Below the pieces are notes generated by a model that worked only from the letters and a program-made list of their open reading frames with translations, had not been told where the DNA came from and made no database searches. A stretch of 32,816 bases of DNA from an uncultured Coriobacteriaceae bacterium (GTDB lineage: Bacteria > Actinomycetota > Coriobacteriia > Coriobacteriales > Atopobiaceae), in the NCBI GenBank assembly GCA_902797175.1, contig CADBRX010000163.1:1-32816 (forward strand). The letters run 5' to 3'. The position numbers and the translations under genes are program-made. The stretch's first letter is position 1, and each line of letters begins with the position of its first letter. Shown here piece by piece: positions 1 to 32,816 of the stretch.

Positions 1-1428
1 AAGCTCGCGGTCGAGCTGGAACGAGTCGATCATGGCGAGCACCTCGTCGGTGTCGTCGATCTCGTAGGTGCCGTCGCCCACCTCGGCCGCGCGGATGGCG
101 CCCCAGGCCTCATGACCTCCCACGCGATGGATCATGAGCTTGGGCACGGGATAGAAGGAGAACTCGCTCGGCTTGGTCACCAGCACGTCGCAGCAGCGCA
201 TGAGCAGGTTGGAGGAGTAGACCGCGCTGAAGATGTCGGAGTCGCAGAAGGCGTGGATGCCCGTGAGGTCTCCGTCGAGCGCGCCATCAGCCAGGGCCTT
301 GACCTCGGCAAAGTTGTCAAAGTGGCGCTGTGTGATGGAAGAGAGCCCCTCGACGTTCTTCTCCAGCGCCTCCCAGACGCCGCGATGGTCTCCCACGTTG
401 ATGAGCAGCGTCGCCTGCTCCGTCTGCACGTAGGGCAGAAGCCGCTCGATGATGGCGGCAAAGAGCTCCTGCTGGGCGCCGGCGCCGCCCACGCTGATGA
501 GGTAGCGGATGGGGCCGCCGCCCAGGAGGCGCTGCCTGCGCGCCGCACAGTCATGCGCGATGTTGGAGACGAGCTCATGGTCGATGTAGTGGCCGGTGTA
601 CACCAGGCTGTCGAGCGGCATGGTCTTGAGCTGGCGCTTCTTGTCCATACCGCGGAGCTGGTGGTATCCCAGGTAGGCAGACGGGGTCTGAACGGTGTGG
701 ATGGAGCCCTCGGCCAGGTGGAGCGCCATGGGCCAGTTGTCGGGGATGGCGTTGACCACATGCGTCATGCCGGCGTGCACGGCAGCCTGTGCCGGCCACA
801 CGTGCGTGCCCACGTACGGCGTGTCGACGGGGATGTCACGGAAGAGCGGCACGCAGAGCTCGGCGTTCTTCTGGTCTCCCGCGTTGTAGGAGAGCTGGCG
901 GAAGCCCTCGGAGTTGAGCGGCTCCCAGTAGAGCTTGTTGAAGAGGCTGACCTTCTGGGAAAGGCGCGAGCCCAGGGAATAGAGGTCGTTTTGGTAGGCG
1001 ATGACCTTGGAGCCCGTGGTCTCGTCAAAGGAGGCGAGGTCAAGCCAGTAGGGGGTGTAGCCCATGGCGTGGGCGGCAGAGGCCATGGCCATGGAGATGC
1101 GGTAGTGACCAAAGCCCATGCGGATATTGCCCACGATGACGGGCTTGCCGTCGGCACCGATGACGGTGCGTGGGGTGGGAGCGGGAAGGGGAGCGGACGC
1201 CGCGTCAGCCTCGAGGTCGAGGGCCTCGCCGGAGCCCATCACGAGGTTGCGCACGCCCAGGGTCGCCCCGATGACGGGGACGTCCGCTGTGGCGAGGTGG
1301 TAGACCGCCTGCGTGTCGTCACCAAACTTCTTAAGGAACTTCTCCTTGCCCTTGACCGCCTTGCGGTACGTGGCCTCGTCCTGTTCGTTTCCGAAGGCGC
1401 TCCTGGCGCGGTCGTTCGTGGAATCCAT
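1..1428 (-). CDS. GT-B-like glycosyltransferase-type protein, partial (C-terminus off the left edge)
   Basis: Reading leftward from the ATG at 1428, an open frame runs 476 codons to the window edge with no stop, so the C-terminus is missing. AGGAGG (plus-strand CCTCCT, 1436-1441) lies 7 nt before the start. After about 85 variable residues comes a glycine-rich segment (VGNIRMGFGHYR) like the N-terminal loop of MurG/MGDG-synthase-type GT-B enzymes. Further on, a YLISVGGAGAQ segment resembles the start of the second Rossmann domain in that fold, and the late 'VTKPSEF' stretch fits the donor-sugar side. The exact family and substrate are not recognised. A TetR-like operator shared with the alpha-galactoside operon lies over its promoter, suggesting co-regulation. 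The function assignment rests on motif resemblance only. Confidence 0.6.
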   Translation of the reverse strand, partial: MDSTNDRARSAFGNEQDEATYRKAVKGKEKFLKKFGDDTQAVYHLATADVPVIGATLGVRNLVMGSGEALDLEADAASAPLPAPTPRTVIGADGKPVIVGNIRMGFGHYRISMAMASAAHAMGYTPYWLDLASFDETTGSKVIAYQNDLYSLGSRLSQKVSLFNKLYWEPLNSEGFRQLSYNAGDQKNAELCVPLFRDIPVDTPYVGTHVWPAQAAVHAGMTHVVNAIPDNWPMALHLAEGSIHTVQTPSAYLGYHQLRGMDKKRQLKTMPLDSLVYTGHYIDHELVSNIAHDCAARRQRLLGGGPIRYLISVGGAGAQQELFAAIIERLLPYVQTEQATLLINVGDHRGVWEALEKNVEGLSSITQRHFDNFAEVKALADGALDGDLTGIHAFCDSDIFSAVYSSNLLMRCCDVLVTKPSEFSFYPVPKLMIHRVGGHEAWGAIRAAEVGDGTYEIDDTDEVLAMIDSFQLDREL

Positions 1429-1460
1429 TCCCCAGCCTCCTCTATGGGTGATCATTACCT

Positions 1461-1516
1461 GATAGTCTATCTATCATATTGATAGTCAGACTATCACCTG
1501 AGAACCGCGCCGTCAA
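1461..1516 (-). promoter_or_regulatory. Promoter and double-palindrome operator for the leftward gene
   Basis: On the minus strand a -35 TTGACG (1511-1516) is followed after 17 nt by a TAGTCT -10 (1488-1493). Positions 1461-1495 hold two adjacent GATAG-N5-CTATC palindromes separated by 5 nt, overlapping the -10. The same arrangement recurs before the tetR gene at 2903-2960, so the TetR protein encoded at 3006 is the likely repressor. The repeats are seen directly; the regulator is inferred. Confidence 0.75.
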
Positions 1517-1694
1517 GGCATGTCGGGGAGCGTCATTTCCCAGGAGGGGAAAAGGTGAATGCGGGCGCTGAAGGAGCGCAGGCAAGAGATGCTCCTCCCA
1601 GGTATACGCGTCTTTGCGTCCGCCGAATTGGGCGAGGAGATGGGAAGGCCAGAACGTATCCTAAGACTCAATACGCTCATGGTGAGGGGGAGCC

Positions 1695-2837
1695 ATGCCC
1701 GACACATCCAGGCCAGCCTACGACATCTTCATCAGCTATCGGCGAGAAGGCGGTGCGGAGACGGCCAAGCACCTGAGGGACGTCCTTTCCGAGCGGGGAT
1801 ACAGCGTCTTCTTCGACACCGATAGCCTGCGGAGCGGCGACTTCAACAAGTCGTTGCTCGACATCATCGATGCTTGCACCGACTTCGTCATCGTCCTCTC
1901 TCCAGGCTCGCTCGACCGTTGCTCAGACGAGAAGGACTGGGTGCGGCTGGAGCTGGCACGTGCCCTGGAGAAGGACAAGAACGTCATCCCTATCATGAGT
2001 GGCGACTTCCGCTTTCCTGACCAGCTGCCGGATGATATCGAGGCCGTGCGCTGGCGCAACGGCATTGCGGTGAACGTGGAGTACTTCGACGCGATGATCG
2101 ACAAGCTCACCACGTTCCTGCGGAGCAAAGGCAAGAGGAGGAGCCACACCTCCCTGTTCGTCGGGGGTGGGATCGCGCTCGCCGCGATCGTGGCACTGCT
2201 TGGCTTTGTGTTCTTTGGGGGAGGGCGTGGTACGGGCGGGACCTCGTCGTCGAGCACCTCGGACGCGGATGTTGTGTCGGGTGCGGCGCAGGCCGAGGGC
2301 GAGCCCGAGACCGAGGCTGAGCCTGAATCTGGCACGGAGTCCGGCACACCTGAGCCAAATGTGCAGAAGACCTTTGTCGAGTATGCCCTTGGCGATACCG
2401 TGGACGTGTTCAACCCGGAGGATGGCGCGCTCGAGTACTCCATCTGCGTCGACAAGGTGGGGATCCTTCCTGCCGAGTTCGAGAAGAACATGTGGGAGAA
2501 GTACGACCCGGAGGCCTACGACCTGCTGGCGGTCTATTGCTCGGTCAACAACACGTGGTATCCCAAGAAGGACAAGGGCGAGGTCAGCATTTGGTGGATC
2601 CTCAACGACAACACCCTTACGCTGAAGGACGCCGACGGCTTCCTGCTGACCTACGTATCCGCCCTCTACCACGGCAACGACGGCAAGTACCTGTTCGAGA
2701 CGGCCTCCACCATCCCCGCGGACGCAAAGGGCCGCCTCGCCTTCGTCTTCTACGTGGAGAAGGGCACGACCGAGGTGACGGTCTCCATCGACTCCCATGC
2801 CGGCGTGGTCGCGGAAGGCAAGGTCAGCCTTACCTAG
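1695..2837 (+). CDS. Membrane-anchored TIR-domain protein with Ig-like ectodomain
   Basis: The protein has 380 residues. Residues 8-145 form a TIR domain: YDIFISYRR start, FFDTDSL after strand B, then D-W-V-R-L-E-L, in which E86 is the likely catalytic glutamate of TIR NAD-hydrolases. A single transmembrane helix follows (about 152-174), then a low-complexity Ser/Thr/Glu linker (about 180-222) and a C-terminal domain (about 225-380) resembling the Ig-like DUF4352 family. TIR should face the cytoplasm and the C-terminal domain the outside. The ATG at 1695 is preceded by GAGGGGGA and by an in-frame stop at 1683. The gene stands alone between two TetR operators, with no recognised defence partner beside it. 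NAD cleavage, signalling or defence are possible from the family, but none is shown here. Confidence 0.85.
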   Translation: MPDTSRPAYDIFISYRREGGAETAKHLRDVLSERGYSVFFDTDSLRSGDFNKSLLDIIDACTDFVIVLSPGSLDRCSDEKDWVRLELARALEKDKNVIPIMSGDFRFPDQLPDDIEAVRWRNGIAVNVEYFDAMIDKLTTFLRSKGKRRSHTSLFVGGGIALAAIVALLGFVFFGGGRGTGGTSSSSTSDADVVSGAAQAEGEPETEAEPESGTESGTPEPNVQKTFVEYALGDTVDVFNPEDGALEYSICVDKVGILPAEFEKNMWEKYDPEAYDLLAVYCSVNNTWYPKKDKGEVSIWWILNDNTLTLKDADGFLLTYVSALYHGNDGKYLFETASTIPADAKGRLAFVFYVEKGTTEVTVSIDSHAGVVAEGKVSLT

Positions 2838-2902
2838 CGTGACGGATCCGTTCCTCACGCACCGCCTCGCCCGTGCTTCCCGGCACCTTTCCAGACATTC
2901 CC

Positions 2903-2960
2903 TTGACCGCAATGGGTAAGAGTGATAGTCTAACTATCAATTGATAGATAGACTATCACT
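2903..2960 (+). promoter_or_regulatory. Promoter and 40-bp operator for the tetR-gal operon
   Basis: TTGACC (2903-2908), a 17-nt spacer and TAGTCT (2926-2931) form the promoter. A near-perfect 40-bp palindrome at 2921-2960, with one mismatched pair of positions, covers the -10 and the expected start site. It consists of two GATAG-N5-CTATC units separated by AATT. The site matches the one at 1461-1495, and the neighbouring TetR gene is the obvious candidate to bind both and to regulate itself. Confidence 0.8.
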
Positions 2961-3005
2961 CTAGTACGTTCATTCTGGGAGAGACACGAGGGAAGGTGCG
3001 AGTCC

Positions 3006-3668
3006 ATGCGTCCACTCGTCGAGTTGCATCAGCATGCGCCCACGGCAAGCCAAGAAGCCCATGCCGTCACCTGTGCCGCCGCGCTCTTCCTTCGCGACGG
3101 CATCGCGTCGGTGAAGATGACCGACATAGCCGAGGCAGCCGGGGTCGGCGTGGCAACGCTCTATCGCCACTACCAGACCAAGACGAAGCTCGCCGTGCTC
3201 GCGGGCACCTACATGTGGCAGCGGTTCAACGAGCTCATCCTCGAGATGGTCGAGTCGGATGAGTTCTTGGCGGCAGATGGTGGGGAGCGCCTCTCCATGC
3301 TGCTCGAGACCTATGTCGATGCCTACGTGGCGTATCCCAGCTTCGTCCGCTTCCTTGACGAGTTCGACCATCTCGTGCTGTCCGAGGGCGTCAGCTCGTC
3401 GGACCTGGCGGAGTACGGCGCGGCAATCGACTCGTTCTACCTCATCTTCGAGGATGCGTACCAGATGGGTCGGACCGACGGCTCGGTCACCCGCGAAGTC
3501 GACTTTGACGTCTTCTACCGTACGGTCGCGCACGCCATGATGGGCGTCGCACAAAAGCTCGTCCGAGGCGAGATCATCCCCTCGGACGACTTCAGCCATG
3601 GAAAGGACGAGCTCTCCTGCATCGTGCGGATGGCTCGTTTCACGCTTGGGACAAAGGACAAGGAGTAG
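3006..3668 (+). CDS. TetR-family transcriptional regulator
   Basis: The protein has 220 residues. A helix-turn-helix lies at about residues 34-58 (VKMTDIAEAAGVGVATLYRHY, a canonical TetR pattern), followed by an all-helical ligand-binding region. The start ATG is preceded by GAGGGAAGG. It is the first gene of the operon with the symporter, alpha-galactosidase, galK and galT, and its own promoter carries the 2921-2960 palindrome, which points to autorepression. The second copy of that palindrome at 1461-1495 implies that it also controls the leftward glycosyltransferase-like gene. The inducer is probably a galactoside or derived sugar, which is inferred from context only. Confidence 0.88.
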   Translation: MRPLVELHQHAPTASQEAHAVTCAAALFLRDGIASVKMTDIAEAAGVGVATLYRHYQTKTKLAVLAGTYMWQRFNELILEMVESDEFLAADGGERLSMLLETYVDAYVAYPSFVRFLDEFDHLVLSEGVSSSDLAEYGAAIDSFYLIFEDAYQMGRTDGSVTREVDFDVFYRTVAHAMMGVAQKLVRGEIIPSDDFSHGKDELSCIVRMARFTLGTKDKE

Positions 3669-3680
3669 GTGGGGAATTCG

Positions 3681-5063
3681 ATGGAGAAGAAACTAGCTGA
3701 CGGACGCATATTGCGCAACTTCGCGATTGGCCAGCTCGGTTGGGCGCTGCTCTCGGGTGTGGTGAGCAACTGGCTGCTGTACTTCTACATGCCGAGCGAG
3801 GAGACGATCGCCGCGGGCATGCCGCTGTTCATCACGCAGGGCATCGTCTTTGCGGGCATGACGGTCATCGGCCTCATCACGGCGCTCTGCCGCCTGGTGG
3901 ACGGCTTCATAGACCCGTTCATCGCGTCCAAGTCAGACCAGCTCAACCACCCGCTGGGCCGCCGCATCCCGTTCATGCGCTGGTTTGCCATTCCCTTTGG
4001 CCTCATGACGGTGGTCGTCTTCACCCTTCCGGGCATGGGCGGCGAGCTCTTCAACGACGTGGCGCTGCTTGTCTGCCTCGTCGCCTTCTATGTGACGCTG
4101 TCGCTGTACTGCACGCCGTTCAACGCGCTCATCCCCGAGCTCGGACGCACGCAGGAGCTGCGCGTGAACCTCTCCACCTTCATCTCGGTCACCTACTTCT
4201 TGGGTACTGCCTTCGCCTACCTCGTCCCCACGATTGCGGGCCTCTTTGAGGGGGCCTTTGGCATCGCCAACTCCTACCGCATCACGGTGGCCATCCTTGC
4301 CGCCGTCGCCATCGTCTGCATGCTCGTCCCCGCCTACACGATCGACGAGAACCTCTACGCAGAGACCGAGCCCTCGACCACGCCCATGGGCGCCTCGGTC
4401 ATGAAGACCTTCGCCAACAAGGAGTTCCAGGTCTTCGAGGTCTCCGACATCCTCTACTGGGTCGCCATTACCATGTTCCAGACGGGCATGCCCTTCTACG
4501 TGACGAGCCTCATGGGGCTCGACGAGTCCATGAACTTCGTGCTCTTTGCGGGCATGACGCTCATCAGCCTCGCCTTCTATGCCCCCGTGAATGTGCTGGC
4601 CAAGAAGATGGGCAAGAAGAAGCTCGTGAGCTTCGCGTTCTTCTTCTTCTGCGTGGCGTTTGCCGTGACGAGCGTCTGCGGCAAGTTTGGCATCCCGGCG
4701 CTCGTGTGGGGTGGCGCCGTGGCCGTGCTCGCCGCCATCCCCATGGCCATCCTGGGCATCCTTCCCCAGGCCGTGCTTGCCGACATCGCCGAGTTCGACG
4801 CGGTCGAGACGGGTGAGAACCGCGAGGGCATGTTCTACGCTGCGCGCACCTTCTCCATGACCCTCGGACAGTCGCTTGCCATGATCTTGTTCTCCTCCAT
4901 CGCGACGGTTGGTGCGGGCGGCGTTGGCTACCGCATCACCGCGCTCGTCGCCACGGCCTTCTGCCTCCTGGGCGGCCTGGTCTTCCTCAAGTACAACGAG
5001 GGCGGCGTGCTGAAGGTCATCACCGCCCATTCCGAGGCCCTCACTGGCGTTTCCGAGGAGTAA
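3681..5063 (+). CDS. GPH-family sugar:cation symporter (melibiose-type)
   Basis: About 460 residues and highly hydrophobic, with about 12 predicted membrane segments. Family marks of the glycoside-pentoside-hexuronide:cation symporters are visible: an N-terminal FAIGQLGWALL, the loop LGRRIPFMRW after the second helix, and EGMFYAARTFSMTLGQ in the C-terminal half. A GTG directly after the tetR stop (3669) is possible, but the ATG at 3681 has a GGTGGGG site 6 nt upstream and is preferred. It lies between the regulator and a GH36 alpha-galactosidase, so it most likely imports melibiose, raffinose-type sugars or another alpha-galactoside. The substrate is inferred from context. Confidence 0.88.
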   Translation: MEKKLADGRILRNFAIGQLGWALLSGVVSNWLLYFYMPSEETIAAGMPLFITQGIVFAGMTVIGLITALCRLVDGFIDPFIASKSDQLNHPLGRRIPFMRWFAIPFGLMTVVVFTLPGMGGELFNDVALLVCLVAFYVTLSLYCTPFNALIPELGRTQELRVNLSTFISVTYFLGTAFAYLVPTIAGLFEGAFGIANSYRITVAILAAVAIVCMLVPAYTIDENLYAETEPSTTPMGASVMKTFANKEFQVFEVSDILYWVAITMFQTGMPFYVTSLMGLDESMNFVLFAGMTLISLAFYAPVNVLAKKMGKKKLVSFAFFFFCVAFAVTSVCGKFGIPALVWGGAVAVLAAIPMAILGILPQAVLADIAEFDAVETGENREGMFYAARTFSMTLGQSLAMILFSSIATVGAGGVGYRITALVATAFCLLGGLVFLKYNEGGVLKVITAHSEALTGVSEE

Positions 5064-5067
5064 GACC

Positions 5068-6693
5068 ATGCGCGAGATCAAGACTTCCTGGTCCATCCGC
5101 TACCACGTGGCGGGCGAAGAGGAGGAGCGCCACGTGAAGGTCGACGAGAAGGGCCTTGCCCGTCCCGCCATCCTTGCGCGCGAGCTCGGCCTCACCATCC
5201 AGCGCGCGAGCGACTACGACTACGTCACCAGGCGCGCCACCATCACGCCCGGCGTTCCGATCGTGGTGACCTCAATATCGGTCGCCCTCCTCGAGCTCGA
5301 GGTCCGTGGTGCGAGCAGCATCTATCTGAGTGGCTACAACTCGTGGACCGATTCGGTCGAGCGCCACCCGCTCTCGCGCATCCGTGGCCTGCGCGGCGTT
5401 CCCACCGCGCTCGTCAATCGATGGGTGCTGGACAACTCCGGGGACTACCGCTTTGTCGAGCAGAGCGGACTTCCTGGCGGCCTGCACGGCGTGGGCTATG
5501 GCTACCTGCGCTATGGCGACCGCGTGTTGCTGGCGGGTTCGCTTAACGAGGACTCGGGCTACACCGTGGTGCGCGAGTCGGCGCGCGGTAACGCGCTCAA
5601 GCTCGAGAAGGAGCCGCCAGAGCGCACGATCGAGGCGGGCGAGGAGGTCGAGATCATCTCGTTTGCCCTGTGCGAGGGAACGCTCACGCACGCCTTTGGC
5701 CGCTATGCCGAGCTCATGGGCGTGACGCGCCGGCCAGCGCCGCCCCTTGCGGGGTATTCGAGCTGGTATCGCCACTATGGCGACATTGACCAGCAGAAGC
5801 TCCTCGTCGACCTCGACGCGACCGCCCAGCTTTACCAGGGGCGCGACCTGGGCACCGTGAAGCCCGTGTTCCAGGTTGACGACGGCTATGCGCTGGTGGG
5901 GGACTGGACCTCTCCCGACCAGAAGCGCTTTCCCGATGGCATGGCCTTCCTGGCCAAGGGGGCTCGGGACCGCGGGCTGGTGCCCGGGCTCTGGCTTGCG
6001 CCCTTCCTGGTGGAAAAGGACAGCGCCGTGGTGGCCAACCATCCCGACTGGCTCCTGCGCAACGCGGACGGCGAGCTGGTGTCCGCTGCCGCCAACTGGA
6101 GCGGTGCCTGGGCGCTCGACACGCAGAACCCCGAGGTACGTGAGCATGTCCGCTCGTTCATGGGCACGGTCACCCGGGAGTGGGGCTACCAACTGCTCAA
6201 GCTCGACTTCCTCTTTGGGGCGTGCCTCGAGCCGCACAACGGGCTCAACCGTGGCCAGCTTATGGCAGACGCCCTCGACCTTCTGCGTGACAGCGTGCCG
6301 GAGGGCACGTGGTTCGACCTCTGCGGCGTGCCGCTCATGTCGGCGTTCGGCAGAACGGAATACTGCCGCATCGGCTGCGACGTGGGGCTTGACTGGGACG
6401 ACGTGCCTTACATGCGCCTGCTTCACCGCGAGCGCGTAAGCACGAGGAGAAGCCTTGCCAACACGGGCGGACGTGCGCATCTGGACGGCGTGGTCTTCCG
6501 CAACGACCCTGACGTCTTCTTCCTGCGAAGCGACGTCAAGCTCACTGACGCCCAGCGCATCAGGCTGCTCAATTCCGACGCGACGTTGGGCGGCATGTTC
6601 CTGACGTCCGATAATGTCGCCGAGTGGGACGACACTCAGCGTGCTACCTTTGAGAGGGCGTTGAGGCTGTTTATCCGTAAGGAGAGTGCGTAG
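5068..6693 (+). CDS. Alpha-galactosidase, GH36
   Basis: 541 residues with no signal peptide, so cytoplasmic; the length is close to compact GH36 enzymes such as the Thermotoga one. An N-terminal beta-rich domain (about 1-220) precedes a TIM barrel. Visible catalytic-domain motifs are FQVDDGY (268-274), GLWLAPF, LLKLDF with nucleophile D380, and RIGCDVG with likely acid/base D438. It would hydrolyse terminal alpha-1,6-galactose from the sugar brought in by the adjacent symporter, feeding galactokinase. The ATG lies 4 nt after the symporter stop, with GAGGAG in the end of that gene as ribosome site, so translation is probably coupled. Confidence 0.92.
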   Translation: MREIKTSWSIRYHVAGEEEERHVKVDEKGLARPAILARELGLTIQRASDYDYVTRRATITPGVPIVVTSISVALLELEVRGASSIYLSGYNSWTDSVERHPLSRIRGLRGVPTALVNRWVLDNSGDYRFVEQSGLPGGLHGVGYGYLRYGDRVLLAGSLNEDSGYTVVRESARGNALKLEKEPPERTIEAGEEVEIISFALCEGTLTHAFGRYAELMGVTRRPAPPLAGYSSWYRHYGDIDQQKLLVDLDATAQLYQGRDLGTVKPVFQVDDGYALVGDWTSPDQKRFPDGMAFLAKGARDRGLVPGLWLAPFLVEKDSAVVANHPDWLLRNADGELVSAAANWSGAWALDTQNPEVREHVRSFMGTVTREWGYQLLKLDFLFGACLEPHNGLNRGQLMADALDLLRDSVPEGTWFDLCGVPLMSAFGRTEYCRIGCDVGLDWDDVPYMRLLHRERVSTRRSLANTGGRAHLDGVVFRNDPDVFFLRSDVKLTDAQRIRLLNSDATLGGMFLTSDNVAEWDDTQRATFERALRLFIRKESA

Positions 6694-7908
6694 ATGAGCG
6701 ATGTCGTGAGCTTCGATGGATTTGCCGCGAAGAATCTCGTCAGGTCCTTTGATGCGACCTTTGGGCTCGCCGAGTGGCGCGAGCGCTTCTTTGTGAGGAC
6801 CCCGGGCCGGACCGAGGTTGCGGGAAACCACACCGACCACCAGGGCGGAAACGTCATAGCGGCATCCGTCGACCGCTTCATCAGGGGCGTGTGCGCCGCA
6901 AACGAGAAGCCCGTCATCCGCGTCTACAGCGAGGGCTTTGGGGACGTCGAGGTCCGCTGCGACGAGCTTGCGGCGCGTGATGACGAGCGCAACACCACCA
7001 TCTCGCTTGTGCGTGGCATGGCGGCGCAGTTTGCCGACAGGGGATATGTGCCGCAGGGCTTTGACCTGTATGTCGCATCCGAGGTTCTGGGCGGGTCGGG
7101 GCTGTCGAGCTCTGCCGCCTTCGAGGTGGAGCTTGGCCAGGCCATGAACACGCTGTGGGCAAAGGGCGTGGTCTCGCCCGAAGACCTTGCCATCATGGGC
7201 AAGGAGACCGAGCGAAAGTGGTTCGGCAAGCCGTGCGGCCTCATGGACCAGTCGGCGGTAGCCCTGGGTGGCATCCAGCACATGTCCTTTGCGGTGCCCG
7301 ACCAGATCGAGGCGTCTCCCATCGACTTCGACTTTGCCGATGCGGGATATGCCATCTGCCTGACGGCGACAGGGTCGAGCCATGCGGACCTCACGGACGA
7401 GTATGCCGCCGTCCCCGCGGAGATGAACCAGGTTGCCCAGGCGCTGGGCGCCGAGCACCTGGGCCAGCTGTCCGAGGATACGCTCCTCGTGCACCTTCCG
7501 GAGCTCCGCGACGCCTGTGGGGACCGTCCCCTCATGCGCGCCATCCACTTCTTCCGCGAGGAGCGCCTGGTGGCGCGTCGCGCCAAGGCCCTCAACGAGA
7601 AGGACATGGACACCTTCCTCAAGGCGACGCGCCTTTCGGGCGCGAGCTCGGCAATGTATCTGCAGAACGTCTCGGTCGCACGCCTGTCCGAGCAGCCGGC
7701 CATGCTGGCCCTTGCCGTTTCCGGCGAGCTCCTGGGCACCGCGGGCGCGTCGCGCATCCACGGCGGCGGCTTTGGGGGGACCATCCAGGCCTTTGTGCCC
7801 GGCAACCGTGTCGAATCCTACACGGAGGGCATGGACCGCGTCTTTGGCAGTGGGGCATGCCAAGTCTACCAGGTGGACCACGTGGGCTCGCACGCCTGGC
7901 GTCTCTAG
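6694..7908 (+). CDS. galK: Galactokinase
   Basis: 404 residues of the GHMP kinase family. It phosphorylates galactose at C1 with ATP. Visible motifs are the substrate loop PGRTEVAGNHTDHQGG (37-52), the ATP loop GGSGLSSSAA (133-142), CGLMDQ with the likely catalytic base D185, and the C-terminal GGGFGGT. The signature carries Asn-His-Thr-Asp-His where E. coli-type enzymes have Glu-His-Thr-Asp-Tyr. The ATG directly follows the alpha-galactosidase stop and uses AAGGAGA within its end. The position between alpha-galactosidase and galT fits the Leloir pathway. Confidence 0.94.
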   Translation: MSDVVSFDGFAAKNLVRSFDATFGLAEWRERFFVRTPGRTEVAGNHTDHQGGNVIAASVDRFIRGVCAANEKPVIRVYSEGFGDVEVRCDELAARDDERNTTISLVRGMAAQFADRGYVPQGFDLYVASEVLGGSGLSSSAAFEVELGQAMNTLWAKGVVSPEDLAIMGKETERKWFGKPCGLMDQSAVALGGIQHMSFAVPDQIEASPIDFDFADAGYAICLTATGSSHADLTDEYAAVPAEMNQVAQALGAEHLGQLSEDTLLVHLPELRDACGDRPLMRAIHFFREERLVARRAKALNEKDMDTFLKATRLSGASSAMYLQNVSVARLSEQPAMLALAVSGELLGTAGASRIHGGGFGGTIQAFVPGNRVESYTEGMDRVFGSGACQVYQVDHVGSHAWRL

Positions 7909-7920
7909 GGAGGAAGCCAC

Positions 7921-9345
7921 ATGGAACGTGTCATGAGCAAACAGGTCGCCGAGGCGGCATCGAGGCTGTCCTCGTATGCCGTGGCGGCGGGCATCATATG
8001 CACGGCAGACCGCGCATGGGCCTACAACCGCCTGCTCGAATGCTGTGGGCAGACGGGGCCTGGCGACCCGATGGCGACGCCCGCCGAGGGCTACGACGTT
8101 GAGGAGGACCTCGCCACGCTGGCAGAGGCCGGTGTGGAGCAGGGCCTGGCGGAAGACTCCCTCACCGGGCGTGACCGCCTCTCCATGCGTCTCATGGGCG
8201 CCATCATGCCCCGCCCCTCGGAGATCGCGCGCCGCTTTGACTCCCTCCGCACGTCACAGGGCGCCGAAGCCGCCACCGACTGGTTCTATCGTCTGTGCGT
8301 GGACGTGGATTACGTGCGAGCCTCCGCCATTGCCAGAAACCTCGAGTGGACGACGCCCACGCGTTGGGGCGAACTCGAGATAACCATCAACAAGTCCAAG
8401 CCCGAGAAGGACCCGCGCGACATTGCCGCGGCGGGGGCTGCGCCGGCGGGGGAGGCCTATCCGGCCTGCCAGCTCTGCGTTGAGAACGAGGGCTATTCGG
8501 GACGCCCCGCAGCCGATCCGCATGGCACCCACCCGGCGCGCCAGAACCTGCGCATCGTCCCCATCGAGCTGGGCGGCGAGCGCTGGGGCTTCCAGTACAG
8601 CCCCTACGCCTACTTCAACGAGCACTGCATCGCGATGAGCGCCGAGCACCGTCCCATGCACGTGGACCGCGCCAGCATTGGCTGCCTGCTCGACTTCGTT
8701 GACGCCTTCCCCCACTACTTCGTGGGCTCCAACGCCGACCTGCCCATCGTGGGCGGCTCGATTCTGTCGCACGACCACTTCCAGGGAGGGCGGCACGTCT
8801 TTCCCATGATGCGCGCGGCGGTTTCGGAGGAGTTTGCCCTCGCGGCGTTTCCCACGGTAGGCGCCTGCGTGCTGGAGTGGCCGCTCTCGGTGATCCGCCT
8901 TACGTGCGAGGAGCGGGGCATCCTGCAGGAGGCCGCCGTCTACGTGCTTGATGCCTGGCGCTCGTGGAGCGACGAGTCGGTCGGCGTCCGCGCCTTCGAT
9001 GCGGACGGAACGCCGCACAACACCATCACCCCCATCTGCTACCGCGATGGGGACGACTACGTGCTCGACCTGGCGCTGCGCTGCAACATCACGACCGAGG
9101 AGCACCCCCTGGGCGTCTTCCATCCCCACGAGGACAAGTGGCACGTCAAGAAGGAGAACATCGGCCTCATCGAGGTCATGGGACTCGCCATCCTGCCCCC
9201 GCGGCTCGAGGCAGAGCTTGACGGCGGCACGCTGACCCGCGAGGGGATTGGCCAGGTGTTTGGGGCGGTCCTTGAGGATGCCGGCGTCTTCAAGTGGGAC
9301 GAGGAGGGGCGTGCGGCGCTCAGAAGGTTCCTCGACTCCCTGTAG
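7921..9345 (+). CDS. galT: UDP-glucose--hexose-1-phosphate uridylyltransferase, type 2
   Basis: 474 residues, matching the longer 'type 2' GalT found in Gram-positive bacteria and not the ~350-residue E. coli type. Motifs are TPTRWGELEITINKSKPEKD (145-164), a CxxC-like PACQLCVENEGYSG, and SHDHFQGG containing H284 and H286, the likely nucleotidylated active-site region. It exchanges galactose-1-phosphate and UDP-glucose to give UDP-galactose and glucose-1-phosphate. GGAGG lies 8 nt before the ATG; a second ATG seven residues in is less well placed. It is the last gene of the sugar operon. No galE or mutarotase is present in the window. Confidence 0.93.
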   Translation: MERVMSKQVAEAASRLSSYAVAAGIICTADRAWAYNRLLECCGQTGPGDPMATPAEGYDVEEDLATLAEAGVEQGLAEDSLTGRDRLSMRLMGAIMPRPSEIARRFDSLRTSQGAEAATDWFYRLCVDVDYVRASAIARNLEWTTPTRWGELEITINKSKPEKDPRDIAAAGAAPAGEAYPACQLCVENEGYSGRPAADPHGTHPARQNLRIVPIELGGERWGFQYSPYAYFNEHCIAMSAEHRPMHVDRASIGCLLDFVDAFPHYFVGSNADLPIVGGSILSHDHFQGGRHVFPMMRAAVSEEFALAAFPTVGACVLEWPLSVIRLTCEERGILQEAAVYVLDAWRSWSDESVGVRAFDADGTPHNTITPICYRDGDDYVLDLALRCNITTEEHPLGVFHPHEDKWHVKKENIGLIEVMGLAILPPRLEAELDGGTLTREGIGQVFGAVLEDAGVFKWDEEGRAALRRFLDSL

Positions 9346-9354
9346 GCAGTCTGC

Positions 9355-9428
9355 GCATGCTACACGGGTTCCGAACCCCCTTTGAACGACTATCCGTGCA
9401 AAGGGGGTTCGGAACCCGTGTAGCATGC
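9355..9428. repeat. Perfect 30-bp inverted repeat with 14-nt loop
   Basis: Left arm 9355-9384 and right arm 9399-9428 are exact reverse complements, each beginning or ending with GCATGC, with the loop at 9385-9398. Each arm contains an internal near-palindrome GGGTTCCGAACCC. No run of T follows, so it is not a typical intrinsic terminator. It lies between the galT stop and the cobalamin promoter and may insulate the two operons, or be a REP-like dispersed palindrome. Confidence 0.85.
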
Positions 9429-9449
9429 GATGCCTGAGTTTGCGCTTCC

Positions 9450-9458
9450 TGCTATGAT
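9450..9458 (+). promoter_or_regulatory. Probable extended -10 promoter of the cobalamin operon
   Basis: TGCTATGAT fits the extended -10 form TGnTATAAT. No good -35 is visible at the expected distance (9430-9435, ATGCCT). Transcription would begin near 9465, just before the riboswitch-like leader. A GTGACC/GGTCAC inverted repeat (9462-9467 and 9485-9490) lies at the expected start site. Confidence 0.45.
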
Positions 9459-9464
9459 GATGTG

Positions 9465-9665
9465 ACCATAGAAACCGAGGGTACGGTCACCGAACTGCAA
9501 GGCCTTCTGAAAGGATTCCGGTTCAACTCCGGATCAGTCGTAGCTGTACTAATGGCTCATCGCTGTGTTGGCAATAACGCGCTGCTCAGCGACCCTGTCT
9601 GCAGGCATCCGCCTGTTGGTTCCACCTGCCCTCACAACGGCCGTTTGGCCAGAAGGGCGGGCACT
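9465..9665 (+). promoter_or_regulatory. Divergent cobalamin-riboswitch-like leader with RBS-hiding hairpin
   Basis: The roughly 200-nt leader before the B12 operon contains AAAGGATTCCGG-TTCAACT-CCGGA (stem 9517-9521/9529-9533), resembling the AGGGAA..CCGGTGnnAATCCGG core of cobalamin riboswitches. A degenerate B12-box-like AGTCGTAGCTGT follows. Near the 3' end, CCTGCCCT (9625-9632) pairs with AGGGCGGG (9654-9661), which includes the ribosome binding site of the next gene; an inner GGCC/GGCC stem (9639-9642/9647-9650) fills the hairpin. This suggests translational shut-off when B12 is bound. The match to the consensus is imperfect and needs a covariance-model test. Confidence 0.62.
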
Positions 9666-9668
9666 CTC

Positions 9669-10574
9669 ATGTTTGATGCCTCCACATCACGCCGTACATT
9701 CGTCGTCTCCACTCTCGCAGGTTCCGCAGCGATTCTTGCGGCCTGCTCGGGCAACACCCCCGCGACCGAAGCGGCCCCTGCCGCACCTAAGCCAGTCATC
9801 TTGGTGGTGAGCTTTGGCACCAGCTATGCAAGCAGCCGTCATAACACCATTGGCGCCATCGAATCTGACATCCGCGAGGCTTATCCCGACTACGACGTGC
9901 GTCGCGCCTTCACCGCGCAGATCATCATCGACCACATCGAGAAGGACACTGGTCGCCACATCGACAACTTCGAGGAGGCCATGGACAAGCTCGTTGCCGA
10001 GGGCGTCAAGGAGGTCATCGTACAACCGACGCACCTCATGGACGGCTTTGAGTACACCGACATCAAGAACTCGCTCGAGAACTACGCCTCGTCCTTCGAC
10101 AAGTGCGTGCTTGGCGCACCGCTTCTGGTTTCGGAAGCGGATCAGGTGGCCGTTGCCGAAGCCATCAAGACGTCCATGGAGCGCTACGAGGATGGTGACA
10201 CCGCCATCTGCCTGATGGGCCACGGCACCGAGGCGGAGTCCAACGCCATCTATGCCACCATGCAGGGTATCTTCAACAAGCTGGGCTACAACAACTACTT
10301 TGTCGCCACCGTGGAGGCCTCTCCCACGTTTGACGATGTTGCATCCGCTGCCAAGGAGGCAGGCTTCACCAAAGCGGTTCTGCGTCCGATGATGGTCGTT
10401 GCAGGAGACCATGCCAACAACGACATGGCAGACCCCGAGGATCCGGAGTCATTCATTTCGATCATGACCAATGCGGGGTTTGAGGTCACGTGCGTCATCG
10501 AGGGCCTGGGCCAGCTTGATGCCATCGACGAGATCTACGTCAGCCATGTGGCCGATGCCATCGCGAGCGCATAG
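9669..10574 (+). CDS. cbiK: Exported CbiK-type cobaltochelatase lipoprotein
   Basis: 301 residues from ATG 9669, with AAGGGCGGG 7 nt upstream. The N-terminus has a twin-arginine motif (SRRTFV, 7-12), a hydrophobic stretch and the lipobox LAAC (C26), so the mature protein should be exported by Tat and lipid-anchored outside the membrane. Residues 41-301 match the CbiK chelatase family: VILVVSFGTS start, MGHG with H185 and AGDHAN with H248, the two expected metal/catalytic histidines. Cytoplasmic CbiK inserts cobalt into sirohydrochlorin. An exported form has precedent in Desulfovibrio but is odd as the only chelatase of a synthesis operon. It sits directly before a NEAT-like lipoprotein and an ABC importer, so a role in metal or tetrapyrrole uptake is possible. 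Confidence 0.88.
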   Translation: MFDASTSRRTFVVSTLAGSAAILAACSGNTPATEAAPAAPKPVILVVSFGTSYASSRHNTIGAIESDIREAYPDYDVRRAFTAQIIIDHIEKDTGRHIDNFEEAMDKLVAEGVKEVIVQPTHLMDGFEYTDIKNSLENYASSFDKCVLGAPLLVSEADQVAVAEAIKTSMERYEDGDTAICLMGHGTEAESNAIYATMQGIFNKLGYNNYFVATVEASPTFDDVASAAKEAGFTKAVLRPMMVVAGDHANNDMADPEDPESFISIMTNAGFEVTCVIEGLGQLDAIDEIYVSHVADAIASA

Positions 10575-10614
10575 TCAAGGCTGACGAAAGATCATTGACG
10601 TGGATGGAGGCGCC

Positions 10615-11046
10615 ATGCGCAAGAGGTTGATGGTCCTGTTTGCCAGCGCGCTGCTGTGTGTTGGCGTGGCCCTGTCCGTGGCGGGGTGCTCGGGCAGCAC
10701 GCAGAGAGGCGGGCTTGCCGACGGTACCTACCCAATCGAGGTGGAAACGGATTCGAGCATGTTCCGTGCCGACTCCTGCCAGCTGACCGTAGAGGACGGA
10801 ACATACACGGCCCAGCTCGTGCTGCCGGGGGAGGGCTTCTCAAAGCTTTACTTTGGCACGGCGGAAGATGCGGCCGCGGCGACTGACGGCATCTTTGACT
10901 ACTATCTGAACGACGAGGGCAAGTATGCCTTTGACATCCCCGTCTCCGCACTGGACGAGGAACTGACCATCGCCGCATATGGCCAGCGTCGCGATACGTG
11001 GTATGACCACACCATCGTGTTCCATGCGCCTACGGATGCGGCGTAA
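10615..11046 (+). CDS. NEAT-like (iron-transport-associated) lipoprotein
   Basis: 143 residues. GGAGG lies 4-5 nt before ATG 10615, which is chosen over an in-frame GTG at 10600. The signal peptide ends in a VAGC lipobox (C25). The mature part is one beta-rich domain with DGTYPIEVET, a VEDGTYTAQLVL core, GFSKLYFGTAEDA and FDIPVSALDEELTIAAY. This pattern is shared with the protein encoded at 29102 and resembles NEAT/Ig-fold heme- or iron-transport-associated domains. It lies between the exported chelatase and the ABC importer binding protein, so it probably binds or relays the same ligand at the cell surface. The ligand is unknown. Confidence 0.72.
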   Translation: MRKRLMVLFASALLCVGVALSVAGCSGSTQRGGLADGTYPIEVETDSSMFRADSCQLTVEDGTYTAQLVLPGEGFSKLYFGTAEDAAAATDGIFDYYLNDEGKYAFDIPVSALDEELTIAAYGQRRDTWYDHTIVFHAPTDAA

Positions 11047-11056
11047 GACGTAGGTG

Positions 11057-12253
11057 ATGGGCGTGCGGAAGTCGCGAGCGCTTGAGGTGGCGTTGTGTGG
11101 GCTGGTCTTGGTCCTTGCCTTGACCACCTGTCACGCTGGTCCGACCACCCAAGCCGAGCCGGTGAGCGAGGGCCAGGGCATCACCACACTGGTGGAGAGC
11201 TTCCACAACCCTGACCTGGGCAACGGCTGGCAGGCCACTGGTTCGCTCGACCTCCTCTACGCCAAGCGCTTTACGATTGATGCCTTCGAGGGCGGTTACC
11301 GTCTGCTCTGCCTTGCAGACGGTAACCGCTATCTTGTGGTTCCCGAAGGCGCTGAGGTGCCACAGGGCATCTCGGAAGACATCGTGGTGCTGCAGCGACC
11401 CATCGGTGACGTGTATCTGGCCGCAAGTGACTCCATGTGCCTCTTTGACGCCCTTGGGTCGCTGGACGCCATCACGGTGTCGGGCATCGAGCGCGATGAC
11501 TGGTCCATGGCCTCTGCTCGCGAGGCCATGGACTCCGGATCCATCGTCTACGGCGGGAAATATCGTGCCCCAGACTATGAGCTGCTCGTCTCGCTCGGGG
11601 TGAGGCTCGCGGTGGAGAGCACTATGATCAACCATACGCCCGAGGTACGCGAGAAGCTCATCGAGCTGGGGATTCCCGTGCTGACGGAGCTTTCGAGCTA
11701 TGAGAGCGAGCCCTTGGCCCGTGCCGAATGGGTGAGGCTGTATGGCGTGCTGCTGGACAAGGAGCAGGAGGCGGACGCGGCCTTTCGGCAGCAGGTGGAC
11801 CAGGTGAGCGCGGTGGGAGAGGAGCCTACCGGCAAGACGGTTGTCTTCTTCTACCTCAACAGCAATGGGGCCGCGGTGGTGAGGCGTCCCGGTGACTATG
11901 TGACCAAGATGATCGAACAGGCGGGTGGCACCTATGCCTTCGGTGGCCTTGACGCCGCAAAGGCGGGCTCAAGCAGCGTCACGGTGCAGATGGAGGCCTT
12001 TTTTGCCACGGCCAAGGACGCTGACGTGCTCATCTATAACTCGTCGATCGACGGGGGCGTATCCTCGCTGGACGACCTGCTCTCAAGAAACGAGCTCCTC
12101 AGTGAGTGCAAGGCGGTGCAGACGGGTGACGTCTGGGTGACGGAGCAGGACATGTACCAGCAGATGCTCGAAGCGGGCACCATCATCTCTGACATGCACC
12201 GCGTCCTTTTGGGCCAAGACGAAGGCCTGACCTACCTAAGGCGTCTGACGTGA
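11057..12253 (+). CDS. ABC importer substrate-binding protein (BtuF/FepB type)
   Basis: About 398 residues with an N-terminal hydrophobic signal and an atypical lipobox-like LTTC (C25). The mature protein has the two-lobe helical-backbone pattern of class III binding proteins: VVLQRPIGDVYLAASDSMCLFDALGSLD near the first lobe, the central SYESEPLARAEWVRLYGVLL helix, and a C-terminal ADVLIYNSS lobe. It is followed with a 4-nt overlap by a FecCD-type permease and an ATPase. Family members carry siderophores, heme, cobalamin or cobinamide. A B12 operon favours a corrinoid or tetrapyrrole, but sequence alone does not decide. A GTG at 11054 is an alternative start; the ribosome site is weak for both. 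Confidence 0.8.
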   Translation: MGVRKSRALEVALCGLVLVLALTTCHAGPTTQAEPVSEGQGITTLVESFHNPDLGNGWQATGSLDLLYAKRFTIDAFEGGYRLLCLADGNRYLVVPEGAEVPQGISEDIVVLQRPIGDVYLAASDSMCLFDALGSLDAITVSGIERDDWSMASAREAMDSGSIVYGGKYRAPDYELLVSLGVRLAVESTMINHTPEVREKLIELGIPVLTELSSYESEPLARAEWVRLYGVLLDKEQEADAAFRQQVDQVSAVGEEPTGKTVVFFYLNSNGAAVVRRPGDYVTKMIEQAGGTYAFGGLDAAKAGSSSVTVQMEAFFATAKDADVLIYNSSIDGGVSSLDDLLSRNELLSECKAVQTGDVWVTEQDMYQQMLEAGTIISDMHRVLLGQDEGLTYLRRLT

Positions 12254-13323
12254 GTCCGCACAGAGCAGAAAACGACGTGCGTCTTGACTCGGCAGAAGGG
12301 GCGTACGGCGAGGGACGCGAATCGCGTGCGCTCTGTGTGTATGCTGCCCTGATCGCCTTGCTGGTCTCAGCCCTTGCCGCCAATCTCTGTGTGGGCACGG
12401 TCGGCGTCCCCCTGGATAGAATCGTTCCCATCCTCACGGGCAGGTTCCAGGACGAGGTCGCCTATCAGGTGATTTGGAACATCCGGCTGCCCAGGCTCTG
12501 TGCGGCCGCTCTTCTGGGCGGCGCGCTTGGCCTTGCGGGGCTGCTGCTGCAGACGCTCTTTGCCAACCCCATTGCTGGCCCCTACATCCTGGGCATATCA
12601 AACGGCGCCAAGCTTGCGGTGGCTGTGGTGATGATTCTCGTACTGGGCGAAGAGCGCGCCATGTCATCCTGGATGTCTCTCTTCGCGGCATTCTGCGGCT
12701 CGCTGCTCACCATGATGGCGGTCCTTGCCGTGTCAGGCAGGGTGCGGTCTGCATCGACGCTGGTCATCGTGGGAGTGATGATTGGGTACGTGTGCAGTGC
12801 GGCTACCGACATCCTCATCACCTTCGCGAGCGATGCCAACATCGTCAACCTGCACAACTGGTCATTGGGCAGCTTCTCGGGAATAAACGGTGGCCAGGTC
12901 ATGCTGATCGCTGTCGTGGTGGGCGTGGGTGCCGTCGTCACGTTCTTGCTTTCGAAACCGCTTGGTGCCTATCAGCTGGGAGAGGCGTACGCAGAGAGCA
13001 TGGGTGTGAACGTGCGCTCCTTCCGCATATCGGTCATCGTCATCTCCAGCGTGCTTGCCTCATGCGTCACGGCGTTTGCTGGCCCCATCAGCTTTGTGGG
13101 CGTTGCCGTTCCTCATGTGGCGCGGCGCCTGCTCAAGACGTCGAGGCCCCACGTGGTGATTCCCGCTGCGTTTCTCACGGGGTCGGTGGCGTGCCTCGTG
13201 TGCGACCTCCTTGCGCGGACGCTCTTTGCCCCGGTGGAACTGACGGTCTCCACCGTGACGGCAGTCTTTGGGGCGCCGGTCGTCATCTGGGTGCTCCTCA
13301 GACGCAGAAGGCAGGTGGGCTAG
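12250..13323 (+). CDS. ABC importer permease (FecCD/BtuC family)
   Basis: 357 residues with about 9-10 hydrophobic segments. The GTG start overlaps the upstream stop as GTGA. Family motifs are visible: IRLPRLCAAALLGGALGLAGLLLQTLFANPIAGPYILGIS, the cytoplasmic coupling segment GVNVRSFR, and FAGPISFVGVAVPHVARRL followed by LLARTL near the C-terminus. It would form the dimeric channel for the binding protein encoded upstream and the ATPase downstream. About 30 hydrophilic residues precede the first membrane helix. Confidence 0.9.
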   Translation: MSPHRAENDVRLDSAEGAYGEGRESRALCVYAALIALLVSALAANLCVGTVGVPLDRIVPILTGRFQDEVAYQVIWNIRLPRLCAAALLGGALGLAGLLLQTLFANPIAGPYILGISNGAKLAVAVVMILVLGEERAMSSWMSLFAAFCGSLLTMMAVLAVSGRVRSASTLVIVGVMIGYVCSAATDILITFASDANIVNLHNWSLGSFSGINGGQVMLIAVVVGVGAVVTFLLSKPLGAYQLGEAYAESMGVNVRSFRISVIVISSVLASCVTAFAGPISFVGVAVPHVARRLLKTSRPHVVIPAAFLTGSVACLVCDLLARTLFAPVELTVSTVTAVFGAPVVIWVLLRRRRQVG

Positions 13324-14154
13324 ATGCGACAGACGCCCGATCACATCCCTGGCGCGTTCGTCGAGACACGTGACCTTGCCGTGGGTTATGAGGGACAGGT
13401 GTTGGTCGACGGCATCCAGCTGCAGGTCCGCTCCGGACAGGTGGTCACGCTCGTCGGCCCCAATGGCGCGGGGAAGTCCACCATCCTCAAGACAGTAGCG
13501 GGACAGCTTGACGCCCTCGGCGGCTGCGTGCTGCTCAGGGGCAAGAACCTGTGTCAGGTGCCTGTTCGTGCGCGTGCCCAGGAGATTTCCGTCATGCTGA
13601 CCGATCGCGTACATACCGAGCTTTTGACCTGTGCGGACATCGTGGAGATGGGACGTTACCCGTACACCGGAAGGCTTGGGGCACCAACTCCGGAGGATCG
13701 GCACAAGGTTCGGGAGGCGATGGGGCTTCTGCGGGTGTGGGACCTGCGCGACCACGATTTCATGCAGCTATCGGATGGCCAGCGTCAGCGCGTGCTGCTG
13801 GCCCGTGCGGTCTGTCAGGAGCCAAGAACCCTGATCTTGGACGAACCAACCAGCCACCTTGACGTGCGCTATCAAATCGAGCTCCTTTCGGTGCTGCGCC
13901 ACCTTGCGCACGACCAAGGGCTTGGCATCCTCATGACGCTGCACGAGCTGCCGCTTGCCCGGCGCGTCTCCGACTGGCTCGTATGCGTCAAGGAGGGGCG
14001 GATCACCTTGCAGGGCACCCCCGAACAAGTCTTTGTTCCCTCGGTCATCGATGACCTCTATGACCTGGTGCCTGGTAGTTACGATGCCTTGACGGGTGAC
14101 GTTGCGCTGCCTGAGGGAACGGGCAACGGGAGGGGTGCCCATGCGCAGGCTTGA
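13324..14154 (+). CDS. ABC importer ATPase (FecE/BtuD type)
   Basis: 276 residues. Walker A is GPNGAGKST (45-53), the signature is LSDGQRQR (149-156) in place of LSGGQ, and Walker B is LILDEPTSHLD (170-180), followed by the H-loop in LMTLHELPLA. The ATG abuts the permease stop with no gap. It completes a three-gene importer transcribed under the cobalamin leader. The C-terminus overlaps the start of cbiD by 14 nt. Confidence 0.92.
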   Translation: MRQTPDHIPGAFVETRDLAVGYEGQVLVDGIQLQVRSGQVVTLVGPNGAGKSTILKTVAGQLDALGGCVLLRGKNLCQVPVRARAQEISVMLTDRVHTELLTCADIVEMGRYPYTGRLGAPTPEDRHKVREAMGLLRVWDLRDHDFMQLSDGQRQRVLLARAVCQEPRTLILDEPTSHLDVRYQIELLSVLRHLAHDQGLGILMTLHELPLARRVSDWLVCVKEGRITLQGTPEQVFVPSVIDDLYDLVPGSYDALTGDVALPEGTGNGRGAHAQA

Positions 14155-15295
14155 GCGCTACATAAGCACAGGTGGCAGGCTCCTGCGCTGCGGATACACG
14201 ACCGGCACCTGCGCCGCAGCTGCCACACGCGCTGCCGCCGAGCTCCTTTTGGCCGACGTCACCGTGCCCTCTGTTGTCGTGTCCACACCAGCCGGGGTCG
14301 ATGTCGTCGTTGATGTCGAGAGTGCCGATCGCGGAGACTCATGGGCAACGTGTGCCGTGCGCAAGGATGCTGGGGATGACCCGGACATCACGGACGGCGT
14401 TCTGGTCATTGCGCGGGTTGAGCTATGTGATGGGCCCGATGTGGTGATTGAGGGCGGTGCCGGTGTCGGACGCGTCACCAAGCCTGGGCTCGACCAGGGC
14501 GTGGGCGCGGCAGCCATCAACTCGGTTCCCCGAGCCATGATACGAGATGCCGCCTGCGCCGCCGCGGCAGCCCACGGATATGTCGGTGGGCTGGCAGTTA
14601 CCATCTCCATCCCGGATGGGGTGGAGCTTGCCAAGCGCACGTTCAACCCCCGTCTGGGCATAGAGGGAGGCATCTCGGTCTTGGGGACGAGCGGCATCGT
14701 GCGCCCCATGAGCGAGGATGCGATGATATCGTCCATTAAGCTCGAGCTCAAGGTGCTTTACGCCTCTGGAGCGACGGACCTCGTGCTGGTCCCGGGTAAC
14801 TACGGGCACGACTTTGCCATCCAGATGCTCGGTCTTGGTGAGGAGCATCTGGTAAGCTGCTCGAACTATCTTGGCGCGGCGATTGACGAGGCGGCGCTCC
14901 TGGGCTTCGAGACGCTGCTTTTGGTTGGCCACATCGGCAAGCTCGCAAAGGTTGCGGGTGGCGCCATGAACATGCACTCGCGCGTCTCTGACGGTCGTGC
15001 CGAAACCATTGCTGCCCATGCCGCCATGGCAGGCGCCGCGGCAGAAGACGTCGCACGCATCATGGAGGCTCCCACGACCGATGCGATGATCGACATCCTG
15101 ACGGAGCGAGGTCTGCTCGAGGCAACGATGGCGACGCTGACGGCACGACTCGGGGATAACGTCTCCCATCGTGGCGCTGGTCGCCTGCGAACCGAGGTTG
15201 TGGTCTTCTCCAGACGCCATGGGCTCCTGGGAGCCTCCCAAGGGGCTGCGGAGCTGGTGGAGAGGAGTCGCGCCACGGGAGGGGAGAGCCAATGA
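14141..15295 (+). CDS. cbiD: Cobalt-precorrin-5B C1-methyltransferase
   Basis: 384 residues from ATG 14141, which has GGGAGG 8 nt upstream inside the end of the ATPase gene. The N-terminal RCGYTTGTCAAAATRAA is the hallmark of CbiD, with further family blocks GAGVGRVTKPGLDQGVG and NPRLGIEGGISVLGTSGIV. It methylates C1 of the ring-contracted intermediate in the anaerobic pathway, with SAM as donor. It opens the uninterrupted block of corrin-ring genes. Confidence 0.95.
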   Translation: MRRLERYISTGGRLLRCGYTTGTCAAAATRAAAELLLADVTVPSVVVSTPAGVDVVVDVESADRGDSWATCAVRKDAGDDPDITDGVLVIARVELCDGPDVVIEGGAGVGRVTKPGLDQGVGAAAINSVPRAMIRDAACAAAAAHGYVGGLAVTISIPDGVELAKRTFNPRLGIEGGISVLGTSGIVRPMSEDAMISSIKLELKVLYASGATDLVLVPGNYGHDFAIQMLGLGEEHLVSCSNYLGAAIDEAALLGFETLLLVGHIGKLAKVAGGAMNMHSRVSDGRAETIAAHAAMAGAAAEDVARIMEAPTTDAMIDILTERGLLEATMATLTARLGDNVSHRGAGRLRTEVVVFSRRHGLLGASQGAAELVERSRATGGESQ

Positions 15296-16059
15296 TCCAT
15301 TTTGTGGGAGCGGGCCCCGGTGCGCCCGACCTCATCACCGTGCGAGGGGAGCGGCTGCTCGCGACGACGGACGTGGTCATCTATGCGGGCTCGCTCGTCA
15401 GCCCCGACCTGCTCGCGTCATGTCCTCCCTATTGCGAGATTCATGACTCTGCGACCATGACGCTGGAAGAGACAGTTGAGGTCATGCGCGAGGCGGACGG
15501 TGCGGGCAAGGACTGCGTCCGCCTGCACACGGGCGACCCGGCACTCTTTGGCGCGATAGCCGAGCAGATGGCGGAGCTTGACCGCCTGGGAATAGCCTAC
15601 GAGGTGGTCCCAGGGGTGTCCGCGCTTTTTGGCGCGACGGCAGCGCTGCGCTGCGAGCTGACACAGCCGGGCGTTTCTCAGTCTCTCGTCATCACGCGCG
15701 CAGAGGGACGCACGCCGGTGCCCGAGGGCGAGAGGCTGCGCCTCTTGGCGTCACATGGTTGCACTATGGCGCTCTTCCTTTCGGCGGGACTTCTGAGGCA
15801 GGCGCAAGAGGAGCTACTCTTGGGAGGGTACCCTGCCGAGACGCCGGCTGCGATCGTCTACCGTGCGACATGGCCCGACGAGGCAATCTATCGATGCACG
15901 ATCGGGACGCTCGCGCGTTGCGCGGAAGAGCATGACGTGGGACGTAGCGCCCTGGTCGTGATAGGGGACGTGCTGAAGGGGCAGGGCGGTCGGTCAAAGC
16001 TCTACGACCCGGGCTTTGCCCATGGGTACCGGCCTGCGAAAGGGGGCGTTGAGCGATGA
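15292..16059 (+). CDS. cbiF: Cobalt-precorrin-4 C11-methyltransferase
   Basis: 255 residues of the tetrapyrrole methyltransferase family: GAGPGAPDL near the start (6-14), VIYAGSLV, HTGDPALFGA and VVPGVSALFGATA. The VIYAGSLV and SxLFGAxA features fit CbiF/CobM more than the other ring methylases. It overlaps cbiD by ATGA. It adds the C11 methyl group before the CbiG step encoded next. Confidence 0.93.
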   Translation: MIHFVGAGPGAPDLITVRGERLLATTDVVIYAGSLVSPDLLASCPPYCEIHDSATMTLEETVEVMREADGAGKDCVRLHTGDPALFGAIAEQMAELDRLGIAYEVVPGVSALFGATAALRCELTQPGVSQSLVITRAEGRTPVPEGERLRLLASHGCTMALFLSAGLLRQAQEELLLGGYPAETPAAIVYRATWPDEAIYRCTIGTLARCAEEHDVGRSALVVIGDVLKGQGGRSKLYDPGFAHGYRPAKGGVER

Positions 16060-17129
16060 GGGTGCGCTTGGTCGCCTTTACGTCCCGCGGGCTGGCGCTT
16101 GCGGGAAGAATCGCGGACGTCCTGCGCGGACAGGGCAATGACGTGCAGGTGAGCGGACCTTCTCGCCTTGCTGCCGAGCAACATGCACAGCCCTTCGAGA
16201 GCCTCTCCTCGTGGACGGGGGACGCGTTCGCACATGCCGATGCGCTTGTCTTCGTGTCGGCGTGCGGCATCGCCGTCCGCTCGATTGCGCCCTTCGTGCG
16301 AGACAAGATGGAGGACCCTGCCGTCGTCGTGATCGACGAGCGGGCGCGCTTTGCCGTGTCGTTGCTCTCGGGGCATGTGGGAGGCGCCAACGCGTTGGCG
16401 CGCATGGTGGCGGGAGCCTGTGGCGCAGAGCCTGTCATCACCACGGCGACCGACGTCAACGACGTCTTTGCCGTTGACGAGTGGGCGAAGGGCCAGGGCC
16501 TTGCCCTTTGTGACCGCGAAGAGGCAAAGGCGATCTCGGCACATCTGCTTGCGGGTGAGACCGTGGGAATCCGCAGCGACTGGCCTCTTGGAGGCACGCT
16601 TCCCGAAGGATTGGTCTGGGACGAGGACGGCCTGTGCGAGCTCGGCATCTCGGTCTCGCTTGACCCGGGAAGTCGTCCCTTTGCGCGCACGCTGAGGCTT
16701 GTCCCCCGTGCGGTCACGGTAGGCATGGGCTGCCGGCGTGGGACGCCGGCAGAGGCGCTTGCCTCGGCGCTCGAGGACAGCCTGACGCGGTCAGGGGTGG
16801 CACGCGAAGCCATACGTGCGCTTGCGACCATAGACGTCAAGGCAGACGAGGAGGGCCTCCTAACGCTCGCCGACTGGCTTGACGTGTCGCTTCTGACATA
16901 CACGGCTTCCGAGCTTGCGTCGGTCGAAGGGGCGTTTAGCGCATCGCCGTTCGTCTTCCAGACGGTGGGCGTGGACAACGTGTGCGAGCGGGCGGCATGT
17001 GCGGGCGGCGACCGACTCATTGCTGGCAAGAGGACCTTTGGCGGCGTGACGGTCGCCCTCGCCTGCGGAGATGTGTGCCTTTCCTTCGACCGCCCTGACT
17101 CCTACGAGGCGAGGGGTGATCAATCATGA
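16056..17129 (+). CDS. cbiG: Cobalt-precorrin-5A hydrolase
   Basis: 357 residues. The N-terminal part carries SACGIAVRSIAPFVRDKMEDPAVVVIDE and SLLSGHVGGANALA, typical of the CbiG N-terminal domain. The C-terminal domain starts at VGMGCRRGTPAEAL and includes the ATIDVKADEEGL and FVFQTVGVDNVCERAA blocks. It opens the delta-lactone and releases the C20-derived two-carbon fragment as acetaldehyde, a step found only in the anaerobic pathway. The start overlaps cbiF by ATGA. Confidence 0.93.
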   Translation: MRVRLVAFTSRGLALAGRIADVLRGQGNDVQVSGPSRLAAEQHAQPFESLSSWTGDAFAHADALVFVSACGIAVRSIAPFVRDKMEDPAVVVIDERARFAVSLLSGHVGGANALARMVAGACGAEPVITTATDVNDVFAVDEWAKGQGLALCDREEAKAISAHLLAGETVGIRSDWPLGGTLPEGLVWDEDGLCELGISVSLDPGSRPFARTLRLVPRAVTVGMGCRRGTPAEALASALEDSLTRSGVAREAIRALATIDVKADEEGLLTLADWLDVSLLTYTASELASVEGAFSASPFVFQTVGVDNVCERAACAGGDRLIAGKRTFGGVTVALACGDVCLSFDRPDSYEARGDQS

Positions 17130-17860
17130 AACTGACCTGTGTTGGCATCGGTCCTGGCGGTGGGCGTGACATGACGCTCCGTGCCCGCGAGGCTCTCGAG
17201 GGGGCGGAACTCATTGTTGGCTACTCTACCTATGTGAGGCTTGTCCAAAGGGACTTTCCTCACAAGATGTATCTCGCCACGGGCATGAGAGGCGAGGTTG
17301 ATCGCTGCAGAATGGCGCTTGAGCATGCGGCTGGGGGAGAGCAGGTTGCTGTCGTCTGTTCGGGAGACCCGGGCGTCTATGGCATGGCGGGCCTTCTACT
17401 CGAGCTTGCCCCAGAGTACCCAGGCGTAACGATTGAGGTGATACCCGGGGTGTCGGCGGCCAATGGCGGTGCCGCCATCCTGGGAGCCCCGCTCATGCAC
17501 GACTGGTGTTCCATCTCCCTCTCGGACCTGATGACGCCTTGGGAGGTCATAGAGCGTCGCCTGGTCGCTGCTGCCCAGGCAGACTTTTGCATCGCCCTTT
17601 ACAACCCCTCCTCGAAGGGGCGGCAGGACTACCTGCGCCGCGCGTGCGACGTGCTCCTGAAGACGCGTTCGCCCAAGACGGTTTGTGGGTGCGTCCGCAA
17701 TGTCGGTCGCGAGGGCGAGGAGTGCCGCACCCTCACCCTGCAGGAGCTTCGCGACGCCCAAGCGGACATGCTCACCTGCGTCTTCGTGGGCAATTCACAG
17801 ACCGTCGTGGTGGACGGCCGCATGGTCACTCCTCGCGGGTATCGCCTGGAGGGCCAATGA
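17126..17860 (+). CDS. cbiH: Cobalt-precorrin-3 C17-methyltransferase
   Basis: 244 residues. The SAM-methylase start CVGIGPGGGRDMT is followed by VGYSTYVRLV, CSGDPGVYGMAG and IPGVSAANGGAAILGAPLMHDWCSISLSD, all typical of CbiH/CobJ ring-contraction methylases. The FCIALYNPSSKGR segment supports this assignment. It is single-domain, without the additional C-terminal domain some CbiH proteins carry. It overlaps cbiG by ATGA and cbiJ by 4 nt. Confidence 0.93.
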   Translation: MKLTCVGIGPGGGRDMTLRAREALEGAELIVGYSTYVRLVQRDFPHKMYLATGMRGEVDRCRMALEHAAGGEQVAVVCSGDPGVYGMAGLLLELAPEYPGVTIEVIPGVSAANGGAAILGAPLMHDWCSISLSDLMTPWEVIERRLVAAAQADFCIALYNPSSKGRQDYLRRACDVLLKTRSPKTVCGCVRNVGREGEECRTLTLQELRDAQADMLTCVFVGNSQTVVVDGRMVTPRGYRLEGQ

Positions 17861-18618
17861 TGGAAGTCTTGGTCTTTGGCGGGACAGTCGAGGGACGGGC
17901 TCTGGTGGAGTGGCTGTACGGTAGGGGATGCCAGGTGGTCGCCTGCGTGGCAACCGAATACGGCGCAAGCCTGCTCCCCCAAGACGACCATGTGGTATGC
18001 CTGCGCGGGCCGCTCTCTCGTGAGGAGAAGCTGAGTCTCGTGAGAGAGCATGACTTCTGCTGCATCGTGGACGCGACGCACCCCTATGCGCAGCACATCA
18101 CAAAGAGCGTGGCCACGCTAGGGAGGGAGAGTGGCATCGATGTGGTCCGCGTCGTGCGCGAAGGCGGAGACGCAGAAGGTCCCTGGGAGCGGGTAGCAGA
18201 TGCCGCCGAGGCGGCGGCACTGCTTGCAGAGACGCATGGGAACGTGCTCCTGACCACGGGCAGCACTGACCTGGATGTCTACCTGGACGTCCTTCCCGAC
18301 GCCAAGGACCGCCTCTACGTGCGCATCCTTCCCGTCGTGTCCGCCGTGGAGCACGCTGAGCGCCTGGGGATCCCCGCCAGCCATGTCATTGCCATGCAAG
18401 GTCCCTTCTCGACGGAGATGAACGAGGCCGTCCTTCGCCAGTTTGGCATACGGCATCTGGTCACCAAGCAATCGGGCACCTCTGGCGGTTTTGACGAGAA
18501 GGTCAAGGCTGCCGAGGCATGCGACGTGCACGTCATCGTGATCGACCGACCCTGTGAGCAGGGCGGCTCGTCACTTGAGGAGGTCCGGTTCCTACTGGAG
18601 GAGCGCTATGGTCTCTAA
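17857..18618 (+). CDS. cbiJ: Cobalt-precorrin-6A reductase
   Basis: 253 residues from ATG 17857 (a second ATG follows immediately). Motifs are VFGGTVEGRAL (nucleotide-binding start), DATHPYAQHITKS, LLTTGSTDL, RILPVVSA and AMQGPFS...LVTKQSGTSGGFDEKV, which define CbiJ/CobK. It reduces the macrocycle with NAD(P)H before the CbiET steps encoded next. It overlaps cbiH by 4 nt and cbiET by 11 nt. Confidence 0.93.
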   Translation: MMEVLVFGGTVEGRALVEWLYGRGCQVVACVATEYGASLLPQDDHVVCLRGPLSREEKLSLVREHDFCCIVDATHPYAQHITKSVATLGRESGIDVVRVVREGGDAEGPWERVADAAEAAALLAETHGNVLLTTGSTDLDVYLDVLPDAKDRLYVRILPVVSAVEHAERLGIPASHVIAMQGPFSTEMNEAVLRQFGIRHLVTKQSGTSGGFDEKVKAAEACDVHVIVIDRPCEQGGSSLEEVRFLLEERYGL

Positions 18619-19840
18619 GGTCTATGTCATGGGCTTGGGCATGGGAAACCCCGACACGCTGACGCGCGGGGCAATGACGGCTCTCGAGGATAGCCAACTC
18701 ATCATCGGCTCACAGCGCCTTCTGGACTCTCTTGAGGAGTATTGGGGAAGAAAGGTCGCGCTGGTCTCGTCAAGGTCGATCCTCGATGAGCTGCGCTCGT
18801 CGGATGAAGCAGTGGCAAGCGTCGTGATGAGCGGTGACGTGGGCTTCTATAGTGGGGCGAAGGCCCTTCTCGACCTCTTGCAGGACTTTGACGTCCAGGT
18901 CATTCCGGGCGTGTCGTCCCTCTCGTACCTCTGTGCGCGGCTTGGGGTGCCCTGGCAGGACGTCTATGCGACGTCAGCCCATGGGAGGGAGTGTGACGTC
19001 GCGGGAGTGGTGCAGTCACATGCCCGCTCGTTCTTCCTGACGGGGGGCTCCACGTCGCCCTCGGACATCTGCGTGGAGCTGACGTGCCGCGGCCTCGGCG
19101 ACGTGTATGTGCACGTGGGCGAGCGCCTCTCATATGGAGACGAGCGCCTGAGCGAAGGGACGGCCGCCGAGCTCTCAAAACGGAGCTTCGACCCGCTCTC
19201 CGTCGTGCTGGTAGAAAACAAGCGGCCTCTCACGCCCGAGGTCTCCTCTCCCTTCCTCCCCGACGGTGCCTTCCTTCGGGGCGACGTTCCCATGACCAAG
19301 GAGGAGGTGCGCGAGCTTGCCGTGTGCAAGCTGCGCATCCAACCGACAGACATGGTATGGGACGTGGGTTGCGGGACTGGTTCGGTGAGCGTCGAGGCCG
19401 CGCGCGCCGCATGGCAGGGGCAGGTCTTCGCAATCGACCACGACGAGGGTGCCCTGGCCCTCACCGGGGCCAATGCAGAGGCGTTCGGCCTCACCAACAT
19501 ACGCCTGATAGTCGGAGACGCACCCGAGGTGCTTGCGGGCCTCGAGGTGCCCGACCGCGTGTTCGTTGGGGGGTCCGCGGGAAGCCTCGAGAGCATCCTT
19601 GCCCTTGCCATCAGCAAGAATCCGCGTGTGCGCCTGTGCGTGCCTGCGGTCACGTTGGAGACGCTCTCTGAGGCCCTCCGATGTGTGCGCGAGCTCTGCC
19701 TGAGCAACGTTGACATCATCCAGGTTTGTGTCGCACGCGCCTGCGCAGCGGGGCCGTATCACCTGATGCGTTCCGAGAACCCCGTGTATCTTGTCACGGC
19801 TGACGGTCCCGGCGTGAAATCGGGCAACGAGGGAGCGTGA
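18608..19840 (+). CDS. cbiET: Fused cobalt-precorrin-7 C5-methyltransferase / C15-methyltransferase (decarboxylating)
   Basis: 410 residues from ATG 18608, with GGAGGA 4-5 nt upstream within cbiJ. Residues 1-205 are the CbiE methylase (GLGMGNPDTLT, SGDVGFYSGA, IPGVSSLSYLCARLG). Residues about 220-400 are CbiT, a class I SAM methylase with WDVGCGTGSVSVEAA (251-265) and VFVGGSAGSLESI. The fusion is like aerobic CobL, whereas some anaerobes encode separate proteins. It methylates C5 and C15 and decarboxylates the C12 acetate. Confidence 0.94.
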   Translation: MVSKVYVMGLGMGNPDTLTRGAMTALEDSQLIIGSQRLLDSLEEYWGRKVALVSSRSILDELRSSDEAVASVVMSGDVGFYSGAKALLDLLQDFDVQVIPGVSSLSYLCARLGVPWQDVYATSAHGRECDVAGVVQSHARSFFLTGGSTSPSDICVELTCRGLGDVYVHVGERLSYGDERLSEGTAAELSKRSFDPLSVVLVENKRPLTPEVSSPFLPDGAFLRGDVPMTKEEVRELAVCKLRIQPTDMVWDVGCGTGSVSVEAARAAWQGQVFAIDHDEGALALTGANAEAFGLTNIRLIVGDAPEVLAGLEVPDRVFVGGSAGSLESILALAISKNPRVRLCVPAVTLETLSEALRCVRELCLSNVDIIQVCVARACAAGPYHLMRSENPVYLVTADGPGVKSGNEGA

Positions 19841-21228
19841 TCGACGTGGAGAAGCGCGTTTCCCGCATCATGGTCGCTGGGACCTCGAGCGGCTGTGGAA
19901 AGACCACGATCGCCTGTGGCCTCATGCGCCTGTTCTCGCGGCGCGGCCTTTGCGTCCAGGGCTGCAAGAGTGGACCCGACTATCTTGACCCCACATTCCA
20001 CACGCGCATCCTGGGGGTTGCCTCCAGAAGCCTCGACCTCTTCCTGGAAGGGAAGGAGCTGGTGCGCGAGACGCTAGCCACGGGCTCCGAGGGCAAAGAC
20101 CTGACGATCATCGAGGGGGCAATGGGCTACTACGATGGTATAGCCCTGGGAAGCGACGCCTCCTCCTGGGACCTTGCGCGCACGACCCGCACGCCCGTGC
20201 TTCTTGTCGTGGATGCCCGGGGAAGGGCGCTTTCCACGGCCACCGAGGTCAAGGGGTTCGCGAGCTTTCGCGAGCCCTCCCTGATCTCTGGCGTCATATT
20301 GAATCGCGTCTCCGATTCGTACTACCCTTCGCTCAAGTGCATGGTGGAGCGCGAGACGGGCGTTCCCGTCGTGGGGTATCTCCCGCGCATCGAAAAGGCA
20401 AGGCTCGAGAGTCGCCATCTGGGGCTCGTGAATGCCTTGGAGGTCGAGGACCTTCAAAAGAAGATGGACCTTGTTGCCGACGCGCTGGAACGGGGCCTTG
20501 ACGTGGATGCCGTCCTGCGGCTTGCGGATGAAGCACCTGTGATTGCCTACGAGCCACGACGTCTTCCCGAACCCTGTCCCTCGTCGCCTGTCATTGCCGT
20601 CGCCCGCGACGAGGCGTTCAGCTTCTACTATCAGGACAGCCTCGAGCTGCTGCAGCGCCTTGGTGCCCATCTCGAGTTCTTCTCGCCCCTGCGGGACGGT
20701 CATCTCCCTGATGGCGCATGCGGCCTCTACCTGGGCGGAGGCTATCCGGAGCTCCACGCCCGGGAGCTGAGCGCAAACAAGCCCCTGCTTGCGGAGGTTG
20801 CGCAGGCAATCGCCCAGGGCATGCCCACCATAGCCGAGTGTGGCGGGTTCCTCTATCTCCATGAGTCGCTTGAGGACGAGGGGGGACGGGCGTGGCCGAT
20901 GGTGGCCGCCTTGTCCGGGAAGGCTGTGAAGGGCGAGCGGCTTGGGCATTTTGGCTACTGCACGCTCACTGCCACCTGCGATGGGCTGCTGGCAGACAAG
21001 GGGGAGAGCCTTCGGGCGCACGAGTATCACTATTGGCGGACCGAGCGGGATGACCGCGGCTTCTGCGTACGGAAGCCCCAGAGCCACGTCGAATGGGCGT
21101 GTGGGGCGGAGAGCGAGACGCTGTATGCAGGGTTCCCCCACATTCAACTGTACGGCGCCCCTCGAGCTGCGCGCCGCTTTGTGGGTGCATGCGCGGCCTT
21201 TGCCGCAGGCAGGGGGAGTGCGACATGA
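19837..21228 (+). CDS. cbiA: Cobyrinic acid a,c-diamide synthase
   Basis: 463 residues starting with GTG in a GTGA overlap with cbiET. The N-terminal ATPase domain has GTSSGCGKTT (15-24), CKSGPDYLDP and EGAMGYYDG. The C-terminal class I-like glutamine amidotransferase domain (from about 250) has LGGGYPELHA and AECGGFLYL with nucleophile C335. It uses glutamine and ATP to amidate the a and c side chains of cobyrinate. Confidence 0.95.
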   Translation: MIDVEKRVSRIMVAGTSSGCGKTTIACGLMRLFSRRGLCVQGCKSGPDYLDPTFHTRILGVASRSLDLFLEGKELVRETLATGSEGKDLTIIEGAMGYYDGIALGSDASSWDLARTTRTPVLLVVDARGRALSTATEVKGFASFREPSLISGVILNRVSDSYYPSLKCMVERETGVPVVGYLPRIEKARLESRHLGLVNALEVEDLQKKMDLVADALERGLDVDAVLRLADEAPVIAYEPRRLPEPCPSSPVIAVARDEAFSFYYQDSLELLQRLGAHLEFFSPLRDGHLPDGACGLYLGGGYPELHARELSANKPLLAEVAQAIAQGMPTIAECGGFLYLHESLEDEGGRAWPMVAALSGKAVKGERLGHFGYCTLTATCDGLLADKGESLRAHEYHYWRTERDDRGFCVRKPQSHVEWACGAESETLYAGFPHIQLYGAPRAARRFVGACAAFAAGRGSAT

Positions 21229-22199
21229 TGCGTGTCCTCATACTAGCCTGCGCATGCGCGCTTGACGCGCTGCTTGGCGACCCATACTCCATGCCACACA
21301 TCATCAGGCTCATCGGGACGCTCATAGAGAGGGTGGAGGCCGTGGCGCGCAGGCTCTTTCCCGCCACTCCTTCGGGGGAGCGACTGGCAGGAGCGGTGCT
21401 GGTGGCGGTGGTGCTCGCAACATCATGTGCGGCTTGCGCCGTCGTTCTCAGCGCGGTGTGGGCGCTTTCCCCGTATGTGGGCTTCGCGGTCGAGACGTTC
21501 GTCTGCTACCAGATGCTGGCGGCCCGTCAACTGGCCATCGAGGCACAGCGCGTCTACACGGCCCTCAGTGAAGAGGGGCTGGATGCCGCGCGCAAGGCCG
21601 TGTCGATGATCGTCGGCCGCGACACGCAGGCGCTTGACGAGGCGGGTGTGACCCGTGCCGCCGTCGAGACTGTCGCGGAAAACGCCTCCGACGGCTTTGT
21701 TGCCCCCCTGCTCTTCATGGCGGTGGGGGGACCGGTCGCAGGTGTGCTCTACAAGGCGGCGAACACCATGGACTCGATGGTTGGGTACAAAAACGAGTCC
21801 TATCGCCATCTGGGTACGGTTGCGGCACGGCTGGATGACGTCTTCAACTGGGTCCCGGCGCGCGTCACGGGCGCGCTCATGTGCATGGCGGCACCGCTCG
21901 TGAACCTGGACGGTGTCGGTGCCTGGCACATCATGACTAGGGACCACGGCAGGCACTCCTCGCCCAATGCGGGGTGGCCCGAGGCGGCCTGCGCGGGAGC
22001 CCTGGGCGTCATGCTGGCGGGACCATCGAGCTACTTTGGCAAAATGGTAGAGAAGCCGACGATCGGAGACGACCTGCGTCCCATCGTCCCTCAGGACATC
22101 ATGGGGGCAAATCGGCTCCTGATGGCGACCGCGGCGCTCGCCCTCATACTCGCCATCGCGCTTTCGTGGGCGGTCCAGTCGTGTCTTGGGAGGTGGTAG
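21225..22199 (+). CDS. cbiB: Adenosylcobinamide-phosphate synthase (membrane)
   Basis: 324 residues from ATG 21225 (ATG also at 21228), overlapping cbiA by 4 nt. It is a membrane protein with several hydrophobic segments and the family blocks DALLGDPYSMPHIIRLIG, TVAENASDGFVAPLLF, NTMDSMVGYKNESYRHLG, DDVFNWVPARVTG and HSSPNAGWPEAA. It attaches aminopropanol phosphate, supplied by CobD encoded next, to adenosylcobyric acid. Confidence 0.94.
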   Translation: MMRVLILACACALDALLGDPYSMPHIIRLIGTLIERVEAVARRLFPATPSGERLAGAVLVAVVLATSCAACAVVLSAVWALSPYVGFAVETFVCYQMLAARQLAIEAQRVYTALSEEGLDAARKAVSMIVGRDTQALDEAGVTRAAVETVAENASDGFVAPLLFMAVGGPVAGVLYKAANTMDSMVGYKNESYRHLGTVAARLDDVFNWVPARVTGALMCMAAPLVNLDGVGAWHIMTRDHGRHSSPNAGWPEAACAGALGVMLAGPSSYFGKMVEKPTIGDDLRPIVPQDIMGANRLLMATAALALILAIALSWAVQSCLGRW

Positions 22200-22200
22200 C

Positions 22201-23268
22201 GTGAGGCGCTTCGAGCATGGAGGGAACGTCTATGCGCATCCTGGGGCCTTGGACTTCTCGGCAAGCCTCAACCCCCTGGGAATGCCACCCCTGGCAAGAA
22301 GGGCGCTCGTGGAGGGGGTTGACGTCTTTGAGCACTATCCCGACCCTGCGTGCCAGGAGCTCACCGATGCCATTGCGCGTTTCGAGGGCGTCGGGAAGGG
22401 CGAGGTCCTTGCGTGCGCAGGGGCGACCGACGCCTTTGCGCGCATCTGCTCGGCGGTCAGGCCAAGAAGGGCCCTGACGTGCGCGCCATGCTATTCGGGA
22501 TACGAGCAGGCATGCGTGCAGGCAGGTGTCGACCTCACGTGGCATGAGCTGTGCTGCGAGGACGGGTACCTCTTGACAGAGCGCTTTGCCGAGCGCATCG
22601 AAGAGGGCGTCAACCTCGTCTTCGTTGCCAATCCCAACAACCCGACCGGTCTTCGTGCCAAGGAGGAGGTCATCCGATCCTGCCTCGAGCGAGCTCGTGA
22701 GGTCGGTGCCCTCGTGGTCCTTGACGAGTGCTTCGTCGACCTTGCTGGCGGCCATGGCTCAAACGCCCTTCTGGGCGAGTTCCCCAACCTCGTCATCGTG
22801 AAGGCGCTGACAAAGACATATGCCCTTGCGGGACTTCGCGTGGGATACGCGCTCTGCTCCGACGGAGGGCTGCTCAGTGCCCTGCGCGATGCGGGACAGC
22901 CCTGGGCAGTGAGCGTCCCTGCCCAGCTGGCGGGCGTGGCGAGCCTGCAGGATGTGGGATATCTGGCCAAGAGCCAGGAGCTGGTGGCAGGGGAGCGAGC
23001 GCGACTGGGCGAGGCCCTTCAGGCGCTCGGCCTGCACGTGCTTCCCTCTGACGCCAACTTCCTGCTCTTTGAGGGGCCAGAGGGGCTGCATGGGCAGCTG
23101 CTGCGATGCAAGATCCTCATACGTTCCTGTGACAACTTCAGGGGGCTCGACAGCCGCTGGTATCGCATAGCCGTTCGTCGTCCCGAGGAAAACGACCTGC
23201 TCGTCCGAGCGCTCGAGCGCCTCCTGCGCGGAGGGACTGAGGACAAGACAGGGGGAGGGGACGCGTGA
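22201..23268 (+). CDS. cobD: L-threonine-O-3-phosphate decarboxylase-type aminotransferase fold enzyme
   Basis: 355 residues from GTG 22201, with GGGAGGTGG in the end of cbiB as ribosome site. It is a PLP enzyme of the class I/II aminotransferase fold: LDFSASLNPLGMP start, PNNPTG (145-150), VVLDECFVDL and KALTKTYALAGLRVGY with PLP lysine K205. It makes aminopropanol phosphate for CbiB. Histidinol-phosphate aminotransferase is a related fold, but the N-terminal motif and the position between cbiB and cbiP favour CobD. Confidence 0.9.
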   Translation: MRRFEHGGNVYAHPGALDFSASLNPLGMPPLARRALVEGVDVFEHYPDPACQELTDAIARFEGVGKGEVLACAGATDAFARICSAVRPRRALTCAPCYSGYEQACVQAGVDLTWHELCCEDGYLLTERFAERIEEGVNLVFVANPNNPTGLRAKEEVIRSCLERAREVGALVVLDECFVDLAGGHGSNALLGEFPNLVIVKALTKTYALAGLRVGYALCSDGGLLSALRDAGQPWAVSVPAQLAGVASLQDVGYLAKSQELVAGERARLGEALQALGLHVLPSDANFLLFEGPEGLHGQLLRCKILIRSCDNFRGLDSRWYRIAVRRPEENDLLVRALERLLRGGTEDKTGGGDA

Positions 23269-24770
23269 TGGGAGCCAAGGCAATCATGATCCAGGGCACC
23301 ATGTCCGGGGCGGGCAAGAGCCTCCTCGTTGCGGGGCTCTGCCGCGTGCTTGCGCAAGACGGCCTGCGGGTCGCACCGTTCAAGTCCCAGAACATGGCCT
23401 TGAACTCCGCAATCACCCGTGAGGGCCTCGAGATGGGTCGTGCCCAGGCAATGCAGGCGGAAGCTGCTGGCATCGAGCCACGTGCCGCCATGAACCCAAT
23501 CCTGCTCAAGCCCACGAGCGATACGGGAAGCCAGGTCATCGTCTGTGGCAGGCCGTTGGCCACCATGCCCGCACGGGAGTACTTTGCCTTCAAGCGGACG
23601 CTGACCGACCAAGTCATGTCGGCATATCGCGAGCTTGCCAGCGAATTTGACGTCATCGTCATAGAGGGGGCAGGCAGTCCCGTCGAGCTCAATCTCAAGC
23701 GTGACGACATCGTCAACATGGGCATGGCAAAGATGGCCCAATCGCCCGTCATGCTTGTGGGAGACATCGACCGAGGTGGCGTGTTCGCGCAGCTTGTGGG
23801 AACGATGATGCTCCTCGACGAGGACGAGCGTGCCATGGTCAAGGCCACGGTGGTCAACAAGTTCCGGGGAGACCCGACGCTCTTTGACGAGGGCCTTGAG
23901 ATCTTGCGTGAGAGATGCGGCGTGCCTGTCGCCGGCCTCATTCCCTATCTGGACGTCGACCTGGACGATGAGGACAGCATGTCCGAGCGCCTGGGACAGA
24001 GACGGGCTGGGGCCCTTCTGGACGTGGCGGTGGTCCGTCTTCCCAAGATCTCTAACTTCACGGACTTCATCGCCCTTGACGCGATGGATGGCGTCGGTGT
24101 CCGCTACGTCGGTTCGGCCTCAGAGCTTGGTGTTCCCGACCTGCTTATTGTCCCAGGGACCAAGGCGACCATGGCAGACCTCTCTTGGCTGCGATCGAGG
24201 GGCCTCGACATCTCGATACGCCGGCTGGCTGCGTCGGGCGTGCCTGTGGTGGGCATCTGTGGGGGATACCAGATGCTCGGCACGCAGGTCGTGGACCCCT
24301 TAGGTGTCGAGGGTGGCGGCCAGATGGATGGGTTGGGCCTCCTTCCCGTCCGTACGGTGTTTGGGACGCAGAAGCGGACGGTGCTCGTCGAGGGGGCGTT
24401 CGACGAGGTTTCCGGGCCCCTGTCGGCACTCTCTGGTCTGCCAGTGCGTGGCTACGAGATCCATATGGGGCAGACCGAGGTTGCGGGACGCTCGCTCGCC
24501 TCAATCTCTGACGGCAGCGTCCCCATGGCGAGCGACGGCTGCCAGGAGGGCAACGTCTATGGCTGCTACCTTCATGGACTGTTTGACCGCCCGGAGGTGA
24601 CGCAGGCACTGGTGGGAGCGCTACTTGCCAGGAAGGGCCTTGACGTCGCATCCGTGCGGGCCGTTGACATGGCTGCCTACCGCCAGCGACAGTACGACGT
24701 CCTTGCCGATGGCATTCGGACGCACACGGACATGCGCCTCGTCCATCGCATCATCGAGGAGGGCCTATGA
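23268..24770 (+). CDS. cbiP: Cobyric acid synthase
   Basis: 500 residues from ATG 23268; an overlapping GTG at 23265 is possible, but GGGGAGGGG fits the ATG better. Motifs are QGTMSGAGKS (9-18), FKSQNMALNS, IEGAGSPVELNL, GDIDRGGVFAQ and the amidotransferase GICGGYQMLG with nucleophile C331. The C-terminal GCYLHGLFD is typical of CobQ/CbiP. It performs four amidations on the adenosylated diamide. Confidence 0.95.
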   Translation: MGAKAIMIQGTMSGAGKSLLVAGLCRVLAQDGLRVAPFKSQNMALNSAITREGLEMGRAQAMQAEAAGIEPRAAMNPILLKPTSDTGSQVIVCGRPLATMPAREYFAFKRTLTDQVMSAYRELASEFDVIVIEGAGSPVELNLKRDDIVNMGMAKMAQSPVMLVGDIDRGGVFAQLVGTMMLLDEDERAMVKATVVNKFRGDPTLFDEGLEILRERCGVPVAGLIPYLDVDLDDEDSMSERLGQRRAGALLDVAVVRLPKISNFTDFIALDAMDGVGVRYVGSASELGVPDLLIVPGTKATMADLSWLRSRGLDISIRRLAASGVPVVGICGGYQMLGTQVVDPLGVEGGGQMDGLGLLPVRTVFGTQKRTVLVEGAFDEVSGPLSALSGLPVRGYEIHMGQTEVAGRSLASISDGSVPMASDGCQEGNVYGCYLHGLFDRPEVTQALVGALLARKGLDVASVRAVDMAAYRQRQYDVLADGIRTHTDMRLVHRIIEEGL

Positions 24771-25420
24771 GCGAGCTAGACGGTCTTGAGTACGTGAGGC
24801 CTGACGAAATCGAGCGCCGGAGCTTCGAGATCATTGGCCAGGAGCTGGGAGAACATGGCTTTGACGAGCTTGAGGGGCTAGTCGTCAAGCGGGTGATACA
24901 CACCACGGCGGACTTTGACTATGCCAAGAACCTGTGCTTTACCCCACGTGCCGTGCGCCGGGGCATCGAAGTCCTTGGTGCCGGCGCCACGGTGGTGACC
25001 GACACGACCATGGTCGCGGCGGGAATCAACAAGCGCGTGCTGGGAAGCTTTGGGGGTGAGGTGCGCACCTTCATCGGCGATGCCGATGTCGCAGCCGAGG
25101 CGCACTCGCGTGGGGTGACGCGCTCCGTTGTCGCTATGGAGCGTGCGTCTGCGCTCGAAGGGCCACTCGTCTTTGCCATAGGCAATGCCCCCACGGCGTT
25201 GGCGCGCCTCGCTCGGCTCATATCTGAGGAGACGATGCCCGAGCCCGCGCTCGTCATCGGCGTCCCGGTAGGGTTCGTCAACGTGGTCGAGTCTAAGGAG
25301 CTCATGTGCGCGACGCCCGTGGAGTCAATCGTTGCCCGGGGACGCAAGGGAGGCTCCAATGTCGCTGCCTCCATCGTGAACGCTTTGCTGTACCTTGCCT
25401 CGGGCGACCGAAGGGAGTGA
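24767..25420 (+). CDS. cbiC: Cobalt-precorrin-8 methylmutase
   Basis: 217 residues, overlapping cbiP by ATGA. The N-terminal IERRSFEIIGQELG and the catalytic-site segment VKRVIHTTADFDYAKNL (H45 as the likely proton-transfer histidine) identify CbiC/CobH, with VVTDTTMVAAGINK and IGNAPTALARL further on. It moves the C11 methyl to C12, giving cobyrinate. Its place after cbiP is out of biochemical order but within the same transcript. Confidence 0.94.
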   Translation: MSELDGLEYVRPDEIERRSFEIIGQELGEHGFDELEGLVVKRVIHTTADFDYAKNLCFTPRAVRRGIEVLGAGATVVTDTTMVAAGINKRVLGSFGGEVRTFIGDADVAAEAHSRGVTRSVVAMERASALEGPLVFAIGNAPTALARLARLISEETMPEPALVIGVPVGFVNVVESKELMCATPVESIVARGRKGGSNVAASIVNALLYLASGDRRE

Positions 25421-25431
25421 GGATTCCCAGT

Positions 25432-26508
25432 ATGTGCGGAGTATCGAATTATGAGAGGCAGGTGCTCAACCTGAGCATCCCGGCCTTTGACCAGGGGGCG
25501 GCTGAGGTTGCCCGCGCACGATGGAACGCGGTGGCCAAGCCCATAGGCTCGCTGGGCCTGCTGGAAGACGCGGTGACGCAGATCGCGCTCGTCACGGGAA
25601 GCGCCGACATCGACATATCGAGGCGTTGCGTGGCGGTGCTCTGTGCCGACAATGGCGTGGTGGCTGAGGGCGTCTCGCAAAGCACCCATGAGGTGACCAC
25701 CACGGTTGCCGAAAACGTTGCTCGCGGGGTATCGTCCGTCGGCCTCATGTGTCGCCCCTTTGGAATTGATTGCGTGGCCGTTGACCTCGGCATGGTGAAT
25801 CCCGCTGGTGTGGAGGGCGTGCTTGACAGGCGCATCGCCGCAGGGACCGGAAACATCGCCCATGGGCCCGCCATGACGCGTGAGCAGGCCGCCCAGGCCG
25901 TCATGGTGGGAGTCGAGCTGGTGGGTGACCTCAAGAGGCAAGGGTATGGCCTCATCGCCACCGGCGAGATGGGCATTGGCAACACGACCACCGCGACCGC
26001 CATGGCATGCGCGTTTCTGGGAAGCGACCCAGAAGCCCTGACTTCGCGTGGCGCGGGGCTTTCCGACGAGGGACTCCGTCGCAAGAAGGCGGCTATCGCG
26101 CAGGCACTCGAGGTCAACAAGCCGCTACCAGACGACCCCCTCGACGTGCTCTCGAAGGTCGGCGGCCTTGACATTGCGGGAATGTGTGGCATGTTCATTG
26201 GTGGTGCGGTGCATCGTGTGCCGGTTATCATCGACGGGCTCATCAGCGTGGTCGCCGCCTGGTGTGCCTTGCGCCTCAAGCCGAGGTGCGTGCATGCCAT
26301 GCTGGCCTCACACGTGTCCGCAGAACCGGCGGCAGGGCTGCTGCTCGACCGAATGGGACTCCAGGCGCCCATTCACGCGGGGATGCGCCTTGGCGAGGGC
26401 ACCGGTGCCGTGAGTCTCATCCCGCTCCTCGACATGGCCCTTTCGCTCTACCGCGAAGGCACGACCTTTGAGGCGTGTGGCCTGGTCCCTTTCGAGGTGA
26501 GGCCGTGA
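25432..26508 (+). CDS. cobT: Nicotinate-nucleotide--dimethylbenzimidazole phosphoribosyltransferase
   Basis: 358 residues from ATG 25432; a purine-rich GGGAGTGAGG lies about 9 nt upstream. Motifs are KPIGSLGLLE, CADNGVVAEGVSQS, GEMGIGNTTTATA and RLGEGTGAVSLIPLLD, with catalytic glutamate E322. It activates the lower-ligand base as alpha-ribazole phosphate. No gene for making a lower-ligand base is in the window, so the base used cannot be told from here. Confidence 0.94.
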   Translation: MCGVSNYERQVLNLSIPAFDQGAAEVARARWNAVAKPIGSLGLLEDAVTQIALVTGSADIDISRRCVAVLCADNGVVAEGVSQSTHEVTTTVAENVARGVSSVGLMCRPFGIDCVAVDLGMVNPAGVEGVLDRRIAAGTGNIAHGPAMTREQAAQAVMVGVELVGDLKRQGYGLIATGEMGIGNTTTATAMACAFLGSDPEALTSRGAGLSDEGLRRKKAAIAQALEVNKPLPDDPLDVLSKVGGLDIAGMCGMFIGGAVHRVPVIIDGLISVVAAWCALRLKPRCVHAMLASHVSAEPAAGLLLDRMGLQAPIHAGMRLGEGTGAVSLIPLLDMALSLYREGTTFEACGLVPFEVRP

Positions 26509-27128
26509 TGGAGCTCCTGCTGATGCGTCATGGTGCCACGAGGGGCAACGAGTTGCGTCGCTATGTTGGCCGTGGTAGCGACGAGCCCTTGAGCGAGAAG
26601 GGAATGGTTCAATGTAAAGAGGTGGGGGCATTCCCTCGGGTGAGGCGGGCATACGTGAGCCCGATGCTTCGTGCCAGACAGACGGCACGGCTCTGCTTTC
26701 CCCATGCGGAACTAATCGTGGTGCCAGGACTTGAGGAGTATGACTTTGGTCAGTTTGAGGGCAAGTCTGCCCAAGACATGGAACATGACGAGGCGTATCG
26801 GGCCTGGGTTGACGGCTGGTGCAAGGGACGTTGCCCAGGGGGAGAGAGCCGAGCGGAGTTTGTCTCGCGCACGGCCCGCGCGCTGAAGGATATGCTTGTC
26901 CGTGCGGCTGAGAGGGAAGAGCAGAAGGTGATCGTCGTCGCACATGGTGGCACCGTCATGGCGGCGATGAGCTCGTTTGCGGATGGGAGTGCCCTTGCCG
27001 ATGACTACTTTGGCTGGCAGGTTGGCTGCTGCGAGGGCTATGCCTGCACGGTGGATTGGCATGACGGGCATCTCTTCCTGGATGTGCCACATCACGTACG
27101 GAATCTGGCCATTGGGTGTGGGCTATAG
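26508..27128 (+). CDS. cobC: Alpha-ribazole phosphatase, histidine-phosphatase family
   Basis: 206 residues from ATG 26508, overlapping the cobT stop. LLMRHGATRGN carries the phosphoryl-accepting H8, and VVAHGGTV the second histidine H146. EEYDFGQFEGKSAQD matches the substrate-proximal loop of CobC-type phosphatases. It would dephosphorylate alpha-ribazole phosphate or cobalamin phosphate. Generic phosphoglycerate-mutase-like enzymes share the fold; the position between cobT and cobU supports CobC. Confidence 0.88.
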   Translation: MELLLMRHGATRGNELRRYVGRGSDEPLSEKGMVQCKEVGAFPRVRRAYVSPMLRARQTARLCFPHAELIVVPGLEEYDFGQFEGKSAQDMEHDEAYRAWVDGWCKGRCPGGESRAEFVSRTARALKDMLVRAAEREEQKVIVVAHGGTVMAAMSSFADGSALADDYFGWQVGCCEGYACTVDWHDGHLFLDVPHHVRNLAIGCGL

Positions 27129-27183
27129 TGGGGATCGTCTCTTTTGCCCGCGACTTGCGATAACGCTTCTTTAGGATGGAGCC

Positions 27184-27459
27184 ATGGACAACGGCACGAC
27201 CTTCTTTCGCAACACGGATTGCGCCTACTTTCCCTGTCACGAGGGAGTTGATGAGTCGCGGTTCAACTGCCTGTTCTGCTACTGTCCGCTCTATGCACTG
27301 GGCCCTCGTTGCGGTGGCGACTTTTCCTACACCAAGGGTGGCGTGAAGGACTGCTCCGGTTGCACGCGCCTGCATGAGGGGGACGAAGGTGCCCGTATGG
27401 TGAGGGAGCTCTTTCCGCTCTTGGCGGAACTTGCAGGGCGTGAGGGGGACGTCTCATGA
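27184..27459 (+). CDS. Cysteine-rich small-domain protein of cobalamin clusters
   Basis: 91 residues with eight cysteines (C13, C18, C29, C32, C34, C43, C57, C60) and H19 and H64 nearby, suggesting a zinc or iron-sulfur site. The pattern NxDCxYxPCH...FNCLFCYCPLY...CGG...KDCSGC matches the 'cysteine-rich small domain' family that is often encoded in B12 clusters. Its role is unknown. A 55-nt gap separates it from cobC, while its end overlaps cobU by ATGA, so it is co-translated with the nucleotide-loop genes. Confidence 0.82.
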   Translation: MDNGTTFFRNTDCAYFPCHEGVDESRFNCLFCYCPLYALGPRCGGDFSYTKGGVKDCSGCTRLHEGDEGARMVRELFPLLAELAGREGDVS

Positions 27460-27989
27460 GGGCGCTCGTCGTAGGTGGCTCCGGGAGCGGCAAGTCGGCC
27501 TATGCCGAGCAGCTTGCGACCCTCCTCTCGGAAAGGCGCACCTATATCGCCACGATGCGCTCCGAAGGCCGTGAGGCCGCAGAAAGGATCAGCCGGCACC
27601 GTGCGCAACGAGCGGGACTGGGGTTTGAAACCATCGAACGCCCTGACTCGCTGGCCGCTGCATCCGCGACCGTCAGGGGAGGGGTCGTGCTGGTGGACGA
27701 CCTCGGTAACCTGGTGGCCAACGCGCTCTTTTTTCCTGACGGATCCATGGCTGACCCGCGCGAGGTGCTCGACCGTCTGGACAACGAGGTCAAAGGCCTT
27801 GCACGGGCCTTTGACCATGTGGTGCTCGTAAGCAACGAGGTGGGAGCCGAGGGCCTCCATGAGCAAGACTCGACCAACGTCTGGGTCCGCCTGATCGGTG
27901 CCCTCAACTGCCTCATCGCCACGACCTTCGACGAGGTGACCGAGGTCGTGTGCGGCGTTCCCTGTCAGGTCAAGGGGATGCTGTCATGA
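27456..27989 (+). CDS. cobU: Adenosylcobinamide kinase / adenosylcobinamide-phosphate guanylyltransferase
   Basis: 177 residues, the usual CobU length. P-loop GGSGSGKSAYAE (7-18); RISRHRAQR includes H48, equivalent to the guanylylated histidine of Salmonella CobU; the C-terminus ends with LIGALNCLIA...VCGVPCQVKG. It phosphorylates adenosylcobinamide and transfers GMP to make AdoCbi-GDP for CobS. It overlaps both neighbours by ATGA. Confidence 0.94.
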   Translation: MRALVVGGSGSGKSAYAEQLATLLSERRTYIATMRSEGREAAERISRHRAQRAGLGFETIERPDSLAAASATVRGGVVLVDDLGNLVANALFFPDGSMADPREVLDRLDNEVKGLARAFDHVVLVSNEVGAEGLHEQDSTNVWVRLIGALNCLIATTFDEVTEVVCGVPCQVKGMLS

Positions 27990-28747
27990 TCGTGCTTCGC
28001 TCCCTTGTCATGGCGTTTTCGCTCTTCACGGTCATTCCCATGCCGCAGGTTGACTGGAGTGAGCGCAACATGCGCTACCTGATGGCCGCATTCCCAGCGG
28101 TCGGCCTGCTGATAGGTGCCCTTGTCTGGGGCTGGTGGCACCTCTGCGGCATGCTGAGGTTTGCCTCGCTCATGCGGGCTGCAGGCGTGACCCTCATTCC
28201 CGTAGCCTTGACGGGAGGGATTCACCTGGACGGCTTTGCCGATGTGATGGATGCGCTTTCGAGTCACGCCGAGCCAGAGCGAAAGCGCCAGATCATGAAG
28301 GATCCCCACGTTGGGGCCTTTGCGATCATGGGGGTGTGCTGCTATCTGATTGCCTACCTTGCCCTGGCCTCCGAGGTGGATGAGGAACATCTGCTTGCGC
28401 TCGCCTGCGTCCCCATCCTCAGTCGTTGCCTCAGCTCCTATGCCACCGTCTCCTTCAGAAAGGCAAGCAAGACCGGCATGCTTGCGGATGAGGGAACGAC
28501 TGTTGGCGCACCCGCGATTCGCCTCGTCGTCCTTGGCATCTACATGGCGGTCGGTGCCTTGTTGGTTGCGTGTGACGGAGCCGTGGGAGTGCTTGTCGTG
28601 ATGGCTGCGGTTGTGGTGCTCCTTTACGTCAAGCGCATTGCCGAGAGGGAGTTTGGCGGCATGGGTGGCGACTTGGCAGGGCTCTTTCTTCAGCTCGCAG
28701 AGCTCGTGATGCTTGCGGTCATTGCCGTGGTGGGAAGGCTGGTCTAA
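27986..28747 (+). CDS. cobS: Adenosylcobinamide-GDP ribazoletransferase (cobalamin synthase)
   Basis: 253 residues from ATG 27986. An integral membrane protein with FSLFTVIPMP at the start, AAFPAVGLLIGAL, GGIHLDGFADVMDAL (metal-binding aspartates) and KDPHVGAFA, all typical of CobS. It joins AdoCbi-GDP and alpha-ribazole (or its phosphate) at the membrane as the last assembly step. It overlaps cobU by ATGA. Confidence 0.94.
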   Translation: MIVLRSLVMAFSLFTVIPMPQVDWSERNMRYLMAAFPAVGLLIGALVWGWWHLCGMLRFASLMRAAGVTLIPVALTGGIHLDGFADVMDALSSHAEPERKRQIMKDPHVGAFAIMGVCCYLIAYLALASEVDEEHLLALACVPILSRCLSSYATVSFRKASKTGMLADEGTTVGAPAIRLVVLGIYMAVGALLVACDGAVGVLVVMAAVVVLLYVKRIAEREFGGMGGDLAGLFLQLAELVMLAVIAVVGRLV

Positions 28748-28749
28748 CC

Positions 28750-29091
28750 ATGATATTGGTCATCGGGGGGATTGCCTCGGGCAAACGCTCGTACGTGGTG
28801 TCGCTCGGATACGGCGAAGCCCAGATGGGCTGTGCACTCTATGACGGGAAGCCGGTTCTCTGCGGTCTCGAGGAGATTCTTCGTGACGGTGCGCTCGACG
28901 CTTCCGCAATCGAGGACGTGCGTTCACGCGCTGTGGTCACCTGTTGCGAGGTGGGTATGGGTGTGGTGCCTATGGACGCGTCGGAGAGGGCGTGGCGTGA
29001 ACGTGTGGGACGTACATGCTCGTCGCTTGCCGCAGACGCGGACATGGTCGTACGCATGGTCTGTGGCATACCGCAAACGATCAAGGGGTGA
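28750..29091 (+). CDS. Miniature CobU-like protein with altered P-loop
   Basis: 113 residues starting 2 nt after cobS. The N-terminus GGIASGKRSY resembles the CobU P-loop, but the residue after the Walker lysine is Arg, not Ser/Thr. The C-terminal half (EVGMGVVP...ERAWRERVGRTCSSLAADADMVVRMVCGIPQTIKG region) matches the CobU C-terminus. The RHR segment holding the guanylylated histidine is absent. It could be a shortened paralogue with a regulatory or partial kinase role, or a decaying duplicate. The intact frame and tight operon spacing argue against a pseudogene. Confidence 0.72.
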   Translation: MILVIGGIASGKRSYVVSLGYGEAQMGCALYDGKPVLCGLEEILRDGALDASAIEDVRSRAVVTCCEVGMGVVPMDASERAWRERVGRTCSSLAADADMVVRMVCGIPQTIKG

Positions 29092-29101
29092 GTGGGCGAC
29101 C

Positions 29102-29683
29102 ATGAAAGCAGGATTTGACCGGGCAAGGCAATTCACCATCCTTCCCTTGCTGGCGTGGGCGCTGATAAGCGCGCTGCTGCTTGGAGCACCCACAGCCGCG
29201 GCGGCAAAGGGCGAGCCCCTCTCTGACGACCCCTATGCGGACGCGATGCAGGTTGCCTGGGAGGATGGCGACTACCTGGTGAACGTCAGCATGGCAGGGG
29301 GAAGCGGAAGGGCCAGCGTGTCAACACCGGCAGAGGTCAGCGTCAAGGGGGGCAAGGCGGCTGCACGCATCGTGTGGTCAAGCCCCAACTACGACTACAT
29401 GGTCGTGGCTGGAAAGACGTATGTGCCCGTTAACGAGGACGGCAACTCGGTCTTTTTGATCCCGGTGCTCTCTATTGACGAGCCCTTCGACGTCGTTGGC
29501 GACACCACGGCCATGAGCCAGCCTCACGAGGTCTCCTATCAGCTGCTATTTGACTCGGCAAGCGCCGTGGAAGCGGGCACAGCGGGGGCTCCAGGGCACT
29601 TGGTTTTCCTTCCCGTCATCGCTGTCTGCGTAGCATTGTTCGGAATCTGTCTTGCCGTCGCGATAATTCGACGCAACGGGTAG
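29102..29683 (+). CDS. Secreted, membrane-anchored NEAT-like domain protein
   Basis: 193 residues from ATG 29102. A signal peptide (about 1-35, ending TAAAA) is followed by one beta-rich domain: DGDYLVNVSMAGGSGRASV, VSVKGGKAAARIVWSSPNYDYMVV, a GNSVFLIPVLSIDEPF block and HEVSYQLLF. This is the NEAT-like iron-transport-associated pattern, related to the lipoprotein encoded at 10615. A C-terminal helix (about 168-188) followed by RRNG anchors it, and there is no LPXTG sorting signal. It is the last gene of the B12 operon. The ligand may be heme, a corrinoid or metal complex and is unknown. Confidence 0.78.
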   Translation: MKAGFDRARQFTILPLLAWALISALLLGAPTAAAAKGEPLSDDPYADAMQVAWEDGDYLVNVSMAGGSGRASVSTPAEVSVKGGKAAARIVWSSPNYDYMVVAGKTYVPVNEDGNSVFLIPVLSIDEPFDVVGDTTAMSQPHEVSYQLLFDSASAVEAGTAGAPGHLVFLPVIAVCVALFGICLAVAIIRRNG

Positions 29684-29735
29684 CCCAGCTCTTCCCTTCG
29701 ATCGAAAAAGCCCCCATCATTATTTGCTAGGTACC

Positions 29736-29763
29736 TTGACATTTTTCTGTGTCAGCGTATCGT
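29736..29763 (+). promoter_or_regulatory. Promoter with overlapping inverted repeat before marR
   Basis: TTGACA (29736-29741), a 16-nt spacer and TATCGT (29758-29763) form a good promoter. An inverted repeat TGACA (29737-29741)/TGTCA (29750-29754) overlaps the -35 and spacer, a fit for autorepression by the MarR protein encoded just downstream. Confidence 0.6.
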
Positions 29764-29793
29764 TAAACAGGGAATGAGAGAAGGGGGGAGCAT

Positions 29794-30246
29794 ATGGAGG
29801 ACTGCGAAGGGCAGGCCCAGACCATTGGCCATCGCATATTGCATGACCTTGGGTTCTTTGGGCATTACATGCACTTCAACGTCGGCGGCAGGTCAGGCAA
29901 GCAGCACACGCTCGCAAAGCTGCACAAGGCGGGCGGACAGCTCTCACAGCGCGAGCTCCAGGAGCGTTCGGGAATCAGCTCGGCAGCGCTTTCGGAGGTG
30001 CTGTCAAAGCTCGAGGGGGAAGGCCTCATCGTGCGCGAGCGCTCCGAGGAGGACCGCCGCCAGATGCAGATAGCGCTCACCGAGGAGGGAACGCGGCGCG
30101 CCGTGCAGCTGAAGGCGGTGTTTGACCAGTTTGAGGTCGAATGCCTCTCGTGCCTGAGCGACGACGAGCAGGTCGAGCTCCTCGGCCTGCTTGACAGGCT
30201 TGCGGCGCATTGGAGGGGAATGGAGCGAAAGGAGGAGTGCGCGTGA
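29794..30246 (+). CDS. MarR-family transcriptional regulator
   Basis: 150 residues; AAGGGGGGAG lies just before ATG 29794. A winged helix spans about residues 45-105: QLSQRELQERSGISSAALSEVLSKLEGEGLIVRERSEEDRRQMQIALTEEG region, with the MarR recognition helix and the D-R-R-Q wing. Flanking helices form the dimer interface. Its stop overlaps the GTG start of the ABC exporter (GTGA), so it almost certainly controls this exporter and itself. The inducing compound is unknown. Confidence 0.9.
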   Translation: MEDCEGQAQTIGHRILHDLGFFGHYMHFNVGGRSGKQHTLAKLHKAGGQLSQRELQERSGISSAALSEVLSKLEGEGLIVRERSEEDRRQMQIALTEEGTRRAVQLKAVFDQFEVECLSCLSDDEQVELLGLLDRLAAHWRGMERKEECA

Positions 30247-32267
30247 GCGAAGAGCAGAACGACAGGGCCATGGCGCACCTGACGCTTGGTCAGATTTTCA
30301 AGACTTTGGGTGGAAGCATCCGCGAGAACAAGAAGAACTCGCTCATAGCGCCCATCTTCGTGACGGGCGAGGTCGTCATCGAATGCGTCATCCCGTTCAT
30401 CACCTCGCAGCTCATCAACGAGCTCAACGTGGGCGCGGACATGGCGACCATCGCGCGCTACGGCATCATTCTGGCGGTCCTCGCCCTGATCAGCCTGGCA
30501 TGCGGCACCATCGCGGGCATCGCGTGCTCCGTGGCGTCGACGGGCTTTGCGCGTAACCTCCGCCACGACATGTTTGCCGCCATCCAGCGGTTCAGCTTCT
30601 CCAACATCGACCGCTTCTCGACCAACTCGTTGGTCACGCGTCTCACGACGGACACCCAGAACGTCCAGATGGCCTACATGCAGATTATCAGGAGCGCCGT
30701 GCGCAGCCCCCTCATGATCGTGTTTGCGGCGACGATGGCCTTCGTCTCGGGCGGCCCGATGGCCTCGCTCTACGTGGTCGTGGGCTTCTTCCTGGGATTT
30801 GCCCTCATCGGCATCGCCCGCATCGTCATGCCCATCTTCCGCCGCATCTTCAAGAAGTACGACCGCCTGAACGAGTCGGTCGAGGAGAACGTCAGCGGAA
30901 TCCGCGTGGTCAAGAGCTTCGTGCGCGAGGAGTACGAGAAGCAGAAGTTCGAGAAGGCGTCAGGCGAGGTCTTCCAGGACTTCTGGGGTGCCGAGCGCAT
31001 CCTTGCCTGGAACCAGCCGCTCATGACGTTTGCCGTGGACACCATCTATGCGTTCGTGGTGTACTTTGCCTCGCGGCGCATCATCTCCACGGCGGGCACT
31101 GCCATGCAGGTGGGCAACATGAGTGCCCTCATCACGTACGGCTTCTCCATGCTCATGAGCCTCAACATGCTCTCGATGATCTTCGTCATGATCACGATGG
31201 CGGAGGAGAGCGCGCGCCGCATCTGCGAGGTGCTGCTTGAGGAGCCCGACCTCGCCAACCCCGACAATCCCGTATACGAGGTTGCGGACGGTTCCGTCGA
31301 CTTTGACGACGTGAGCTTTGCCTACCATCCCGAGTCCGGCCGCTTCGCGCTGCATGACATCAACCTCCACATCAAGAGTGGCGAGGTCATCGGCGTGATC
31401 GGAGGCACGGGCTCGTCCAAGTCCACGCTCATCCAGCTCATCAGCCGCCTGTATGATGCCACCAAGGGCACCGTGCGCGTGGGTGGCATCGATGTCAAGG
31501 ACTACGACATGGATACCCTGCGCAACCAGGTTGCCGTCGTGCTGCAGCGCAACGTCCTGTTCTCGGGCACCATCAAGGAGAACCTGCGCTGGGGCAACGA
31601 GGAGGCTACCGACGAGGAGCTCGTCGAAGCCTGCAAGCTCGCGCAGGCCGACGAGTTCATCCAGCAGTTCCCCGATGGCTATGACACCTACATCGAGCAG
31701 GGCGGCACCAACGTGTCCGGCGGTCAGAAGCAGCGCCTGTGCATCGCGCGTGCCCTGCTCAAGAAGCCCAAGATCCTCATCCTGGACGACTCCACGAGTG
31801 CGGTCGACACCAAGACCGACAAGCTCATCCGTGCGGGCTTCAAGAGCTTCATCCCCGAAACGACCAAGATCATCATTGCCCAGCGCACGGGTTCGGTCGA
31901 GGACGCCGATCGCATCATCGTGATGGATGACGGCGGCATCTCGGCCGTGGGCACGCACGAGGAGCTGCTCAAGAGCTCCGATATCTACCGCGAGGTCTAT
32001 CTCACGCAGAACAAGGCGAGCCACGACGAGGCTCTCGCAGGCCAGGACGTCACCGACCCGGTGAGCGGCGTCGGCGCTCCCGTCGAGGACCGTGCCGCCA
32101 ACGTGGACGAGGCGGACATCGCCGCCGCGCGCGAGAAGGTGACGGTCGTCCCCGCCACGCACTCGCGCAAGCACGAGGTCGAGTACCGCGCAAAGAGTGC
32201 CAGCTCGCAGATGGCCAACACGGCCTTGCGTGCAGAGTCCCAGGAAGGAGGCGATCTGAATGGCTAA
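30243..32267 (+). CDS. ABC exporter half-transporter with degenerate ATPase site
   Basis: 674 residues from GTG 30243. The transmembrane domain (about 30-330) has six predicted helices and the ENVSGIRVVKSFVREEYE coupling region. The NBD carries Walker A GGTGSSKST (387-395), signature VSGGQKQR (491-498) and Walker B ILILDD, where D516 stands in place of the catalytic Glu and Q547 replaces the switch His (IIIAQR). These changes are typical of the degenerate subunit of heterodimeric exporters such as TM287/288. A hydrophilic tail of about 80 residues follows the NBD. The next gene overlaps by 8 nt and is the expected partner. Drug or peptide export is plausible; the substrate is unknown. Confidence 0.92.
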   Translation: MSEEQNDRAMAHLTLGQIFKTLGGSIRENKKNSLIAPIFVTGEVVIECVIPFITSQLINELNVGADMATIARYGIILAVLALISLACGTIAGIACSVASTGFARNLRHDMFAAIQRFSFSNIDRFSTNSLVTRLTTDTQNVQMAYMQIIRSAVRSPLMIVFAATMAFVSGGPMASLYVVVGFFLGFALIGIARIVMPIFRRIFKKYDRLNESVEENVSGIRVVKSFVREEYEKQKFEKASGEVFQDFWGAERILAWNQPLMTFAVDTIYAFVVYFASRRIISTAGTAMQVGNMSALITYGFSMLMSLNMLSMIFVMITMAEESARRICEVLLEEPDLANPDNPVYEVADGSVDFDDVSFAYHPESGRFALHDINLHIKSGEVIGVIGGTGSSKSTLIQLISRLYDATKGTVRVGGIDVKDYDMDTLRNQVAVVLQRNVLFSGTIKENLRWGNEEATDEELVEACKLAQADEFIQQFPDGYDTYIEQGGTNVSGGQKQRLCIARALLKKPKILILDDSTSAVDTKTDKLIRAGFKSFIPETTKIIIAQRTGSVEDADRIIVMDDGGISAVGTHEELLKSSDIYREVYLTQNKASHDEALAGQDVTDPVSGVGAPVEDRAANVDEADIAAAREKVTVVPATHSRKHEVEYRAKSASSQMANTALRAESQEGGDLNG

Positions 32268-32816
32268 GCACACCGTGAGTCCCAACGCTCCCAAGAGCGC
32301 CGTCGACACCGTCCTGTCCGATCCCGCACGCCTGCAGGACGCCCCGCGCCCAAACGCAGGCGACAACGCCCAAAGCGAGGGCGTTCCCGGCAAGGGAAGC
32401 CGCGGCCGGCGTGCCGCCAACCCCTTGACCGTGCTTCGTGGCACCCTCAAGCTCGTCTTCTCGTTCTATCCGGTGCAGCTGGTGGCCCTCATCTTCTGCG
32501 TCGTCCTGGGGGCGGCCCTCTCCACGCTGCCCAGCGTCTTTCTGCAGAAGTCCATCGACGTCATCGGCCGCTACTGGCAGAGCGGCGACTGGGCTGCCGC
32601 CCAGCCCGAGATCCAGAAGATCGTGCTGTCGCTCATCGGCGTCTATGTGGTCGTGCTGACCGCGCAGATCGCGCAGACGCAGCTGGGGGCCTTCGTCACG
32701 CAGGGCACCCTCATGAAGATGCGCAACAAGATGTTCGACCACATGGAGGACCTGCCCATCCGCTTCTTCGACCAGAACAAGCGCGGCGACGTCATGAGCT
32801 ACTACACCAACGACGT
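32260..32816 (+). CDS. ABC exporter half-transporter, partial (C-terminus off the right edge)
   Basis: ATG 32260 has AAGGAGG 8 nt upstream and overlaps the previous gene by 8 nt; 185 codons are present. About 60 polar, proline/basic-rich residues precede the first membrane helix (VFSFYPVQLVALIFCVVLGAA region). A second helix follows, then IRFFDQNKRGDVMSYYTND, a conserved cytoplasmic part of exporter TMDs. The ATPase domain lies beyond the window. It is the probable partner of the degenerate subunit and should hold the intact catalytic residues, which cannot be checked here. Confidence 0.88.
   Translation, partial: MAKHTVSPNAPKSAVDTVLSDPARLQDAPRPNAGDNAQSEGVPGKGSRGRRAANPLTVLRGTLKLVFSFYPVQLVALIFCVVLGAALSTLPSVFLQKSIDVIGRYWQSGDWAAAQPEIQKIVLSLIGVYVVVLTAQIAQTQLGAFVTQGTLMKMRNKMFDHMEDLPIRFFDQNKRGDVMSYYTND

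Follow-up and report, generated by a model that had tools for sequence, protein, structure and literature searches.

The window analysed in this study, a stretch of 32,816 nucleotides from a Coriobacteriia genome whose assembly is 82% complete, contains on its forward strand a cassette of five genes located directly 5' of a near-complete cbi/cob operon. The first gene (9669..10574) encodes an exported chelatase of the CbiK type with a Tat signal and a lipobox (PF06180, E 2e-75). It is followed by genes for a NEAT-fold lipoprotein (10615..11046), a putative tetrapyrrole-binding relay recognized by the fold match of its AF2 model, a class III substrate-binding protein (about 11057..12253; Peripla_BP_2, PF01497, E 1.5e-26) with a GTG at 11054 as alternative start, a FecCD-type permease (12250..13323; PF01032, E 3e-80) and the ABC ATPase of the importer (13324..14154; PF00005, E 3e-28). 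Coordinates, profiles and fold match thus bear out the order of CbiK, NEAT-like lipoprotein and FecBCD-type importer at 9669-14154 that an earlier note on this DNA had proposed, and the association with the cobamide genes is confirmed. The operon 3' of the importer (14141..28747, forward strand), defined by profile matches and open reading frames, comprises cbiD, cbiF, cbiG, cbiH, cbiJ, cbiET, cbiA, cbiB, a cobD-type decarboxylase, cbiP, cbiC, cobT, cobC, a gene for a Cys-rich PF04071 protein, cobU and cobS, and it contains none of hemABCD, cobA or cbiL. Since the order of chelatase, lipoprotein, binding protein, permease and ATPase was found again in most of 80 loci, the arrangement is not a product of chance; it is kept across Clostridia and Coriobacteriia, and the corrin-ring gene cbiC is present in 78 of the 80 genomes tested.

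The chelatase matches PF06180 with 253.9 bits (cut-off 26.2) over profile positions 3-261 of 262, and its score with the NCBIfam equivalog (198.7 of 400) stays under the cut-off. Its N-terminus, MFDASTSRRTFVVSTLAGSAAILAAC-SGN, contains the claimed twin-arginine motif and lipobox, the latter with Cys26. Both features are kept in close relatives, whereas the clostridial homologues carry Sec instead of Tat signals, in most cases with a lipobox. The exported CbiKP of Desulfovibrio vulgaris (PDB 2xvx), an organism that also has a cytoplasmic CbiKC and whose CbiKP binds heme, resembles the window protein in its export and its conserved catalytic motifs, but it occupies a separate branch in a quick tree, where the window CbiK falls into a clade of 44 exported CbiKs. 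The same family and catalytic residues are found in the CbiK of Salmonella (PDB 1qgo, 2xwp), which inserts cobalt into sirohydrochlorin (PMC7689651) and which, unlike the window protein, is cytoplasmic and has neither a NEAT lipoprotein nor an importer as partners. In an alignment to 1qgo, the equivalents of Salmonella His145 and His207 reside in the motifs GHG (184-186) and GDH (246-248), within the contexts MGHG and AGDHANNDMA, and an HxxxGxEY stretch is also retained. Insertion of Co(II) into sirohydrochlorin is the predicted reaction of the exported enzyme with respect to both substrate and direction. The protein is the sole CbiK of its genome: a search for a second chelatase, as advised in the note, yielded none, and candidate CbiX matches were rejected as they fall inside CbiK itself. 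A divergent cytoplasmic CbiK-like protein was detected in two genomes of the same genus (G002 and G006) and in two genomes without the exported form (G003 and G013), the former of which has no cbi methylases.

By sequence, the lipoprotein has no Pfam match, including the NEAT family PF05031, to which a homologue (L043) shows similarity under the cut-off (E 0.0017). Its AF2 model (pLDDT 90) adopts the predicted beta-sandwich of NEAT domains, which provide its best Foldseek matches in the PDB (IsdX1, Hbp2 and IsdX2, E 8e-5 to 2e-4, TM about 0.64; for IsdX1 3sik, E 8e-5 and TM 0.64). One such domain is present in the window protein and two in Clostridia. Residues M25, F26, W105 and Y106 are invariant and S23 and D107 nearly so; where NEAT domains carry a YxxxY motif for ligand binding, close to the last strand, Y106 is invariant as part of WYD, and the second tyrosine is replaced (TIVF/TLVF). 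As the modelled fold is that of tetrapyrrole-binding domains, a tetrapyrrole is a likelier cargo for the importer than a metal ion by itself. The binding protein, whose model (pLDDT 90) is closest to a Veillonella binding protein and to heme-, siderophore- and B12-binding proteins, does not narrow the choice, since its class III fold matches all of these binders alike. The PDB relatives of the permease are FhuB, HmuU and BtuC. The window thus shares its NEAT fold with the Isd relays of Gram-positive bacteria and its permease type with the BtuFCD and HmuTUV importers, but in contrast to these systems its cassette is joined to an exported chelatase and a cbi operon.

A conserved structured leader RNA precedes cbiK (9473..9663, forward strand), as defined by a genus-level alignment. 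Its core, GGATTCCGGTTCAACTCCGG..CAG, is invariant in 11 genus-level sequences, and 36 pairs are predicted, 3 of which show two-sided changes. The RF00174 covariance model gave no match anywhere in the window, which thus contains no cobalamin riboswitch as judged by Rfam; elsewhere it reached 9.7 bits for the core of L010 and 16 bits for the leader of L011, at a gathering score of 31.5. Searching with a model derived from the genus leader turned up no copy 5' of cbiL loci. The leader is possibly a divergent cobalamin riboswitch. Clostridial cassettes are mostly preceded by an RF00174 riboswitch, mostly scoring 100-130 bits and thus above gathering, and this element is also found 5' of clostridial cassettes that have no cbi gene in the flanks examined.

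The closest known system is IhtA-E/FetB of Porphyromonas gingivalis, where we take IhtB and FetB to be one protein, an identity also supported by the matching signal peptide. There too, a CbiK-like lipoprotein is exported and goes together with a binding protein, a permease and an ATPase (PMC10913741). It differs in having a TonB receptor, IhtA, and in the NEAT lipoprotein, which is part of the window cassette and has not been described in the Iht system. The latter is viewed as handling heme iron or Mn-porphyrin, production of IhtB is reportedly not controlled by PgFur (PMC10913741), and P. gingivalis has no steps leading to precorrin-2 (Roper 2000, as cited in PMC6461909). A comparable remodelling of heme or other porphyrins, for iron or a metalloporphyrin, would be in line with the FetB structure (9b86) as best PDB match of the window CbiK, with the heme binding of NEAT domains, with the removal of iron from heme ascribed to IhtB (PMC10913741) and with the reported insertion of Mn into protoporphyrin IX by FetB (PMC13402209). 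We nevertheless consider it very unlikely for the cassette, which resides in cbi operons, co-occurs with cbiC and follows B12-type riboswitches in Clostridia, and whose chelatase belongs to a clade that excludes FetB, which pairs with Desulfovibrio CbiKP in the quick tree. These riboswitches, together with the presence of cbiC in nearly all genomes, in particular disfavour the stripping of iron from heme, and a simple heme-iron reading was set aside.

A pronounced feature of the genomes that rely on the exported enzyme concerns the upper part of the pathway. In an even sample of Clostridia, 67 classified genomes were sorted by exported or cytoplasmic CbiK, with CbiK as the only chelatase family searched for genome-wide. 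HemC is absent in 10 of the 12 genomes with only an exported CbiK, all ten of which also lack CobA, compared to 6/49 with only a cytoplasmic form and 0/6 with both, where HemC and CobA are always present. The difference between exported-only genomes and those with a cytoplasmic CbiK (10/12 versus 6/55) corresponds to a Fisher p of 1.7e-6, and of 50 genomes that carry an exported CbiK, 26/29 have no HemC when the chelatase gene adjoins cbi/cob genes versus 7/21 when it does not (p=5e-5); both p-values overstate independence, as the genomes are related. Within the sample, CobA is missing from all 16 genomes without HemC and present in all 8 that combine an exported CbiK with HemC. A separate export lineage (G098/G163) likewise has neither HemC nor CobA. 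Among genomes with a single CbiK, the presence of a FecCD permease at the chelatase locus is associated with missing HemC (11/14 versus 5/44). One cultured bacterium that has the cassette but no HemC is Ellagibacter isourolithinifaciens DSM 104140. Exceptions are G298, G348 and G028, which have HemC and CobA, the last also SirC, although the exported protein is their only CbiK.

The genome of the window, its genus, G021 and G027 conform to this pattern: HemC is absent and CobA does not exceed the cut-off, in a comparison where many genomes are draft assemblies and the window's own is 82% complete. SirC was not found in the genus or in G021, and CbiX not in the genus; G027 contains a SirC-like protein despite having no HemC or CobA. 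All retain CbiF, CbiH and CbiE, with CbiL and CbiC in relatives, and their gene content thus corresponds to that of precorrin-2 salvagers, which account for about 0.6% of genomes (PMC8123684). In the accessible part of the study defining tetrapyrrole precursor salvagers by a corrin pathway without precorrin-2 synthesis (Shelton et al., PMC6461909), only ALA salvage was verified and no uptake route is named for later precursors. The key new result of our analysis is that genomes with an exported protein as sole CbiK usually have no pathway to precorrin-2. This suggests that entry to the corrin pathway probably runs through the chelatase, outside the cell, and it goes against the earlier view that an exported chelatase could not easily serve this pathway. 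Of the external tetrapyrrole and metal handling proposed in the same note, the evidence speaks for cobalt loading and import of the product, and the iron-stripping part is disfavoured. In the literature searched, mostly without subscription papers, we found no earlier proposal of an exported CbiK as an entry to salvage.

The exported CbiK could instead mainly serve as a high-affinity collector of Co(II), from which the importer would receive cobalt, perhaps bound to a carrier tetrapyrrole, with the corrin precursor taking a different way into the cell. This would agree with the cobalamin riboswitches 5' of clostridial cassettes, with the linkage to cbi genes and with the finding of no CbiM-like motif in the exported-type loci examined by a limited motif scan; across the loci examined, the scan gave 3 matches, two of them the same gene, and was uninformative. 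Such a role appears unlikely, as it would account neither for the absence of HemC and CobA from genomes whose sole CbiK is exported nor for the lack of a cytoplasmic CbiK in them, and as the NEAT fold speaks for a tetrapyrrole. Alternatively, the importer might take up a metal-free tetrapyrrole or corrinoid, with CbiK as an accessory binding protein; an unrecognised chelatase would then insert cobalt inside the cell. In six genomes without HemC and CobA, CbiK is cytoplasmic, and in three of these (G126, G197 and G284) its locus includes a FecCD-type permease, which suggests that import can also precede chelation. The SirC-like proteins of G027 and G028 point in the same direction. For the cassette itself we regard this as improbable, since the exported form retains its catalytic motifs and the window's genus has no second CbiK or CbiX save the divergent CbiK-like protein, which is also seen without cbi genes.

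We thus favour, with a probability of about 0.6, a role of the cassette as an extracytoplasmic system for the metallation and uptake of a cobamide precursor. Anchored at the outer side of the membrane, the lipoprotein CbiK would load environmental sirohydrochlorin (factor II) with Co(II), the NEAT lipoprotein would keep the tetrapyrrole and hand it over to the binding protein, and the FecCD/ATPase importer would move cobalt-sirohydrochlorin to the cytoplasm, where CbiL, CbiH and later enzymes would complete the cobamide. The cassette would substitute for the upper pathway where HemC, CobA and SirC are missing, and offer an additional scavenging route in genomes with a full pathway and a cytoplasmic CbiK. 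CbiL is also absent in six exported-only genomes without HemC, for which cobalt-sirohydrochlorin alone would be insufficient. With roughly even odds, the step at which cobamide synthesis first requires cobalt takes place on the membrane surface outside the cell, using sirohydrochlorin-type rings released by others whose cobalt complex is imported, and some lineages without CbiL may salvage a C20-methylated ring (factor III).

Collectively, some gut bacteria able to make most of B12 but not its ring precursor probably load a scavenged ring with cobalt outside the cell before importing and finishing it, and the cassette is a concrete candidate for the uptake route of this precursor in precorrin-2 salvagers. 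If true, this would provide a reason for the export of a biosynthetic chelatase, and it suggests a fresh look at IhtB/FetB of P. gingivalis, until now interpreted as a heme-iron protein. In genomes, CbiK/CbiX is used to mark de novo synthesis as complete (PMC6593275); the distinction between exported and cytoplasmic CbiK may offer a marker that separates salvagers from de novo producers. Sirohydrochlorin-type intermediates would then be nutrients that are traded among bacteria of the gut and rumen.

In the window, which belongs to a genome of the Coriobacteriia (G000, contig C163, 82% completeness), five genes on the plus strand are located between galT and cbiD. They encode, in order, a chelatase of the CbiK family (9669-10574) and a small lipoprotein (10615-11046), then the three parts of an importer: a binding protein of class III (about 11057-12253), a permease of the FecCD type (12250-13323) and an ATPase of the ABC type (13324-14154). 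The cobamide operon, extending from cbiD to cobS, follows the last of these directly, with no gap. Direct reading of the chelatase N-terminus (MFDASTSRRTFVVSTLAGSAAILAAC) reveals a twin-arginine signal and a lipobox. The cassette is preceded by a conserved structured leader (9473-9663), which by eye resembles the core of a cobalamin riboswitch and which was not confirmed as such in an Rfam search. At this place, cobalamin riboswitches scoring 100-116 bits were found in six of eight clostridial loci searched, little upstream sequence being available for the other two, L034 and L037, and further loci show matches of 41-130 bits upstream of the cassette or elsewhere in the same cluster. Between galT and the leader lies an inverted repeat (9354-9429), almost perfect and with each arm about 30 bases long, which matches several microRNA models below cut-off through its hairpin shape. 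Elsewhere in the window, a short protein directly after cobS (28750-29091) matches only the C-terminal part of CobU, besides a full cobU at 27456-27989, and a TIR-domain protein (1695-2837; TIR_2, E 5e-14) that neighbours a TetR regulator and sugar genes has a hydrophobic segment, a C-terminal extension and a weak match to Thoeris ThcB4.

The small lipoprotein has no Pfam match by sequence, and a relative from Clostridia, which carries two domains in tandem, matches NEAT only below cut-off (E 0.0017). The AlphaFold2 model of the window lipoprotein (pLDDT 90, 37 sequences) shows a NEAT fold, with the NEAT domains of IsdX1, Hbp2 and IsdX2 as top structural matches (E 8e-5 to 2e-4, TM about 0.64). 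M25, F26, W105 and Y106 are invariant and S23 and D107 nearly so, and the corresponding regions line the porphyrin pocket of NEAT domains. Together, fold and pocket-region residues support a tetrapyrrole as cargo and do not identify which one.

Among 80 close CbiK relatives from a scan of reference genomes, nearly all carry an export signal, with some N-termini visible only in part. This signal is of the twin-arginine type in Coriobacteriia and of the Sec type, mostly with a lipobox, in Clostridia. In most of these loci, lipoprotein, binding protein, permease and ATPase follow in the same order, and CbiC is found in 78 of 80 genomes tested. In a quick maximum-likelihood tree, whose fine branching was not relied on, the window CbiK groups with exported sequences in a clade with 44 members (SH-aLRT 98), drawn from Clostridia, Coriobacteriia and a single MAG that is labelled Alistipes. 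Exported proteins outside this clade comprise the FetB/CbiKP pair of P. gingivalis and Desulfovibrio, the pair from genomes G098 and G163, and those of G369 and G298. The CbiK and cassette regions are near-identical in loci L011 and L012, whose records bear the titles Collinsella aerofaciens and Ellagibacter isourolithinifaciens, owing either to recent transfer or to an assembly that is mislabelled or mixed. A divergent cytoplasmic CbiK-like protein, encoded near a FecCD permease and an ATPase in G002 (L086, 8773-9603) and G013 (L087, 6614-7444) and also found in G003, a genome devoid of cbi methylases, is a candidate for a role in another tetrapyrrole or heme process.

Neither HemC nor CobA above cut-off was detected in the window's own genus or in the genomes G021 and G027, and a true SirC is missing from the genus and G021. 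These organisms thus appear unable to synthesize precorrin-2 while retaining the pathway from cobalt-sirohydrochlorin on, and their sole B12-type CbiK is, as judged from its signal, predicted to reside outside the membrane. Better relatives carry five tetrapyrrole methylases, namely CbiF, CbiH, CbiE, RsmI and a CbiL-like protein, where the CbiL-like and RsmI assignments are our own reading of sequence and gene place. Despite its lack of HemC and CobA, G027 encodes a SirC-like precorrin-2 dehydrogenase (L088, 7196-7942), which might oxidize imported precorrin-2.

The same relationship extends to Clostridia. In an even sample of 293 genomes, CbiK was found in 70, and sorting of the loci by N-terminus into exported and cytoplasmic forms left 67 after omission of three doubtful cases. 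HemC is absent from 10 of 12 genomes containing exclusively the exported form, compared to none of six with both forms and six of 49 with only the cytoplasmic form (exported-only versus rest, Fisher p=1.7e-6, a value that is too small because the genomes are related). CobA is absent in all 16 HemC-minus genomes of the sample and present in all eight HemC-plus genomes with exported CbiK. In a second set, which partly overlaps the first and comprises 50 genomes with an exported CbiK, HemC is missing in 26 of 29 cases where the gene adjoins cbi/cob genes versus 7 of 21 elsewhere (p=5e-5, similarly too small due to kinship). Since the separate exported lineage of G098 and G163 shows the same pattern, it does not reflect a single event.

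Certain genomes do not fit. In G298, G348 and G028 the exported protein is the only CbiK, yet HemC and CobA are present. G028 also contains SirC, whose relatives CysG and Met8p can act as chelatases. Two profile searches found no CbiL in six exported-only genomes that keep the later genes in a near-complete cbi operon (loci L177 in G144, L178 in G191, L179 in G212, L180 in G247, L181 in G313 and L182 in G271); these might salvage a C20-methylated ring, or their CbiL may have escaped recognition.

The nearest known system is Iht, from P. gingivalis; among PDB structures, its lipoprotein IhtB/FetB matches the window CbiK best. IhtB was described as handling heme iron and its production reported not to be under PgFur (PMC10913741), and another study reports insertion of Mn into protoporphyrin IX by FetB (PMC13402209). 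Like the window's genus, P. gingivalis lacks precorrin-2 synthesis (Roper 2000, cited in PMC6461909). Shelton et al. defined tetrapyrrole precursor salvagers and verified uptake for ALA only (PMC6461909). Precorrin-2 salvagers account for about 0.6% of genomes (PMC8123684). Within the literature library searched, we found no previous suggestion that an exported CbiK provides the entry step of these salvagers.

In the simplest reading, the cassette is explained by metallation at the surface, relay and import of cobalt-sirohydrochlorin. At the membrane surface, the exported CbiK would insert cobalt into scavenged sirohydrochlorin. The metallated product would be carried by the NEAT lipoprotein and the binding protein, and the importer would deliver cobalt-sirohydrochlorin to CbiL. 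In genomes with HemC and CobA, a cytoplasmic CbiK would serve de novo synthesis, with the cassette as an extra. Of the six HemC-minus genomes that have only a cytoplasmic CbiK, three (G126, G197 and G284) carry a FecCD-type permease in the CbiK locus, which suggests a variant of this process, where the ring would be imported first and metallated inside.
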